A DNA stretch of 64,000 bases from assembly GCF_005862235.1 (NCBI RefSeq), contig NZ_VCEK01000002.1, positions 372,001 to 436,000 of the forward strand. Reading direction: 5' to 3'. The position numbers were made by a program, and so were the translations under genes. This DNA is from Saccharomonospora piscinae (GTDB lineage Bacteria; Actinomycetota; Actinomycetes; Mycobacteriales; Pseudonocardiaceae). Below the pieces are notes generated by a model. It searched no databases. It was not told where the DNA came from and saw nothing but the letters and a program-made list of their open reading frames with translations. This document shows, piece by piece, positions 1 to 64,000 of the stretch (within the stretch, counting starts at the first letter, position 1; each line of letters opens with the position of its first letter).

Positions 1-258
1 CACGGCCGAGGACGCCCGCTCGCCCGCGGCGCCGCCCCACTCCACACCCAGCTCCGTGAGTTTCCGGCGCAACGTCGCGTCGGTTTCCGCGAGCGCCCGG
101 GACACGGTCTGCAACGCGGCCACCGCCTCCGAGATCCCCGCGATGCCCCGCCCCGCGCGGAACAGTTCGATCTCGTCGGCGAGCATGCCGTTGGTGTAGC
201 CGGTGAACCGGTGCTCCCGAATCCTCTCGGCGTGGGCCGAGATGTCGACGTCGTTCAT
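1..258 (-). CDS. PPE-like / WXG-type putative type VII secretion substrate (C-terminus outside window)
   Basis: Only the first 86 codons are present; the gene runs off the left edge. The visible part is alpha-helical with no signal peptide and carries a WxG-type turn (VEWGGAAGERA near residue 75), as in the N-terminal helical hairpin of PPE and WXG100-like ESX substrates. The ATG is preceded by AAGGA at good spacing. It lies 56 bases downstream of a same-strand PE-like gene, and PE-PPE partners are normally co-transcribed and fold as heterodimers. No secretion machinery is visible here. The substrate role is inferred from the motif and pairing; the missing C-terminus would decide the subfamily. 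Confidence 0.6.
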   Translation of the reverse strand, partial: MNDVDISAHAERIREHRFTGYTNGMLADEIELFRAGRGIAGISEAVAALQTVSRALAETDATLRRKLTELGVEWGGAAGERASSAV

Positions 259-314
259 CTCGTGTCCTTCTCTGGGCGAACGGCGGTCCTGCTGGGTCGT
301 GCTGCTAGCGGGTG

Positions 315-755
315 TCAGCCTCCGGCGGCGTCGCCGAGGGCGGCGGCGTTGCCGTCGTCCTCGGAGAGGTAGCGGCGACCCGCGGCGCGCAGCTGGTCGG
401 CCAACCCCTGCAGTCCGTGGACATAGGCCATGACCCGGCTGGCGTAGGAGTTCTCACCGTGGCTGACGACGGCGTTCCACGCCTCGGCGGCCTCCTGGGA
501 GACGATGTCGTCGGCGGGGGCCTTGATGTTCAGCGCTCCCACCTGCTCGGTCACCTTGCGTTCGAGTGCCTTGGCCTGTTCCTCGATAACGTCGGCCACG
601 GCGACGATCCGGTCGGGGGACACGGCGATGTCGCGCACGACCGGCACACCCGGAACGTCCGGAACTGCGGAATCACCGATGTCACCAAGGCTGTCAACGC
701 TGTCACTGCCCTGTTCCGGAAACGCCGCCCACGGCGACGCGGCTTCTCCTGACAC
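315..755 (-). CDS. PE-like small helical protein with YxxxD motif, putative type VII secretion partner
   Basis: A 146-residue acidic protein starting at GTG, with a G-rich Shine-Dalgarno (AGGGGG) just upstream. Residues about 45-130 are mostly helical, and near the end sits YLSED, matching the YxxxD/E secretion signal that follows the helical hairpin in one partner of ESX substrate pairs. There is no signal peptide or membrane segment. It precedes the WxG-containing gene on the same strand, as expected of a PE-PPE operon. The canonical Pro-Glu start is absent, so PE-like rather than PE is the safe name. Function beyond probable export is unknown. Confidence 0.6.
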   Translation of the reverse strand: MSGEAASPWAAFPEQGSDSVDSLGDIGDSAVPDVPGVPVVRDIAVSPDRIVAVADVIEEQAKALERKVTEQVGALNIKAPADDIVSQEAAEAWNAVVSHGENSYASRVMAYVHGLQGLADQLRAAGRRYLSEDDGNAAALGDAAGG

Positions 756-918
756 TGCACACCCCCTGCTACCGACAGTAGCCAGTCGACTTCTCTGCGC
801 AGGCTATCAAGCCCCACGTGACCGTGGCCTGAAATTCTCGCAGCGAAAGGCGGCATTCGGTGCACATTCCCAGGTCAATTCGCGAAGGAAAACCGCGCGC
901 CCGAACCGAACGGTTCCG

Positions 919-2181
919 TCAGTGCGCCGGAACGGACAGTTCTCCCCGCGCCGCCCTGACCGCGATGTCGGAACGGTGGTGCGCGCCGGGCAGATGCACC
1001 TTCGCGACACGCGCGTACGCCTGGTCCCTGGCCTCGGCGAGGTCGGAGCCGACCCCCACCACCGAGAGCACCCGACCGCCGCTGGACACGATCGCACCGT
1101 CGTCCCTCCGGCGCGTGCCCGCGTGCAGCACACCCTCGGCCTCACTGCCCGTGATGACGTCTCCGGTGCGGGGGCGGCCCGGGTAGCCGTCCGCCGCGAC
1201 GACCACCGTCACCGCGGCACCGTCGTCCCATTCCAGCGGCGGCTGCTCGGCCAGCGTCCCCGTGGCGGTCGCGTGCAGCAGCCGCACCACCGGGGTGTGC
1301 AGCAGAGCCAGCACGGCCTGGGTCTCCGGGTCGCCGAACCGGCAGTTGAACTCGATCACCTGCGGACCGGACGAGGTCAACGCCAGCCCCGCGTACAGCA
1401 GTCCCGAGAACGGCGTGCCCCGGTCGGCCAGCTCGGCCACGACGGGCGCCACGATCGACGACACGACGCTGTCCACCAGCCCGTCGGGAGCCCACGGCAG
1501 CGGCGCGTACGCGCCCATTCCCCCCGTGTTCGGTCCCGCGTCGTCGTCGCCGACCCGCTTGAAGTCCTGCGCCGGAAGCAGGGGCACCACGGTGCGCCCG
1601 TCGACGAGGCAGAACAGCGAGGCCTCGGGGCCGTCGAGGAACGACTCCAGTACCACGGGATGGCCGCCGTCCAGCAGCATCAGCGCGTGTTTCCGGGCAC
1701 GCGCGGGGTCCTCGGTCACGACCACACCCTTGCCCGCGGCGAGCCCGTCGTCCTTGACCACCCACGTCGGTCCGAACCGCGCGAGTGCGGCGTCGAGGTG
1801 AGCGGGGTTGTCCACCACCTCGCTGCGGGCCGTCGGCACCCCGGCCGCGACCATGATCTCCTTGGCGAACGACTTCGAGCCCTCGATCCGGGCCGCGTCG
1901 GCGCCGGGACCGAAACACGCCACCCCCGCGGCCCGCACCGCGTCGGCCGCACCCGCGACCAGCGGCACCTCGGGCCCGATCACCACGAGGTCGGCCTTCC
2001 ACGACACCGCCAGTTCCGCGATGGCGGCGGGCTCGGTGAGGTCCACTCCGAGTGTCTCCGACACGGCGGCCGTCCCGGCGTTGCCGGGCGCGCAGGCGAG
2101 TGCCGTCACCGCCGGATCGTGGGACGCGGCGAGGAGAAGGGCGTGCTCACGGGCTCCGGAGCCGATAACCAGGACGCGCAC
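919..2181 (-). CDS. purD: Phosphoribosylamine--glycine ligase (GAR synthetase)
   Basis: Catalyses ATP-dependent joining of glycine to 5-phosphoribosylamine, the second step of de novo purine synthesis, in the cytoplasm. The protein opens [14 protein letters not shown], the PurD N-domain signature, followed by an ATP-grasp core ([15 protein letters not shown]) and NCRFGDPE near the C-terminus. From GTG 2181 it has 420 residues, the usual family length. TACGCT lies seven bases before this GTG, suggesting a leaderless mRNA. An in-frame ATG at 2226 has a strong GGGAGGAG but would add 15 non-conserved residues, so the start is not certain. A small inverted repeat (903-916) follows the stop. It is divergent from the phosphodiesterase gene. 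Confidence 0.95.
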
Positions 2182-2315
2182 GTGCCACAGCGTAAGCTCC
2201 GCCGGTCGGTCGGCGTTCACCGGCATGTCTCCTCCCGGCCCCCGCCGGGTCGCCGGGGCGTCGCGACGACCGACGAAGGTCGGACGGCACCGGACAACAC
2301 GAGAAAGGGCGCACC

Positions 2316-3449
2316 ATGCGAAACAGACTGGCACTGCTGGCCCTCTGTGGTCTGGCGGTGCTCGGCGTCACCGCGGCCACCGCGCACGCCGAGCCCGGCG
2401 AGAACCCCCGGACGGGTGACACCCGGCACGGGCCGAGCGAGGCGCGGGACGACTTCGTGGTCATCGGCCACCGGGGCGCCTCGGGATACCGGCCCGAACA
2501 CACCCTCGCCTCCTACGAACTCGCCGCGAGGATGGGCGCCGACTACATCGAGCCCGATCTCGTGACCACGAAGGACGGGGTGCTGGTCGCCCGGCACGAA
2601 CCCGAGATCGGCGGGACCACCGACGTGGCGCGCCGCCCCGAGTTCGCCGACCGCGAAACCACCAAGATCGTCGACGGTCAGCCGGTGACCGGCTGGTTCG
2701 CCGAGGACTTCACACTCGCCGAGCTGAAGACCCTGCGTGCCGTCGAGCGCATTCCCGGCCTCCGCCCGAACAACACGATCTACAACGGCCGGTTCGAGGT
2801 TCCCACGCTGCAGGAGGTCGTCGACCTCTCGCGGCGGCTGTCCCGCGAGCTGGGCCGCTCGATCGGCCTCTACATCGAGACCAAGCACCCCACCTACTTC
2901 GCCGAGCAGGACCTGGCCCTGGAACCCGCGCTGGTGCAGACCCTGCGGCGCAACGGCCTCAACCGGCCGAACGCCGACGTCTACGTCCAGTCGTTCGAGG
3001 TGGGCAACCTCCGGCAGCTCGACCGGTGGCTGCGGGTGCCGCTCGTGCAGCTCATCGGTGGCTCCGGCGCGCCGTACGACTTCGTCCACTCCGGCGACCC
3101 GCGCACCTACGACGACCTGCTGACCCGCGAGGGGCTGGCCGAGGTGGCGACCTACGCCGACGGACTCGGCCCTGCCAAGGATCGCGTCATCCCCCGCGAG
3201 GCCGACGGCACTCTCGGCGAGCCGAGCTCGCTCGTCACCGACGCGCACCGGGCCGGGCTCGTCGTGCATCCGTGGACGTTCCGTGCGGAGAACGAGTTCC
3301 TGCCCACCGACCTGCGCTCGTCCGGCGATCCCGCCGCGTGGGGCGACATCTTCGCGGAGTACGAGGCGTTCCTGGCGACCGGCATCGACGGCGTGTTCGC
3401 CGATCATCCCGACATCGCGGTGGAGGCCACGCGCGCCCTGCGCGACTGA
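2316..3449 (+). CDS. Secreted glycerophosphodiester phosphodiesterase
   Basis: Hydrolyses glycerophosphodiesters to glycerol 3-phosphate and an alcohol, probably outside the membrane. A 25-residue Sec signal peptide ends at TAHA. The catalytic GDPD motif [12 protein letters not shown] follows at about residues 50-61, with metal-binding acidic residues in IEPDLV and the IETKHP strand further on. The 377-residue length fits the secreted GlpQ class. A weak AAAGGG precedes the ATG. The gene is divergent from purD and convergent with purA, and ends inside a 10-bp tandem repeat followed by a strong terminator. Confidence 0.92.
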
Positions 3450-3500
3450 CCGCGACTGACCGCGACTGACCGCGACTGACCGCAACTGACCGCAACTGAC
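3441..3500 (+). repeat. Six tandem copies of a 10-bp unit spanning the stop codon
   Basis: The unit CGCGACTGAC is repeated six times without gaps; the last two copies read CGCAACTGAC. The first copy contains the TGA that ends the phosphodiesterase gene. Because the unit is 10 bases long, successive copies place TGA in all three forward frames. It may be replication slippage or a deliberate frame-independent stop; the sequence alone cannot tell. Confidence 0.95.
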
Positions 3501-3517
3501 GCCGCCCGCGACGCGGC

Positions 3518-3553
3518 GGATTCCGTCCCCGGCACTCCCCGGGGACGGAATCC
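3518..3553. terminator. Strong bidirectional terminator hairpin between convergent genes
   Basis: A perfect 15-bp stem (GGATTCCGTCCCCGG with its complement) closes a 6-base loop. It lies between the convergent phosphodiesterase gene and purA, four bases from the purA stop, so it can serve both strands. There is no U-tract, as is common in high-GC actinobacteria. Confidence 0.85.
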
Positions 3554-3556
3554 GGC

Positions 3557-4897
<1,341 letters not shown>

Positions 4898-4935
4898 TCA
4901 AGATGCCGGTGCATGAGCCTAACCGAGGAGCGGGC

Positions 4936-5592
4936 GTGAGTGGACTGGTGCTGGCTTGCGGAGACGCGGCCGAGTTGGTAGCGAGCACGGATTCCCGGGC
5001 GCTGGACGGCGTGCCGGTGGAGCCCGTGCCCGCCCGGCCGGGCAGGCGGGAGGTCGACCCGCTGCTCGGGCCGTCGGTCGTGGTGGCAGGCACCGACGCC
5101 GACCTCGCCGCCGTACTGCTCCGGCTGCTGCGCAAGGACCGGCTGGCCACCACGACGGTGGGCTACGTGCCCTCGGACCGGGACTCGGCCGTCGCTCGCC
5201 TGTGGGCGCTGCCGACCGACCCGGCCGAGGCCCTCGACCTGGCGCTGACGGGCGAGGCGCGGCCCGTCGCGCTGGTGCGCGACGACGCGGGCGGAGTGCT
5301 CGCGGGCAGCGGCCTGCTCGCCCCGGTACGGGGCATCGGCTACTGCGACGACACCGTCGCGCTGCGCGGTGACGCCAGTTCGATCGAGGTTCACGCGGGC
5401 GTGGCCGGACTCGTCGTCACGGTCACCCGTGGCCGGTGGCGGCGCCGCCGCACCATTCACGAGGGACGCGCCTTCCAGCTCGGGTGCGAGCCGACCACAC
5501 CGGTGCTGGACGGCGTGGCGTACCCGCGGTCGATGCAGCGCTGGACGTGGTACCGGCACACCGAGGATCTGCGGCTGATCCGCCCCGTCTGA
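4936..5592 (+). CDS. Conserved hypothetical protein beside purA (Rv0358-like position)
   Basis: A 218-residue soluble protein of unknown function. The start is GTG 4936, chosen because GAGGAG lies five bases upstream; a further ATG at 4903 has no such site. The N-terminal half contains DPLLGPSVVVAGTDADL and a LWALPTDPAEALDLAL segment. The C-terminal half is basic (GRWRRRRTIHEGRAFQLGC) and ends MQRWTWYRHTEDLRLIRP. No signal peptide, membrane segment or catalytic motif is recognised. From memory, mycobacteria keep a similar-sized conserved hypothetical next to purA, which supports it being a real, vertically inherited gene. Confidence 0.8.
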   Translation: MSGLVLACGDAAELVASTDSRALDGVPVEPVPARPGRREVDPLLGPSVVVAGTDADLAAVLLRLLRKDRLATTTVGYVPSDRDSAVARLWALPTDPAEALDLALTGEARPVALVRDDAGGVLAGSGLLAPVRGIGYCDDTVALRGDASSIEVHAGVAGLVVTVTRGRWRRRRTIHEGRAFQLGCEPTTPVLDGVAYPRSMQRWTWYRHTEDLRLIRPV

Positions 5593-5671
5593 GCGCGGTG
5601 GTTTTCTGTCACGGCGGGAGCAAAAACGACCACGCCGTTCGTGACCTGCGCAGGAATACCTCGCCAGCGCA

Positions 5672-5699
5672 TTGACAATGACCGTTGTCGCAACAGAAT
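5672..5699 (+). promoter_or_regulatory. Promoter with overlapping inverted-repeat operator upstream of lipase
   Basis: TTGACA (5672-5677) and CAGAAT (5694-5699) are separated by 16 bases and fit a primary-sigma promoter. The -35 overlaps the 18-bp inverted repeat TGACAATGACCGTTGTCG (5673-5690). Fifteen of its 18 bases recur at 47380-47397 before the MpaB-like gene, so it is probably a repressor site of TetR type. The regulator is not identified. Confidence 0.65.
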
Positions 5700-5740
5700 C
5701 CGGCCAGGACAGCGCTGTCACTCATTCACAAGGAGCGCCC

Positions 5741-7012
5741 ATGCCTCCCCCTGGCCGGACTCGCCGTTGCCTCGCCCTACTCGCCGCCGCCACCACCGGA
5801 CTCGCCGTGCTGACCGCGGGCGCCACCGCGCACGCCGACACCGAGCCCGCCGACACCGCCGCGACCGGCACCGCCGACTTCTACACCCCGCCGTCGCCGT
5901 TGCCCGAGGGCAGGCCGGGCGATGTGATCCGGTCGGAACCGAGCGAGTTCTTCCTCGATCCGGTGAAGCTCATCAGGCCGGCCGCCGACGTGTACCGCGT
6001 GATGTATCGCAGCACCGACACCCACGGTGAGCCGATGGCCGTGACGGGCACGGTGCTGGTGCCCCACGCCGAGTGGCGCGGCGACGGCGACCGGCCGCTC
6101 GTCAGCTACGCGCCGGGCACCCAGGGCGTCGGCGACCACTGCGCCCCGTCGAAGCTGCTGCGCCTCGGCCTGGAGTACGAGGGACCGTTCCTCTCCGGGC
6201 TGCTGGCCCTCGGCTACGCGGTGGTGATCACCGACTATGAGGGCCTCGGCACCCCGGGGATGCACACCTACGTGAACCGTGCCTCCGAGGGCCACGCCGT
6301 CCTCGACGCGGCCCGCGCCGCGCTGCGCCTGCCCGAGGCCGGGCTGTCACCGGAGACGCCCGTCGGGCTCGCGGGATACTCCCAGGGCGGCGGAGCGTCC
6401 GCGGCGGCGGCCGAGCTGCGCGGCGAGTACGCCCCCGAACTCGACGTCAAGGGCGCCTACGCCGGTGCGCCGCCCGCCGACCTCGCCGAGGTGGCGCCGG
6501 CCCTCGACGGGCACTACGCGGCGGGCTTTCTCGCCTTCTCCCTGCTGAGCATCGAGGCCGCCTACCCGCAGGTCGACCTCGACGATGTGCTGAACGACGA
6601 GGGCCGTCAGGTTCTCGACGAGGCGTCCGACGACTGCACGGCCGACGCGATCCTGCACCACGCCTTCCAGCGCACCGACGAGCTCACCCTGGACGGCAGG
6701 CCGCTCGCGGAGTACCTGAACGAGGAGCCCTACGCCTCCGTGGTCGCCGAGCAGCTCATCGGCGAGCGCACCCCCGACGTGCCGGTGTTCATCCTGCACA
6801 GCAGGCTCGACGACATCGTGCCCTACGCCCAGGGCAGGCAGCTTGCGGTGGACTGGTGCGAACAGGGCGCCACGCTGACGTTCCGGACCTCGTACGTGCC
6901 CTCCCACATCGGCGGCATGCTGCGCGCCTACCCCGAGGCGGTGGCGTGGCTGGCCGCGCGCTTCGACGGCGACCCCGCGGCGAGCAACTGCGGCCGCGTG
7001 CTGGGCGCCTGA
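5741..7012 (+). CDS. Secreted lipase / alpha-beta hydrolase (secretory lipase family)
   Basis: An exported esterase or lipase of the LIP family. From ATG 5741 (AGGAG five bases upstream) it has 423 residues and begins with a signal peptide (basic start, hydrophobic core, cleavage after AHA). The triad is visible: nucleophile in GYSQGG, aspartate in HSRLDDIVP, histidine in VPSHIGG. Cysteines in VGDHCAPS, DDCTAD, VDWCEQ and ASNCGR may form disulfides as in secreted relatives. It is preceded by a promoter-operator and followed by a strong hairpin, so it is probably a single-gene unit. Substrate unknown. Confidence 0.9.
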   Translation: MPPPGRTRRCLALLAAATTGLAVLTAGATAHADTEPADTAATGTADFYTPPSPLPEGRPGDVIRSEPSEFFLDPVKLIRPAADVYRVMYRSTDTHGEPMAVTGTVLVPHAEWRGDGDRPLVSYAPGTQGVGDHCAPSKLLRLGLEYEGPFLSGLLALGYAVVITDYEGLGTPGMHTYVNRASEGHAVLDAARAALRLPEAGLSPETPVGLAGYSQGGGASAAAAELRGEYAPELDVKGAYAGAPPADLAEVAPALDGHYAAGFLAFSLLSIEAAYPQVDLDDVLNDEGRQVLDEASDDCTADAILHHAFQRTDELTLDGRPLAEYLNEEPYASVVAEQLIGERTPDVPVFILHSRLDDIVPYAQGRQLAVDWCEQGATLTFRTSYVPSHIGGMLRAYPEAVAWLAARFDGDPAASNCGRVLGA

Positions 7013-7019
7013 CATCGAC

Positions 7020-7061
7020 ACCGTGCGGGGCCGGGTCCGCGTGGGGACGGCCCCGCACGGT
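7020..7061 (+). terminator. Terminator hairpin after the lipase gene
   Basis: A perfect 14-bp stem (ACCGTGCGGGGCCG with its complement) around a 14-base loop begins eight bases after the lipase stop. It isolates the lipase from the nuclease lipoprotein gene. Confidence 0.8.
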
Positions 7062-7115
7062 GGCGAGCGACCCGAAAGTATTGATCTGTTCACCCGATTC
7101 GGACACAGTCGAGGC

Positions 7116-7820
7116 GTGACACTTTCGCGTACGCTTCGTATCGTCTCCGCTACGGCGGGTGCCGCCCTGCTGGCGGCGTGTTCGCTTCAGATCGACGCGG
7201 GCGCCGACGCCGACTCGGATCGGTCGACGACGTCGGCCTCGTCCGCGAGTACTACTTCCTCCTCCACGGACGGCTCCGCGGGCACCGGCGACGAGGGCAC
7301 CGCCCGCGCGCAACTGGCCGAGCTCACCGTGGCCGACGACGGCAGCATCGACGGCTACGACCGCGACCACTTCCCGCACTGGAGCTCGCAGGGCGAGGGC
7401 TGCGACACCCGCGAGGTCGTGCTCCGGCGCGACGGGGAGGACGTCGAGGTCGACTCGGACTGCTACCCCACCTCCGGTACCTGGACCAGCCCGTACGACG
7501 GGGAAACGTGGACCGACCCCTCGGACGTCGACATCGACCACATGGTGCCGCTGGCCGAAGCGTGGCGCTCCGGGGCGGACGAGTGGACCGACGAGCGCCG
7601 CGAGGAGTTCGCCAACGACCTCGACGGCGTCAACCTGCTCGCGGTCACCGACAACGTCAACCAGTCCAAGAGCGACCAGGCGCCCGAGGACTGGAAGCCG
7701 CCGTCGGAGGACTACTGGTGCACGTACGCGATCCAGTGGATCGACGTGAAGCACACCTGGGAACTGACCGTGGAGCGGGACGAGCGCACCGAGCTGGAGA
7801 GCATGCTTCAGCGCTGCTGA
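7116..7820 (+). CDS. HNH-endonuclease-family (DUF1524-like) lipoprotein
   Basis: A 234-residue putative nuclease anchored outside the membrane. The start is GTG 7116, which puts a lipoprotein signal at the N-terminus: hydrophobic core then LLAAC, the lipobox with Cys near residue 21. A Ser/Thr-rich linker follows. The catalytic block IDHMVPLAEAWRSGA and, further on, NLLAVTDNVNQSKSDQAPEDW-type residues are the DHxxPLxxAW and NxxK signature of secreted HNH nucleases in this family. Two conserved cysteines flank the domain. It probably acts on extracellular DNA; that is inference. It is convergent with the DUF3151 gene, ten bases away. Confidence 0.88.
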   Translation: MTLSRTLRIVSATAGAALLAACSLQIDAGADADSDRSTTSASSASTTSSSTDGSAGTGDEGTARAQLAELTVADDGSIDGYDRDHFPHWSSQGEGCDTREVVLRRDGEDVEVDSDCYPTSGTWTSPYDGETWTDPSDVDIDHMVPLAEAWRSGADEWTDERREEFANDLDGVNLLAVTDNVNQSKSDQAPEDWKPPSEDYWCTYAIQWIDVKHTWELTVERDERTELESMLQRC

Positions 7821-7830
7821 GGCGTCGCGC

Positions 7831-8247
7831 CTACCCGGCGAGCCCCGTGGCCTTCGCGGCCTCGGGATCGGAGTCGGCGAGCAACGTGGTGCAGCGCTCG
7901 TACTCGTCGACCTCGCCGACTCGCTGCGCCGCGCGGGCCAGCGCGGCCACCGAGCGCAGGAATCCCTGGTTCGGCCGGTGGGACCACGGCACCGGGCCGA
8001 ACCCCTTCCAGCCCGACCGGCGCAGCTGGTCCAGACCACGGTGATAGCCCGTGCGCGCGTAGGCGTAGGCGGCGACGGCCTCACCGGCGTCGAGCGCGCG
8101 CTCGGCCAGCGCGGCCCACGCCTCGCTGAAGTCGGGGTGTTCGGCCGCGACCTCGGCCGGATCGGTGTCCGCGTCGAGGGCCGCCTGCGGCCCGGGACGG
8201 TCCGGGAGTCGGGTGGGCTCGGGCTCGAGAAGGTTGCCGTGCGTCAT
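7831..8247 (-). CDS. DUF3151 family protein
   Basis: A 138-residue cytoplasmic protein of unknown function. It begins MTHGNLLEPEPTRLP; the NLL-P-PTxLP opening and the RTGYHRGLDQLRRSGWKGFGPVPW block are typical of DUF3151, an actinobacterial family with a TPR-like helical core (residues about 30-130). ATG 8247 is chosen because CACAAT sits six bases before it, suggesting a leaderless transcript; another ATG at 8265 is possible. It lies downstream of fba, as in mycobacteria, separated by a hairpin repeat. Confidence 0.82.
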   Translation of the reverse strand: MTHGNLLEPEPTRLPDRPGPQAALDADTDPAEVAAEHPDFSEAWAALAERALDAGEAVAAYAYARTGYHRGLDQLRRSGWKGFGPVPWSHRPNQGFLRSVAALARAAQRVGEVDEYERCTTLLADSDPEAAKATGLAG

Positions 8248-8290
8248 GCCGTCATTGTGCGCCATGCCCGGGTCGCCGGTCGGCGGGTGC

Positions 8291-8369
8291 AGCGAAGGCC
8301 ACCCTCACTGCATCCTGTGCCGCGAAGGCCACCCTCACTGCGTCCTGTGCAGCGAGGGTGGCCTTCGCG
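8291..8369. repeat. Two 30-bp direct repeats plus inverted copy forming a REP-like hairpin
   Basis: Two tandem 30-bp copies (8291-8320, 8321-8350) share GCGAAGGCCACCCTCACTGC and differ at two positions. An inverted partial copy at 8354-8369 pairs perfectly over 16 bp with 8321-8336 across a 17-base loop. It lies between the fba stop and the DUF3151 start, so it may end fba transcription. I recall similar AAGGCCACCC elements scattered in related genomes, but cannot check. Confidence 0.85.
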
Positions 8370-8388
8370 GCATCACCTCACCCGGCAC

Positions 8389-9417
<1,029 letters not shown>

Positions 9418-9554
9418 CGTTGTCCTCCTCGAAACGGGCGCGTGGCGGACGGGCCCCGGTTCCGGCGCGGCCTGCCGAAGCCGGGACACCTCCCTTCAAC
9501 CGCATCCTACGAGCAGCGGTCCCCGCGCGCGGATGACGAGCACGACCCCTTTCC

Positions 9555-10385
9555 CTAGACCTCCATTGCCTCGGCGATCGCCTGGTAGGCGGGGCGCGGA
9601 TCCAGGTCGGAGGGCAGGACCTGCGCACACACGTGGTCGGCGCCCGCGTCGAGGTGAGCTCGCAGGCCCCGTGCCACGGTGGCGGCGTCGCCGTGGATCG
9701 CCAACGCGTCGACGAGCGCGTCGCTGCCGCCCTCGGCCATGTCCTCGTCCGTCCAGCCGAGCCTGCGCAGGTTCGCCGCGTAGTTCGTCAGCCCCAGGTA
9801 GAGGGAGATCACGGGCCTCGCGGTGCGCCGGGCGGACTCCGGCACCGGGTCCAGGACGACCTTCTGCTCGGGCGCGAGCAGTACGCCGTCGCCCACGGTC
9901 TCGCGCGCGAAGCGGGTGTGTTCCGGTGTGGTGAGGTACGGGTGCGCCCCAGCCGTGCGCTCGGCCGACAGCCGGAGCGCCTTCGGCCCGAGCGCGGCGA
10001 GCGCGGTGGCGGACCGGGGAACGCCCTCGGCGTCGAGCACATCGAGGTAGGACACCATCGTGTCGAAGGGCTTGGCGTACTCGCGGGTGGCCTCGCGGTG
10101 CCCGATGCCGACGCCGAGCAGGAGCCTGCCCGGGTGTTTGGCGTCAATGCGGTGGAACGAGCGGGCCAGCGCCACGGGATCGGCCTGCCACATGTTGACG
10201 ATGCCGGTGGCCACGGTGATGCGCTCCGTGGCGTCGAGCAGGGTCTCGACGATCCGCAGGTCCTCGGGCGGCGAGCCACCCACCCAGATGGTGCCGTAGC
10301 CGAGCCGTTCCACGTCGGCGGCGAGTGCGGCGTCGAGGTCGCCCGCGGCGCGCCAGAGGCCGAGGGTGCCCAGGTTCACTGTCAT
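9555..10385 (-). CDS. LLM-class F420-dependent oxidoreductase
   Basis: A luciferase-like flavin or F420-dependent oxidoreductase of 276 residues. It opens VNLGTLGLWRA, has YGTIWVGGSPPEDLRIVETLL, VATGIVNMWQADP, and GRLLLGVGIGHREA, the usual bacterial-luciferase-fold blocks, and ends with a DHVCAQVLPSDLDPR segment. Closely similar proteins in actinobacteria are assigned to the F420-dependent MSMEG-type subfamily; the cofactor is inferred from that. The start is ATG 10385; no clear ribosome site precedes it. It is divergent from an SDR gene with a palindromic element in between. Substrate unknown. Confidence 0.85.
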   Translation of the reverse strand: MTVNLGTLGLWRAAGDLDAALAADVERLGYGTIWVGGSPPEDLRIVETLLDATERITVATGIVNMWQADPVALARSFHRIDAKHPGRLLLGVGIGHREATREYAKPFDTMVSYLDVLDAEGVPRSATALAALGPKALRLSAERTAGAHPYLTTPEHTRFARETVGDGVLLAPEQKVVLDPVPESARRTARPVISLYLGLTNYAANLRRLGWTDEDMAEGGSDALVDALAIHGDAATVARGLRAHLDAGADHVCAQVLPSDLDPRPAYQAIAEAMEV

Positions 10386-10439
10386 GTGGGGTGACAACGC
10401 GAGCACGGTGGGCTCGCATTCCCCCACCAACCCTACCGA

Positions 10440-10454
10440 GAAGTAGCCTACTTC
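10440..10454. promoter_or_regulatory. Palindromic operator candidate between LLM and SDR genes
   Basis: GAAGTAG-C-CTACTTC is a perfect 15-bp inverted repeat in the 119-base divergent gap. It is followed by a second imperfect repeat (ACTTcgagtAAGT). The pattern fits a TetR-type operator, but no such regulator gene is adjacent. Confidence 0.5.
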
Positions 10455-10504
10455 GAGTAAGTTGCGGTAGCGTCCCGACACCCCGCCACCGAGGAGGCAC
10501 TCCG

Positions 10505-11416
10505 ATGTCGCTGCTGCCCGCGTTGCCGACCGGCCGGACCGTGCGCGGCAAGGTCGTGCTCATCACCGGAGCCGCCCGCGGCATCGGCGCCGGTCTCGCC
10601 GAGCGTCTCGCCGCCGACGGCGCGAAGGTCGCCCTCGTGGGCCTCGAACGCGACGAGCAACAGCGCGTCGCCGACCGCATCGGCACCGCGGCGCGGGCAT
10701 GGGAGGCCGACGTCACCGACTGGGCCGCACTGGAACGCGCGGTGGACGGCGTGGTGGACCACTTCGGCGGCATCGACATCGTGATCGCCAACGCGGGCAT
10801 CGCCACCACCGGCTTCGTACGGTCGGTGGACCCGGAGGCGTTCGAACGCGTCCTCGAGGTCGACCTGCTCGGCGTGTGGCGCACGTTCCGCGTCACGCTC
10901 CCGCACGTCGTCGCCCGCAAGGGGTACCTGCTGGCGATCTCGTCGCTGGCCGCGATCACCCACGCGCCCGGCATGGCGAACTACGCCGCGGCGAAGGCCG
11001 GGGTCGAGGCGTTCTGCAACAGCCTGCGCGCCGAGGTCGCCCACCTCGGCGTCCGGGTCGGCGTCGCACACCCGACCTGGATCAGAACCGACCTGGTGGA
11101 GAGCGCGGACGCGCACCCCGTGTTCGGCAGGCTGCGCGGCTCCATGCCCGGCCCGCTCGGCCGCACCTATCCGCTCGGTGTCGCGCTCGACTGCCTCCAG
11201 GCCGGTGTCCGGCGCCGGGCGAGGACCATTCACGTGCCGCGCTGGGTGGGGGCGCTCAAGCTCGTGCGCGCGTTCCTGCCCCCGATCGTGGAACTCGGTT
11301 CGCGGTCCCGCGTTCCCGCCGCGGACCGGGCCGCACTGGCCGACATCGAGCGGCGCGGTGCGCGGGAGGCGGCCGTCACCGGGCACGGCGGCCGGGCCGC
11401 GACGGGAGGGCGATGA
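10505..11416 (+). CDS. Short-chain dehydrogenase/reductase
   Basis: A 303-residue classical SDR. The nucleotide-binding TGAARGIG motif lies at about residue 21, NAG in VIANAGIA, catalytic Ser in ISSLAA, and YAAAK for Tyr-Lys. An extended C-terminus (residues 230-303) with VPRWVGALKLVRAFLPP could contact membrane or substrate, as in SDRs acting on lipids. GAGGAGG precedes ATG 10505. It overlaps the next gene by ATGA, so the two are translationally coupled. Substrate unknown. Confidence 0.9.
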   Translation: MSLLPALPTGRTVRGKVVLITGAARGIGAGLAERLAADGAKVALVGLERDEQQRVADRIGTAARAWEADVTDWAALERAVDGVVDHFGGIDIVIANAGIATTGFVRSVDPEAFERVLEVDLLGVWRTFRVTLPHVVARKGYLLAISSLAAITHAPGMANYAAAKAGVEAFCNSLRAEVAHLGVRVGVAHPTWIRTDLVESADAHPVFGRLRGSMPGPLGRTYPLGVALDCLQAGVRRRARTIHVPRWVGALKLVRAFLPPIVELGSRSRVPAADRAALADIERRGAREAAVTGHGGRAATGGR

Positions 11417-11913
11417 GCGTGGCCCGCCGCGCCGCGATCCGCATGACCGCAGACGAACTCGTGCGCTACGTCGCCGACCGCACGGTGGTCACCGTCGCCA
11501 CGATGGGCCCGCACGGCAGGCCGCACCTCTCCGCGCTGTGGTACGTGCCGCAGGACACCGACCCAGCCGCCACGCCACCAGTACCACCACTGCGGCTGGC
11601 GAGCTGGACCTACGCGCGGTCGCAGAAGGCCGTCAACCTGGGGCGTGACCCGCGCGCGACGCTGCTGATCGAGTCGGGCGACTCGTACGACCAGCTCAGG
11701 GGAGTCTCGCTGGAATGCGACATCGAACTGGTCACCGACACCGAGGCCGTCGCTGACATCGGGCTCGCGCTCGCCCACCGCTACACGCCGGGGGCCGAGG
11801 TCGAGCTGCTGCGCTCCGTCGTCGCCGAACAGGCACCCAAGCGCGTGGGGCTGATCTGCACTCCCACGAGGATCGCGAGCTGGGACCACACGAAACTCGG
11901 CGGTACGTACTAG
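11413..11913 (+). CDS. Pyridoxamine 5'-phosphate oxidase-fold (PPOX / F420-binding) protein
   Basis: A 166-residue split-beta-barrel flavoprotein. MTADELVRYVADRTVVTVATMGPHG-type opening, PHLSALWYVP and the SQKAVNLGRDPRATLLIE block are characteristic of the PPOX class family whose members bind FMN or F420. It ends SWDHTKLGGTY, a usual C-terminus of this actinobacterial group. The ATG overlaps the SDR stop (ATGA), implying a two-gene operon, so the pair may act on one substrate class. Its flavin and substrate are not shown by sequence. Confidence 0.85.
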   Translation: MSVARRAAIRMTADELVRYVADRTVVTVATMGPHGRPHLSALWYVPQDTDPAATPPVPPLRLASWTYARSQKAVNLGRDPRATLLIESGDSYDQLRGVSLECDIELVTDTEAVADIGLALAHRYTPGAEVELLRSVVAEQAPKRVGLICTPTRIASWDHTKLGGTY

Positions 11914-11944
11914 GGCCACGTACTAGACACAGGCCCACTCGGAC

Positions 11945-12232
11945 CTACTGCGGCCCGGTGCCCAGCCACGCTCCCAGTACGGGCGTGAACTCCTGGACGG
12001 TGCGCTCGGCGATGACGCCCTCCACCGAGTAGGGGTCGGCGTCGAGCAACCGCTGCAGGTGCTCACGGTCCTGCGCCCGGTAGACCACCATGCCGCCGGT
12101 GTCGCCGTCCACGGGACCGGCCACGGCGACCGTGCCGTCCTCCACCAGCGACGACAGGTACTCCCGGTGCCTCGGCCGCACGGCGGCGAACCCCTCCGGC
12201 ACATACCGTTGCTGCACCACGAACCACGCCAT
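11945..12232 (-). CDS. YciI family protein
   Basis: A 95-residue ferredoxin-like-fold protein of the YciI/YCII family. It opens MAWFVVQQRYVPEGF, has RPRHREYLSSLVEDGTVAVAG (the conserved HxxYL and G residues), GGMVVYRAQDREHLQRLLDADPY and ends with an EFTPVLG strand. Such proteins are small putative hydrolases or dehydratases; the role here is unknown. The mRNA is probably leaderless: TAGCGT (12240-12245) lies seven bases before the ATG. Convergent with the PPOX gene. Confidence 0.85.
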   Translation of the reverse strand: MAWFVVQQRYVPEGFAAVRPRHREYLSSLVEDGTVAVAGPVDGDTGGMVVYRAQDREHLQRLLDADPYSVEGVIAERTVQEFTPVLGAWLGTGPQ

Positions 12233-12299
12233 GCCGACAACGCTACCCCGGCGAACCCCGCGCGGGTGGCCCCCCGCCGGAGGTGGTGGTGCCCATCCG

Positions 12300-12329
12300 T
12301 TGGGTGCGGACCTTCGCAGCGGATACGCT
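12300..12329 (+). promoter_or_regulatory. Promoter candidate for the ECF sigma factor gene
   Basis: TTGGGT (12300-12305) and TACGCT (12324-12329) are 18 bases apart, giving a start near 12336 and a leader of about 40 bases before the sigma-factor ATG. Confidence 0.4.
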
Positions 12330-12377
12330 CTTGCTGGAGGATCGGATCAGCAGTCGTCGAGGATGGGCAGGTTTCGG

Positions 12378-12998
12378 ATGCACGGCAGCGCAGAGCCGCT
12401 GCGCCACCGCAACGCCGCGCGAGGAGTGGAGCGCGACGTCGAACAGACGCTGACCCACCTCCGCACGCTGGACGCCCCGGTGCAGCGCGTACAGCAGCCC
12501 GGGCCGCTGACCCTGGAAGACCTCTACCGGCAGCATCGGATGCGGCTGGTGCGCCTGGCGATCCTGCTGGTGGACGAACCGGCCACGGCCGAGGACGTGG
12601 TGCAGGAGGCGTTCACCGGACTGCACCGCAACTGGGGCAGGCTGCGTGACGCCACCGCCGCCGTGGCGTACCTGCGCACGGCGGTGGTCAACGGGTCACG
12701 CAGCGTGCTGCGCCGCCGCAAGACGGCTCGCGACTACGTGCCGCCGCACGCCGTCAACGCGCGGTCGGCCGAGAGCCTGGCCATGTTGTCCACCGAGCAT
12801 CAGGCCGTAGTCAACGCGCTGTCGAAGCTGCCGCCGAGGCAGCGCGAGGTACTGGTGCTGCGCTACTACGGAGGAATGTCCGAGGCGGAGATCTCGGAGG
12901 CCGCCGGCATCTCGCGGGGCACGGTGAAGTCGACGGCGAGTCGCGCGCTGGAGGCGCTGCAACGGGCCATGCACGACGGGCACTCGGCGCGGGGCTAG
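12378..12998 (+). CDS. ECF RNA polymerase sigma factor, SigE family
   Basis: A 206-residue extracytoplasmic-function sigma factor. Residues about 45-115 hold region 2 (LEDLYRQHRMRLVRLAILL, then DVVQEAF) and residues about 145-200 region 4 (LPPRQREVLVLRYYGGMSEAEI followed by the GTVKSTASRALEAL helix). The 40-residue N-terminal extension is unusual but seen in actinobacterial SigE-family factors. The start could also be ATG 12363. No anti-sigma gene is adjacent: nagA follows on the same strand and YciI is divergent. Target genes unknown. Confidence 0.88.
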   Translation: MHGSAEPLRHRNAARGVERDVEQTLTHLRTLDAPVQRVQQPGPLTLEDLYRQHRMRLVRLAILLVDEPATAEDVVQEAFTGLHRNWGRLRDATAAVAYLRTAVVNGSRSVLRRRKTARDYVPPHAVNARSAESLAMLSTEHQAVVNALSKLPPRQREVLVLRYYGGMSEAEISEAAGISRGTVKSTASRALEALQRAMHDGHSARG

Positions 12999-13050
12999 GC
13001 GGGACGCAAGCAGCGTCACTGGCGAAGACGTCACAGACGTTACCCACTTC

Positions 13051-13070
13051 TTGGTCTGGACCAATAAGAT
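13051..13070 (+). promoter_or_regulatory. DasR-like operator and -10 box of nagA
   Basis: TTGGTCTGGACCAA (13051-13064) is a perfect inverted repeat that matches the core of the DasR-responsive element known from Streptomyces (TGGTCTAGACCA type). TAAGAT (13065-13070) abuts it and is six bases from GTG 13077, so bound repressor would block the promoter. This predicts control of nagA by an amino-sugar-sensing GntR protein encoded elsewhere. Confidence 0.78.
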
Positions 13071-13076
13071 GTGATC

Positions 13077-14258
13077 GTGAACGGCACCGACGAACTCGTC
13101 CTCACCGGCGCCCGCGTCCACGGTCCCGAGGGAACCCTCGACAACGGCTGGCTCGCCGTCTCGGGTGAGCGGATCAGCGGCACGGGCAACGGAACACCGC
13201 CCCCGGGCAGGCACGTCGACCTGCACGGCGCCCACGTCGTGCCCGGTTTCGTCGACACGCACTGCCACGGCGGTGGTGGCGGCTCCTTCACCAGCGCGAA
13301 GGCCGCCGAGGCCTACACCGCCATCGCGACCCACCGCGCCCACGGCACCACCACCCTGGTGGCGAGCCTCGTGTCCGCACCGCCCGGCGAACTGGTGTCC
13401 CAGCTGGCCGCGCTTTCCGAGCTGGTCACCGACGGTGACCTCGCTGGTGTCCACCTGGAGGGCCCGTTCCTGTCCCACGCGCGGTGCGGCGCGCACGATC
13501 CCGGTGCGCTGCGTGATCCGGACCCGGAGACGATCGACACCCTGCTGGAGGCGGGCGGCGGGCACCTGCGCATGGTGACGCTCGCGCCCGAGCTCCCCGG
13601 CGGGATCAAGGCGGTGCGCCAGCTCGCCGACGCCGGAGTGATCGTCGCCGTCGGGCACACCGACGCGATCGCCACACAGGTCACGGCCGCGATCGACGCG
13701 GGAGCCACGGTGGCCACACACCTGTTCAACGGCATGCGGCCGCTGCACCACCGCGAACCCGGCCCGGTGGGAGCGCTGCTCGACGACGACCGGGTCACCA
13801 TCGAGCTGATCTGCGATCTCGTCCACGTACACCCGGACGTGGTGCGGCTCGCCGCCCGGCACGCGGGCCGCGAGCGCACCGTGCTCGTCACCGACGCCAT
13901 GTCGGCCACCGGCGCCGCCGACGGCTCGTACCGGCTGGGCAGGCTCGACGTCGAGGTCACCGACGGCGTCGCGACGCTGCCGGGCAGTGGTTCGCTCGCC
14001 GGGAGCACGCTGACCATGGACAACGCGTTCCGCAATTTGGTCCACGGCGCGGGACTCGACATCGCCGACGCCGTCGCCGCGACCGCCACCACGCCCGCTC
14101 GGCTGCTGGGTCTCGGCGGCGAGACGGGCGCGCTGCGAACCGGCCTGCTGGCCGACGCCGTGGTGCTGGATGACGACCTGCGCCCGGTCGGCGTGCTCCG
14201 GCGGGGCACGTGGGTCGGCGGCCACGCACCGCCGGCCGATGGGTCCAGGCGCGCCTGA
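13077..14258 (+). CDS. nagA: N-acetylglucosamine-6-phosphate deacetylase
   Basis: Removes acetate from GlcNAc-6-phosphate, giving glucosamine-6-phosphate for glycolysis or wall synthesis. The 393-residue amidohydrolase has metal-ligand signatures GFVDTHCHGGGG (about residue 60), HLEGPFLS, VGHTDA, ATHLFNGM, and LVTDAMSATG with the catalytic aspartate. GTG 13077 is preferred because TAAGAT lies six bases upstream; GTG 13071 is also in frame. The DasR-like operator supports induction by chitin or GlcNAc breakdown. No nagB or PTS gene is in the window. Confidence 0.94.
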   Translation: MNGTDELVLTGARVHGPEGTLDNGWLAVSGERISGTGNGTPPPGRHVDLHGAHVVPGFVDTHCHGGGGGSFTSAKAAEAYTAIATHRAHGTTTLVASLVSAPPGELVSQLAALSELVTDGDLAGVHLEGPFLSHARCGAHDPGALRDPDPETIDTLLEAGGGHLRMVTLAPELPGGIKAVRQLADAGVIVAVGHTDAIATQVTAAIDAGATVATHLFNGMRPLHHREPGPVGALLDDDRVTIELICDLVHVHPDVVRLAARHAGRERTVLVTDAMSATGAADGSYRLGRLDVEVTDGVATLPGSGSLAGSTLTMDNAFRNLVHGAGLDIADAVAATATTPARLLGLGGETGALRTGLLADAVVLDDDLRPVGVLRRGTWVGGHAPPADGSRRA

Positions 14259-14342
14259 CGACACGGCCGCGCGGTCGCGCGATCCGGACGCTGTGGGCGG
14301 GCGCCCGGTCGGCTCGGCGCAACCGGGCTACGCTGGGCGTCG

Positions 14343-14732
14343 ATGAGCGACGACCCGGAGCGCCTGCTGTCCGAGGCGTTGCGTGCGCAGGCGCGGTACG
14401 CACCCCCGGCGCATCCTCCACATACACCGCATCCCACACCGCCCACACAGGCCGCGCACCCGGCGCCACCGGCCCAGCCGGCGCCGCAGGTACCACCCGC
14501 GGCACGCCCGGCGCCGATGGTGGATCTCTCCGGCGGCTACGGCCTGCTGTCCGGTGCGGGGGACGAGGCGGCGAACCTCCGGCGGGCGGCTCTGGAAACC
14601 GATCCCCGCCCTCCGGCGCGGGGGCACCATCGCCGGAGGTCCGAGCCGCTGCCGACCCGCTGGGCGCTGATCCTCGCCGCCTCACTGGGTATGGCGGCCG
14701 GGTCCGTACTCGGCTTCCTCACCCTGCTGTGA
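14343..14732 (+). CDS. Small proline-rich single-pass membrane protein
   Basis: A 129-residue protein of unknown function. It starts SDDPERLLSEALRAQARYAPP, continues with a Pro/Ala/His-rich disordered stretch (residues about 20-57), then VDLSGGYGLLSGAGDEAANLRR, and ends in one hydrophobic helix (residues about 107-129). This order suggests a cytoplasmic tail on a C-terminal anchor. TACGCT eight bases before the ATG suggests a leaderless transcript. Its last 51 bases overlap the 3' end of the convergent flavin oxidase gene. Confidence 0.75.
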   Translation: MSDDPERLLSEALRAQARYAPPAHPPHTPHPTPPTQAAHPAPPAQPAPQVPPAARPAPMVDLSGGYGLLSGAGDEAANLRRAALETDPRPPARGHHRRRSEPLPTRWALILAASLGMAAGSVLGFLTLL

Positions 14733-16124
14733 CGCGGCCTTCGGCGCGAACATCGAACCGGGATTGAACAGGTCGGCCGGGTCGAGCGCCCGCCTGATCC
14801 GCCGGTGGACGTCGAGCCCCACGGGGCCGAGTTCGGCATGCAGCCACTCCTGCTTGAATTTGCCGATGCCGTGCTCGCCGGTCACGGTCCCGCCCAGGGC
14901 CAGTCCCAGTTCGAGGACGGCGTCGAAGGCACGTCGGGCCCGGTCGAACTCGCCGTCGTCGGCGGCGTCGAAGATGACGGTGGGATGCATGTTGCCGTCG
15001 CCGGCGTGCCCGACGACGGCCACCGTGAGACCGACCTCGGCGGCGATCCGTTCGCACCCGGTGATCAGCTCCGCGATCCGGGTCCTCGGCACGCAGACGT
15101 CGTCGGTCAGGCAGGTGCCGAGTTCCTCGAGTGCCCCGTGGACGACGCGGCGGGCCCGCATCAGCAGCTCGCCCTCGGCCGGGTCGTCGGTGTGGTGTAC
15201 CAGCGTCGCGCCCGCGGCCGCGCAGTGGCGTTCGATCCCCGCCAGCTCCGCGTTCGCCGCCGTGCCCGCGTCGGACCGGCACAGCAGCAGCGTGCCGTCG
15301 TCCGACCCGGTACCCAGGTCGGTGCGCAGGTGCCGCTGCACGGCGCCGACAGTCGTGGCGTCCATGATCTCCATGAGGGACGGGACGAGACCGGCCCGCA
15401 CGATCCGGCTCACGGCGTCGCCCGCGCCGACCGCCGAGGGGAAGGCCGCCACCAGCGTGGCGGGGGCGTGCGGCAGCGGTCGCAGCGCCAGCGTGGCCTC
15501 GGTGATGACACCCAGCGTGCCCTCGCTGCCCACGAACAGCCGCGTCAGGTCGTAGCCCGCCACGCCCTTCACCGTGCGGCGGCCCGTGCGCAGCACCGAG
15601 CCGTCGGCGAGCACGACCTCCAGCCCCAGCACGAAGTCGGCGGTGACGCCGTACTTCACACAGCAGAGGCCGCCCGCGTTGGTGGCGAGGTTGCCGCCGA
15701 CGGTGCACCACTCGTAGCTGGACGGATCGGGCGGGTAGAACAGTCCGTGTTCGGCGACCGCGTCCCGCAGGCGCCGGGTGACGACCCCGGGCTGGACGAC
15801 CGCGAGCCGGTTGGCCGGATCGACGTCGACGATCCGGTCGAGTTTCGTGGTCACCAGCACGACGCAGCCGTCGACGGCGTTGGCTGCCCCAGTGAGCCCG
15901 CTGCCCGCTCCACGCGGAACCACGGGGACGCCCGCCGCCGCGCACGCGCGCACCACGGCGCGGACCCCGTCGGTGTCGGAGGGCAGGACCACGGCCAGCG
16001 GTGTGCCCGCCGGCGCCAGCGGCATCCGGTCCCGCGCATAGCCCGCCGTCACATCGGTGTCCGTGAGCACGGCCTCCGGGCCGAGCGCGTCGCGGAGCCG
16101 GTCCACCAGTCTCGCGTCACCCAT
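14682..16124 (-). CDS. FAD-binding oxidase of the GlcD / D-lactate dehydrogenase type
   Basis: A 480-residue flavoprotein oxidising an alpha-hydroxy acid such as glycolate or D-lactate. The PCMH-type FAD-binding domain holds VPRGAGSGLTGAAN (about residues 69-82), PDPSSYEWCTVGGNLATNAGG and GSEGTLGVITEATL. The C-terminal cap contains VGHAGDGNMHPTV and GTVTGEHGIGKFK, signatures of the GlcD family. The mRNA is probably leaderless: TAGCGT at 16131-16136 is six bases before the ATG. The gene is alone, without GlcE or GlcF partners, and overlaps the end of the convergent membrane-protein gene. Substrate not determined. Confidence 0.92.
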   Translation of the reverse strand: MGDARLVDRLRDALGPEAVLTDTDVTAGYARDRMPLAPAGTPLAVVLPSDTDGVRAVVRACAAAGVPVVPRGAGSGLTGAANAVDGCVVLVTTKLDRIVDVDPANRLAVVQPGVVTRRLRDAVAEHGLFYPPDPSSYEWCTVGGNLATNAGGLCCVKYGVTADFVLGLEVVLADGSVLRTGRRTVKGVAGYDLTRLFVGSEGTLGVITEATLALRPLPHAPATLVAAFPSAVGAGDAVSRIVRAGLVPSLMEIMDATTVGAVQRHLRTDLGTGSDDGTLLLCRSDAGTAANAELAGIERHCAAAGATLVHHTDDPAEGELLMRARRVVHGALEELGTCLTDDVCVPRTRIAELITGCERIAAEVGLTVAVVGHAGDGNMHPTVIFDAADDGEFDRARRAFDAVLELGLALGGTVTGEHGIGKFKQEWLHAELGPVGLDVHRRIRRALDPADLFNPGSMFAPKAASQQGEEAEYGPGRHTQ

Positions 16125-16271
16125 CCGGTCACGCTAACCGGGGACGGCCACGGCGTGATCCGCCGAAATGGTGTCGGCCGTCACAACCGAACGAGTTGCC
16201 GGATGAAACCTGATCGGAGCAACGTTGACTTCTCCGAGACTGCTTGTACCGCTCAACCATCTGGCGACGAC

Positions 16272-16787
16272 GTGACCACTTCCGATCCGCGACGCGGAGT
16301 TCCCGACGGCAGCCCCGACCAGCTCGCCGCCCAGCTCATCAGGCTGGTGCGGCTGGCCCACCGCGCCAAGGCCAAGATCACCAAGGCCGGTCCCGAGGGG
16401 CTGGAGAGCGCTGCCTACGCCATCCTGTTCCACCTCGTCGAGGGCGGACCCCAGCGCGCCAGCAGGCTCGCCGAGACGCTGCACGCCGACATCTCCACGA
16501 TCAGCAGGCAGAGCAGCGCGCTCGTGGACCACGGTCTCGTCGAGCGGCAGGCGGACCCCGAGGACCGCCGCGCGTCACTGCTCGCCGCCACCGCGGAGGG
16601 ACTGCGGGTCTTCGAGGAGAACCGGCGCCACCGCAACCGCTGGATCGCGGGCGTCCTGGCCGACTGGCCCGAGGAAGACCGCCGCACGCTGAACGTCCTG
16701 CTCGCACGGCTGGGCGACGACATCGAGACGCGCGGACCGCTGGGTGAGGACCCGCCGCACCGCGCCGACAGGGGGGAAAGTTCGTGA
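16272..16787 (+). CDS. MarR family transcriptional regulator
   Basis: A 171-residue winged-helix repressor. The DNA-binding part includes AAYAILFHLVEGGPQRASRLAETL, the recognition region ADISTISRQSSALVDHGLVER, and the wing QADPEDRRASLLAAT, all classical MarR features. GTG 16272 is chosen as start; ATG 16203 is in frame but lies near a possible promoter (TTGACT at 16225-16230). It overlaps the efflux-pump gene by GTGA, so it very probably controls that pump and itself. Confidence 0.9.
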   Translation: MTTSDPRRGVPDGSPDQLAAQLIRLVRLAHRAKAKITKAGPEGLESAAYAILFHLVEGGPQRASRLAETLHADISTISRQSSALVDHGLVERQADPEDRRASLLAATAEGLRVFEENRRHRNRWIAGVLADWPEEDRRTLNVLLARLGDDIETRGPLGEDPPHRADRGESS

Positions 16788-18430
16788 CCACTCCGTCATC
16801 CGACACAGCCGACACCGCCGACACCACCGACACCACCGACGCCGCTCCGGCGCTGAGCCACCGGCAGATCGTCGTCATCCTCGTCGGACTGATGACCGGC
16901 ATGTTCCTGGCCGCGCTGGACCAGACCATCGTCGGCACGGCGATCCGCACGATCGCCGACGACCTGCACGGCCTGAGCATGCAGGCGTGGATCACCACCG
17001 CCTACCTGATCACCGCGACGATCGCCACGCCCATCTACGGCAAGCTTTCGGACATCTACGGGCGCAAACCCTTTTACCTCGCCGCCATCACCATCTTCGT
17101 GGCGGGCTCCCTCGCGTCGGCGTTCGCGCAGAGCATGTACCAGCTCGCCGCGTTCCGGGCCGTGCAGGGCATCGGGGCCGGCGGACTGATGTCGCTGGCG
17201 CTGACGATCCTCGGTGATCTCGTGCCACCGCGGGAGCGGGCGCGCTACCAGGGGTTCTTCCTCGCCGTGTTCGGCACCTCCACCGTGCTCGGACCGGTGC
17301 TGGGTGGCTTCTTCGCCGGGCTCGACCCGGTCCTCGGGTTCGAGGGCTGGCGCTGGGTGTTCCTCGTCAACGTCCCGCTGGGCGCGGTGGCGCTGTTCGT
17401 CGTGGCCAAGGTGCTCAACGTGCCGCACAACCGGCACGACCACCGCATCGACTGGTGGGGTGGGCTCGCGCTGGTGGTCTGCCTCGTCCCGCTGCTGCTG
17501 GTGGCCGAGCAGGGGCGCGAATGGGGCTGGAGTTCCGGCGCCGCGCTGACCTGTTACGCCATCGGTGGCGCGGGGCTCGTGGCCTTCCTGCTGATCGAGC
17601 GGCACATGCGCGACGCGGCACTGATCCCGCTGCGGCTGTTCCGCAACTCGACGTTCAGCGTCGCCATCGCCGGGGGTGTGATCGTGGGTGTCGCGATGTT
17701 CGGCTCGATCACCCTGATCCCGCAGTACCTGCAGATCGTTCAGGGCTACTCCCCGACAGCGGCGGGAATGCTGATGCTGCCGCTGATGGCGGGCACCATG
17801 TCGGGCTCCGTGCTGTCGGGCCAGCTGACCTCCCGGACCGGCCGCTACAAGATCTTCCCGGTGTTCGGGACCGCGCTGATGACCGTGGGCATGCTGCTGT
17901 TCGCCCAGGTCGAGTGGGACACGCCGGTGTGGCAGGTGATGGTGGTGATGGCCGTCATCGGGTTCGGACTCGGCAACTGCATGCAAACCCTCATCATCGC
18001 CGTGCAGAACGCCGGGCCGCGCCGGGACATGGGCGTGTCCACCGCCTCGGCGACGTTCTTCCGGCAGATCGGCGGCACGCTCGGCGTCGCGGTGTTCCTC
18101 TCCATCGTCTTCAGCACGCTGACCGGCAACATCTCGCGGGCCTTCGCCGAGTCCGGACTGCCCTCGGAGGCCATGAACGCGGGCGGCGACATCATGGCCG
18201 ACTCCTCGTTCCTCCAGCAGCTCCCCGTCGAGCAGGCCCGGCCGTTCCTCGTCGGGTTCACCGAGTCGATCAGCTCGGTGTTCTACCTCGGTGCCGGGGT
18301 CGCCGCGCTGGCGTTCGTGGTGCTGCTGTTCATGCGGGAGATCCCCCTGGAGGGCGGCTCCGGCGCGGAACGCGACAAGCCGGGAGAGCCGGGTTCGGAC
18401 CCCGACAGCGCCGCCGCCGCGCTCGGGTGA
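16784..18430 (+). CDS. MFS drug efflux transporter, DHA2 (EmrB/QacA) family
   Basis: A 548-residue, 14-helix proton-driven exporter. After a low-complexity Asp/Thr N-terminus (residues 8-20, a 9-bp DNA repeat) comes helix 1 with FLAALDQTIVGTAIRTI, the DHA2 motif D1. Motif A is YGKLSDIYGRK and motif C GPVLGGFF. A charged C-terminal tail follows the last helix. Translation starts at GTG inside the MarR stop (GTGA), so expression is coupled to the regulator. Substrate is probably a toxic amphiphile, as for the family. Confidence 0.93.
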   Translation: MTTPSSDTADTADTTDTTDAAPALSHRQIVVILVGLMTGMFLAALDQTIVGTAIRTIADDLHGLSMQAWITTAYLITATIATPIYGKLSDIYGRKPFYLAAITIFVAGSLASAFAQSMYQLAAFRAVQGIGAGGLMSLALTILGDLVPPRERARYQGFFLAVFGTSTVLGPVLGGFFAGLDPVLGFEGWRWVFLVNVPLGAVALFVVAKVLNVPHNRHDHRIDWWGGLALVVCLVPLLLVAEQGREWGWSSGAALTCYAIGGAGLVAFLLIERHMRDAALIPLRLFRNSTFSVAIAGGVIVGVAMFGSITLIPQYLQIVQGYSPTAAGMLMLPLMAGTMSGSVLSGQLTSRTGRYKIFPVFGTALMTVGMLLFAQVEWDTPVWQVMVVMAVIGFGLGNCMQTLIIAVQNAGPRRDMGVSTASATFFRQIGGTLGVAVFLSIVFSTLTGNISRAFAESGLPSEAMNAGGDIMADSSFLQQLPVEQARPFLVGFTESISSVFYLGAGVAALAFVVLLFMREIPLEGGSGAERDKPGEPGSDPDSAAAALG

Positions 18431-18455
18431 CACGGCGGCTCGTGTGCCGCGTCAC
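18427..18455 (+). terminator. Terminator hairpin overlapping the MFS stop codon
   Basis: GTGACACGGC (18427-18436) pairs with GCCGCGTCAC (18446-18455) with one mismatch over a 9-base loop, starting at the stop codon of the efflux gene. Confidence 0.5.
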
Positions 18456-18491
18456 GGCCGCGACCCGCCCGGTCCCCGTACCCTTCCGGAC

Positions 18492-19169
18492 GTGTACGCG
18501 GTGAACGCCGAGGCGGCGACGGTCGGCCTCGACCGGCTGGCGACGGCGGGCCCGCTGCTGGTGTGGGTCATCGTCCTCGGCTTCGTCTTCGTCGAGTGCG
18601 CGTTGATCATCGGGCTGTTCCTGCCGGGGGACTCGCTGCTGTTCGCGGCGGGCGTGGTGCTGGCCCAGCATGGCGCCGAGGCACAGGCGTGGGCGTTGTC
18701 GCTGGTGGCCCTGCTCACCGCCGTCGCGGGCAACCAGGTCGGCTACGCGGTGGGCAGCCGGACCGGGACCCGGTTCCTCGCCCGCAGGGGCGGCCGGGTG
18801 CTGAACCGGCAGAATCTCGACCGGGCGCGCGCGTTCCTCGACCGCCGAGGCTTCCTGGCGATCGTGGCGGCGCGCTGGCTCCCGTGGGTGCGCACGCTGG
18901 CTCCGCTCGTGGCGGGGGCTGCCGGGATGAACGCGCGCCGGTTCCTGCTGGCCACCACCGCGGGTGCGCTGCTGTGGGTGCCCTCGCTGGTGCTCGTCGG
19001 CTTCTACGCCGCGGAACAGCTCGCGACGATCCCGTGGCTCAACCACGCGCTCGTGTGGGGCGGCGTCGCACTGTTCGTCGCCGGGACCGCCTACGGCGTG
19101 TGGCGCTACCGGCAGGAGATGGGCAGGCCGGTGGACGACGACGACCCCACCGAGCCGACCCGCGCCTGA
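18492..19169 (+). CDS. DedA family membrane protein
   Basis: A 225-residue integral membrane protein of the DedA/SNARE-associated superfamily, members of which act in lipid-carrier transport and membrane homeostasis. Features are FVECALIIGLFLPGDSLLF (the conserved E and PGD near residues 35-50), GNQVGYAVGSRTG, and the signature RWLPWVRTLAPLVAGAAGM. Four to five hydrophobic helices are visible, with a charged C-terminus. GTG 18492 follows TACCCT by seven bases, predicting a leaderless mRNA. GTG 18501 is an alternative. It stands alone, convergent with the kinase-like gene. Confidence 0.9.
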   Translation: MYAVNAEAATVGLDRLATAGPLLVWVIVLGFVFVECALIIGLFLPGDSLLFAAGVVLAQHGAEAQAWALSLVALLTAVAGNQVGYAVGSRTGTRFLARRGGRVLNRQNLDRARAFLDRRGFLAIVAARWLPWVRTLAPLVAGAAGMNARRFLLATTAGALLWVPSLVLVGFYAAEQLATIPWLNHALVWGGVALFVAGTAYGVWRYRQEMGRPVDDDDPTEPTRA

Positions 19170-19179
19170 CGCCGTCCGG

Positions 19180-19815
<636 letters not shown>

Positions 19816-19825
19816 CTCACTCCCA

Positions 19826-20692
19826 TCATCGCCCCGCCAGCGCACCGACGGGGCCGAGCCAGCTTCGGGGACCCACGTGCCGCACCCGCTCGGCGGCCAC
19901 GGCGTTGGCGAACTCGATCACCGCTGCGGTGTCGGGTTCGCCCGCACGGGACACGAGTGCCCCGTGCCAGACGTCACCCGCCCCCAGCGTGTCGCGTGCG
20001 GCCACGGTCGGCACGGCGACCTCGCCCGCGCCGCCGGGACCGTGCCACCGCACGGGGTCCGGCCCCGCCGTGGTGATCACCGTGGGGACCGCGTCGAGCG
20101 CACCGGCCGGAGCCGTGAACTGCGCCGAGCACGCCACGACGTCGGCCAGCGGGAAGAGGTCGGCGAACACCGGTCGCCAGCTGCCGGCATCCACGACCAC
20201 CGGCCGGTCGTGCGCCCGCGCCCATTCGGCGGCGGCCAGGGCGAGGGCCGGGTGGTGTCCGTCCACGAGCACGGCGTCCGGGGCCGGTTCCGGCAGCCAC
20301 GCGGCCAGCGTCGCGGCGTCGAAGTCCGGTGCAACCTGTGCGGCGGGCCGTGCCGCCGCGTTGGGGGAGACGACGGTCCGCTCCCCGTCGCCGTCACGGA
20401 CGGTGACCGCACTGAGCGCCGGTGGATCGTCGGACTCCGGCAGGCAGTCGAGCACGGTGACCCCGCACCCGGCCAGGTCGGTCCTGGCGAGTTCGGCGAG
20501 CGGATGGCGGCCGAGCGCGGTCAGCAGGAGAGCCTGCCCGCCGAGCGCGGCGACCGTGACGGCGGCGTTCGTGGCGGGCCCGCCCGCGGCGAGCGCCATC
20601 CCCTCCGACTGCACCTTCTGCCCGGGTCGCGGCAGGTGCTCGACCCGCTGCACGAGGTCGACGGTGCACAGGCCAGCGAGCAGCACCCTCAC
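19826..20692 (-). CDS. PfkB family carbohydrate kinase
   Basis: A 288-residue ribokinase-superfamily sugar or nucleoside kinase. The N-terminal signature AAGGPATNAAVTVAALGG (about residue 36) and the C-terminal DTLGAGDVWHGAL with catalytic Asp and anion hole are both present. GTG 20692 is chosen because GGGAGGG lies eight bases before it. A promoter (20727-20756) overlaps the LacI operator, and the repressor gene is divergent, so the kinase and its downstream partner are probably sugar-inducible. The sugar cannot be read from sequence. Confidence 0.9.
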   Translation of the reverse strand: MRVLLAGLCTVDLVQRVEHLPRPGQKVQSEGMALAAGGPATNAAVTVAALGGQALLLTALGRHPLAELARTDLAGCGVTVLDCLPESDDPPALSAVTVRDGDGERTVVSPNAAARPAAQVAPDFDAATLAAWLPEPAPDAVLVDGHHPALALAAAEWARAHDRPVVVDAGSWRPVFADLFPLADVVACSAQFTAPAGALDAVPTVITTAGPDPVRWHGPGGAGEVAVPTVAARDTLGAGDVWHGALVSRAGEPDTAAVIEFANAVAAERVRHVGPRSWLGPVGALAGR

Positions 20693-20726
20693 CGTCGTCG
20701 CCCTCCCGTCTCGAATCCTGCCTGGC

Positions 20727-20756
20727 ACGGTAGGCAACGGCTATCCTCTGCGGCAA
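20727..20756 (-). promoter_or_regulatory. Promoter of the PfkB kinase operon
   Basis: On the minus strand TTGCCG (20756-20751) and TACCGT (20732-20727) are 18 bases apart. The -35 overlaps the left edge of the LacI-type palindrome, so repressor binding should shut this promoter. Confidence 0.55.
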
Positions 20757-20774
20757 GCGTTTGCGCAAACGCTT
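20755..20774. promoter_or_regulatory. Perfect 20-bp LacI-family operator
   Basis: AAGCGTTTGCGCAAACGCTT is a fully symmetric palindrome with the central CG typical of LacI/GalR operators. It sits in the gap between the PfkB kinase and the LacI regulator gene and overlaps the kinase -35. Autoregulation of the LacI gene is also likely. Confidence 0.88.
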
Positions 20775-20812
20775 GGCCACCCGCCGACGTGAGTAGCGCG
20801 AAAGGACAGGGC

Positions 20813-21832
20813 ATGCCGCCGTCCCGAGCGAGAAGGCCGACGCAACGCGACATCGCCGAGCTCGCCGGAGTGTCCATCACCACGGTCTCGCACGTGGTCA
20901 ACGGAACCCGGCCCGTGGCACCGGACACCCGCGCGGCCGTCCTCGGCGCCGTCGAGCGCACCGGCTACACCGGGGACGTGATCGCGCGCTCGCTCGTGAC
21001 CGGCGGAACCCGCTCGATCGGCGTCGCGATCTCGCTGCTGGCGAACCCGTACTTCGCCACCCTCATCCAGGCCATCGAACGCGAAGCAGCCGCCGCGGGC
21101 TACAGCGTGCTGCTGTCCGACACCCACGACACGGTCGCCACCGAACAGGACATCGTCAGGGCGCTACGGGCCCGGCGGGTGGAGGGGCTGCTGCTCACGC
21201 CGGTGCCGGGAGACGGGACCGTGGTGGGCGAACTCCGCTCCGTCGGCGTACCCACGGTGCTCGTCGACCGCCTCAGCCCGAAGGGCGAACTCGACCAGGT
21301 GGGCGCGGAGAACATCCAGGCGACCTCGGCGCTCACCGAGCACCTCGCCGCGCACGGCCACCGCAGGATCGGCCTCGTCAGCGGCGCCGAGGGCCTCGCG
21401 ACCAGCGACGAACGCACCCTCGGTTACCGGCTCGGGCTCGGCCGTGCCGGGCTGCCGTGGGACCCGGCGCTGGTGGCCTGCGGGTACTCCGACCGCGACC
21501 GCGCCGCCGAGGCGCTTTCTCGCCTGCTCGACCGGCCCGAACCCGCGACGGCCGTGGTCGTGGCCAACGACGCCATGCTGGTCGGCGTGCTCCACGAGGC
21601 ACGACGACGCGGGCGGCGCGTCGGCGACGACCTCGCGCTGGCCGGGTACGACGATCCCGAGTGGGCCGACCTCGTCGACCCACCCATCACGGCGATGGCG
21701 CAACCGGTGGCCGAGATCGGCCGCCGGGCCGTCCGGCTGTTGCTGGCCCGCCTGCACGACCCCGACCGCGCCCCGGAGACCGTGCGCCTGCGCCCGGCCT
21801 TCCGACACCGGCGCTCGTGCGGCTGCCGATAG
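20813..21832 (+). CDS. LacI family transcriptional repressor
   Basis: A 339-residue repressor. The N-terminal HTH reads TQRDIAELAGVSITTVSHVVNG, with the hinge following at about residue 55, and the periplasmic-binding-protein-like sensor domain extends from GTRSIGVAISLLANPYF to the C-terminal RLRPAFRHRRSCGC. AAAGGA precedes ATG 20813. It is divergent from a PfkB kinase with a perfect LacI-type palindrome between them, so it very probably represses the kinase operon in response to its sugar. Confidence 0.93.
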   Translation: MPPSRARRPTQRDIAELAGVSITTVSHVVNGTRPVAPDTRAAVLGAVERTGYTGDVIARSLVTGGTRSIGVAISLLANPYFATLIQAIEREAAAAGYSVLLSDTHDTVATEQDIVRALRARRVEGLLLTPVPGDGTVVGELRSVGVPTVLVDRLSPKGELDQVGAENIQATSALTEHLAAHGHRRIGLVSGAEGLATSDERTLGYRLGLGRAGLPWDPALVACGYSDRDRAAEALSRLLDRPEPATAVVVANDAMLVGVLHEARRRGRRVGDDLALAGYDDPEWADLVDPPITAMAQPVAEIGRRAVRLLLARLHDPDRAPETVRLRPAFRHRRSCGCR

Positions 21833-21883
21833 CGGCGGGCCGTCCCGGGCATACGTGCCGCCATCCGGCCGCGCGGTAGGGGC

Positions 21884-22522
21884 TCAGGGTTTGCGGGCCA
21901 CCACGCAGCCGAAGAAGTGTTCCGTCGTGGTCAGGGGCCGCAGCAGCGGACCGTCGGGCCACCACTGCGCGCACAGGGACAGTCCCGGCTCGCGGTCCGG
22001 CCCCGGTGGCACGATCTCCCAGCCTTCGACGATCCGCTCGATCTCCACACGGGTACGGAAGGTGCCCGAGCCCATCGCGCTACCCAGCGCGACTCGCTCC
22101 AGTTTGCGGGCCGTCGGCGTGAGCTCCGGGTCCTCCGGGTCGAGCAGGTGCGAGAGCACCACGTACGACCCCGACGGCAGCGCGTCAAAGTAGCCGCGCA
22201 TCATCGCCGCCACATCCGCCGTGTAGTGGTGCAGGGTGCTGACCTGCAACAGCGCGAGCGGGCGGGTGAGGTCGAGGCGTTCGGTCACGGTGCTGTGCCC
22301 CAGCACGCCACCGGGGCCGAAGATGTCGGCCTCGACCATCCGCGTAGACCACCGTGCACGCGCGGTGGTAGCGCTGCACGATCTGGTGCGTGTTCTCCGC
22401 AGTGGCCAGGCAACCCGCAGTCGAGGAACTGCGTGAGACCAGCGTTGACGGCGAGGAACCGCACCGCACGCACCAGGAAGTGCCGGTTCGCCCACGCGAG
22501 TTCCTCGAAGCTACTCGGTGGA
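21884..22522 (-). pseudogene. Decayed SAM-dependent methyltransferase (DUF574 / PF04672 family)
   Basis: Three reading frames must be joined to recover a family-like protein. FEELAWANRHFLVRAVRFLA then AGLTQFLDCGL lie in one frame, ATAENTHQIVQRYHRACTVVYA in a second, and MVEADIFGPGGVLGHSTVT then LDLTRPLALLQVSTLHHY through the C-terminus in a third. The first shift lies near 22418. At the second, about 25 residues of the SAM-binding region are missing near 22340. About 80 N-terminal residues are absent, cut next to the trmH stop. The intact C-terminal part (residues after MVEAD) still looks conserved, so decay may be recent. A sequencing error cannot explain the missing N-terminus. Confidence 0.75.
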
Positions 22523-22536
22523 TTCGCCGAGTGGTC

Positions 22537-23196
22537 TCACCACGCCATCGAGAGGTCGGCATGCGCGCGTATCCAGCCGTGCATCACGATGCCGGCCGCG
22601 ACTCCGGCGTTCAGCGAGCGCGTGGTGCCGAACTGCGCGATCGACACGCGCAGTGCCGCCGCCCGCTGCGCGTCCTCCGAGAGGCCCGGCCCCTCCTGCC
22701 CGAACAGCAGCACACAGTCCCTGGGCAGTTCCGCCGTCTCGATCGGCAGAGCCCCGGGTGTGTTGTCCACGGCGACGATCGTCAGCCGGTGCGTGGCCGC
22801 GTACTCGGCAAGGCCCGCGACCTCGGCGTGGTGGTACAGGTGCTGGTAGCGATCGGTCACCATCGCGCCACGGCGGTTCCATCGCCGCCTGCCCACGATG
22901 TGCACGGCGGCCGCCGCGAACGCGTTCGCCGTGCGCACCACGGTGCCGATGTTGTGGTCGTGCTGGAAGTTCTCGATGGCGACGTGGAACGGATGCCTGC
23001 GCGTGTCGACGTCCGCCACGATCGCCTCCCGGCGCCAGTAGCGGTAGGCGTCGACGACGTTGCGCCGGTCGCCGTGCTCCAGCAGGTCCGGGTCGTAGTG
23101 CTCGCCGGTCGGCCACGGTCCCCGCCACGGACCGACGCCCACCTCGTCGCGGTGCGTCCATTCACTCGGCCCCACCGGTTCCGCCTGCTGGTTCAC
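22537..23196 (-). CDS. TrmH/SpoU family RNA 2'-O-methyltransferase
   Basis: A 219-residue SPOUT methyltransferase that probably methylates a ribose in tRNA or rRNA. The knotted fold signatures are FQHDHNIGTVVRTANAFAA (motif 1), LLFGQEGPGLS (motif 2) and SIAQFGTTRSLNAGVAAGI (motif 3). The GTG start overlaps the stop of the DUF2784 gene (GTGA). The order trmH - DUF2784-like - pyrE resembles Rv0380c-Rv0382c in M. tuberculosis, from memory. RNA target not known. Confidence 0.92.
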   Translation of the reverse strand: MNQQAEPVGPSEWTHRDEVGVGPWRGPWPTGEHYDPDLLEHGDRRNVVDAYRYWRREAIVADVDTRRHPFHVAIENFQHDHNIGTVVRTANAFAAAAVHIVGRRRWNRRGAMVTDRYQHLYHHAEVAGLAEYAATHRLTIVAVDNTPGALPIETAELPRDCVLLFGQEGPGLSEDAQRAAALRVSIAQFGTTRSLNAGVAAGIVMHGWIRAHADLSMAW

Positions 23197-23600
23197 TCCG
23201 CCATTGTGCTCGGCCGGGACACGGCCGTGTCCCGCCGGGCGCGGGCACGGGCGTGACAGCCCGCGTAGGACGTGGCGACGAGCACCAGCGCGGCAACGCC
23301 CACCGCGGGCAGCAGCTCACGCGGGACCACGGTGTCGTAGAGGTAGTGCTCGTTGAACCCGCCCGGCAACGGACCCAGTCCGCGCAACTCGCGCAGGAAG
23401 TCCTCCACGGCGGTCAGCGGACACGTCAGGGGCAACAGCGTGACCGCGACGCCCCACGCCGCGAACCCGACATGCACGACGATCGAGCGGGGCACCCACC
23501 AGGCCAGAAACCCGCCGAGGCCGATGTAGAGCAGAGCCAGGACGTGCAGTCCCGTCGTCAGCGCCGTCAGCCGTTCCAGCGTCTCCGGCCACCCCAGCAT
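23193..23600 (-). CDS. DUF2784 family membrane protein
   Basis: A 135-residue protein with three to four hydrophobic helices. The DUF2784 hallmarks are VPRSIVVHVGFAAWGVAV, the CPLTAVEDFLRE box and FNEHYLYDTVVP. AGGTGG precedes ATG 23600. It lies in the pyrE-DUF2784-trmH unit and is translationally coupled to trmH (GTGA). Function unknown; a membrane role is all the sequence supports. Confidence 0.88.
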   Translation of the reverse strand: MLGWPETLERLTALTTGLHVLALLYIGLGGFLAWWVPRSIVVHVGFAAWGVAVTLLPLTCPLTAVEDFLRELRGLGPLPGGFNEHYLYDTVVPRELLPAVGVAALVLVATSYAGCHARARARRDTAVSRPSTMAE

Positions 23601-23669
23601 CGCCCCACCTGCCCGTGTCGGCTCCCCGGGCTCACGGTACTCGGGCCGAGTCGATCGAGTTCCGGTTTT

Positions 23670-24245
23670 TCAGGTGAGCCCGAGGTCGTCGAGATCGAGC
23701 AGGGAGCGGTAGGGCAGCCCCCTGGCCTCGATGGCCTCGGCGGCACCGGTACCCCGGTCGACAACCGTGGCCACGCCCACCACGGTCGCCCCGGCCTCGT
23801 GTAGCGCGTCGACGGCCGTGAGCACGCTGCCTCCGGTGGTCGAGGTGTCCTCCACGGCGAGCACGCGCTGACCCGCCACCGCCATGCCCTCGATACGGCG
23901 CTGCATACCGTGCTCCTTGAGCGACTTGCGCACCACGAAGGCATCGAGCACCACGTCGTCGGCCGCCGCGGAGTGCAGCATGGCCGTCGCCACCGGATCG
24001 GCTCCGAGGGTGAGGCCGCCGACCGCCACGAAGTCCCAGTCGGCGGTGAGCTGGCGCAGCAGCGTGCCGATCAGCGGGGCTGCCGCGTGGTGCAGGGTCG
24101 CCCTGCGCAGGTCCACGTAGTAGTCGGCTTCCACCCCGGACGCCAGGGTGACCTTGCCGTGGACCACGCAGAGTTCGGTGACCAGCCGAGCCAGTTCGAT
24201 CTTCGCTGCGGGGTCGAGGGAGGGAGAACGTTTCGCCACGGACAC
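23670..24245 (-). CDS. pyrE: Orotate phosphoribosyltransferase
   Basis: Transfers the phosphoribosyl group of PRPP to orotate, giving OMP, the fifth step of pyrimidine synthesis. The 191-residue protein contains TLASGVEADYYVDLR, VGGLTLGADPVA, RKSLKEHG and the PRPP-binding motif VLAVEDTSTTGGSVL. GTG 24245 is the given start; a GTG at 24239 is possible. It lies 38 bases after an SDR gene and 69 bases before DUF2784, all on the minus strand. Confidence 0.96.
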   Translation of the reverse strand: MSVAKRSPSLDPAAKIELARLVTELCVVHGKVTLASGVEADYYVDLRRATLHHAAAPLIGTLLRQLTADWDFVAVGGLTLGADPVATAMLHSAAADDVVLDAFVVRKSLKEHGMQRRIEGMAVAGQRVLAVEDTSTTGGSVLTAVDALHEAGATVVGVATVVDRGTGAAEAIEARGLPYRSLLDLDDLGLT

Positions 24246-24283
24246 CTAGTCTGGCACGACGCGGCCCGCCCCCACGGACAGGC

Positions 24284-25051
24284 TCAGGTTCGGTCGCGAC
24301 CCGCGAACCGGCCGCCGAGCCTGCGCACGAGTTCCCTCGGCAGCAGCCGCCCCACCGCGACGACGACCTTGTACCGCTTGCTGGGCACGGACACGACCTT
24401 GCCCCGCCGCAGATCGGCCAGCGCCTCGTCCACGACCCTCCGCGGCGACAGCCAGAACATCGACGGACCGGACTTCTCCAGGCCGGCCCTGTCGTGGAAC
24501 TCGGTGCGTGTGAAACCGGGGCACAGGGCGAGCACGCGCACGCCGGAGCCGTGCAACGCCGAGGCGAGCCCGTCGGAGAACGAGGTGACCCACGCCTTGC
24601 TGGCCGTGTACGTGGAGCCGCGTCCGGAGACGAACCCGGCCACGCTGGAGACGTTGATGATCGCTCCCGCACCGCGGGCCCGCATGGCGGGCAGTGCCGC
24701 CCTCGTCAGCCGCAGCACGGCCGTCACGTTGACGTCGAGCTGGTGCTGCACCTCGTCCATCGAGGCGGTCCAGAACTCGCCCGCGAGCCCGAGGCCGGCG
24801 TTGTTCACCAGCAGGGACACGTCCGGCTCCGCCAGCCGCCGCTCCACGACGGCCATCCCGTCCCGGGACGACAGGTCGGCTGGCAGCGTGTCCACCCGCA
24901 CCCCGTGGGTCTCGCCGAGGCGGCGGGCCTGCTCGGCCAGCCGGGCCTCGTCCCGCGCGACCAGCACGAGGTCGTAGCGCTGGGCGGCGAGCCGGTCGGC
25001 GAACGCGGCGCCGATACCGGCGGTCGCTCCTGTGATCAATGCGACTGGCAT
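24284..25051 (-). CDS. SDR family oxidoreductase
   Basis: A 255-residue short-chain dehydrogenase with [11 protein letters not shown] for NAD(P) binding, NNAG, VSSVAG with catalytic Ser, and YTASK for Tyr-Lys. [10 protein letters not shown] and a basic C-terminus ([21 protein letters not shown]) resemble the DltE/YqjQ-type SDRs linked to lipid metabolism. TACTTT at 25058-25063 lies six bases before the ATG, predicting a leaderless mRNA. Substrate unknown. It leads the pyrE-side operon. Confidence 0.9.
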
Positions 25052-25140
25052 GATCCCAAAGTACCGCCCTCGCGATCAGCTCACCCGCAGCAGGCAGTAT
25101 GTTTCGACCGCGGCCCGCATCGACCGAGGAATGAAGCCAC

Positions 25141-25479
25141 ATGCCAACCGGTGCCACCGACTACCTGTCGTTCGTGCGCGGCTTCACGGCAGCCCTGACC
25201 GGCGCGGCGGGCCCGCCCGCGAACACCGGCGGTCTCGACGCCGATTCCTACGCCGAGGGTTTCGCGGCGGGCTCGGAACCCGTGGAGCACACGCTGACCT
25301 ACCGCGAGCTGTCCATCCAGGACAGCGGCCGGTTCACCGGTGCGCTGGATCTGGAGGACGACCCGCCCGCCGACCCGGGGCCGTGGCACGAACCCCTCGG
25401 CCAGTCCCGCACCGAGCCACCTCCGCTGGAGCCGCCGGACGAGCCCGCGTACCTGTCGGGCACGCTCGAACTCAACTGA
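25141..25479 (+). CDS. Hypothetical acidic proline-rich protein
   Basis: A 112-residue protein that I do not recognise. The first 45 residues (GATDYLSFVRGFTAALTG, then DADSYAEGFAAGSEP) look folded; the rest is rich in Pro, Asp and Glu and probably disordered, ending YLSGTLELN. There is no signal peptide. TATGTT at 25098-25103 could be its -10. It is convergent with the membrane hypothetical gene 11 bases away. The frame shows actinobacterial codon bias, so it is probably real. Confidence 0.6.
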   Translation: MPTGATDYLSFVRGFTAALTGAAGPPANTGGLDADSYAEGFAAGSEPVEHTLTYRELSIQDSGRFTGALDLEDDPPADPGPWHEPLGQSRTEPPPLEPPDEPAYLSGTLELN

Positions 25480-25489
25480 AACGTCCGGT

Positions 25490-26212
25490 TCAGCTCTCGG
25501 CGCCGCTGTCCGCGGCACGATCGCCACCGGTCTCGACACTGGACAGGCTGACCACGGTCCCGCCGGCCTCGGGCTCCTCGTCGAACGGATCGACGATGTC
25601 GGCGATCTCGCCGAGGTCGCGCAGCAGGCGCTCCAGCCGCGACGGACCCACGTTGGGCGCCACGCTGGCGAGCACCCACTCGCCCTCCAGCCACGCGACA
25701 CCCACGTCGCCGCCCAGCGCGTCGGCCGAGTCCACGAGGTCCTGGCTCACCATCGCGCGGGCCTTCGTGACGTCGTCGGCGAAGGCGTAACGCTGCCCGA
25801 CCGGCCCCAGCAGCTCCGGCATCTCGGCTCGCTGGAACGGCACGCTCGCCAGCCACAGCTCCAGCAGCACCGGGTGCTTGCGGTTGCACCGCACGGCCAC
25901 GATGACCGCCGGGATGACGTTGTCCGCCTCGATGTCGAACACGAACACCGGCCGTCGCCCGTCGGAGGTGAAGGTCGAACCCGCGACGACGTTGACGGCA
26001 CCCTGCGCGCCGAAGTAGCCGATCGCGCCCCCCGTCCACTGCCGGGGCAGCCGTTCGTCCTCCTCGACGTACTGCCAGCCGCGAAGCTCGGCCCAGCGTG
26101 CGCGCTCACGATGGCGCGAACTCTCCCTGGCCCGGTCCGCGGTGAGCAGGGCGAGCCCCGCGACCGCGGCGACGGCGGCGATGACGAACCAGATCCACGC
26201 TGGAATACCCAC
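25490..26212 (-). CDS. Membrane-anchored hypothetical protein (Rv0383c-like position)
   Basis: A 240-residue protein with one N-terminal transmembrane helix (IPAWIWFVIAAVAAVAGLALL) and a soluble domain. That domain contains RGWQYVEEDERLPRQW and VFVFDIEADN, and residues about 160-215 are helical. The acidic tail is probably disordered. GTG 26212 is chosen; TACCCT lies eight bases upstream. Its position between pyrE and clpB matches a conserved secreted or membrane protein in mycobacteria, from memory. Function unknown. Confidence 0.75.
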   Translation of the reverse strand: MGIPAWIWFVIAAVAAVAGLALLTADRARESSRHRERARWAELRGWQYVEEDERLPRQWTGGAIGYFGAQGAVNVVAGSTFTSDGRRPVFVFDIEADNVIPAVIVAVRCNRKHPVLLELWLASVPFQRAEMPELLGPVGQRYAFADDVTKARAMVSQDLVDSADALGGDVGVAWLEGEWVLASVAPNVGPSRLERLLRDLGEIADIVDPFDEEPEAGGTVVSLSSVETGGDRAADSGAES

Positions 26213-26269
26213 GGCGATACAGGGTAGCCGCCACGGCCCGCCGACCAAGATCAGCGGGCCGTGTCGGGC

Positions 26270-28903
26270 CTACTCGTTCGGAGCATTCTCCGCGCGGTCC
26301 CCGCGACCGACCCGGAGCACGTCCGCTCCCGTGTCGAACTCGGGCGTGTCGACCCGCACGGTGTCGCCGTCCTTGATCTCACCGGACAGCAGCTCGCGTG
26401 CCAGCTCGTCGCCGATCGCGGACTGCACCAGCCGCCGCAGGGGCCGCGCACCGTAGATCGGGTCGTAGCCGGTGAGCGCCAGCCACTCGCGGGCCGCCGG
26501 GGTGACGTCCAGGCTGAGCCGCCGCTGCGCGAGTCGCGCTCCCAGCCGGTCGATCTGAATGTCCACGATCTCGCCGAGCTGCTCGGTGCCGAGCGCGTGG
26601 AAGACCACGACGTCGTCGAGCCGGTTGAGGAACTCCGGCTTGAAGTGCTGCCGCACCACGCTCAGCACGGCGTCCGTGCGCTGGTCCTCCGACAGCGTCG
26701 GGTCCGCGATGGCCTGCGAACCCAGGTTCGACGTCAGCACCAGGATGGTGTTGCGGAAGTCGACGGTGCGGCCCTGGCCGTCGGTGAGCCTGCCGTCGTC
26801 GAGCACCTGCAACAGCACGTCGAACACGTCGGGGTGCGCCTTCTCCACCTCGTCGAGCAGGACGACCGAGTACGGCCGCCTGCGCACCGACTCGGTGAGC
26901 TGCCCGCCCTGGTCGTAGCCGACGTAGCCGGGAGGCGCCCCGACCAGCCGCGCGACGGAGTGCTTCTCGCTGTACTCGCTCATGTCGATGCGCAGGATGG
27001 CCCGCTCGTCGTCGAACAGGAACTCGGCCAGCGCCTTCGCCAGCTCCGTCTTGCCCACACCGGTCGGGCCGAGGAACAGGAACGAGCCGGTCGGGCGGTC
27101 GGGGTCGGCCACCCCGGCGCGGGCCCGCCGCACCGCGTCCGACACCACCCGCACGGCGTCGGACTGGCCGACGACCCTGCGGCCGAGTTCGTCCTCCATG
27201 CGCAGCAGCTTGCCGGTCTCGCCCTCCAGCAGCCGTCCGGCCGGGATTCCGGTCCACGCGCTCACGACGTCGGCCACGTCGTCGGCGCCGACCTCCTCCT
27301 TCAACATCACGTCGGCCGTGTTCTCACTGGCGCGGGTCGCCTCGGCCAGGTCCTTCTCCAGCGCGGGAATGCGGCCGTAGCGCAGCTCCGCCGCTCGCCC
27401 CAGGTCGGTGTCACGCTCGGCCCGGTCCGCCTCGCCACGCAACTGCTCGAGCTGTTCCTTCAGCTCACGGACCCGCTCGATCGAGCCCTTCTCGTTCTGC
27501 CACCGCGCCGTGAGCGCGTTCAGTTCCTCCCGCTGGGAGGCCAGCTCGGCGCGCAGCGACACCAGCCGGTCACGGGACGCCGGGTCGTCCTCCTTGGACA
27601 GCGCCATCTCCTCGATCTCCCTGCGGCGCACGGCGCGTTCCACCTCGTCGATCTCGACGGGGCGGGAGTCGATCTCCATGCGCAGCCGGGACGCGGCCTC
27701 GTCCACGAGGTCGATGGCCTTGTCGGGGAGGAACCGGGCCGTGATGTAGCGGTCGGACAGCGTGGCCGCGGCCACCAGCGCGGCATCGGTGATGCGCACC
27801 CCGTGGTGTACCTCGTAGCGCTCCTTGAGCCCGCGCAGGATGCCGACGGCGTCCTCCACCGACGGCTCACCGACGAGGACCTGCTGGAACCGCCGTTCCA
27901 GCGCGGCGTCCTTCTCGATGTGCTGCCGGTACTCGTCCAGCGTGGTCGCACCGACCATGCGCAGCTCGCCACGGGCCAGCATCGGCTTGATCATGTTGCC
28001 TGCGTCGAGCGACGAGTCCCCGCCGCCCGCCGCGCCCGCGCCCGCGCCCACGAGCGTGTGCAGCTCGTCGATGAAGGTCACGACCTGGCCCTCGGAGTCC
28101 TTGATCTCCTTGAGTACGGCCTTGAGCCGCTCCTCGAACTCCCCCCGGTACTTCGCGCCGGCGACCATCGAGCCGAGGTCCAGCGCGACCACCCGCTTGC
28201 CGCGCAACGACTCCGGCACGTCACCAGCCACGATCCGCTGCGCGAGGCCCTCGACGATGGCGGTCTTGCCGACCCCGGGCTCACCGATCAGCACCGGGTT
28301 GTTCTTGGTGCGTCGCGACAGCACCTGGACCACCCGCCGGATCTCGGCGTCCCGGCCGATGACCGGGTCCAGCTCACCCGACCTCGCACGCTCGGTGAGA
28401 TCGACGCCGTACTTCTCCAGCGCCTGGTACGTGCCCTCCGGGTCCGGCGTGGTGACCCGCGCCGAGCCGCGCACCTTGGTGAAGGCGTCCCGCAGCGCGT
28501 CGGGGGTCGCGCCGTGCCGCGTCAGCAGTGCCGCGACCGGACCGCCCTCGGCGGCGAGGCCGACGAGCAGGTGCTCGGTGGACACGTACTCGTCACCCAG
28601 TTCGGTCGCGAGCTTCTGGGCGTGGGTCAGCGACTTCACCGCGTGGGTGTCGAACTGCGGCGACGACACCGTGGCGCCGGTGGCGGACGGGAGCCCCGCG
28701 ACGACGGGCTCCAGTTCGGTGCGGACGACGGCGGCGTCCGCACCGACGGCGGCGAGCAGGGGCGCTGCCAGGCCGTCGCCCTGGGACAGCAGCGCGCCCA
28801 GCAGGTGAGCCGCCGAGATCTCCGGGTTGCCCGCCATCGTGGCCGCCTGGGCGGCCGAGGAGATCGCCTGCTGGGTCTTCGTGGTCGGGTTGAAAGCGTC
28901 CAT
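26270..28903 (-). CDS. clpB: ATP-dependent disaggregase ClpB
   Basis: An 877-residue Hsp100 that extracts proteins from aggregates with DnaK. The N domain covers residues about 1-145 ([21 protein letters not shown]), followed by AAA1 with [14 protein letters not shown] and the pore loop [13 protein letters not shown]. The coiled-coil middle domain runs from about 400 to 530, and AAA2 has [14 protein letters not shown] and [10 protein letters not shown] full-length middle domain separates it from ClpC. A HAIR box (28973-28995) lies upstream, so HspR control is expected. No clp protease gene is near. GAGG precedes the ATG. Confidence 0.97.
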
Positions 28904-28972
28904 CCCTCACCTCTGATGTCCGTGCCGTGCCGACGTCGCTGAGATACGTCTCGACAGACATAACGACAGAAA

Positions 28973-28995
28973 AGTTGAGCGTGTTCCGCTCAACT
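28973..28995. promoter_or_regulatory. HAIR box (HspR operator) upstream of clpB
   Basis: AGTTGAGC and GCTCAACT flank a 7-base spacer, an uninterrupted inverted repeat matching the HspR-associated repeat layout (CTTGAGT-N7-ACTCAAG). It lies 70 bases before clpB and 92 bases before the divergent symporter gene, so it could affect both, though clpB is the expected target. Confidence 0.82.
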
Positions 28996-29086
28996 AGGCT
29001 CAATCGTGCAGTTTCGAAGTAACAACGGGTAACAGATAGCCGCTGCCTCTTGTCATCTCCCACCCTTTGGGGTCAACTACCGGACC

Positions 29087-30700
29087 ATGTCTGTCATCAC
29101 CAGCGCGGCTGCCTCGTCGGGCCCACCGGCCGACGCAACCGGCGCAGCCTCTCAAGTCCTCGCGGCCGAGGGGGGGACCCTCGGCTCGATCGAGGAAGCG
29201 ATCAACGACGTTTTCGATCCGTTGACCGAAGGGCTCTCGGCGTTCGTCTTCGCCGAGATCTCGCTGGGTTCCATCAGTTTCCCCTGGATCGTCGGCTGGC
29301 TCATCCTCGCGGCGACGATCTTCACGATCTACTTCGGCTTCATCCAGTTCCGAAAGTTCAAGCTCGCGGTGAACATCGTCCGCGGCAAGTACACCGACAA
29401 GACTGAGCCTGGCGAGATCAGCCACTTCCAGGCACTCGCCTCCGCGGTCTCCGGCACGGTCGGCCTCGGCAACATCGCCGGTGTCGGTGTGGCGGTCACG
29501 ATCGGTGGCGCGGGAGCCACCTTCTGGATGGTCGTGGCCGGTCTGCTCGGCATGTGCACCAAGTTCGTCGAATGCACGCTGGGCGTGAAGTACCGCGAGA
29601 TCCACGAGGACGGCACGGTCTCCGGCGGCCCGATGCACTACCTGCGCAAGGGCCTCGCCGAGCGGTTCCCCAACGCGTTCGGCGTCGGACTCGGCAAGGT
29701 GCTGGCCGTGCTGACCGCGATCGCGCTGCTGTTCTTCGCCCTGTCGGGCGGCAACATGTTCCAGGCCAACCAGACCTTCTCGCAGCTGCGCAACGTCACC
29801 GGTGGTGAGGACGGGTTCCTCGGCGGCCCCGGTGCGGCACTGATCTTCGGGATCATCCTCGCGATCGTCGTCGGCATCGTGATCATCGGCGGAATCAAGT
29901 CGGTGGGTGCCGTGACCGGCAGGCTCGTCCCCACGATGGCGGTCATCTACATCGCCGCCTGCCTCATCGTCATCCTGGTCAACCTCGACCAGGTTCCGGG
30001 CGCCGTCGGTGAGATCGTCGGTGGGGCGTTCGCTCCCGAGGGCGTGGTCGGTGGCGCGATCGGCGCCCTGATCGTCGGCTTCCAGCGCTCCGCGTTCTCC
30101 AACGAGGCCGGTCTGGGTTCCGCCCCGATCGCGCACTCGGCGGTGAAGACCAAGAACCCGGCCACCGAAGGCTACGTCGCGCTGCTGGAGCCGTTCATCG
30201 ACACCGTCGTGGTCTGCACGATGACGGCGCTGACCATCGTCATCGCCTCGCCCCAGATGTGGCTCGACACCCAGGCCACCGTCTTCGCGGGCGGTGAGGC
30301 CCCGAGCAACGAGCAGGGCGTCACGATCACCTCCGAGGCGTTCGGCACGGTGCTGCCGTGGTTCCCCTACGTGCTGACGGTCGCGGTGGCGCTGTTCGCG
30401 CTGTCCACGCTCATCACCTGGGGCTACTACGGACAGAAGGCGTGGCTGTTCCTGTTCGGCAAGTCCCGGATCAGTGAGCGTTCCTACCAGGTGATCTTCT
30501 GCCTGTTCGTGATCGCGGGCTCGGTGCTGTCGCTCGGCAGCGTGCTGGCGTTCGCGGACGCGGTGCTGTTCCTGCTGGCGCTGTTCAACATCATCGGCCT
30601 CTACCTCCTCGTGCCGGTGGTGAAGCGGGAGGTGAACAGCTTCCGCGACAAGCTGCGCTCCGGCGAGGTGAAACGCAACGACGACAAGGTGCGGAGCTGA
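29087..30700 (+). CDS. Alanine/glycine:cation symporter (AGCS family)
   Basis: A 537-residue sodium- or proton-coupled importer for alanine or glycine. About eleven hydrophobic helices follow a 60-residue N-terminus. Family signatures are HFQALASAVSGTVGLGNIAGV, GGPMHYLRKGL and FQRSAFSNEAGLGSAPIAHSA. It is divergent from clpB, with the HAIR box in the shared gap, and is followed by a strong hairpin, so it is probably monocistronic. No ribosome site of note was found. Confidence 0.92.
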   Translation: MSVITSAAASSGPPADATGAASQVLAAEGGTLGSIEEAINDVFDPLTEGLSAFVFAEISLGSISFPWIVGWLILAATIFTIYFGFIQFRKFKLAVNIVRGKYTDKTEPGEISHFQALASAVSGTVGLGNIAGVGVAVTIGGAGATFWMVVAGLLGMCTKFVECTLGVKYREIHEDGTVSGGPMHYLRKGLAERFPNAFGVGLGKVLAVLTAIALLFFALSGGNMFQANQTFSQLRNVTGGEDGFLGGPGAALIFGIILAIVVGIVIIGGIKSVGAVTGRLVPTMAVIYIAACLIVILVNLDQVPGAVGEIVGGAFAPEGVVGGAIGALIVGFQRSAFSNEAGLGSAPIAHSAVKTKNPATEGYVALLEPFIDTVVVCTMTALTIVIASPQMWLDTQATVFAGGEAPSNEQGVTITSEAFGTVLPWFPYVLTVAVALFALSTLITWGYYGQKAWLFLFGKSRISERSYQVIFCLFVIAGSVLSLGSVLAFADAVLFLLALFNIIGLYLLVPVVKREVNSFRDKLRSGEVKRNDDKVRS

Positions 30701-30718
30701 CCTACCGCACAGGCATCG

Positions 30719-30754
30719 CGGCCCCCGGTCACCGCCTCGGCGGTCCGGGGGCCG
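30719..30754 (+). terminator. Terminator hairpin after the AGCS symporter gene
   Basis: GGCCCCCGG plus ACCGCC pair with GGCGGT plus CCGGGGGCC across a 2-base loop, with a 2-base bulge (TC) in the 5' arm. It begins 19 bases after the stop. Confidence 0.75.
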
Positions 30755-30859
30755 TGCCACACCCGGGCGCTACCGGCGCCCCGGCGGGGGACCTACTGTT
30801 GTCGCACGACCCAATCGCGACGAGGGAGCCAGGGTGTGGCGCGGCGGTGAGGCTCTTTG

Positions 30860-32059
30860 ATGACAGACGACCGGATCAGTCCCGTCCCCCGGCTCGCCCC
30901 GCCCCGCGACGCGCCCCAGGCCGTCACCGCGATGCTGGAGCACATCGAGACCAGCTGGCAGCTCGCCCGGCCCTACGCTGACGACCTCGCGCAGCACTTC
31001 TACCGGCTGCTGTTCACACTGGCGCCCTCGGCGCGCGAGCTGTTCCCGGTGAGCATGCAGGCCGACAACGGCCGCGTGGTCCGCGCGCTGCTGCGCGCAC
31101 TGCGCCTGGTACACCGGCCCGACGACCTGGTGCCGCTGTTGAAGCAACTGGGCCGGGACCACCGCAAGTTCGGGCTGCGGCCCGCCCACTACGAGGCGGC
31201 GGGCACCGCACTGCTGGGCTCGCTCAAGCACTGCCTCGGCCCCGCCTGGACCCCCGAGGTCGAACGGGCGTGGGCCGAGGCGTACACGCTGGTGGCCCGG
31301 GTGATGCAGGACGCGACCGCCCAGGCCGAGGCCGAGGGCACCACCCCGGCGTACTGGACGGGCACGGTGGCCGAGCACCACCGTCTCAGCTGGGACCTCG
31401 CGCTGGTGCGGGTCGAGCCGGACGAGTGGGCCGTCCCGTACCGGGCGGGCCAGTACCTCAGCGTCGAGGTGCCGCAGCGCCCGCGGCTGTGGCGCTACCT
31501 CTCTCCCGCCAACGCTCCCCGGCCCGACGGCTCGCTGGAGTTCCACGTGCGGGCGGTGGAGGGCGGCTGGGTGTCGCCGGCCGTGGTCGGCCACACCCGG
31601 CCCGGAGACGTCTGGACGTTCGGCGCGCCGCTGGGCACGCTCGGTGCCGACCGGGAGTCCGGCCGCCCGGTACTGATGGTCGGGGGCGGCACCGGGGTGG
31701 CCCCGTTGCAGGCCGTGGTCGACGACCTGGGGCGGTGGGTCGACAACCCCGAGGTCACCTTCTGCTACGGCGGCAGGCACTGGGACGATCTCTACGCGCT
31801 CGACCAGCTCAGCGGGCTCGCGGCCGTGAACCCCTGGCTGACCGTGTGGCCGGTGGTCGAGCGGTTCGACGAGACCGGCCCGATTCCCGGGGTCGAGCAG
31901 GGCACGCCTGCCGAGGCTCTCGCCCGCTGGGGGCCGTGGCACGACCACGACGTGTTGGTGTCCGGACCGCCCGAAATGATCGAGGAGACGGTGGCGGCGC
32001 TGCTGGGCACCGGCGTCCACCCGAGCCGCATCAACTACGATCCGTTCCTCTCGGCCTGA
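30860..32059 (+). CDS. Globin-FNR fusion (flavohemoglobin-like NO dioxygenase or related reductase)
   Basis: A 399-residue fusion. Residues about 15-150 form a globin: HFYRLLFTLAP has the B-helix tyrosine, and GRDHRKFGLRPAHY aligns with the proximal-histidine region. Residues about 160-250 form an FAD-binding barrel (RYLSPANAPRPDGSLEFHVR), and 255-399 the NAD domain with MVGGGTGVAPL and a C-terminal INYDPF. The FAD motif lacks the usual RxYSLS spelling. NO detoxification is known for flavohemoglobins; here it is inference. Start is ATG 30860, GAGG seven bases upstream. Placement beside clpB recalls Rv0385. Confidence 0.87.
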   Translation: MTDDRISPVPRLAPPRDAPQAVTAMLEHIETSWQLARPYADDLAQHFYRLLFTLAPSARELFPVSMQADNGRVVRALLRALRLVHRPDDLVPLLKQLGRDHRKFGLRPAHYEAAGTALLGSLKHCLGPAWTPEVERAWAEAYTLVARVMQDATAQAEAEGTTPAYWTGTVAEHHRLSWDLALVRVEPDEWAVPYRAGQYLSVEVPQRPRLWRYLSPANAPRPDGSLEFHVRAVEGGWVSPAVVGHTRPGDVWTFGAPLGTLGADRESGRPVLMVGGGTGVAPLQAVVDDLGRWVDNPEVTFCYGGRHWDDLYALDQLSGLAAVNPWLTVWPVVERFDETGPIPGVEQGTPAEALARWGPWHDHDVLVSGPPEMIEETVAALLGTGVHPSRINYDPFLSA

Positions 32060-32062
32060 GCT

Positions 32063-32503
32063 TCAGCGGCGGCCGGGCCGCCAGACGACGAGCGCGTTCT
32101 GCCGCCGGGCGGGTACCAGGTCCTTGCGGTACGAGGCGTGTACGGCGGCGGCGGCCTGCTCCGCCGCCGCATATGCCGCGGCGAGTTCCTCGCTCAGCTC
32201 CACGACTCGTTGCCGCAGGGCCCCGACGTCGTTCTCCAGCTCGATGATCCGCTTGATGCCCGCGAGGTTGACGCCTTCCTCCTGCGAGAGCCGCTGCACC
32301 TCGCGGAGCTGGGCGATGTCACGCATCGAGTAGCGGCGCCCTCCGCCGGAGGTCCGGCCCGGACTCACCAGCCCCAGCCGGTCGTACGACCGCAGGGTCT
32401 GGGCGTGCAGCCCCGACAGCTGTGCCGCCACCGAGATGACGAAGACGGGGGTGTCCTCGTCAGCTCCGTGGGGCAGCGCACCGGGTGGTCCGGAACCGAA
32501 CAT
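32063..32503 (-). CDS. hspR: Heat shock repressor HspR (MerR family)
   Basis: A 146-residue MerR-type repressor. The HTH reads FVISVAAQLSGLHAQTLRSYDRLGL with wing GGGRRYSMRDIAQL, then a coiled coil (residues 70-120) and a basic tail. HspR binds HAIR boxes with DnaK as co-repressor; boxes occur here upstream of dnaK and clpB. It is the last gene of the dnaK-grpE-dnaJ-hspR operon, six bases after dnaJ, giving negative feedback. Confidence 0.96.
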   Translation of the reverse strand: MFGSGPPGALPHGADEDTPVFVISVAAQLSGLHAQTLRSYDRLGLVSPGRTSGGGRRYSMRDIAQLREVQRLSQEEGVNLAGIKRIIELENDVGALRQRVVELSEELAAAYAAAEQAAAAVHASYRKDLVPARRQNALVVWRPGRR

Positions 32504-32509
32504 CCCGCC

Positions 32510-33715
32510 TCACTCCCTGTCTCGCAACAGTGCGGTGATCTCCGGTCGCGGATCGTGCGTCGCGACCGCGTCGGCGTAGCTCCGCAGTGCCTCACCGGCC
32601 TGCTCGTCCAGTGTAGGAGGCACCACAACCCGGAGCGTGACCAGCAAATCGCCCTGCGTGCCGTCGCGCTTGCCGATGCCCTTGCCCCGCACCCGCAGCA
32701 CCCGGCCACTGGAGGTACCGGGCGGAATCCGCACCGACACCCGGTCGTCCAGGGTCGGCACCACGACCGTCGTCCCCAGCGCCAGCTCGGAGAAGTCCAC
32801 CGGCAGCGTCACCGTGATGTCGTCGCCGGATCGTCCGAACACCGGGTGCGGGTTGACGTGGACGCGCACGTACAGATCGCCCGCCGTCGCGCCGCCCCGG
32901 CCGGGCTCACCCTGCCCGGCCAGCCGGATGCGCTGGTTGTCGTTCACCCCGGGCGGGATGCGCACGGTCAGCGTCCGGGTACGGGTGCTCACACCCTCGC
33001 CGGCGCACTCCGGGCACGGGTCGTCGATCACGGTGCCGCGACCGCGGCAGTCGCGGCACGGCTCCGAGAACGCGAAGGCACCCTGACTGCGGTTGACCAG
33101 TCCCGCGCCCTGGCAGGTGGGACACGTACGCGGGCTGGTGCCCGGCCGGGCCCCGTTACCGGCGCACGTCCCGCACGTGGCTGGACTCGACAGCCGCAAC
33201 GGCAGGGTCGCGCCCCGCACCGCCTCGGCGAAGTCGATCCGGACGTCGGTCTCCACATCGGACCCGCGTTGGCCACGCGTCGCCGAGGTGGTGGCCCCGC
33301 CCCGGCGGCCGAACAGGTTGCCCAGCATGTCGCCGAGCCCGCCGAAGCCGCCGCCTGCACCGCCCGCAGGCTGCTGGCCGAAGATGTCGCCAAGGTCGAA
33401 GCCGCCGGGGCCACCGGAACCGCCGGGCCCGCCGGTTCCGCCGCCGCCCGGGAAGTGGAACCCACCCGGCCCGCCGGAGCCGAACAGCCTGCGCGCCTCG
33501 TCGTACTCGCGGCGCTTGTCCGGGTCCGACAGCACCCCGTACGCCTCGGAGACCGCCTTGAACGTGCGTTCGGCCTCCTCGTTGCCGGGATTCGCGTCCG
33601 GATGGTTCTCCCTGGCGAGCTTGCGGTACGCCTTTTTGATCTCGTCGGTCGAGGCGTCGGAGGAGACGCCCAACTCACGGTAGAAGTCCTTACCGAGCCA
33701 CTCCCTCGCGCTCAT
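32510..33715 (-). CDS. dnaJ: Chaperone DnaJ (Hsp40, type I)
   Basis: A 401-residue J-protein that stimulates DnaK ATPase and delivers clients. The J domain (residues about 10-75) contains [13 protein letters not shown] with HPD. A long Gly/Phe-rich linker follows (residues 80-145), then a zinc domain with four CxxCxGxG-type repeats: [32 protein letters not shown] and [10 protein letters not shown]. Two client-binding beta domains end the protein. AGGAGG lies upstream of the ATG. Third gene of the dnaK operon. Confidence 0.97.
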
Positions 33716-33742
33716 CGGGCGTCCCCTCCTCTCCTCGTCTCG

Positions 33743-34527
33743 TCAGCGAGCGTTCTCATCGGCGTCGATCGGCAGTTCCCCGTTGACGGGCGGGTCGACC
33801 GGCTGCCGCTGCCCTTCGGCCGGAGCCTCGGCCGAAGGTTCGTGGTCGGTGACGGCCACCAGAGCCGCCCGCAGCACACGGTCACCGAAGCGGTAGCCCC
33901 GGCGCAGCACCGTGGTCACGGTGGGACCGTCCACCTCCGGCGAGGTGTCGTGCTGCACGGCCTCGTGAACGCTCGGGTCGAAGGGCTCGCCCGTGTCCCC
34001 GAAGGACTCCAGCCCCGCCTTCTCCAGCACGCCGGTCAGCTTGTCGGCCACGGCCTTGAACGCGCCGGTGAGGTCACCGTGTGCCTGGGCACGTTCGAGG
34101 TCGTCGAGCAGGGGAAGCAGATCGGTCACGACCGACGCCTTGCCTCCCGAGGCCATCGCCTCCCGCTCGCGATCCACCCGCCTGCGGTAGTTCGCGTACT
34201 CGGCCTGCACGCGCTGCAGGTCGGCGGTGCGCTCCTCCAACTGCTTCTCGACCTCGGCCACCGAGGACGGCGGGATCACCGCCTCGTCGACGATGCCCTC
34301 ACCGGCCGACGGGCCGGGGGTGTCCGCGAGCGGAGTCTCCGGGACGTCCGGAAACTCCACCGCGGGCAGCTCGGAGGATTCGGCGGACTCCGCGGGCTCG
34401 GCGGCCTCACCCTCGGCGACGTCCTCGGACTGCCGCAGCTCGCCGGTCAGCGGATCGATCTTGCGCCGGTCTCGCACGACCACTGGCTCCTGTCGCTGCT
34501 CGTCGTCTTGCTCGGGCTGGCGCTCCG

Positions 34528-34531
<4 letters not shown>
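33743..34531 (-). CDS. grpE: Nucleotide exchange factor GrpE
   Basis: A 262-residue GrpE that releases ADP from DnaK. An acidic, disordered N-terminal extension (residues 1-90) precedes the coiled coil ([20 protein letters not shown]) and the beta domain with [20 protein letters not shown] and [16 protein letters not shown]. The C-terminal tail is also acidic and Pro-rich. Both extensions are longer than in E. coli but usual in actinobacteria. GTG overlaps the dnaK stop (GTGA). Confidence 0.96.
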
Positions 34532-36420
<1,889 letters not shown>

Positions 36421-36520
36421 GGTGCTTGTCCCTCCTGTGCTTCGCCTGTGCCTGTGACTGCGTGGGAACGCTTCCCACCAGCGATGCGGCTGTCGTGGTT
36501 GCCGCGCCGAGCGCGACAGT

Positions 36521-36539
36521 TGAGTGTGTCCCACTCAAG
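36521..36539. promoter_or_regulatory. HAIR box 1 upstream of dnaK
   Basis: TTGAGT-N7-ACTCAA is an exact core HAIR repeat, 101 bases before the dnaK start. It fits HspR binding at the dnaK promoter. Confidence 0.85.
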
Positions 36540-36574
36540 TTTTAGCGGGCCGGGTCACCGGCCGTCAATCCGGA

Positions 36575-36595
36575 CTTGAGCGAACTGCACTCAAG
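36575..36595. promoter_or_regulatory. HAIR box 2 upstream of dnaK
   Basis: CTTGAGC-N7-ACTCAAG differs from the consensus HAIR at one base. Its centre is 55 bases from that of box 1 (about five helical turns), suggesting cooperative binding. Confidence 0.85.
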
Positions 36596-36656
36596 GTTCC
36601 TGCCTGGGTCAACGAGCGAGGGGCCGCCGGTGTTCCCGGGCCGGCGAAATAGCTGG

Positions 36657-37397
36657 TCAACCGCGCTGCACCAGGACGTCACCGCTCGACGTCGTGAGGT
36701 CGAGCACCCGGTCCGCGCCCCGCGCCTGCTCGTGAATCTCCCGATCGCCGCTCGACGTGGTTCCGCCGACGCGGTAGGTGCCGGGCGGCACCGCGGCCTC
36801 GATGTCCCCGCTGCTCGTCTGCGCGTGAACACTGCCCACCCTGCCGAGGTCGAGCCCGATGTCGCCCGACTTCACGCTGGCGTTCACCGTCTCGACCCCG
36901 TCCACGTCGAGCGAGAGATCGCCGGAACTGGCCTCCGCCGACACCACACTGGCGCCGTCCTCCGCCGTGGTGAGCACGCGCACGTCCCCCGACGACGCGC
37001 GCACCGACACGTCCCCCGCGTTCTCGACCACCACGTCACCCGAGGACACCTCGCCCTCGACCCGGGTGCCGAGCGGCACCGTGACCTGGTACTCCACCGC
37101 GCAGTCGGCTCCGCAACCGTGCAGCTCCAGCGTCGTCCCGGACAGTGTGTAGGCGGCGCCGGGCTCGTCACCGTGGTAGTTCAGCCGCTGCTCGACCACG
37201 ACACCCTCGGTTCCGGCCACCGCGCGCACCACCACGTCGCCGGACCCGTTGTCGAGGTCGACTCGCTCGACCGCACGCTCCACCGTGTTCGTGCGCTCCA
37301 CGGTCGTCCCGGCCCAGGGCAGTTCCCAGTCGAAGGCCACCCACAGCCCGACCACGACGAGCGCGGCACCTGTCACCCCCAGCCCCACACGGCTCAT
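36657..37397 (-). CDS. DUF4097 beta-strand-repeat protein with N-terminal membrane anchor
   Basis: A 246-residue protein with one N-terminal hydrophobic helix (VGLGVTGAALVVVGLWVAF) and an extracytoplasmic beta-repeat domain. SSGDV-like turns recur about every 20 residues (VSSGDVVV, ASSGDVRV, ASSGDLSL, VKSGDIGL, TSSGDIEA, TSSGDVLV), the hallmark of DUF4097/LiaF-like adhesin domains. Two cysteines (HGCGADCAVEY) may pair. It lies downstream of dnaK's promoter region but reads away from it. Function unknown; envelope sensing is a guess from family associations. Confidence 0.85.
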   Translation of the reverse strand: MSRVGLGVTGAALVVVGLWVAFDWELPWAGTTVERTNTVERAVERVDLDNGSGDVVVRAVAGTEGVVVEQRLNYHGDEPGAAYTLSGTTLELHGCGADCAVEYQVTVPLGTRVEGEVSSGDVVVENAGDVSVRASSGDVRVLTTAEDGASVVSAEASSGDLSLDVDGVETVNASVKSGDIGLDLGRVGSVHAQTSSGDIEAAVPPGTYRVGGTTSSGDREIHEQARGADRVLDLTTSSGDVLVQRG

Positions 37398-37560
37398 GCT
37401 GGTTCAGTCCCCTCCGCTCACGACGCCTGCGCCGACAAGGCTATGGGCACGAGGCCGGGCCGCGAATCAGGACAACCCCCGGATTCGACCCTGAGGCGAG
37501 CCCTACCGAGGATCACTAGCCTGGTGGGACCAGTGACCCCGGAACCCGACTGGAGGACCC

Positions 37561-38109
37561 ATGACCCGCGCGGGCCAGGCACCCAACCCGTACGACTCGC
37601 TCCCGCCCGTCCCGGCGTTCGCGCTGCGCAGCGACGACGTGGCGGACGGCGCGACGCTGCCCCGGCCGCACCGCAGCGGCCTCATGGGCGCGGGCGGCGA
37701 GGATCGATCCCCGCACCTGGCGTGGGAGGGCTTTCCGGCTGAGACGAAGAGCTTCGCCGTGACGTGCTTCGACCCGGACGCCCCCACCGGCAGTGGATTC
37801 TGGCACTGGGCGGTGTTCAACATCCCGGCTTCGGTCACGGAGCTGCCCTCCGGCGCGGGCGACGCCGAGGGCTCCGGGCTTCCCGAAGGGGCGCGCACGC
37901 TCACGACCGACGGCGGCGTGCGGCAGTACCTCGGCGCCGCGCCGCCCCCGGCACACGGCCCCCACCGCTACCTCTTCGCGGTCCACGCACTCGACCTGGA
38001 GTCGCTCGACGTGGGCAAGGACGCCTCGCCCGCGTTGCTCGGCTTCTCCATGTTCGGCCACACCCTCGCCCGCGCCACCCTCACCGCGGTGTACGAGAAC
38101 GAAGGCTGA
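37561..38109 (+). CDS. YbhB/YbcL family PEBP-like protein
   Basis: A 182-residue phosphatidylethanolamine-binding-protein-fold protein. The ligand-site signatures are [40 protein letters not shown] and [17 protein letters not shown] lies five bases before the ATG. No signal peptide is visible, so it is cytoplasmic. Bacterial members have no firm function. It stands before an IclR gene but has its own spacing and probably its own promoter. Confidence 0.92.
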
Positions 38110-38222
38110 ACGGCCGACCGGCGGTCGGAGCCGGCGATCGGCGTAACACCCCCGGCTCCGTCCGCGAAGTCCGTATGCTGGACCGCCCAGGCGAGCGGCC
38201 TCGGCAGCGGGAGGTTAGGTCG

Positions 38223-39029
38223 GTGAGCAGCACGCAGCCCCGAGGGCTGATCGGCTCGGTGCGACGCGCCCTGCGGGTGCTGGAGATCGTCGCCCAGGAA
38301 GGCGACGGGGTCAGCGCCAAGGCGGTGGCGCGCCGGGCCGCGCTGACGCTGTCGACCACGTATCACCTGCTGAACACGCTGGTCCACGAGGGCTACCTCG
38401 TGCGGCTCGGCCACGGCCGGGGTTTCGGACTCGGCTACAAGATCGGCACACTGCACCGGGCGCTGAGCGACGAACTCGACGTCGACGAGCGGGTGCGGCA
38501 GGAGCTGGGGTCGCTGCACCGCCGGGCCAGGGCCGCCGCCTACTACACGGTGCTGCGCGACACCGACGTGGTCGTGGCCGCGATCGCCGACTCGGACCGC
38601 TACCCACGCGCCCGGCCGCTGGAGTTCGGCTTCCACGAGGCCGCGCACGCCACCGCGTACGGCAAGGTGCTGCTGTCGGCGCTGAGCGCGAAACAGCGCA
38701 GGGACTACCTGTCCGGCGCGGGCATGCCGAAGCTGACCGAGCACACGCGGGTGCGCCTGACCGACCTGAGCCGCGAGCTGGAGCAGGTCCGGCGGGTGGG
38801 CCTCGCCAGGGACGTCGAGGAGTTCCAGCCCGAGCTGGCGTGCGTGTCGGCCCCCGTGCGTGACTCCGACGACCGCGTCACCGGCGCGGTGGCGTTCTCG
38901 GTGCCCGCGGCCGAGTTCGCCGCACGGAGGACGGAGCTGGAGCGCCACATCTGCGAGGGCGCGGCGCGGCTGGGGCGGGTTCTTACCGGTGGCACCGCGG
39001 CGGGGCCGTCCCGGATCAGCGCGGTTTGA
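38223..39029 (+). CDS. IclR family transcriptional regulator
   Basis: A 268-residue regulator. The N-terminal winged helix reads VRRALRVLEIVAQEGDGVSA with ALTLSTTYHLLNTLVHEGYL, and the effector domain includes HATAYGKVLLSAL and GLARDVEEFQPELACVSAPV, both IclR hallmarks. GTG 38223 is chosen; TATGCT (38174-38179) may be the -10 and a GGGAGG lies 10 bases away. ATG 38175 overlaps that box. The 3' end overlaps the convergent TetR gene by 14 bases. Target unknown. Confidence 0.9.
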   Translation: MSSTQPRGLIGSVRRALRVLEIVAQEGDGVSAKAVARRAALTLSTTYHLLNTLVHEGYLVRLGHGRGFGLGYKIGTLHRALSDELDVDERVRQELGSLHRRARAAAYYTVLRDTDVVVAAIADSDRYPRARPLEFGFHEAAHATAYGKVLLSALSAKQRRDYLSGAGMPKLTEHTRVRLTDLSRELEQVRRVGLARDVEEFQPELACVSAPVRDSDDRVTGAVAFSVPAAEFAARRTELERHICEGAARLGRVLTGGTAAGPSRISAV

Positions 39030-39576
39030 GCAGGTAGTCGACCACCGGACGCAGTTCCTCCGCCGTGGGCGGCTCGTCGTCGATCAGGCCCTGGACGAGC
39101 AGGCCGTCGATCCCCGCGAGGAACACCCGGAACGCCACCTCGTCGTCGTGCCGCACCATCGACGTGAGCACGTCGAGCCAGCGCCGCGCGGCAGGCCGCA
39201 GCTCGGGCCGTCGCGCGGCCAGCAGGTACAGCTCGTACTCGGCCATCGTGCGCCCGCGCCGGGGACCGAGCGCCTCGGCGAGCAGTCCGGCGACCTCCTC
39301 GGCGCCCCCGCTGCCGCGCGAGCGCGCCCGGTCGATCATCCAGTACACCTCGGTGGCCATGTCGCGCGCGCAACTGATGAGCGTGGCGATGAGCAGGTCG
39401 TCGAGCGAGGCGAAGTGGTAGGTGGTCGACGTCGTCGGGATTCCGGCCTCCCTGGCCACGGTCCGGTGCGTGACCCCGGCGACGCCGTCGCGCTCGATGA
39501 CGCGCAGCGTGGCCTCGACGATCTCCGCGCGGCGCTTGTCCCCTCGGGCCTTGCGCCCGTCCACGCGTTGTCTCAC
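39016..39576 (-). CDS. TetR family transcriptional regulator
   Basis: A 186-residue repressor. The HTH covers residues about 15-60: KRRAEIVEATLRVIERDGVAGV and HRTVAREAGIPTTSTTYHF. The rest is a helical ligand domain. Its ATG overlaps the stop of the SMR gene (ATGA), so pump and regulator share an mRNA and the regulator probably responds to the pump's substrates. Confidence 0.9.
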   Translation of the reverse strand: MRQRVDGRKARGDKRRAEIVEATLRVIERDGVAGVTHRTVAREAGIPTTSTTYHFASLDDLLIATLISCARDMATEVYWMIDRARSRGSGGAEEVAGLLAEALGPRRGRTMAEYELYLLAARRPELRPAARRWLDVLTSMVRHDDEVAFRVFLAGIDGLLVQGLIDDEPPTAEELRPVVDYLLKPR

Positions 39577-39899
39577 CGGTCACCGCCCAGTTCGAGCAGC
39601 AGCACCCCGCCGATGACCAGCGCCAGTCCGGCCACCATCGTCAGGTTCATCCGCTCGCCGAGGAACAGGGCCCCGATGACGGCCACCAGCGCGACGCCGG
39701 CCGCCGACCAGATGGCGTAGACCACGCCGACCGGCATGCCCAGCGTGAGCACGCGGGCGAGCAGGTAGAACGCCGCCCCGTAGGCCACGGCGACGACGGC
39801 GGTGGGAAGGGGTTTGGTGAAGCCCTCGGTGTACTTCAACGACACCGTGCCCGTCACCTCGGCGGCGATGGCCGCTGCCAACAGGACATACACGTTCAT
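39573..39899 (-). CDS. SMR family multidrug efflux protein
   Basis: A 108-residue four-helix proton-drug antiporter that works as a dimer. The essential membrane glutamate is Glu14 (AAAIAAEVTGTVSLKYTEGF), and the third helix has GMPVGVVYAIWSAAGVALVA, typical of EmrE/SugE proteins. TATTTT (39907-39912) lies seven bases before the ATG, a clear leaderless layout. GGTATT repeats flank the -10 region and may be the TetR operator. Coupled to the downstream TetR gene. Confidence 0.93.
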   Translation of the reverse strand: MNVYVLLAAAIAAEVTGTVSLKYTEGFTKPLPTAVVAVAYGAAFYLLARVLTLGMPVGVVYAIWSAAGVALVAVIGALFLGERMNLTMVAGLALVIGGVLLLELGGDR

Positions 39900-40052
39900 G
39901 ACTGTTAAAATACCTGAACGATTGTCCCAATACCCAGCGAGTCGTGTGCCACATCAGCGGGACGAGCGGGAGGGCAGTAGGTTACTCATCAGTATTGAGC
40001 TAGAGCCTTTCCCGACCCCACCGCGAAGTTCCCGAACCGAAAGGCCCCGAAC

Positions 40053-42350
40053 ATGGGTGCACTGCAGATCACGATGGGTGTGATCGGCGTCGCCGTCAGC
40101 GTCGTCGCCTGGTACGTGTTCGCCGCCGGAGTGGCCCGCCAGGTCCGCATCATCCGGCTCGGCCAGCCCGACGCCACCCGCAACGGCCCGGTCGGCCCCC
40201 GCCTGCGCACCCTGGTCAAGGAGTTCGCGGCCCACACCCGGATGAACAAGTTCCGCTCCGTGGGCCCCTGGCACTGGCTGGTGATGTGGGGCTTCCTGCT
40301 CGGCTCGCTGTCCGTGTTCGAGGCCTACGGTGAGGTCTTCGTCCCGCACTTCACCTGGCCGATCATCGGCCACTGGAGCCTGTGGCAGCTCCTGCTCGAA
40401 CTCCTCGGCCTCGGCACCGTCATCGGCGGCGTCGCGCTGGCGGTCATCCGTCAGCTCAACCACCCGCGCCGCGCCGACCGGCAGTCCCGCTTCGCCGGGT
40501 CGAACTTCGGGCAGGCGTACTTCGTCGAAGCCGTGGTGGTCATCGAGGGCCTCGGCATCCTCGGCGTCAAGGCGTTCAAGATCTCCAGCGGCATCGAGGA
40601 CCCGCCCCTGTGGTCCAGCTTCGTGACCCAGCCGCTCGCCGCGCTGCTGCCCACCAGCACCGCCGCCGTCTCGGTCATGGCGCTGATCAAGCTCCTGTCG
40701 GCGATGATCTGGCTGCTGGTCGTCGGCCGCACGCTGACGATGGGCGTGGCCTGGCACCGGTTCAGCGCGTTCTTCAACATCTACTTCAAGCGCGAGGACG
40801 ACGGCGACGTCGCGCTGGGCAAGCTCAAGCCCATGATGAGCGGCGGCAAGCCGCTCGACTTCGAGGAGGCCGACCCCGAAAAGGACGTGTTCGGCGCGGG
40901 CCAGGTCGAGGACTTCTCGTGGAAGGGCTGGCTCGACTTCTCCACCTGCACCGAGTGCGGTCGCTGCCAGTCGCAGTGCCCGGCGTGGAACACGGGCAAG
41001 CCGCTCTCGCCGAAGCTCCTCATCACCCAGCTGCGCGACCACGCCTACGCCAAGGCGCCGTACCTGCTCGCGGGCGGAAAGAAGGACGTCACCGGCGAGG
41101 AGGTCGGGCTCACCGAGGGCGACAACCCGTACGCCGGGATCGACGTGCTCGCGCTGGCCGAGGCCGAGCGCCCCCTCGTCGGCACGGGCGACGACGGCGC
41201 CGCCGCGGGCGTGATCGACCCCGAGGTGCTGTGGTCCTGCACCTCCTGCGGTGCCTGCGTCGAGCAGTGCCCGGTGGACATCGAGCACGTCGACCACATC
41301 GTCGACATGCGCCGCTACCAGGTCATGATCGAGTCGAACTTCCCGAGCGAGCTGAACGGGATGTTCAAGAACCTGGAGAACAAGGGCAATCCGTGGGGCC
41401 AGAACGCGCGGGACCGCCTCGCCTGGGCCGACGACCTCGACTTCGAGGTGCCCGTCTTCGACGGCGAGCTCGGCGACGCCGAGTACCTGTTCTGGGTGGG
41501 CTGCGCCGGAGCGTTCGAGGACCGCGCCAAGAAGACCACGCGCGCGGTGGCCGAGCTGCTGCACCTCGCGGACGTCAAGTACACGGTGCTCGGCCCCGAG
41601 GAGACCTGCACCGGCGACCCGGCACGGCGCGCGGGCAACGAGTTCGTCTTCCAGATGCTCGCCCAGCAGAACGTCGAGGTGCTGAACTCGGTGTTCGAGG
41701 GCGTCGAGACCGGCAAGCGCAAGATCGTGGTCACGTGCGCGCACTGCTTCAACACGCTGGCGAACGAGTACCCCGACCTGGGCGGCACCTACGAGGTGGT
41801 ACACCACACCCAGCTGCTCAACCGGCTCGTCCGCGAGAAGCGGCTCACCCCGATGGCGCCGATCGCCGAGGACGTCACGTACCACGACCCGTGCTACCTG
41901 GGCAGGCACAACAAGGTGTACGAGCCGCCGCGTGAGCTGGTGGGTGCCTCCGGTGGATCGCTGCGCGAGATGCCGAGGCACGCCGAGCGGTCGATGTGCT
42001 GCGGCGCCGGTGGCGCCCGCATGTGGATGGAGGAGCGCATCGGCAAGCGGATCAACGTCGAGCGGGTGGACGAGGCGCTCGGCACCGCGCCCTCGAAGAT
42101 CGCCACCGGATGCCCGTTCTGCCGCGTGATGCTCACCGACGGGGTCACCGCCCGCCAGAACGACGGTCAGGCGAGCGAGGACGTCGAGGTCGTCGACGTC
42201 GCCCAGCTGTTGCTCTCCGCGGTCAAGCGGGGACAGCCCGTGGCAGCCGGCGCCGCCTCCGGTGGCGAGGCCGAGGCGGACGGCCGCGCCGACGTTCCCA
42301 CCGACGAGGTCGGAACTGGCACTGTGCAATCGGACGAGGACAAGCGGTGA
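40053..42350 (+). CDS. Membrane-bound (Fe-S) heterodisulfide-reductase-like oxidoreductase
   Basis: A 765-residue fusion seen across actinobacteria (Rv0338c-like). Residues 1-240 hold five to six transmembrane helices resembling the NarI/DsrM cytochrome b module, with His in GPWHWLVMWG and VAWHRF. Two 4Fe-4S sites follow: CTECGRCQSQCP and CTSCGACVEQCP. Then come two CCG domains with FWVGCAGAFED and HDPCYLGRHNK plus CCGAGGARMW, which in HdrB-type enzymes bind a noncubane cluster. It probably moves electrons between menaquinone and an unknown cytoplasmic partner. A Gly/Glu/Asp-rich tail follows. Terminator after the stop. Confidence 0.92.
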   Translation: MGALQITMGVIGVAVSVVAWYVFAAGVARQVRIIRLGQPDATRNGPVGPRLRTLVKEFAAHTRMNKFRSVGPWHWLVMWGFLLGSLSVFEAYGEVFVPHFTWPIIGHWSLWQLLLELLGLGTVIGGVALAVIRQLNHPRRADRQSRFAGSNFGQAYFVEAVVVIEGLGILGVKAFKISSGIEDPPLWSSFVTQPLAALLPTSTAAVSVMALIKLLSAMIWLLVVGRTLTMGVAWHRFSAFFNIYFKREDDGDVALGKLKPMMSGGKPLDFEEADPEKDVFGAGQVEDFSWKGWLDFSTCTECGRCQSQCPAWNTGKPLSPKLLITQLRDHAYAKAPYLLAGGKKDVTGEEVGLTEGDNPYAGIDVLALAEAERPLVGTGDDGAAAGVIDPEVLWSCTSCGACVEQCPVDIEHVDHIVDMRRYQVMIESNFPSELNGMFKNLENKGNPWGQNARDRLAWADDLDFEVPVFDGELGDAEYLFWVGCAGAFEDRAKKTTRAVAELLHLADVKYTVLGPEETCTGDPARRAGNEFVFQMLAQQNVEVLNSVFEGVETGKRKIVVTCAHCFNTLANEYPDLGGTYEVVHHTQLLNRLVREKRLTPMAPIAEDVTYHDPCYLGRHNKVYEPPRELVGASGGSLREMPRHAERSMCCGAGGARMWMEERIGKRINVERVDEALGTAPSKIATGCPFCRVMLTDGVTARQNDGQASEDVEVVDVAQLLLSAVKRGQPVAAGAASGGEAEADGRADVPTDEVGTGTVQSDEDKR

Positions 42351-42356
42351 CGACCA

Positions 42357-42415
42357 GGCGGGATCGCGGGAAAAAAGGGCCCGATTCGGGGTTTTTTCGC
42401 CCTCGCGATCTCGCC
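42357..42415. terminator. Terminator structure with A6/T6 arms after the Fe-S reductase
   Basis: A nested hairpin: GGCG and GATCGCG pair with CGCGATC and CGCC, enclosing AAAAAA and TTTTTT around an inner CCCGATTCGGG stem. The T-run on the plus strand follows a G/C stem, which fits intrinsic termination of the upstream gene; the symmetric A-run allows use on either strand. Confidence 0.75.
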
Positions 42416-42484
42416 TGAGACCCACCCTTCCGCGCTAGCATGACAACCTCGCGGACGACGGACAGGGCGAGGTCAAGGCGCAAC

Positions 42485-42994
42485 ATGCAGGGCGGAGATC
42501 GCGGTGGTACCCCGGACGACGGCGACGGCGACCAGGTACGCGACGAGGCCGACGGCTTCCCGTTCGCACGGTCGTCGCGGCGGCCCCGGCCCGAGCGGGT
42601 CGTGATGTCACCGCGTGACGCGTTCGCGGAAGGCGACGCGGACGGTCCCGCCGTCGACCGCCTCCGGGCGCGCCCGTACGTGCTGACCAAGGGCCGTACC
42701 CGTGCCCGCTCCGATCTGGCCGTCGAGACGCTCGTCTCCGCGGACCCGCAGGCCCAGTGGCAGCTGCACAAGTCCGGTTCGGAGTACCGCAAGCTGGGCA
42801 CGCTGTGTTCCCATCCGGTCTCGGTGGCCGAGATCGCCGCCAACCTGGCGGTCCCGCTGGGTGTCGCCCGCGTGCTGATCAGCGACCTGGCCGACACCGG
42901 TTTCGTCCACGTCCACTCGGCGCCCGTCACCGTGGGCGGACGGCCGGACGAGGGGCTGATGCACCGCGTCCTCGAGGGCCTGCGCAGGCTCTGA
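42485..42994 (+). CDS. DUF742 family protein
   Basis: A 169-residue protein. The conserved DUF742 part begins RLRARPYVLTKGRTRARSDL and continues with ETLVSADP and a winged-helix-like region (LCSHPVSVAEIAANLAVPLGVARVLISDLADTGFVHVH). Most DUF742 genes sit in conservons with a sensor kinase, roadblock protein and small GTPase; none is here. A TAGCAT at 42436-42441 serves as -10 and overlaps an upstream ATG (42440), so ATG 42485 is chosen. Confidence 0.85.
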   Translation: MQGGDRGGTPDDGDGDQVRDEADGFPFARSSRRPRPERVVMSPRDAFAEGDADGPAVDRLRARPYVLTKGRTRARSDLAVETLVSADPQAQWQLHKSGSEYRKLGTLCSHPVSVAEIAANLAVPLGVARVLISDLADTGFVHVHSAPVTVGGRPDEGLMHRVLEGLRRL

Positions 42995-43024
42995 GGAGCC
43001 CGTTCCCGCACGTGAGGAGCTTCG

Positions 43025-44668
43025 ATGCCCCCGACCCACGAAGTCACCAACCAGGTCCCGCCGCTCGTCGGTCACGATGTCGCCGACGACCCCGCCCTGC
43101 TCGAAGGGCTGCGCCGGGAGGGTGCCGACTGGGCCGAGACCGAGCTGCGCGAACTCGGCGTCCTCGCCGGAGGTGAGCGGGCCCAGGAGTGGGGCAGGCT
43201 CGCCAACGAACACCCGCCCGTGTTGCGAACGCACGACCGCGTGGGACAGCGGATCGACGAGGTGGAGTTCCACCCGCACTGGCACGACCTCATGGCCGTG
43301 GCCGTCTCGCACGGCCTGCACGCGGCGCCGTGGCGGCAGGACCGGCCCGGCGCGCACGTGGCCCGTGCCGCCAAGTTCTACGTCTGGAGCCAGGTCGAGG
43401 CGGGCCACACCTGTCCGATCTCGATGACCTACTCGGCCGTTCCCGCCCTGCGCCACAGCCCCGGCCTTGCCGCGGAGTACGAGCCCCTGCTCGCCGCGCG
43501 GGACTACGACTTCGGTCTGCGGGTGCCCACGGCCAAGCGCGGCCTGATCGCGGGCATGTCGATGACCGAGAAGCAGGGCGGCTCCGACGTCCGCGCCAAC
43601 ACCACGCGCGCGGTCCCCGGCGGCGCTAACGGCACCGACGGCACCTACGTCCTCACCGGGCACAAGTGGTTCACCTCCGCTCCCATGTCCGACGTGTTCC
43701 TCACGCTCGCGCAGGCACCCGGCGGGCTGTCGTGTTTCCTGCTGCCGCGCGTGCTGCCCGACGGCACCCGCAACGCGCTGCACCTCCAGCGGTTGAAGGA
43801 CAAGCTCGGCAACCGCTCCAACGCCTCGGCCGAGATCGAGTACGACGGTGCGATCGGCTGGCTCGTCGGCGAGGAGGGCCGGGGCGTGCGCACCATCATC
43901 GAGATGGTCAACAACACGCGGCTGGACTGCGTCATCGGTGGCGCGGCCGGGATGCGCCACGGCGCCGTGCGCGCCACGCACCACGCCACACACCGCCTCG
44001 CTTTCGGCGCCCCGCTGGTGCGCCAGCCGCTCATGACCAACGTGCTCGCCGACCTGACGGTGGAGGCCGAGGCCGCCACCACCGTCGCCCTGCGCCTCGC
44101 CGCCGCGGGCGACCGCGCCGAGCGGGGCGACGAGCAGGAGGCGGCGTTTCGCAGGCTGGCGCTCGCGGTGTCGAAGTACTGGGTGTGCAAGCGCGCTCCC
44201 GCCCACGCCGCCGAAGCCCTCGAATGCCTCGGCGGCAACGGCTACGTCGAGGAGTCGGGGATGCCCCGCCTGTTCCGCGAGTCCCCGCTGTCGTCCATCT
44301 GGGAGGGCTCGGGCAACGTGGCCGCCCTCGACACGCTGCGGGCGATGGCCAAATCGCCGGAATCGGTCGAGGCGTTCGCGGCTGAACTGCGCCTCGCCTC
44401 CGGAGCGGACCGGCGGCTCGACGACGCCGTGGCCGACGTGCTCCGCGACCTGGCCGACCCCGCCGACGCGGAGTTCCGAGCCCGCAGGCTCGTGGAGCGG
44501 CTGGCGCTGGTGTTGCAGGGCTCGCTGCTGGTGCGCCACGGCGACAAGGACGTGGCGGACGCCTTCTGCGCGTCACGGCTCGGCGGCGACTGGGGCGTCG
44601 CGTTCGGCACGCTGCCGCCCTCGGTGGCGGCCGAGGCCGTGGTGGACCGCGCCCGGCCTGCTCAGTAA
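43025..44668 (+). CDS. AidB-like acyl-CoA dehydrogenase family protein
   Basis: A 547-residue flavoprotein close to E. coli AidB, which is induced by DNA alkylation. Diagnostic stretches are DEVEFHPHWHDLMAVAVSHG, AGHTCPISMTYSAVPAL, MSMTEKQGGSDVRANTT and LECLGGNGYVEESGMPR. AidB binds FAD and DNA and has weak isovaleryl-CoA activity; whether this copy protects DNA is inference. AGGAG lies six bases before ATG 43025, 30 bases after the DUF742 gene, so they may be co-transcribed. It overlaps the end of the convergent CAP gene by seven bases. Confidence 0.9.
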   Translation: MPPTHEVTNQVPPLVGHDVADDPALLEGLRREGADWAETELRELGVLAGGERAQEWGRLANEHPPVLRTHDRVGQRIDEVEFHPHWHDLMAVAVSHGLHAAPWRQDRPGAHVARAAKFYVWSQVEAGHTCPISMTYSAVPALRHSPGLAAEYEPLLAARDYDFGLRVPTAKRGLIAGMSMTEKQGGSDVRANTTRAVPGGANGTDGTYVLTGHKWFTSAPMSDVFLTLAQAPGGLSCFLLPRVLPDGTRNALHLQRLKDKLGNRSNASAEIEYDGAIGWLVGEEGRGVRTIIEMVNNTRLDCVIGGAAGMRHGAVRATHHATHRLAFGAPLVRQPLMTNVLADLTVEAEAATTVALRLAAAGDRAERGDEQEAAFRRLALAVSKYWVCKRAPAHAAEALECLGGNGYVEESGMPRLFRESPLSSIWEGSGNVAALDTLRAMAKSPESVEAFAAELRLASGADRRLDDAVADVLRDLADPADAEFRARRLVERLALVLQGSLLVRHGDKDVADAFCASRLGGDWGVAFGTLPPSVAAEAVVDRARPAQ

Positions 44669-45441
44669 CCGAAGTTCTGTGTCCAGTACCAGCCGTCGGA
44701 GTTGACCCCGACCCCGATGGTCGAGATGTCGCAGTTGAGGATGTTGCGGCGGTGGCCGTCGGAGTTCATCCACGCCTCCATCACGGCGTCGGCACTGGCC
44801 ATGCCCATCGCGATGTTCTCGGCGGCCGGGCTCGGGTACCCGGCGTCGGAGATCCGTTCGTCGAACGTCGTGCCGTCCTGCGAGGTGTGCGAGAGGTAAC
44901 CGTGTTCGGCCATGTCGTCGCTGTGGGCCTGGGCCGAATCGCGCAGCCGGTGATCCGCGCGCACCGGGCCGCAACCAGCGTCGGCGCGCTCGGCGTTGAC
45001 CAGCTCCACCACCGCGGCACCGGGTTCGGCGCCCACGGGCCCGGCTGGTTCCTCCGGCTCGGGTTCGGCGGGCTCGACGTGCTCGGCGGGCTCGGACTCG
45101 CCCGGCGTGGTGTCGTCGGGCTCGGAGGGCGGGGAGGTCGAGGAGTCCGTCGGCGGCTCCGGCGAGGAGGCCGTGTCGGGGGTGGCGCTCGTCGTGGTGC
45201 TCGGAGTGGCCGGTGGCGTTTCCTCGCTGCTGCCGGGGGTGGTCGAGGTGGTGTGCTCCGCACCCGCCACGCCCTCACTACCCAGCGGAGGGCGTACGTC
45301 GAGGTCGGACGAGTGTGCCAGCGTCGTGTCGTCCCGTGACGAATCGAGCCACAGCAGGTGACCTCCGGCAGCCGCGACCACACCGACGAGCAGACTGACC
45401 ATCACCAGCAGTGATCGGACTCGCGAAGTCGGGGTGGACAC
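44662..45441 (-). CDS. CAP-domain (SCP/PR1-like) exported protein
   Basis: A 259-residue protein with an N-terminal hydrophobic segment (VRSLLVMVSLLVGVVAAAGGHLLW), a long Ser/Thr/Pro/Glu-rich linker (residues 45-140) and a C-terminal CAP domain. That domain has AVVELVNAERADAGCGPV, AQAHSDDMAEHGYLSHTS with the metal-site histidines, and GHRRNILNCDISTIGVGV. The linker suggests wall crossing. Start is uncertain: GTG 45441 has TAACTT eight bases upstream, but GTG 45459 and TTG 45462 are open too. Confidence 0.85.
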   Translation of the reverse strand: MSTPTSRVRSLLVMVSLLVGVVAAAGGHLLWLDSSRDDTTLAHSSDLDVRPPLGSEGVAGAEHTTSTTPGSSEETPPATPSTTTSATPDTASSPEPPTDSSTSPPSEPDDTTPGESEPAEHVEPAEPEPEEPAGPVGAEPGAAVVELVNAERADAGCGPVRADHRLRDSAQAHSDDMAEHGYLSHTSQDGTTFDERISDAGYPSPAAENIAMGMASADAVMEAWMNSDGHRRNILNCDISTIGVGVNSDGWYWTQNFGY

Positions 45442-45531
45442 AAGCCGGGAAGTTACCACCAAAGCGTGAGTTATTGAACCGTGACTTTTCTGTCAGTGCT
45501 TGCGAGGCTCGCGAGTGAGTGGTGGCGCTCG

Positions 45532-46116
45532 TCAGCGACGGGTGTCGACGCGGTCGAAGTTCTGGTAGGCGCGGCTCGGCGTCGGCCCGCGTTGTCCCTG
45601 GTACCGCGATCCGGCCTCCGGCGACCCGTACGGGAACTCGGCCGCGCTGGTGAGCTGGAACAGGCACAGCTGGCCGATCTTCATCCCGGGCCACAGGGTG
45701 ATCGGCAGGTTCGCGACGTTCGACAGCTCCAGCGTGATGTGTCCCGAGAAGCCCGGGTCGATGAACCCCGCCGTCGAGTGCGTCAGCAACCCGAGCCGCC
45801 CCAGCGACGACTTGCCCTCCAGCCGCCCCGCGAGGTCGTCGGGCAACGTGAACACCTCGAACGTCGCGGCGAGCACGAACTCCCCCGGATGCAGCACGAA
45901 CGGGTCGCCGTCGCCCTCCTTCTCCACGAGCGACGTCAGCTCGTCCTGGCGGAGCTGCGGGTCGATGTGCGTGTACTTGCTGTTGTCGAACACGCGGAAG
46001 AAGCGGTCGAGCCGCACGTCGATACTCGACGGCTGCACCATCGCAGGGTCGAACGGGTCCACCCCGAGCTGGCCCGATTCGAGCGCTTTGCGAAGGTCAC
46101 GGTCACTCAACAGCAC
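45532..46116 (-). CDS. dcd: dCTP deaminase
   Basis: A 194-residue trimeric deaminase supplying dUTP/dUMP for dTTP synthesis. Sequence signatures are [53 protein letters not shown] and [20 protein letters not shown]. Close actinobacterial homologues such as M. tuberculosis Dcd are bifunctional deaminase/dUTPases, which may apply here. A leaderless mRNA is likely: TAGGGT lies six bases before the GTG start. It follows the MpaB-like gene on the same strand with no gap for another promoter. Confidence 0.95.
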
Positions 46117-46120
46117 CGCT

Positions 46121-47380
46121 TCACCCTAACCGGCCAGCACCCGCCTCCTGACGCGGCGGGCTCGGCGCCGCCCGGTGGCGGGCGTAGGTCGGGTCGGGCG
46201 GCACGAGCCTGCCCAACTGCTCGGCGTAGCGCCTGCGCGCCACGGCACCGAGCCGCTCCTGCGCCCAGGTGGCCCCCGGCAACCTCCTGCGCACGGTCTC
46301 GGCGGCGAAGTTGCCCGCCGCGGCCGTGAGCACGGCAGCCTGCGCCACCGGGTCGTTCGGGATGCCGAGGAAGTCGGAGTTCGTCCGGCCGAGCACCAGC
46401 CTGCTGATGGAGCCGTGGACCCGCGCCGAGAGTTCGCCGAGCAGGCCACCCAGCGGGCCGTCGCCGCCGACCTCGGCGTGGGAGCGCAGCAGTGCCGCCG
46501 CGAGTCGTTGCGAGTCGGCGTCCGGCACGAACTCGGTGACGGCCAGCAACCACAGCAGCCGCCACGCATCGTCCTCGGTGGCGGGCAGCAGCTCGTCGTC
46601 CACGCCGACCAGCCAGCCCACATAACGCCACAGGTGCATGATGTCGGCGCGCTCGGTCTCCGAGTAGCGCACGCCGAGCACCCGCATGCCCATGACGTAG
46701 ACCAGCGAGAACAACAGCAGCGTGCCCGCCGTCTGCACCTGGTTGATCGGGCGGTCCCACGACTCGTAATCCCAGTCGTCGCGGCTGTTCATCGCGGCCC
46801 GGACGTGCGCGTGAACGAGCCGCACCCGCAGCGCTGAGGCGTACCCGGTGGCGCCGACCCGCAGCGACCCGGGCGTGGTGACGTCGAGCCACCACTGCGT
46901 CGTCTCCACCAGCCTGCGCGCCGCCGCGTGCTCGATCGCCCCGGTTCCGACCAGCGGTTTCGTGGCACGCGACGCCAGGTAGCCGCCCATCAGGGCCATG
47001 TCGCCGAGCGGGAACAGGCTGAGCACGCCCGTCCGCACGATGGCGCGCGCACCGCGGTCGAGCCGCTGCGGATCGACCCAGTACGGCGTCGCCTCGACAG
47101 AGCGGAAGAAGTCGACCAGCTCGACGGGCGGATCGTCGAGGCTGTCGATGCCGTGCTCGGTGGCGCGGTCGAACAACGCGCGCCCCTCGCCGCGCGGCAA
47201 CCGGCGCTCCATCGCGACCACCGCGTCGGCGAGCGGGTCCTCCGCCTGCGCGAACTCGCGCAGGCGTCGCCGCTGCCGCTCGGTACCCCGGATGTCGCCG
47301 GGTGCGAAAAGGCGCGTGGCGACCCGGAATCCGCCCTCCCGCAGCAGCTCGGGATCCGGCAACCGCTCGTCGGCCGTCAT
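46121..47380 (-). CDS. MpaB-like oxygenase (DUF2236 family)
   Basis: A 419-residue heme-dependent oxygenase-like protein. The DUF2236/MpaB region covers about residues 60-330, with [40 protein letters not shown] and [20 protein letters not shown], the histidine cluster that binds heme b in latex-clearing and MpaB enzymes. ATG 47380 is chosen since it is the first ATG after a weak promoter (TTGACG near 47417). An 18-bp inverted repeat (47380-47397) overlaps the start codon. It lies just upstream of dcd. Substrate unknown. Confidence 0.85.
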
Positions 47381-47397
47381 GACAATGAGTGTTGTCA
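47380..47397. promoter_or_regulatory. 18-bp inverted-repeat operator at the MpaB-like start codon
   Basis: TGACAATGAGTGTTGTCA has perfect TGACAA-N6-TTGTCA symmetry and covers the first base of the start codon. It shares 15 of 18 bases, spacer included, with 5673-5690 upstream of the lipase. A shared TetR-type repressor is the simplest reading. Confidence 0.72.
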
Positions 47398-47494
47398 CTT
47401 TGCGGTGCGACCGTCAAGGGGCGCGCGGCGCGGGCGAGGAGTCGGGCACCCGCTTGCGGAGGCGAGATCGCCCCGGTGTAGGCTGTGTGCCGCT

Positions 47495-47568
47495 GCGGAT
47501 GTAGTTCAATGGTAGAACATCAGCTTCCCAAGCTGAGAACGCGGGTTCGATTCCCGTCATCCGCTCCA
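47495..47568 (+). tRNA. tRNA-Gly(CCC)
   Basis: A complete cloverleaf with encoded CCA. The acceptor stem is GCGGATG/CATCCGC, the D arm GTTC-AATGGTA-GAAC, the anticodon stem TCAGC/GCTGA with loop TTCCCAA (anticodon CCC), the variable loop GAAC, and the T arm GCGGG-TTCGATT-CCCGT. Total 74 bases. It is followed by a terminator. No integrase or direct-repeat att copy is visible. Confidence 0.96.
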
Positions 47569-47572
47569 AGAA

Positions 47573-47618
47573 GAAACCCCCAGGTCAGACGGCTCGATCT
47601 CGTCGAACTGGGGGTTTC
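47573..47618. terminator. Terminator hairpin after tRNA-Gly
   Basis: GAAACCCCCAG (47573-47583) pairs perfectly with CTGGGGGTTTC (47608-47618) around a 24-base loop, five bases after the tRNA CCA. Confidence 0.8.
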
Positions 47619-47686
47619 GCTGTAGCAAGGGCCGCACTGACGACTCGCGCCCGTAAGCCATTTCGCGGCGCTGCTACGGTCGGCTC

Positions 47687-48031
47687 ATGGCTCCGATGCT
47701 GTTCGCCGGAATCGCCGTCCGTGACCACGCTGCTGCGGTGCCCTGGTACGAGAAGTTCTTCGGCCGTCCGGCGTCGTTCGAGGCCACCGAAACAGAATCG
47801 GTATGGGGCCTCGCGGAGCACGGCTGGGTGTACGTCGTCGAACGCCCGGCGGACGCGGGACACGCTCTGCTCACGATCATGGTCGACGACCTCGACGCCA
47901 CGGTGGCGGATGTCGGTGACCGTGGCATCAAGCCGGAACGCCGCGAAAGCTACGACAACGGTGCTCGCAAGGTGCTTTACCAGGACCCGGACGGTAACGA
48001 GATCTCGTACGCCTGGGCCCCGAGGGACTGA
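47687..48031 (+). CDS. VOC (glyoxalase/bleomycin-resistance fold) family protein
   Basis: A 114-residue vicinal-oxygen-chelate protein. The beta-alpha-beta repeats include MLFAGIAVRDHAAAVPWYEKFFG, VYVVERPADAGHALLTIMVDDL and VLYQDPDGNEISYAW, with metal-ligand-type His and Glu residues. TACGGT (47675-47680) lies six bases before the ATG, predicting a leaderless mRNA. A truncated copy of its 3' end occurs at 48801-48873. Function unknown. Confidence 0.88.
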   Translation: MAPMLFAGIAVRDHAAAVPWYEKFFGRPASFEATETESVWGLAEHGWVYVVERPADAGHALLTIMVDDLDATVADVGDRGIKPERRESYDNGARKVLYQDPDGNEISYAWAPRD

Positions 48032-48043
48032 TCCCGGAAACCG

Positions 48044-48127
48044 CCGTGTCCGCATTTCCCGTAGCCGTGTCCGCAGGTTGAGTAGTCGTGTCCGCAGCCC
48101 ACGTAGTCGTGTTTGCAGTTCTCGTAG
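48044..48127. repeat. 21-bp repeat cluster A (four tandem units)
   Basis: Four contiguous 21-bp units (48044-48064, 48065-48085, 48086-48106, 48107-48127) share (C/T)CGTGTCCGCAG at the start and GTAG at the end. The orientation is opposite to cluster D at 54621. They lie between the VOC gene and the phosphatase gene. Confidence 0.92.
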
Positions 48128-48233
48128 GCAGCTTGTGTACGACGTGCCGGACGGTACGGTGCTAGATCGGGTCGAGCTGCACGACTCCCCGCTGAGTGAG
48201 GGCGTGTCCGTCACGCTTCGTTGACGCTCCACG

Positions 48234-48284
48234 TCGTGTCCGCAGTTCCCGTAGCCGTGTTTGCCTCGCACGGTGCGGACACGG
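48234..48284. repeat. 21-bp repeat cluster B with inverted copy
   Basis: One full unit (48234-48254), a partial unit CCGTGTTTGC and then GCGGACACGG in the opposite sense, able to pair as a 10-bp stem with two G-T wobbles. About 50 bases match cluster C. It lies just before the phosphatase -10 box. Confidence 0.85.
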
Positions 48285-48307
48285 GGGTTCACTGGATAAT
48301 CGGCAGC

Positions 48308-48763
48308 GTGTCCGACGTCCGGTTGGCTGGAGCGACGCGGCTTCCCGACGGTGTGTGGGTGCGGGGGCGCGGCCTACGCCACCCGCTGGCTGACGGCGCC
48401 GCCCCCGACTACGGCCTGTACCTCGGAGGACACGGACTGCGGGCCCGGCACGAGTCGTCGCTGACCTGGCCACACGACTGGGTGTTCTGGCGCGACGGGC
48501 TACTGCCGGCGGACTGGCCGGCGACGGCGGACCGGCTGCTGGAGGCACACGCCCGCGCTCGCGCGGGCCAGGCCGTGGAGTTCGCCTGCCACGGCGGGCT
48601 CGGCCGCACCGGCACGGCCATCGCGTGCCTGGCCACGCTGAGCGGTCTGTCCCCGCGCGCGGCGGTGCGGTGGACCCGCGAGAACTACCACCGCAGCGCG
48701 GTGGAGGTTCCGTGGCAACGTCGTTACGTCTCGTGGTTCGCCCGCCATACCGCGAGCACCTGA
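48308..48763 (+). CDS. Protein-tyrosine/dual-specificity phosphatase-like protein
   Basis: A 151-residue cysteine-phosphatase-fold protein. The active-site loop is CHGGLGRTG (HCX5R type with Cys and Arg present), followed by TAIACLATLSGLSPRAAVRW. An upstream aspartate for general acid could be in PADWPATADRL. GTG 48308 is chosen because GATAAT (48295-48300) lies seven bases before it; the frame is open further up through repeat units and would add non-conserved residues. Substrate unknown. Confidence 0.82.
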   Translation: MSDVRLAGATRLPDGVWVRGRGLRHPLADGAAPDYGLYLGGHGLRARHESSLTWPHDWVFWRDGLLPADWPATADRLLEAHARARAGQAVEFACHGGLGRTGTAIACLATLSGLSPRAAVRWTRENYHRSAVEVPWQRRYVSWFARHTAST

Positions 48764-48764
48764 G

Positions 48765-48799
48765 GCGACGGCCGTCACTCGCCCGTCTCACGCAGGAAC
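48765..48799 (-). pseudogene. Relic of a YjbR/MmcQ gene 3' end
   Basis: Thirty-one of 35 bases match 49536-49570, the last codons, stop and trailing bases of the intact YjbR-like gene, in the same orientation. It would encode LRETGE and a stop. The rest of that gene is missing: one base further on, the VOC relic begins. Confidence 0.8.
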
Positions 48800-48800
48800 G

Positions 48801-48873
48801 ACGATGCTCGCAAGGTGATCTACAAGAACCGGACGGTAACGAGATCTCCTACACCTGGGCCCCGAGGGACTGA
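48801..48873 (+). pseudogene. Relic of a VOC gene 3' end
   Basis: About 65 of 74 bases match 47958-48031, the last 24 codons and stop of the intact VOC gene. One base is missing relative to it (near 48829), so the frame shifts before DGNEISYTWAPRD. No 5' part is present. It abuts the GNAT gene stop. Confidence 0.88.
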
Positions 48874-49398
48874 TCACCGAAGCTCGCCCTCCAGCAGGCT
48901 CATGAGAATCATGTCGTGCCAGCGACCCTGACCTCGGAACGCGTCGCGATGCCTGCCGTCGTGACGGAACCCCACCTTCTCGTACACGCGCACCGCCGCG
49001 TCGTTGTCCGCCACCACCCACAAGGCGATGGAGTGCAGGCGCATGGCGTCGAAGCCGTAACGACACAAGGTGCGCATTGCATCAGTGCCATAGCCGCGGC
49101 CCCACTGGTCCTTTTCCCCGAGATAGAAATCGACCTCCGCTCGCGCGGTTTCCGGCGTCGCATCTCGTAGGGTCGCGGCACCGATAAGCTGCCGCGTTAC
49201 GCGCGTCTCCACCCCGAGGACGACCTTCGAGTACGTGTTCACCTGACGCTCGGCGAATCGCGCACGAATCTGTGCTAATGATTCGTCATAGTCGAAAGCC
49301 AGCCAACGCACCACGTCACGGTCGTTGTGCCACCGATGAAATGTATCAGCGTCTCCCGGCTCCAGCGGACGCAACACCACGTGTTCCCCAGTGAGCAT
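48874..49398 (-). CDS. GNAT family N-acetyltransferase
   Basis: A 174-residue RimJ/RimL-like acetyltransferase. It starts MLTGEHVVLRPLEPGDADTF and has VDFYLGEKDQWGRGYGTDAM, the acetyl-CoA-binding Q/RxxGxG/A loop, then LHSIALWVVADNDAAVRVYEKVGF. ATG 49398 has a GGGGGG tract just upstream and matches the usual N-terminus. It reads toward the VOC relic, and a 21-bp repeat cluster lies upstream. Substrate unknown. Confidence 0.9.
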   Translation of the reverse strand: MLTGEHVVLRPLEPGDADTFHRWHNDRDVVRWLAFDYDESLAQIRARFAERQVNTYSKVVLGVETRVTRQLIGAATLRDATPETARAEVDFYLGEKDQWGRGYGTDAMRTLCRYGFDAMRLHSIALWVVADNDAAVRVYEKVGFRHDGRHRDAFRGQGRWHDMILMSLLEGELR

Positions 49399-49457
49399 CC
49401 CCCCATCCTGCTCGGCCGAGCGACACGGGTCGAGCCGGAAGGGCATTTTCCGAAGCA

Positions 49458-49529
49458 TCGTGTCCTCAGTTCCCGTAGTCGTGTCTGCCTCGCACGGTGC
49501 GAACACGGCTACGCAGGCTGCGGACACGG
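49458..49529. repeat. 21-bp repeat cluster C, both orientations
   Basis: A unit in one sense (49458-49478), a variant unit (from 49479), then inverted sequence and a full unit in the other sense (49509-49529). About 50 bases match cluster B. It lies between the GNAT start and the YjbR-like stop. Confidence 0.88.
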
Positions 49530-49545
49530 CTGGACGCGACGGCCG

Positions 49546-49884
49546 TCACTCGCCTGCCTCGCGCAGGACCCGCGCGGGCGCCCTGCGCCGCCACGCCGCG
49601 TCGACGAGTTCGGCCAACTCGTCCGGCTCGACCACGTCGAGATCGACGAGGATCGCGCCGTACCCGTCGTAGTGGGGCGTGGTGTGAAAGGCGGGACCGC
49701 CTGAGGCGAGTAGCGCCTCCTTCTCGTCCAGCCCACACATCAGCACCAACCAGCCCTCGGCCTCGGTGCGCAACCGGGCGAACGTCTTGTCCGCGACTTT
49801 CAGCGCGGGGGTCCGGTAGGAGGTCGACACGCGGACGCCGGGGCGTCGTGTCGCGAGCCGCACCACGTCATCCCAACTCGGCAT
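49546..49884 (-). CDS. MmcQ/YjbR family DNA-binding-fold protein
   Basis: A 112-residue CyaY-like-fold protein. The family pattern is visible in WDDVVRLATRRPGVRVSTSY, ALKVADKTFARLRTEAEGWLVL and HTTPHYDGYGAILVDLDVVEPDELAELVDAAW. ATG 49884 is chosen as the first start giving the family N-terminus. Family function is poorly known, and it is not necessarily DNA-binding. Its 3' end is duplicated at 48765-48799. Confidence 0.87.
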   Translation of the reverse strand: MPSWDDVVRLATRRPGVRVSTSYRTPALKVADKTFARLRTEAEGWLVLMCGLDEKEALLASGGPAFHTTPHYDGYGAILVDLDVVEPDELAELVDAAWRRRAPARVLREAGE

Positions 49885-50010
49885 GCTCCGATCGTCGCAA
49901 GCTCGCGCCGGTGGTGCGCGCCGGCCATCGGCCGGACGGCCGACTCGGCCTCCACACGGTGTCCGCTCGACCGAGGTGGCGAAACCCCGCCGGGTTCTAG
50001 CGTCAGGATC

Positions 50011-50730
50011 ATGACGACGGCCCAGGTAACTGCCTTGACGTCCGGGATGCTCGTGTTCGCCGTGGTGTGGGCGGTGGTGCTGGTCCCGCAGGTGCTCGAC
50101 CACCTCGCCCGCTTCGGCCGGGTGGAGGCCCGGCGGGTGGCGACGACCGCCGCTGTCACGCTGTACGCCTGCCTCGCGGTGGCGGTGGTGTTGCTGCCGC
50201 TGCCCACGCCGGGCGAGGCCCGGCTGACACAGCTCGTGCAGCCGGTGCCGTTCCAGTGGGTCGCCGACGTGGGCACGGAACTGGACCGGTACGCCTCACC
50301 GACACTGTTCGCGCCGTTGACGCAGACGTTCCAGCAGTTCTCGATGAACGTGCTGCTGTTCGTGCCGCTCGGCGTGATCGTGCTGGCGCTGTGGCGGCGG
50401 GGCGCTCGGTTCGCGACGCTGTCCGGCCTGGGCCTGTCGCTGCTGGTGGAGATCACGCAGCTCACCGCCAACTTCGGCACCGCGCCCTACGCCTACCGCA
50501 TCTTCGACGTCGACGACCTCATGGCCAACACAGCCGGGGCCGCGTTGGGCTGGCTGGCCGCCCGCCTGTTCGTCGTTCTGCGGCGGCTCAGGGCGACGAA
50601 CGCCGCAGCACCGGAGCGGCGGACACGGCCTCTGCCTCACCCAACCGCACCAGGCGTTCCCGGCGCTGCCGTTCCCGCCTGCGCCCGGCACGCTGGTCCT
50701 CGTACACCACCGTCGCCGCCGCGGCGATGA
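50011..50730 (+). CDS. VanZ family membrane protein
   Basis: A 239-residue protein with about five transmembrane helices in residues 1-190. The VanZ core shows FSMNVLLFVPLGVIVLALW, LSLLVEITQL and FDVDDLMANTAGAALGWLA, the usual DxxDxxxNxxGxxLG signature. The last 45 residues are Arg/Pro-rich and overlap a small gene on the other strand, so the true functional end may be near residue 195. TAGCGT (49998-50003) lies seven bases before the ATG (leaderless). Confidence 0.88.
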   Translation: MTTAQVTALTSGMLVFAVVWAVVLVPQVLDHLARFGRVEARRVATTAAVTLYACLAVAVVLLPLPTPGEARLTQLVQPVPFQWVADVGTELDRYASPTLFAPLTQTFQQFSMNVLLFVPLGVIVLALWRRGARFATLSGLGLSLLVEITQLTANFGTAPYAYRIFDVDDLMANTAGAALGWLAARLFVVLRRLRATNAAAPERRTRPLPHPTAPGVPGAAVPACARHAGPRTPPSPPRR

Positions 50731-50770
50731 GCAGGATCACCACTCCGCCGAAGACCAGAGCCAGTTGCAC
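50588..50770 (-). CDS. Small single-pass membrane protein, antisense to the vanZ-like tail
   Basis: A 60-residue protein with one N-terminal helix (QLALVFGGVVILLIAAAATVVY) and a strongly basic cytoplasmic part (RAGRRRERQRRERLVRLGEAE). AAGGGGG lies seven bases before GTG 50770, a good ribosome site. It overlaps the VanZ 3' end by 143 bases. Either both are translated or the VanZ tail is incidental. Function unknown. Confidence 0.6.
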   Translation of the reverse strand: MQLALVFGGVVILLIAAAATVVYEDQRAGRRRERQRRERLVRLGEAEAVSAAPVLRRSSP

Positions 50771-50850
50771 GCCATCCCCCTTGATGCCGTTGTGTGTGGC
50801 CCGTCACAGCCTAGGGGTTCGTGGCGTGGAACACGAGTCCGCCACGGGTC

Positions 50851-51204
50851 TCACGGCGCGGGAAGCACGCAGAACTCGTTGCCCTCTGGGTCGGCCAAGA
50901 CGACCCAGGGATGACGCTCGTCGTTCGCAAGTATCCGTGCGCCCAGGCCGACGAGCCGCTCGACCTCGACATCCCGGCCACCCTCGGCGGGGGCGATGTC
51001 CAGGTGCAGCCGGTTCTTACCCGACTTGGGTTCGGGCACGGGCTGGAACACCAGCGTCGGATCGCCGGGCAGCTCGACGTAGGTGAGATCGTCGGCCTCC
51101 GGCCACCGCCGGGGCGGCGCCGTGCCCAGCACGCGCCGCCAGAAGTCGGCGAGCGACTCGGCGTCGGCGCAATCGACAGTGACGGCGAGAACACGGGCAG
51201 GCAT
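50851..51204 (-). CDS. VOC family protein
   Basis: A 117-residue glyoxalase-fold protein: VLAVTVDCADAESLADFWRRVLG, RLHLDIAPAEGGRDVEVERLVG and WVVLADPEGNEFCVLPAP are classic for the actinobacterial VOC class with the DPEGNEFC strand. TATTTT (51212-51217) lies seven bases before the ATG, a clear leaderless layout. It is not close in sequence to the VOC gene at 47687. Confidence 0.9.
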   Translation of the reverse strand: MPARVLAVTVDCADAESLADFWRRVLGTAPPRRWPEADDLTYVELPGDPTLVFQPVPEPKSGKNRLHLDIAPAEGGRDVEVERLVGLGARILANDERHPWVVLADPEGNEFCVLPAP

Positions 51205-51261
51205 ACCCGCGAAAATACCCGGAGGAGACCGCGCCCACTCCTGAGCACCACTTAGCTCTAC

Positions 51262-51290
51262 TCGGTGTAACTCGTGTGGTTCGGTGTAAC
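51262..51290. promoter_or_regulatory. Direct repeat TCGGTGTAAC upstream of the LuxR gene
   Basis: Two exact 10-base copies (51262-51271, 51281-51290) are 19 bases apart start to start, 79 bases before the LuxR-type gene. The spacing suits an activator dimer binding site; no factor is assigned. Confidence 0.4.
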
Positions 51291-51368
51291 CAGTTCAGCT
51301 CAGCGGGAATACCCCGTCCAGGGGAGTGACGGGCTGGCATCAGCCGGGCCGCGCGGAGGGAGGACGGG

Positions 51369-52112
51369 ATGGCACAGAGCACACCAGGCATCGACAGGTC
51401 GACCCACACGGTGACCGTGGCCGCGCTGGACTCGGTGCCGGTCTTCCGCGAGGGGCTCAGCATGGTGGTCAACCGCACTCCGGGGCTGCGCTGGGGCGGA
51501 CACGCCTCCAGCCACCACGCCGGCATTCAGATGTGCGAGCAGCTGCGGCCCGATGTCGTGATCCTCGATTCGGCACTCGATCCGCACGGCCACCTGACCC
51601 GCGTGCTCGCGGAGAACCACCCGATGCTGGTGATCGTGGTGCTGGTCGGCGAGGGGCAGCGCACCCCGAACTACCTGGCCACGGTGCTGGCGGCGGGGGC
51701 GCACGGCGCGCTTCCCCGCTCGGCGGAGGCTCGCCAGCTCACCGACGGTCTGCGTCGCGCGTTCGTGGAACGCCGCTTCACCGATCCCGCACTCGCCGCA
51801 CTGGTGCCCGCGCCGCGAGCCGGTGACGCGGCGGCGGGCGAGTACCGGCCGCAGATGCCGTTGTCCCGGCGCGAGTACCAGGTGTTGCAGCTGATCGCCG
51901 AGGGCCTGGAGAACTCCGCGGTGGCCGACACCCTGTTCCTGTCGGTGGAGACGGTGCGCACGCACGTCAAGAGCATCCTGCGCAAGCTCTCCGCCCGGGA
52001 CCGCACCCACGCGGTGACGAAGGCCTTCCGCTCGGGACTGCTCGTCGTCACGCCGGTGAACCACGCCCAGGCCACGCCGAGTCCCACGCCGCGCCCCACG
52101 CCGCGGCCCTGA
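51369..52112 (+). CDS. LuxR family response regulator with atypical receiver
   Basis: A 247-residue regulator. Residues about 15-130 look like a receiver domain: the phospho-acceptor aspartate position is present in DVVILDSALD, but the paired acidic residues at the start are reduced (VAALDSVPVF) and the conserved lysine is replaced (HGALPRSAEA). Phosphorylation is therefore doubtful. The C-terminal HTH is LSRREYQVLQLIAEGLENSAVA with SVETVRTHVKSILRKL. A Pro/Thr tail follows. GGAGG lies upstream. No sensor kinase is adjacent. Confidence 0.88.
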   Translation: MAQSTPGIDRSTHTVTVAALDSVPVFREGLSMVVNRTPGLRWGGHASSHHAGIQMCEQLRPDVVILDSALDPHGHLTRVLAENHPMLVIVVLVGEGQRTPNYLATVLAAGAHGALPRSAEARQLTDGLRRAFVERRFTDPALAALVPAPRAGDAAAGEYRPQMPLSRREYQVLQLIAEGLENSAVADTLFLSVETVRTHVKSILRKLSARDRTHAVTKAFRSGLLVVTPVNHAQATPSPTPRPTPRP

Positions 52113-52166
52113 CTGGGCCGGCCCAGCGAATCTCGCGTCACAGTCCCGCCACGACACTCGCCTGCG

Positions 52167-52196
52167 GTTACCCATTGGTAGTATCCTGATGTTACC
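52167..52196 (+). promoter_or_regulatory. Promoter and operator candidate of the FadE5-type gene
   Basis: TACCCATTGGTA (52169-52180) is a 12-bp inverted repeat that overlaps the -10 candidate TAGTAT (52179-52184). GTTACC occurs at 52167 and again at 52191. The overlap suggests repression by an unidentified regulator, perhaps fatty-acid responsive. Confidence 0.5.
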
Positions 52197-52294
52197 GGTC
52201 AGTAGGGCAGGGTGTGGCGATGCCGACCGCGCGTCCTGTCGGCGACAGGAGTGCCCAGCCGGAGTGCCGAACAACGCGTGTACGGAGTGACGAC

Positions 52295-54139
52295 ATGGGC
52301 CACTACAAGAGCAACGTCCGAGACCTGGAGTTCAACCTCTTCGAGGTACTCGGCGTGCAGGAACGCCTCGGCAGCGGGGTGCTCGCGGAATCCGACGAGC
52401 AGACCGCGCGGGGAGTGCTGACCGAGCTGAACAACCTCGCCGTCGGCCCGCTCGCCGAGTCGTTCGTCGACGCCGACCGCAACCCGCCCGTCTACGACCC
52501 GAAGACGTTCTCCGCGACCCTGCCGGAGTCGTTCAAGAAGAGCTACCAGGCGCTGTGGGACGGCGAGTGGTGGAGGGTCGGCCTCACCAACAACCTCGGC
52601 GGCTTCGGCCTGCCCCCCACGGTGCAGTGGGCGGCCGCCGAGCTGATGCTCGGCGCCAACCCCGCGCTGTACATGTACCTGGCGGGACCGAGCTTCGCCA
52701 TGATCCTCGACCGCAACGGCACCGAGGAGCAGCAGCGCTGGGCTCAGCTCATGATCGACCGCGCGTGGGGCGCCACCATGGTCCTCACCGAGCCCGACGC
52801 GGGCTCCGACGTCGGCGCGGGCCGCGCCAAGGCCGTTCAGCAGGACGACGGCTCGTGGCACATCGAGGGCGTCAAGCGGTTCATCACCTCGGGTGACCAG
52901 GACATGACCGAGAACATCATGCACCTGGTGCTCGCCCGTCCCGAGGGAGCCGGCATCGAGGCCAAGCCCGGCACCAAGGGCCTGTCCCTGTTCCTGGTGC
53001 CGAAGTTCCACTTCGACACCAACACCGGTGAGCCGGGCGAGCGCAACGGCGCCTTCGTGACGAACGTCGAGCACAAGATGGGCCTGAAGGCGTCCACCAC
53101 CTGCGAGCTCACGTTCGGCCAGCACGGCACCCCGGCCAAGGGCTGGCTGCTCGGCGAGGTGCACGACGGCATCGCGCAGATGTTCCAGGTCATCGAGTAC
53201 GCCCGCATGATGGTGGGCACGAAGGCCATCGCGACGCTGTCCACCGGCTACCTCAACGCGCTGGAGTACGCCAAGGAGCGCGTGCAGGGCCCGGACCTCA
53301 CCAAGCAGACCGACAAGACCGCGCCGCGCGTGACCATCACCCACCACCCGGACGTGCGCCGGTCGCTGATGCTCCAGAAGGCGTACGCCGAGGGCCTGCG
53401 CGCCGTCTACCTCTACACGGCGTCGTTCCAGGACCAGGTGTGGACGCAGGAGGGCGACGCCGAGTCGATCAAACTTGCCGAGCGCGTCAACGACCTGCTC
53501 CTGCCGATCGTCAAGGGTGTCGGGTCCGAGCGGGCCACCGAGCAGCTCGTGCAGTCGTTGCAGACGCTCGGCGGGTCCGGGTTCCTCCAGGACTACCCGA
53601 TCGAGCAGTACATCCGTGACGCGAAGATCGACTCGCTGTACGAGGGCACCACCGCCATCCAGTCGATGGACTTCTTCTTCCGCAAGATCGTCCGCGACAA
53701 GGGCACGGCGCTGGCGCACGTGGCAGGCGAGATCGTGTCCTTCATCGAGTCCGAGGCGGGCAACGGCAGGCTCAAGAACGAGCGTGCGCTGCTCAAGCAG
53801 GCGCTCGACGACGTGCAGGGCATGGTCGGCGCACTCATCGGCCAGCTCACCTCGGCGCAGGAGGACGTCACCAACGTCTACAAGGTCGGCCAGCACACGG
53901 TGCGGCTGCTCATGTCGACCGGCGACCTCCTCGTCGGCTGGCAGCTGCTCAAGCAGGCCGAGATCGCGCTGGCCAAGCTCGACGGCGGCGCCTCCGCCAA
54001 GGACGTGCCGTTCTACCAGGGCAAACTCGCTGTCGCGTCCTTCTTCGCCAAGACCGTGCTGCCGGAGCTCTCCGCGCGGCGCGCCATCGTCGAGGCGGCC
54101 GACAACGACCTGATGGAGGTCGACGAGGCGGCGTTCTGA
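52295..54139 (+). CDS. Acyl-CoA dehydrogenase, FadE5 type
   Basis: A 614-residue flavoenzyme for the first step of fatty-acid beta-oxidation. [18 protein letters not shown] at the N-terminus is typical of mycobacterial FadE5. The core has [33 protein letters not shown] and catalytic-region [19 protein letters not shown]; an extra C-terminal helical domain of about 150 residues is usual in this long class. GGAG lies seven bases before ATG 52295. It has its own promoter-operator and a strong terminator. FadE5 has broad chain-length use in mycobacteria; this copy is not tested. Confidence 0.95.
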
Positions 54140-54156
54140 TCGCGTCGCCACTCATC

Positions 54157-54197
54157 GGGGGCCACCGTCCGCGCGCGTCGCGCGGGAGGTGGCCCCC
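54157..54197 (+). terminator. Terminator hairpin after the FadE5-type gene
   Basis: GGGGGCCACC pairs with GGTGGCCCCC, and inside it CCGCGCG pairs with CGCGCGG around CGT, giving a 17-bp stem with small internal loops. It starts 17 bases after the stop. Confidence 0.85.
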
Positions 54198-54275
54198 GGT
54201 GTTCATACGGTTGACGATCGGCGAACTGGGTACCCCGATCGGGTCAACGACCCCGGCGCTGAAGGAGCGCACAGC

Positions 54276-54551
54276 ATGGCGATTTCGGGCATTATCTCCG
54301 CGATCCTCGTGGGCTTGGTACTCGGCGCGCTGGCACGGCTGGTCTTGCCGGGCAAGCAGGGAATCCCGATCTGGCTCACCATCCTCGTCGGCATCGCGGC
54401 AGCGTTCGTCGGCACGGCGATCGCCAGGGGGCTCGGCTACGCCGACACCGACGGCTGGGACTGGCTGGAGTTCATCACCCAGCTCGTCGTGGCCGCGATC
54501 GGGGTCTCGCTCGCCGCGGGGATCTACCCGCGCAAGCGCCTCAAGGCGTAG
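54276..54551 (+). CDS. GlsB/YeaQ/YmgE family membrane protein
   Basis: A 91-residue protein with three transmembrane helices. The family pattern is IISAILVGLVLGALARLVLPGKQGIPIWLTI-like, with the ARLVLPGKQ turn, then GIAAAFVGTAIARGL and a C-terminal AAIGVSLAAGIYPRKR. AAGGAG precedes ATG 54276. Members respond to general stress, but the molecular role is unknown. The 21-bp repeat cluster D begins 70 bases downstream. Confidence 0.9.
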   Translation: MAISGIISAILVGLVLGALARLVLPGKQGIPIWLTILVGIAAAFVGTAIARGLGYADTDGWDWLEFITQLVVAAIGVSLAAGIYPRKRLKA

Positions 54552-54620
54552 CGAGTTCGCGGCAGACTCGCCCACGGTGCCGTCGTGACGGTGGTGCCGT
54601 GGGCGATGTCGTGCGTGGGC

Positions 54621-54704
54621 CTACGTGAGGTGCGGACACAGCTACGTGGGCTGCGGACACGACTACGCAGCCTGCGGACACGGCTACGTGGGCTGCGGAC
54701 ACGG
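54621..54704. repeat. 21-bp repeat cluster D (four perfect-period units)
   Basis: Units at 54621-54641, 54642-54662, 54663-54683 and 54684-54704 read CTACGTGGGC then TGCGGACACG and a purine, with few changes. The period is exactly 21 (two helical turns). It lies between the convergent YeaQ-like and VanW genes, three bases from the VanW stop. Confidence 0.95.
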
Positions 54705-54706
54705 CG

Positions 54707-56515
54707 TCAGCACGGGGTGGCTTCGGCCAGGGCGTAGGTCGTCGTGGTGGTGTCCGTGCGCGGGGCACCGCCACCGTGCCGGGGGTGCCGCACCCGCGTG
54801 GTGGTGACGGCGGCGGAATCGCCGTCCCGTTCACAACGGGTGTCGATGTCCACGTCGTAGGAGCGGGTGCCCCACAGCGTGACGGTCACCTCCGAGGCCG
54901 TCACCGCCGCCCGCACGGCCAGCGCCGTCGCGGTGTCGTTGGTGAACGCGAACTCGGCGGGTGAGCCGTTGACGCCCGCCGAGACCGCGTCGAGTCCCGG
55001 CGGGTAACGCCCGAGGTAGCGCTGATGCGGGGTGCGTTCCACGACAGGCAGACCGGCGCTGTACACCGCGGCGTACAGCGTTGAGGTGAGCTGAGAGACC
55101 CCACCGCCGAGCACGCGGGGACCCGTCCCGTCCTCGTACAGCGGGGCGCGGCCGTAGCCGCGTGAGGCGGTGCGGGGGCCGGTGTGCCGGTCCAGCCGGA
55201 ACGTCTCGCCCGGACGCACCACGGTGCCGTGTACCGCGGCGGCCATGCCACGCAGGTTCGACAGGACGTCCGGCGAGTGCCCGAGGGTGGTGGCGGTCGC
55301 GACCACCTCGCGGACACCCAGCGCCCGCACCTCGTCGGTGGTCACGGACGGCTCCACGGGGTCGTAGCGCACCGGCACCTCTCGCCTGCCCTCCGGGGCG
55401 GTGACCACGGCCTCGGTGAACCCGGCGAACGTGCGCTCCCACGCGATGGTCGTACCGCGCACCGAGGGCACGACCACCGGGACACCGCCCCGGAACACCA
55501 GGTCGGCGTCCCGGGCGGGACGTCTCGTGCGCAGCAGTTCGGTGCTCGCCGCCGTGCGCAGCACCGCGTGGTTCAGAGTCACGTCGAGCCGGGCGCCCTC
55601 GGGCCGCTCGGCGTCCCCGACGATGTGGAACTCCATGGCCCTGCCGAGGTCGTCCGGCAGCAGCACGGCGTCCCGGCCGTCACCGCGCAGCAGCACCGGG
55701 CCCGCGAGCAGGGGCCGGACGGTGGAGTCCAGCGTCGAATGCACGGCTTGCGCCGTCAGCCGAGGCCGCAGCACCTCGACCGGAATCTCGACCCGCCCCG
55801 GCTGCGGCCAGCGCGCCACGATCGCCGACACGGCGGCCTCCACGTCACTCACCCGCGCGCCCGCCCTCGGCTCGATCAGGTGTGCTTCCACCGCCCCCGC
55901 GTCACCGCTTTCCCCGGACTCCACGGGGCGCAGCCCGATACCGCCCTCGACAGCGGGCCGGTTCACGTGCCGCTGGGCCACCTCCCGCACCGCCGTGCGC
56001 AGGGCATATCCGTCGATGACCGGCACCGGTTCGACCTCGCGCCGACCGAACAGCGCGCCGAGGCGGGCCCACGGCTTCCAGGGCTGGCCCCCGGCATGTT
56101 CGACGGTGGCCGCCCAGTCGATGTGCAGCCCCGCGGTCGTGGGATCGAGCGGTGTCACCACCTCGCCCGCCCGCAGCTCCAGTGGCCGGGACACGCGCGG
56201 CCCCAGCTCCCGCCGCAACACCCGCTCGGCCTCGGCCGCGTCGAGGCCGCCGATGTCGACCCCGGACACCGTGACGCCACGCGGGACGTCACCGATGCTG
56301 GTGAACAGATCCACCACATATGCCACCGTCAGCAGCGCGGTCAGCGCTCCGAGCACGAGCAGCAGGTTGCCCACCCGCCGTTTCGTGCGCTGGGTGCGCC
56401 GGTCCTGGGGGACTGCGGGCAGAGTGTCCTGTGTGCTCCGCGGCGCCCCCGGCCGGAGGAGTTCCTCGGCGAAGCGGCGCTCGGCGGTGTCGTCCACGTT
56501 GTCGGAACCACCCAC
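54707..56515 (-). CDS. VanW family protein with membrane anchor
   Basis: A 602-residue envelope protein. A cytoplasmic tail (1-47) precedes one transmembrane helix (VGNLLLVLGALTALLTVAYVV). Two peptidoglycan-binding-4-like repeats follow (DIGGLDAAEAERVLRRELGP, and a second at about residues 240-330), then the VanW domain with VVRPGETFRLDRHTGPRTAS and VLGGGVSQLTSTLYAAVYSAGL. VanW domains occur with vancomycin-resistance and wall genes but have no proven reaction. GTG 56515 follows GGGAGGG. Gap to the GroES-like gene 18 bases, so probably one operon. Confidence 0.9.
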   Translation of the reverse strand: MGGSDNVDDTAERRFAEELLRPGAPRSTQDTLPAVPQDRRTQRTKRRVGNLLLVLGALTALLTVAYVVDLFTSIGDVPRGVTVSGVDIGGLDAAEAERVLRRELGPRVSRPLELRAGEVVTPLDPTTAGLHIDWAATVEHAGGQPWKPWARLGALFGRREVEPVPVIDGYALRTAVREVAQRHVNRPAVEGGIGLRPVESGESGDAGAVEAHLIEPRAGARVSDVEAAVSAIVARWPQPGRVEIPVEVLRPRLTAQAVHSTLDSTVRPLLAGPVLLRGDGRDAVLLPDDLGRAMEFHIVGDAERPEGARLDVTLNHAVLRTAASTELLRTRRPARDADLVFRGGVPVVVPSVRGTTIAWERTFAGFTEAVVTAPEGRREVPVRYDPVEPSVTTDEVRALGVREVVATATTLGHSPDVLSNLRGMAAAVHGTVVRPGETFRLDRHTGPRTASRGYGRAPLYEDGTGPRVLGGGVSQLTSTLYAAVYSAGLPVVERTPHQRYLGRYPPGLDAVSAGVNGSPAEFAFTNDTATALAVRAAVTASEVTVTLWGTRSYDVDIDTRCERDGDSAAVTTTRVRHPRHGGGAPRTDTTTTTYALAEATPC

Positions 56516-56533
56516 CGGCGCCCTCCCGCGTGC

Positions 56534-56878
56534 CTACAGGTACAGGCCCGTGCCGTGCTCCGTCCGCTCGCTGGCCACCGCGTGCACGTCGCGTTCCCGC
56601 ATCACGAGGTACGCATCGCCCTGGATCTCGACCTCGAGTGGTTCCTCCGCGTTGAACAACACGCGGTCGCCGACCTTGACGTTGCGCACGTTGTTGCCCA
56701 CTCCGAGCACGTTGCCCCAGGACAGGCGCCGGGCGACCTGGGCGGTCGCCGGGATCACGATGCCCCCGGTGCTACGCCGCTCGCCGTCGGACGACGGCAT
56801 GCGCACGAGCACCCGATCGTGCAGCATCTGGATCTCGAGCTTCGCGTCCGACGTGAGTGGACTGTTGGGTTCTGACAC
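56534..56878 (-). CDS. GroES-like (Cpn10-fold) protein
   Basis: A 114-residue protein with the Cpn10 fold: IQMLHDRVLVRMP at the start of the barrel, a mobile-loop-like ERRSTGGIVIP, and GDRVLFNAEEPLEVE near the end. It is longer than canonical GroES (about 97 residues) with extra N- and C-terminal tails. TAGCAT overlaps an upstream ATG (56887) and is seven bases before GTG 56878, so the GTG is chosen. No GroEL gene is nearby. It may be a paralogue with its own client rather than the essential GroES. Confidence 0.82.
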   Translation of the reverse strand: MSEPNSPLTSDAKLEIQMLHDRVLVRMPSSDGERRSTGGIVIPATAQVARRLSWGNVLGVGNNVRNVKVGDRVLFNAEEPLEVEIQGDAYLVMRERDVHAVASERTEHGTGLYL

Positions 56879-56925
56879 GGGATTCATGCTACGTCGCGGG
56901 AACGGACCGGATCTCGGCCGCGTGC

Positions 56926-58875
56926 CTACTCGGCCGGAGTTCCCGCCATGACGAGCGGCAATCCTCGGTCACCCTCGGATTCGAGCGATACGGGCACACC
57001 CCAGTCCTGGCGGGTGACGCGGCAGACCGGGTGCTCGGCGTCGGAGGCACAGCTCGCGGCCTGCGCGACGACCTGCACCACGCCACCCTCGACACCCTCG
57101 GCGAGGGTCAGGGTGCGCTCCAGGTCGGTGCCCACCCCGCCGCCGTCCACCAGCAGTTCGGGCGGCGAGGCACTGACCTCGAGCCGCGTGGAGGGGCCGT
57201 ACCGGTCGTCGAGCTTCTCGCCCGGCGGCGGCACGAACGTCACCGTCAGCCGCACCTGCCCCGGCGCGAGCACGGTGGCGGGCCTGCTGACCGCGAGCTC
57301 GTCGCCGTCGACGACGGCACCGACGTCACCACCGGCCGCCTCCGCGCGGTCGGCTTCGGCCACGCCGCCGTCGTGCAGCGCACGCAACCGGTGGGCCGCC
57401 GACTCCACGACCAGCACTCCACCGTCGGTCACGACGAGACCGGTGGGCTCGGCCAGTCCCTGCCGCAGCGTCGTCACCGTGCCCTCGGCCGGGTCGAAGC
57501 GGCGGACGGCGCCGTTGTAGGTGTCGGCCACGGCCACGGCACCGTCCGGCAGGACCGTGACGTCCACCGGATGCTGGAACAGCGCCCGGTCGGCTGGCCC
57601 GTCGCGGTGGCCGAAGGTGAACAGGTCGTGGCCCACCGCCGTGCGGACCTGGAACCCGCCCGAATCGCCGTCGGGTTCGAGGTAACGCAGGGCCGAGGTC
57701 TCCGCGTCGACGAGCCACAACCGCTCGCCCGCCACGGCGAGGCCGGAGGTCTGGGCGAAGAACGCCTCACCGGCCTGCCCGTCGCGCAGTCCCTCCACGG
57801 TGGTGCCCGCGAACCGCGAGATCGTGCCGGCCACGGGGTCGAACACGCTCAACGTGTGGTTGCCCGCCATCGCGACGATCACGCCACCCGCCGCATCCCA
57901 CCACCGCGCGTCCCACGGACTGGTGAGGTCCACGTCCAGCGCGGGGCCCGAATGCTCGCCGTCCCGCCACTGCCGCCCGGTCCCGGCCACGGTGCGCACG
58001 GCGCCGGTGCGGAGGTCGATGCCCCTGAGCAGGTGGTTGGCGGTGTCGGCGACGAGCAGGTGGTAACCCACCCGCTCGGCGACGTGGGTGGGCAGCAGCG
58101 TCAGCCCGGAAGGCTCGGCGAAGCTCGCCACGTCGAAGGCACCGTCGGCGGCGCCGCGCGTGCCGTCGCCGAAGCGGCGCAGCAGCGTCTCGGCGTCGGA
58201 GGCGAACTCCGCGACGGAGTGCCGGGCGGTGTCGGCCACCAGCACCCGCCCCTCGGCCGTGACCACGGCCTTGGAGGGAAAGTGCAACGGCGCGTCCTCG
58301 GCGGTCTCGGCGGTCTCGGCGGTCTCGGCGGTCTCGGCGGTCTTGTCGCCGTCGGCGGGGTCCGCCGCGGTGCGGTCCAGCGCACCCCGCCGCAGCGTTC
58401 CCGCGCTCTCGTGCGTCGCCACCAGCTCCGCGATGACCCGGCGCAGAGCCTCGCCGTGGCCCTCACCGGCGGCGACGTGGACGACGTAGCCCTCGGGGTC
58501 CACGAGCACCAGCGTCGGCCACGCCTTCACGGCGTACTGCTGCCACAGGGCCATCTCCGGGTCACTCACCACGGGATGCCGTACGTCGTAGCGGGCCACG
58601 GCGGCGGTCACCGAGTCGCGGCCGCCCTCGTGGGCGAACTTCGGCGAATGCACCCCCACGGTCACGAGCACGTCGTGGAACTCGTCCTCCAGCGGACGCA
58701 GCTCGTCGAGGACGTGCAGGCAGTTGACGCAGCCGGACGTCCAGAAGTCCAGCAGCACGATCTTGCCGCGCAGACCGGCCAGCGTCAGCGGCGCGCCCCC
58801 GGTGTTCCACCAGGCGTCGCCGGTCAGCTCGGGTGCGCGCACGCGGGCGCGGGGTTTCGACTGCTCAACACTCAC
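56926..58875 (-). CDS. Thioredoxin-like / NHL-repeat fusion (NHLRC2-like)
   Basis: A 649-residue protein. Residues about 5-150 form a TlpA-like thioredoxin domain with LLDFWTSGCVNCLHVLDELR (CxxC) and WPTLVLVDPEG. A linker of repeated AET (from a 9-bp DNA repeat) leads to a six-bladed NHL-type beta propeller (FAEPSGLTLLPTH, VADTANHLLRGID, PVDVTVLPDGAVAVADTYNG) and a C-terminal beta domain. There is no signal peptide, so it is probably cytoplasmic. GTG 58875 is chosen as start. Human NHLRC2 has this architecture; its bacterial role is unknown. Confidence 0.85.
   Translation of the reverse strand: MSVEQSKPRARVRAPELTGDAWWNTGGAPLTLAGLRGKIVLLDFWTSGCVNCLHVLDELRPLEDEFHDVLVTVGVHSPKFAHEGGRDSVTAAVARYDVRHPVVSDPEMALWQQYAVKAWPTLVLVDPEGYVVHVAAGEGHGEALRRVIAELVATHESAGTLRRGALDRTAADPADGDKTAETAETAETAETAEDAPLHFPSKAVVTAEGRVLVADTARHSVAEFASDAETLLRRFGDGTRGAADGAFDVASFAEPSGLTLLPTHVAERVGYHLLVADTANHLLRGIDLRTGAVRTVAGTGRQWRDGEHSGPALDVDLTSPWDARWWDAAGGVIVAMAGNHTLSVFDPVAGTISRFAGTTVEGLRDGQAGEAFFAQTSGLAVAGERLWLVDAETSALRYLEPDGDSGGFQVRTAVGHDLFTFGHRDGPADRALFQHPVDVTVLPDGAVAVADTYNGAVRRFDPAEGTVTTLRQGLAEPTGLVVTDGGVLVVESAAHRLRALHDGGVAEADRAEAAGGDVGAVVDGDELAVSRPATVLAPGQVRLTVTFVPPPGEKLDDRYGPSTRLEVSASPPELLVDGGGVGTDLERTLTLAEGVEGGVVQVVAQAASCASDAEHPVCRVTRQDWGVPVSLESEGDRGLPLVMAGTPAE
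58301..58345. repeat. Five tandem 9-bp units in the thioredoxin-NHL linker
   Basis: GCGGTCTCG is repeated five times (last copy GCGGTCTTG) inside the coding region, in frame, encoding an AET-type repeat on the minus strand. Copy number may vary between strains without shifting the frame. Confidence 0.92.
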
Positions 58876-59024
58876 GATCGAAGTGAACAACACGGGGTGG
58901 CCGGGTCTTCCGCGGGGTGGCCCGCCGGAGTCGATCGTCACGATGACGTCGCAGGGGTTTGGATTGTCGCCGACGCTCTCGCCGCTGATCGGGGCGGGGA
59001 ACGCTGGTAGCAGGCCGTCCCACC

Positions 59025-59195
59025 TCAGCGGGCTCGCGTCGGGCCTCCCGCGGGTTCGGTGAGGGTCACCGTCGGACTCGTCGACGGTGACTGGGGTGAG
59101 CTGGACGGCACCGCCTGCCGCCCGGAGCATCCGGACAGGGTGACGGCGAGCAGGACCGCGGCGGCGCTGAGGGCCGCGGGAGTGGCGAGACGCAT
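59025..59195 (-). CDS. Small putative lipoprotein
   Basis: A 56-residue protein with a lipoprotein signal: MRLATPAALSAAAVLLAVTL then SGCSG, a lipobox ending at Cys near residue 22. The mature part is a short Ser/Pro/Thr-rich tail ending TEPAGGPTRAR. It may be a small anchored peptide or the truncated front of a longer lipoprotein. The region downstream (58876-59024) stays open in other frames but shows no recognised domain. Confidence 0.5.
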   Translation of the reverse strand: MRLATPAALSAAAVLLAVTLSGCSGRQAVPSSSPQSPSTSPTVTLTEPAGGPTRAR

Positions 59196-59261
59196 GGGGA
59201 CAGGCACTTCCCTCGGCAGGGTGGCGGACACCCGGGGTCATCGCGGCCACGGCCCGCGACG

Positions 59262-61613
59262 TTACGAGCCGTTGTTCCGGCGCAGGGTCCGCGTGACACC
59301 GGCCGCGACCGTGGTCGCCAGAATCCAGCCCATCGCGGTGAACCCGGTCGAGACCCACTTGTCCGCACCGGACATGTGCCAGCGGTTCTTGTTGCCGAAG
59401 TCGGCGATGGGCACCAGCAGATCCACCGTGTACAGCACGGGGTTCCATTCCAGCCCGGTGTCGTCCATGTTCACCGCACAGCGTTCGCCGATGACGACGA
59501 AGCGCCCCGCGTCGGCGACGCAGTCGTCGCTGCCCAGGCCGAACCAGAGGCTGCCGAGGACGAGCATCCCCAGCAGCCACGCCAGCGCGCGCACCGGGCG
59601 GTAGCCGTAGCCCATCATCCAGCGCTGCAACCAGCTCCACACGCGCACACCCACGCCGAACACCCAGCGATAACCGCTGGCCAGCGCCTCGTAGCGGTAC
59701 TGCTGCTTGCGCATGAGCACCGAGTCGGCGTGTTCCTCGTTCCCGGAGGCTCGCAGCATGGTGGCGAGCTGATCGTAGGGCCCCGGCCGGTAGCCGCGGG
59801 CCGCGTGCCGTAACCAGGTCAGCCGCTGCTCGACCGCCACGTCGTTCTTCAGGGCGATGGGCGTGTCCAGCGCGCCATAGCGGAAGTCCTCCAGCTCGAC
59901 ACCCTCGCTGGCGTACCACAGCTGCTCGTTGTCGTGGAGCGTCCCGCACTGGGCGCCGCGGAGCGAGATCCGGCCCTGGGGCGCCGAGAACGGAGTGAAC
60001 TCGAACTCTTCGGCCACGCAGTCTCCGGCGTCGAGCGCGAAGTGTCCCCCCGGTGCGGTGAGCACCGCACCGTCGAGGGCGATCCGGCGCTTGACCACGG
60101 CGCCGTCGAGGGTCACGCCGCCGTCGGCGCGGAACCCCCCGCCGTCGCCCCTGCTGTGCATGAGTACGTCCCGCGCCGCCTGGACCGAGCGCAGGTCCAC
60201 CGCCCAGTCGCCCGCGTCCTCGTCCCGCTCCGGCTCGGACACATCAAGGTTGGAAAGGTTGATACTGCCGCCGACGGTCACACCCTGGAGACGCACGGTT
60301 CCCTTGGAGACGCACCCGGCCAGCATCAGACTGCCCGACACGCGGGTGCGCCGGGCCGAGAAGGCGTCGCTGCCCGCGTGGGTGAGTGTGCCGCCATGGA
60401 AGCGCACGCTGCCGCGAACGATGACATCGGCCAACCGGAACTGGCCCTCGGTGCGCAACCTGCCGCCTTCGAGGTCGCCGTGGATCTGGCTGCCGTCCAG
60501 GTGGATCGCCCTGTCTCGGTACGGCGGCTCCGAGTTGCCCACCGTGACGGTGGCACCCGCGAGCCGCAGCGATCCCCCGATGTAGGTGTTCACCATGCGC
60601 AACGTCCCCGTGGCGGTCAGCCCGTCGCTCAGTTCGACGTTGCCGTCCACGTGCATGCGATCGGCGATGAACGCGGGGTGCGGGTCGACGTACCAGTCGC
60701 CGGTCTTCCAGGCGTCCACCACGATCTCGCCTGCCGGGTCGACCCGCAGGCGCGCCGACCGGAACACCAGATCGCCCGCCACCCGCATGCTGGGCATGAA
60801 CACCAGGCCGTCGGCCGTGAACGGCCGCTGCGAGCCCGAGTGCCCGAAGTTGTCCACCTCGCACAGCAGGCTGCCCGACACGGAAACGCCGTTGCCGTTG
60901 AGCGCGAAACCTCTGGGGTTGCGAAGCGACGCGCCCGAGAAGTTCACGTTGCCGCCCGCCCGCAGCCCCGGGATGCGAACCTCGCCCTCGGTCACCAGCC
61001 GGTACGCGAGAAACGCCCCGGTGACGACGAGCCGGTCCGCCTGCAGCGCCTTGCCCGTGGAGTGCCGGATGGTGGTCCCGGTGAGGATCATCGACCCCTC
61101 GATCACGGCGTCGGTGAAGTTCACCGCCGCGTCCGGAACCCCGCGCTCGGCGCCCAGGTCGGACCCCGGCGCGATACCGTTCACCTCCACCTCGCAGCGG
61201 ATGAGCCGGACGTCGTTGCGGCTGCGCACGTTCCTGGCCTTGAGCCCCGGCAACCGACAGCGCCGAAACGCCAGCCCGAGTAGATTCGCCTCCCGCACGT
61301 CGGGCGGGTATTGGAACCGGCAGTTATCGAACCGGAACAGCACCCGCAGATCCGCGGCACGCAGGTCGAGCCTGCCGGTGATGTAGCGGTTCTCGATCTG
61401 CAGGATCGGCGCGTTGCTGGCCTGTCGCCGCCACCGCAGCAGCCCGCCCCCGTCCGGTTCGAACAGCGGCCGCAGCAGCTCCTCGGCGTCGATCACGGCC
61501 TCGGGCGGCGGCGGGGCGGCGGCGAACGGGTCGAAGGTCTCCGGGCCCGGGATTTCCCCGTCCGGCCCGTCGTCCGGGCTCCCCGCGGACGGTCGCCAGC
61601 GGATCGTCGGCAC
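59262..61613 (-). CDS. Large beta-helix membrane protein (bactofilin-like repeats, C-terminal membrane anchor)
   Basis: A 783-residue protein. Residues about 60-620 are regular short beta strands with motifs such as LDLRAADLRVLF, GNVNFSGASLRN, GNVELSDGLTATGTL, GSLRLAGATVTV, GSVRFHGGTLTH and GSLMLAGCVSKGTV, as expected of a right-handed beta-helix like bactofilins. Near the C-terminus comes a helical part (TWLRHAARGYRPGPYDQLATML) and two transmembrane helices (VRALAWLLGMLVLGSLWFGLG, FTAMGWILATTVAAGV). Streptomyces homologues have been labelled membrane-associated oxidoreductases without clear basis; no catalytic motif is visible. GTG 61613 follows GAGGGGG. Function unknown. Confidence 0.8.
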   Translation of the reverse strand: MPTIRWRPSAGSPDDGPDGEIPGPETFDPFAAAPPPPEAVIDAEELLRPLFEPDGGGLLRWRRQASNAPILQIENRYITGRLDLRAADLRVLFRFDNCRFQYPPDVREANLLGLAFRRCRLPGLKARNVRSRNDVRLIRCEVEVNGIAPGSDLGAERGVPDAAVNFTDAVIEGSMILTGTTIRHSTGKALQADRLVVTGAFLAYRLVTEGEVRIPGLRAGGNVNFSGASLRNPRGFALNGNGVSVSGSLLCEVDNFGHSGSQRPFTADGLVFMPSMRVAGDLVFRSARLRVDPAGEIVVDAWKTGDWYVDPHPAFIADRMHVDGNVELSDGLTATGTLRMVNTYIGGSLRLAGATVTVGNSEPPYRDRAIHLDGSQIHGDLEGGRLRTEGQFRLADVIVRGSVRFHGGTLTHAGSDAFSARRTRVSGSLMLAGCVSKGTVRLQGVTVGGSINLSNLDVSEPERDEDAGDWAVDLRSVQAARDVLMHSRGDGGGFRADGGVTLDGAVVKRRIALDGAVLTAPGGHFALDAGDCVAEEFEFTPFSAPQGRISLRGAQCGTLHDNEQLWYASEGVELEDFRYGALDTPIALKNDVAVEQRLTWLRHAARGYRPGPYDQLATMLRASGNEEHADSVLMRKQQYRYEALASGYRWVFGVGVRVWSWLQRWMMGYGYRPVRALAWLLGMLVLGSLWFGLGSDDCVADAGRFVVIGERCAVNMDDTGLEWNPVLYTVDLLVPIADFGNKNRWHMSGADKWVSTGFTAMGWILATTVAAGVTRTLRRNNGS

Positions 61614-61637
61614 CGTGCCCCCTCGCTCGCCCCAGCC

Positions 61638-61659
61638 GACGGCGGCGGTCACCGCCGTC
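61638..61659. terminator. Possible terminator hairpin of the ABC operon
   Basis: GACGGCGG and CCGCCGTC form an 8-bp stem with a 6-base loop between the ABC ATPase stop and the beta-helix gene start. It is short and could instead be part of the leader of the next gene. Confidence 0.4.
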
Positions 61660-61710
61660 AGTACTGGGACGGTCGCCGTGCGCGATCAGTTCCCGCGCGA
61701 GGGCGCGACG

Positions 61711-62466
61711 CTACTCGTTGACGTGGACGGGGTTGAGCACCCGGGCGAGGAACGTCTGCGTCCGCTCCTCCCGGGGATCGCCGATCACCTGGTTCGGCGG
61801 GCCCTGCTCGACCACCACACCGCCGTCCATGAAGAGCACCGTGTCGGCGACCTCCCTGGCGAACTGCATCTCGTGGGTGACGACCAGCATCGTCATGCCC
61901 TCGTCGGCAAGGGTGCGCATCACCGCGAGCACGTCCCCGACCAGTTCCGGGTCGAGCGCCGAGGTCGGCTCGTCGAACAACATCACGGCGGGGTCCATCG
62001 ACAGTGCCCGCGCGATGGCGACGCGCTGCTGCTGCCCGCCGGAGAGCTGGGCCGGCATCGACCCGGCCTTCTCGGCCAGCCCGACCCTGGTGAGGTTGTC
62101 GAGCGCGATCCGCTCGGCCTCGGCCTTGTCCCGCTTGAGCACCTTGCGCTGCGCCACGGTGAGGTTGTCCAGCACGGACAGGTGCCCGAACAGGTTGAAC
62201 CCCTGGAACACCATGCCGATCGCGCGCCGCGCCTTGTCGATGTCGACGTCGGGGTCAGTCAGCTCGAAGCCGTTGACGACCACGGTGCCCGAGTTCGGCG
62301 CCTCCAGGACGTTGACGCACCGCAGCAGCGTCGACTTGCCCGAGCCGGACGGCCCGATGACGCACACCACCTCGCCGCGCCGGACCTCCATGTCGATGCC
62401 CTTGAGCACCTCGAGGTGGCCGAAGGACTTGTGCAGGTCCGAGACCTGGACGATCACGTCACTCAT
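61711..62466 (-). CDS. Amino-acid ABC transporter ATP-binding protein (GlnQ/GluA type)
   Basis: A 251-residue ATPase of a polar amino-acid importer. It contains Walker [12 protein letters not shown], the Q loop QGFNLF, the signature [15 protein letters not shown], Walker [15 protein letters not shown] and the H loop VVTHEMQFA. It shares one base with the permease stop (TGATG). It probably forms one complex with the permease and solute-binding protein. Confidence 0.95.
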
Positions 62467-63275
62467 CAGGCCGTCACCTTCAACCCTTGCTCCTCCTTGC
62501 GGCCACTGCGGCGCTCCAGGTACCGCGAGAGATAGCCCAGCGGCACGGTGATGATGAGGTAGCACAGCCCGGCCAGCAGGATCGGTGTCAGCGAGCCGGT
62601 CGCGTTCAACCCCTCCCTGCCGAACTTGGCGAGTTCGTACTCGTCCCGGGCCAGCCCCAGCAGGTAGATCAACGACGAGTCCTTGGTGAGCAGGATCAGC
62701 TCGTTGGTCAACGGCGGCAGGATGATCCGGAACGCCTGCGGGATCACCACCGTCACCGTGGTCCTCGCCTGCGACATCCCCAGCGACCGGGCCGCCTCGA
62801 TCTGCCCGTGCGGCACCGCCTGGATGCCCGCGCGCAGGGTCTCGGCGATGTAGGCCGAGCCCACGAGACCGAGCGCGATCGCCGCGGTGGAGTAGATGTC
62901 GAACCGGATGTCGAACGCCAGCGGCACGCCGTAGCCGAGTGCGATGAACACGAGCAGCGCGGGGATACCGCGGAAGAACTCGATGTAGAGCGTCGCCAGC
63001 CACCGGTAGGGGCCGACCGACGACAGCTTCATCAACGCCAGGACCATGCCGATGCCCAGTCCCAGCGCGAAGCCGAGGCCGGTGTAGATGACCGTGTTGA
63101 CCAGCGCGGTGGACAGGATCGCGGGGAACTGGGTCGCCGCCGCGTCGACGTTGAAGAACGCGTCCTTGATCGTCCCCCAGTCGGCGAACACGCCGAGCAG
63201 GACGAAGAACAACACCAGCACGGCGTACTGCACGCCGCGGATCAGCTGCGCGCGCTTACGTCGCGACATCGCCAT
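62466..63275 (-). CDS. Amino-acid ABC transporter permease
   Basis: A 269-residue permease with five to six helices and the HisMQ-type EAA loop [16 protein letters not shown]-like ([17 protein letters not shown]). [20 protein letters not shown] and [19 protein letters not shown] are typical of the glutamate/glutamine class. GAGGAG precedes the ATG. A single permease gene suggests a homodimeric channel, unless another lies outside the window. Confidence 0.94.
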
Positions 63276-63385
63276 GACGAGAACTCCTCAGGACCGGCCG
63301 GTGGCGGCCCCGGCGCGTGCGCGCCGCCCGTGGGCCGCCACCGGCTCCACCGACTCTCGCGAGTGGTGTCGACGTGGTCGGGTGA

Positions 63386-64000
63386 CTACTTGCTCTCCGG
63401 CTTCTGCCCGAACCACTTCTCGTAGATCTCGTCGTAGCGGCCGTCCTCCTTGGCTGCGGCCAGGACCTCGTTCACCTTCGACAGCAGCGCGCCGTTGCCC
63501 TTGCGGACCGCGATGCCGTACTCCTCGCCGGTCTCGAACTCCGTGGTGACCTCGACGTCGTCGTTGCTCTTGGCGAAGTCGTAGAGCACGGAGTTGTCGT
63601 TGATGCCCGCGGCGACCTGGTCCGTCTTCACCGCCGTCTGCAGCAGCGCGAGGTCCTCGAACTGGCGCATCTCGTAGCCGAACTCCTCCTGGTTCTGTTC
63701 GGCGTACTCCTCACCGGTGGTGCCGAGCTGCACGCCGAGCACCTTGCCCTCGAGGTCACCCAGCTCGGCGATGTCCGAGTTCTGCTTCACGAGCAGGGCC
63801 TGGTTCGCGTCGTAGTAGCCGTCGGAGAAGTCCATCACCTTCGAGCGCACGTCGGTGATGGTCATCGCGGCGGCCGCGACGTCGCACTGCCCGGTGTCCA
63901 GTGCGGCACCGGACTCGATGCTCTCGAACGAGGTGTCGAAGATTTCCTGCTCGACCTCCAGCTCCTCGGCCACGAGATCCACGAGCTCGACGTCGAAGCC
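63386..64000 (-). CDS. Amino-acid ABC transporter substrate-binding protein (N-terminus outside window)
   Basis: The last 204 residues of a periplasmic-type family 3 binding protein, cut by the right edge. GFDVELVDLVAEEL at the cut is the classic family start, followed by ESGAALDTGQCDVAAAAMTI, GKVLGVQLGTTGEEYA and IYEKWFGQ near the end. In a Gram-positive-like actinobacterium it should be a lipoprotein, but the signal lies outside. It is first in the operon, 110 bases before the permease. Confidence 0.93.
   Translation of the reverse strand, partial: GFDVELVDLVAEELEVEQEIFDTSFESIESGAALDTGQCDVAAAAMTITDVRSKVMDFSDGYYDANQALLVKQNSDIAELGDLEGKVLGVQLGTTGEEYAEQNQEEFGYEMRQFEDLALLQTAVKTDQVAAGINDNSVLYDFAKSNDDVEVTTEFETGEEYGIAVRKGNGALLSKVNEVLAAAKEDGRYDEIYEKWFGQKPESK

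Follow-up and report, generated by a model that had tools for sequence, protein, structure and literature searches.

The four clusters of 21-bp repeats that we studied in a 64,000-nt stretch of the Saccharomonospora piscinae genome (hereafter the window) are tentatively interpreted as belonging to a dispersed family of putative binding-site arrays that are polar and lie at gene ends. Our results suggest that about a hundred small arrays in Saccharomonospora and a few relatives form an undescribed set of putative protein-binding sites that would mark gene ends or block transcription there; "undescribed" means here that a literature search listed no publication on this family. The interpretation given by an earlier sequence-only reading of the window is partly supported; among the roles that it proposed, we favour the protein-binding array because the units have a conserved core, a freer spacer, 21-bp phasing and a consensus that shifted clade-wide. 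It is from these features that we infer the binding itself.

Four clusters of 21-bp units in the window

Direct reading and a rescan of the window confirmed the four clusters of 21-bp units (Table 1) and their period, the tandem spacing being exactly 21 bp. The unit has a conserved core, TGCGGACACG, plus 4-5 nt that are specific to the clade. As a correction to the sequence-only reading, CTACGTGGGC is the variable half of the unit and TGCGGACACG its conserved half. We denote by ">" a core that reads TGCGGACACG on the + strand and by "<" a core that reads CGTGTCCGCA on the + strand. Arrays comprise 2-7 units in 48 out of 49 cases, and in facing arrays an 8-nt centre often separates the "<" and ">" arms.

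Table 1. Coordinates of the repeat clusters and associated features in the window
Feature	Positions	Strand	Description
Cluster 1	48044..48127	-	one-way array, four "<" units, cores 48045-48117, some cores with mismatches
Gene 3' remnant	48129..48224	+	begins directly after cluster 1; TGA 48222-48224
Cluster 2	48234..48284	.	facing array "<<|>", cores 48235-48283, upstream of phosphatase-like gene
8-nt centre of cluster 2	48266..48273	.	TCGCACGG
Cluster 3	49458..49529	.	facing array "<<|>>", cores 49459-49528, upstream of GNAT gene
8-nt centre of cluster 3	49490..49497	.	TCGCACGG
Cluster 4	54621..54704	+	one-way array, four ">" units, cores 54631-54703, in convergent gap

The intergenic placement of the clusters was borne out, as any overlap with a called gene is at most 2 nt. 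A VOC/glyoxalase-like gene ends (stop at 48031) 13 nt before the first core of cluster 1. Because a gene 3' remnant separates clusters 1 and 2, a stop codon precedes cluster 2 as well, the TGA of the remnant ending 10 nt ahead of its first core; the gene of this remnant is longer in G001 (L197 2644-3225, end ELHDSAFSQGVSVGLR*). The last core of cluster 3 is 17 nt from the stop of a YjbR-domain gene (49546 on the - strand), and that of cluster 4 is 3 nt from the stop of a VanW-domain gene (54707-56515 on the - strand). An Rfam scan of window positions 46000-57000 returned three matches up to E=1, none at a cluster.

The phosphatase-like gene is preceded by "<<|>>>" in S. viridis (G010), by ">>" in G001 and by a degenerate array (by eye) in G011; in G002 and G007, the 330 nt upstream of it contain no array. 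At the site of cluster 4, we counted four units in G009, two in G002 and two degenerate ones in G011 (by eye), and no units in G001, G003, G007, G008 and G010.

A dispersed family with a preferred polarity

The sequence-only reading had called for a search of the unit genome-wide and in relatives. In the 4.9-Mb genome, this search detected 300 matches to the 21-mer with ≤3 mismatches (153 forward and 147 reverse), and a reversed-pattern control gave 0 + 0. Contig C4 (1.13 Mb) yielded 28 arrays to an in-register array finder, and its reversed sequence yielded none. The null counts of both controls exclude chance. A position weight matrix (PWM) scan gave isolated weak units in numbers about equal to the control, and we therefore restricted the analysis to arrays with at least two units. 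Arrays occur in 8 out of 12 Saccharomonospora genomes and in three other genera of the family; the unit pattern found none in the four remaining Saccharomonospora genomes, which are drafts of 82-91% completeness.

Genes were called by our own codon-usage script rather than a standard annotator, and small genes and starts are uncertain. One of the 28 C4 arrays lies inside a called reading frame, and some fetched loci outside C4 overlap called ORFs (L026, L033, L153). Given the C4 count, we rejected a coding function of the seven-codon period, and the proposal that 21 bp serves to keep frames open is probably irrelevant. We agree, from the build of the arrays, that they are not CRISPR: the 11-nt spacers are not unique and recur across loci, with a kept pattern.

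Both orientations are present, as the sequence-only reading had it, but they are not freely mixed: "<" precedes ">" in both mixed clusters of the window and in 22 out of 22 facing arrays from five Saccharomonospora data sets. C4 has 61 opposite-strand core pairs no more than 200 nt apart; 59 are minus-first (55 of them at 18+21k nt) and two are plus-first. In another genus (G340 and G341), we counted 21 minus-to-plus changes and no plus-to-minus change; 11 of the 21 are at exactly 18 nt and nine are out of the 18+21k register. The rule is not universal, as G184 (">>>>>" then "<<<<") and G127 (">>" then "<<"), from other genera, have the reverse order.

Cores are kept at orthologous sites and the consensus differs between clades

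In four orthologous array pairs, differences affect 10 out of 160 core positions versus 56 out of 132 spacer positions, although the core conservation is partly ascertained because arrays were found through their cores. Two clades differ in unit consensus, also at sites common to both, where the unit is each clade's own version.

We considered a neutral tandem repeat (VNTR) that grows by slippage, is homogenised by recombination and has no function. Stretches of near-identical units (eight consecutive matches among those listed for G001, three identical spacers at G003 236841) and unit numbers that vary at some shared sites (2/7/7) are consistent with such a repeat. We nevertheless regard it as very improbable, given that the core is frozen while the spacer changes, two shared sites keep their unit number (4 and 4), and many dispersed copies obey one polarity rule. 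The suggestion that the arrays are a recombination substrate is weakly favoured by rearrangements in the window that abut clusters and by three contigs that begin inside arrays. Matched DNA of the compared species has a mean identity of 78% and 86%, and their intergenic alignment is too poor for footprints; the species are too far apart for footprints of empty sites to be visible.

Arrays are concentrated just after stop codons

A stop codon lies within 100 nt of 98 out of 123 arrays, within 20 nt in 75 of these 98 and within 5 nt in 28. Convergent gaps hold 22 out of 46 arrays versus 12% of the residual intergenic bases, and divergent gaps hold 6 out of 46 versus 33%. In tandem gaps, arrays lie on average at 0.29 of the distance between stop and start, measured from the stop (n=18, p=0.001). 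There, one-way arrays ≤30 nt from the stop are mostly "<" (12 versus 3 ">"), and those farther away are mostly ">" (10 versus 4 "<"). The orientation of one-way arrays in convergent gaps fits the nearer stop in 25 out of 32 cases. Near a stop, the strand that continues the mRNA mostly reads CGTGTCCGCA. Array orientation relative to the stop is a bias and not a strict rule: one-way arrays divide 47 versus 22 by sense, and seven of the 22 opposite-sense ones have a second stop near. Among the proteins neighbouring divergent arrays, no shared regulator was seen (by eye).

Replacement of terminators by arrays is not general. Nine out of 11 convergent gaps with arrays in G000 show no other hairpin, whereas all six in S. 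viridis have one, four of them at -15 kcal/mol or stronger. In tandem gaps, hairpins are about equally frequent with and without arrays (75% versus 81% in G000, 3 out of 3 versus 60% in S. viridis).

Under the protein-binding reading, a putative sequence-specific protein would bind one face of the DNA, with two helical turns per unit. The array could then form a polar barrier by which RNA polymerase is stopped or insulated on its way out of the gene, and in convergent gaps it would do so from both sides. Repeated polar protein-binding sites are also found in eukaryotic rDNA terminator arrays (TTF-I/Sal box, Reb1) and in bacterial Ter/Tus, where they lie past the transcription unit or in the path of a moving machine and are dedicated to a single kind of locus or to replication. 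The arrays described here are likewise repeated, oriented sites downstream of genes, with exceptions in order and orientation, but they lie at the ends of many protein genes and their protein is putative. By analogy, a dedicated DNA-binding protein on phased polar arrays might stop RNA polymerase at about a hundred protein-gene ends, its specificity having shifted between clades together with its sites, as a counterpart of the rDNA terminator arrays; we consider this full scenario unlikely. No candidate for a partner gene stood out by eye in the G184 and G127 stretches. If the arrays are protein-bound barriers, bacteria would have, at many genes, an additional protein-directed and polar means of ending or insulating transcription besides hairpins and Rho.

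Folding and a possible role in the transcript

Facing arrays fold strongly on both strands (mean z -5.9, n=15). Folding of one-way arrays is far weaker, with a mean z of -1.4 for the sense and -1.7 for the antisense strand (n=33) and a few strong cases (e.g., z -6.7). These folds bear on the proposed transcript-processing structure. Mirrored spacers of facing arrays do not covary, and we therefore rejected hairpin selection as a general cause. The complementarity of facing-arm spacers was 6.27 versus 6.79 of 11 in shuffled spacers (22 pairs, clade A); the two pairs of clade B are uninformative.

The arrays might instead act in the mRNA as a 3'-UTR element, either as the target of an RNA-binding protein that recognises the repeated CGUGUCCGCA in the transcript, or through facing-array hairpins that terminate transcription, protect the mRNA or stall ribosomes, as reported for REPs. 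The proximity to stops, the sense "<" bias close to them and the folding of facing arrays and of a few one-way arrays fit such an element, as does the description of such effects in PMC12306157 for E. coli REPs that lie no more than about 15 nt from the stop. We judge it improbable, since facing-arm spacers do not exceed shuffled ones in complementarity, the average one-way array folds weakly, 22 out of 69 one-way arrays have the other sense, and some arrays lie in divergent gaps or beyond a hairpin. At the latter (by eye, C4:68446 and the end of a groEL-like gene in G009), an mRNA element would serve little purpose.

Mobile repeats and comparison with known systems

Alternatively, a transposase or some other copying apparatus may recognise the units. 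As in REP/MITE-like selfish repeats, arrays would spread among intergenic sites and persist at gene ends, where insertion harms least. Two sets of sites that are inverted and flank a short centre would then represent both ends of an element that carries no cargo. The family is dispersed, restricted to some genera and patchy, with many orthologous gene ends lacking arrays. Facing arms have a common centre, few arrays lie in divergent gaps, G341 has runs of the same units at two loci 21 kb apart (by reading), and all eight matches of G184 fall inside 20 kb, like an acquired stretch. Several observations nevertheless make this origin somewhat unlikely. The core is kept at shared sites and the spacer is not, and the 28 arrays ≤5 nt from a stop are placed more tightly than promoter avoidance needs. 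We rejected spread by phages or plasmids, as the exact tandem pattern had no match in viral contigs and cluster 4 had none in phages or plasmids. No target duplications were noticed at arrays (by eye). We also rejected RAYT/REP mobilisation because Y1 transposases (PF01797), the only ones searched for, do not track the arrays: they occur in 4 out of 12 genus genomes, one of which lacks arrays, and were not found in 5 out of 8 array-bearing genomes, some genomes being incomplete drafts. If the arrays are mobile nonetheless, they are a repeat family of unusually strict polarity and stop-codon preference. Under either reading, protein-bound or mobile, the fixed core and free spacer make the unit a ready bait for its partner.

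Tn7/Mu-type ends carry several transposase sites of ~20-22 bp each, inverted between ends, and Tn7 inserts just after a stop codon; the present family differs in having hundreds of sites, with no cargo or partner seen. Mycobacterial MIRUs are dispersed actinobacterial repeats, some at stop codons, with longer units; they are not known to have a core/spacer build or a "<|>" centre.

The arrays resemble REP/BIME elements (GTAG- and CGTC-tagged) in being short, extragenic, present in many copies and both orientations, and often near stops and 3' ends. They differ in the direct abutment of units at a period of exactly 21 bp, in that the average one-way array does not form a stable hairpin and in that Y1 transposases, as noted, do not track them. 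The tag also differs: GTAG on the sense strand is contained in the G000 unit and fits its consensus, but is absent from that of the other clade (G003 and NB11). Saccharomonospora is not named in the main text of the REP papers PMC3733652 and PMC12306157. In Beggiatoaceae, TAACTGA direct repeats occur as numerous small arrays of an invariant unit, dispersed beside coding regions, and were proposed as binding sites for a putative partner, as described in PMC4679880. Those repeats have a 7-bp unit, are almost all direct and lie mostly just upstream of start codons, whereas the arrays described here have a 21-bp unit, follow stops and are polar.

A 21-bp unit repeated across the genome

The sequence-only reading described four clusters of a 21-bp repeat in the window, and they were present as described when the sequence was re-read. 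The family extends genome-wide. Searching the 4.9-Mb S. piscinae genome for CTACGTGGGCTGCGGACACGG with ≤3 mismatches gave 300 matches (153 + 147), and the reversed control gave none. Each unit comprises a conserved core and an 11-nt spacer. Read in the plus orientation ('>'), the commonest bases are summarized by the consensus TGCGGACACG R C T A C R Y R R S C in clade A (S. piscinae and S. viridis) and TGCGGACACG C G T R C R Y R R N C in clade B (the Saccharomonospora genome G003 and Saccharomonospora sp. NB11, the latter looser). The core is almost invariant, the final five or six positions are loosely held, and the clade B unit reads as close to an 18-bp palindrome.

We found 28 arrays in contig C4 (1,134,480 bp), where the window spans 372001-436000, 14 in 800 kb of S. 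viridis and 7 in 400 kb of G003; the array finder returned none on the reversed sequences. All but one of the 49 arrays have 2–7 units, and one has 9. Extrapolation from these three contiguous samples gives roughly 75–120 arrays per genome. Three S. piscinae contigs start within arrays (Table), which makes arrays a probable cause of assembly breaks, and the copy number given here may be too low. One gene end in the window carries, immediately 3′ of its stop codon, a 10-bp tandem repeat (CGCGACTGAC ×6); the same gene end has 21-bp arrays in G003 and S. viridis.

No description of this family was found in the published literature, searched by titles and abstract openings. In matched passages of the genome papers on S. 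viridis and S. cyanea, the word "repeat" is confined to counts of CRISPRs (9 and 0) and one reference title; the S. viridis P101 genome is 4,308,349 bp (PMC3035233).

Coordinates of arrays and associated features
Feature	Sequence	Position	Units or detail
Cluster 1	window	48044-48127	
Cluster 2	window	48234-48284	
Cluster 3	window	49458-49529	
Cluster 4	window	54621-54704	
Array at contig start	S. piscinae C3	5-119	
Array at contig start	S. piscinae C4	1-105	
Array at contig start	S. piscinae C5	22-80	
Array beyond a hairpin (by eye)	S. piscinae C4	68446	
10-bp tandem repeat	window	3441-3500	
YjbR 3′-end copy	window	48762-48797	36 bp; 89% to 49533-49568
VOC 3′-end copy	window	48798-48881	48823-48881 90% to 47981-48039
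Units 3′ of a terminator hairpin	G009 locus L127	1424-1454	2
Arrays, one ordered '>..<'	G184 locus L299	7382-10010	
Core matches at 21-bp spacing	Bernardetiaceae MAG (Bacteroidota), L126	1308-1805	
Shared array, VanW-gene end	S. piscinae; G009		4; 4
Shared array	S. viridis; G009 counterpart	774913 (S. viridis)	4; 4
Shared array	S. piscinae; G003	130399	5; 4
Shared array	S. viridis; G003	630784; 236841	5; 4
Shared array	S. piscinae; S. viridis; G003	275022	2; 7; 7

Geometry and polarity of the arrays

The exact 21-nt period claimed for the window clusters holds for nearly all of C4, where same-strand cores ≤130 nt apart are separated by 21, 42, 63, 84 or 105 nt in 116 of 121 pairs. Among the 61 opposite-strand core pairs within 200 nt on this contig, 55 are minus-first at 18+21k, 4 minus-first at other offsets and 2 plus-first. 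Facing arrays are ordered '<..>' in 22 out of 22 cases (C4, S. viridis, G003 and loci of G009 and NB11), around an 8-nt centre that fits YCGYRCGR in 15 of 23 clade A instances. In two genomes of another genus (G340 and G341), minus-to-plus changes number 21 and plus-to-minus changes 0, with offsets of exactly 18 in 11, 39 in one and other values in nine; this count used 148 of 207 places (54/56 and 94/151, respectively, among the matches listed). Exceptions to the order occur in two genomes of other genera, G184 ('>>>>>' then '<<<<') and G127 ('>>' then '<<'), and lone weak units of opposite orientation appear at some NB11 loci under a laxer finder. The G184 arrays are confined to 20 kb of a genome without other matches, near genes that by eye look like IPP isomerase and oxidoreductases.

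Arrays lie mostly at gene ends

As had been noted for the window clusters, the arrays are nearly all intergenic: 46 of 49 lie between two called genes, in convergent (22), tandem (18) and divergent (6) gaps, for which array-free intergenic DNA amounts to 35,962, 165,245 and 100,538 bp, respectively. Of the three arrays outside this count, two are in C4 (one within an ORF, the other at the edge of the contig) and one is in G003. Tandem-gap arrays lie on average at 0.29 of the stop-to-start distance (n=18, p=0.001). Over six data sets, a stop codon lies within 100 nt of 98 out of 123 arrays (within 20 nt for 75 of these and within 5 nt for 28), in a set biased by many loci beyond the contiguous samples that were chosen for holding arrays, and by some that end at contig ends.

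One-way arrays within 100 nt of a stop are '<' away from the nearest stop in 47 cases and the opposite in 22 (binomial p=0.0035); for 7 of these 22, a second stop within 100 nt fits their orientation. By gap type (five data sets, leaving out 15 arrays at sequence edges), 25 of 32 convergent-gap arrays match the nearer stop, tandem-gap arrays are '<' versus '>' in 12 versus 3 within 30 nt of the stop and 4 versus 10 beyond, and divergent-gap arrays are 2 versus 2. By these counts, '<' sits close to the upstream stop, whereas '>' is more common at greater distance.

The anatomy, polarity (with few exceptions), location and unequal divergence of the arrays are established. That they are polar and sit at gene ends suggests that they hinder RNA polymerase: a putative protein would bind the core on one DNA face, every two helical turns, and the array would impede polymerase leaving the gene. 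Such a polar barrier would explain the distal '>' excess in tandem gaps, since distal arrays do not face the polymerase of the upstream gene.

Folding and terminators

Facing arrays form strong hairpins (mean z −5.9, n=15, both strands). One-way arrays fold weakly on average (z −1.4 sense and −1.7 antisense, n=33), a few reaching −4 to −7. Between mirrored spacers, 6.27 of 11 positions match, compared with 6.79 after shuffling (22 clade A pairs; 2 clade B pairs were uninformative), and thus no base pairing is being kept. Function as an mRNA element fits less well than a polymerase barrier because some arrays, by eye, lie beyond hairpins, one on C4 and one in G009 at the end of a gene that we take to be groEL. 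At the latter, the units follow a terminator hairpin and T run, and the S. viridis counterpart apparently has one unit (by eye).

Evidence that arrays replace terminators is mixed. Of the 11 array-bearing convergent gaps in S. piscinae, 9 have no other hairpin (remainders <20 nt counted as none), and 72% of array-free gaps ≥20 nt (n=60) have one of −15 kcal/mol or better. The corresponding S. viridis gaps with arrays have a hairpin in 6/6, reaching −15 kcal/mol or better in 4/6. In tandem gaps, arrays and hairpins co-occur at about the chance rate (with versus without array, 75% versus 81% in S. piscinae and 3/3 versus 60% in S. viridis).

Unequal divergence and distribution

In four orthologous array pairs (Table), 10 of 160 core positions differ, compared with 56 of 132 spacer positions (Fisher p=7e-14), with units non-independent and arrays detected through their cores. 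The S. piscinae/G003 pair was anchored at its left end and the S. viridis/G003 pair at its stop-proximal end; the array shared by all three was excluded for its unequal unit numbers. At arrays common to both clades, each clade has its own unit version, which is compatible with sites following a changing protein or with conversion between copies, although conversion would be expected to even out the spacers as well.

The unit recurs in related species: core-N11-core with 1 mismatch matches 84–395 times in 8 of 12 genus genomes (controls 0–1) and 0 times in the other 4, which are drafts 82–91% complete. A looser pattern has at least one match in 157 of 390 family genomes (controls up to 2). Beyond the genus, counts are high only in G340 (56), G341 (151), G386 (49) and G389 (162), from three genera; G184 has 8 and every remaining non-genus genome ≤5. 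Among 394 genomes sampled from across the class, 1–2 exact matches occur in each of 10 other than S. piscinae. Scanning assembled genome contigs gave at least 57 stretches; among the matches listed, most come from two assemblies on the Saccharomonospora side, NB11 and a bin matching G009, and the others are scattered over unrelated taxa. The long runs of core matches in a Bacteroidota MAG may be unrelated.

The strongest rival to the polymerase barrier is a mobile repeat. Viral contigs, phages and plasmids searched gave no matches. A Y1 transposase, considered as an array partner, is present in 4 of 12 genus genomes (G000, the S. piscinae genome, G001, G006 and G008) and does not track the arrays: G006 has it without arrays, and G002, G003, G009, S. 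viridis and G011 show the reverse.

History of the window locus

Clusters 1 and 2 are separated by what is left of the 3′ part of a gene, of which G001 has a longer version; its stop means that cluster 2 likewise follows a stop codon. Phosphatase and YjbR genes are adjacent in G001, G002 and G011; in S. piscinae, ~770 bp separates them, including a VOC 3′ fragment, a GNAT gene and cluster 3. Within this stretch, a copy of the YjbR 3′ end is followed directly by a copy of the VOC 3′ end. These copies make window 48762-48881 a rearrangement hub whose source sequences adjoin clusters 1 and 3. Arrays also lie upstream of the orthologous phosphatase gene in S. viridis and G001 and, in degenerate form by eye, in G011.
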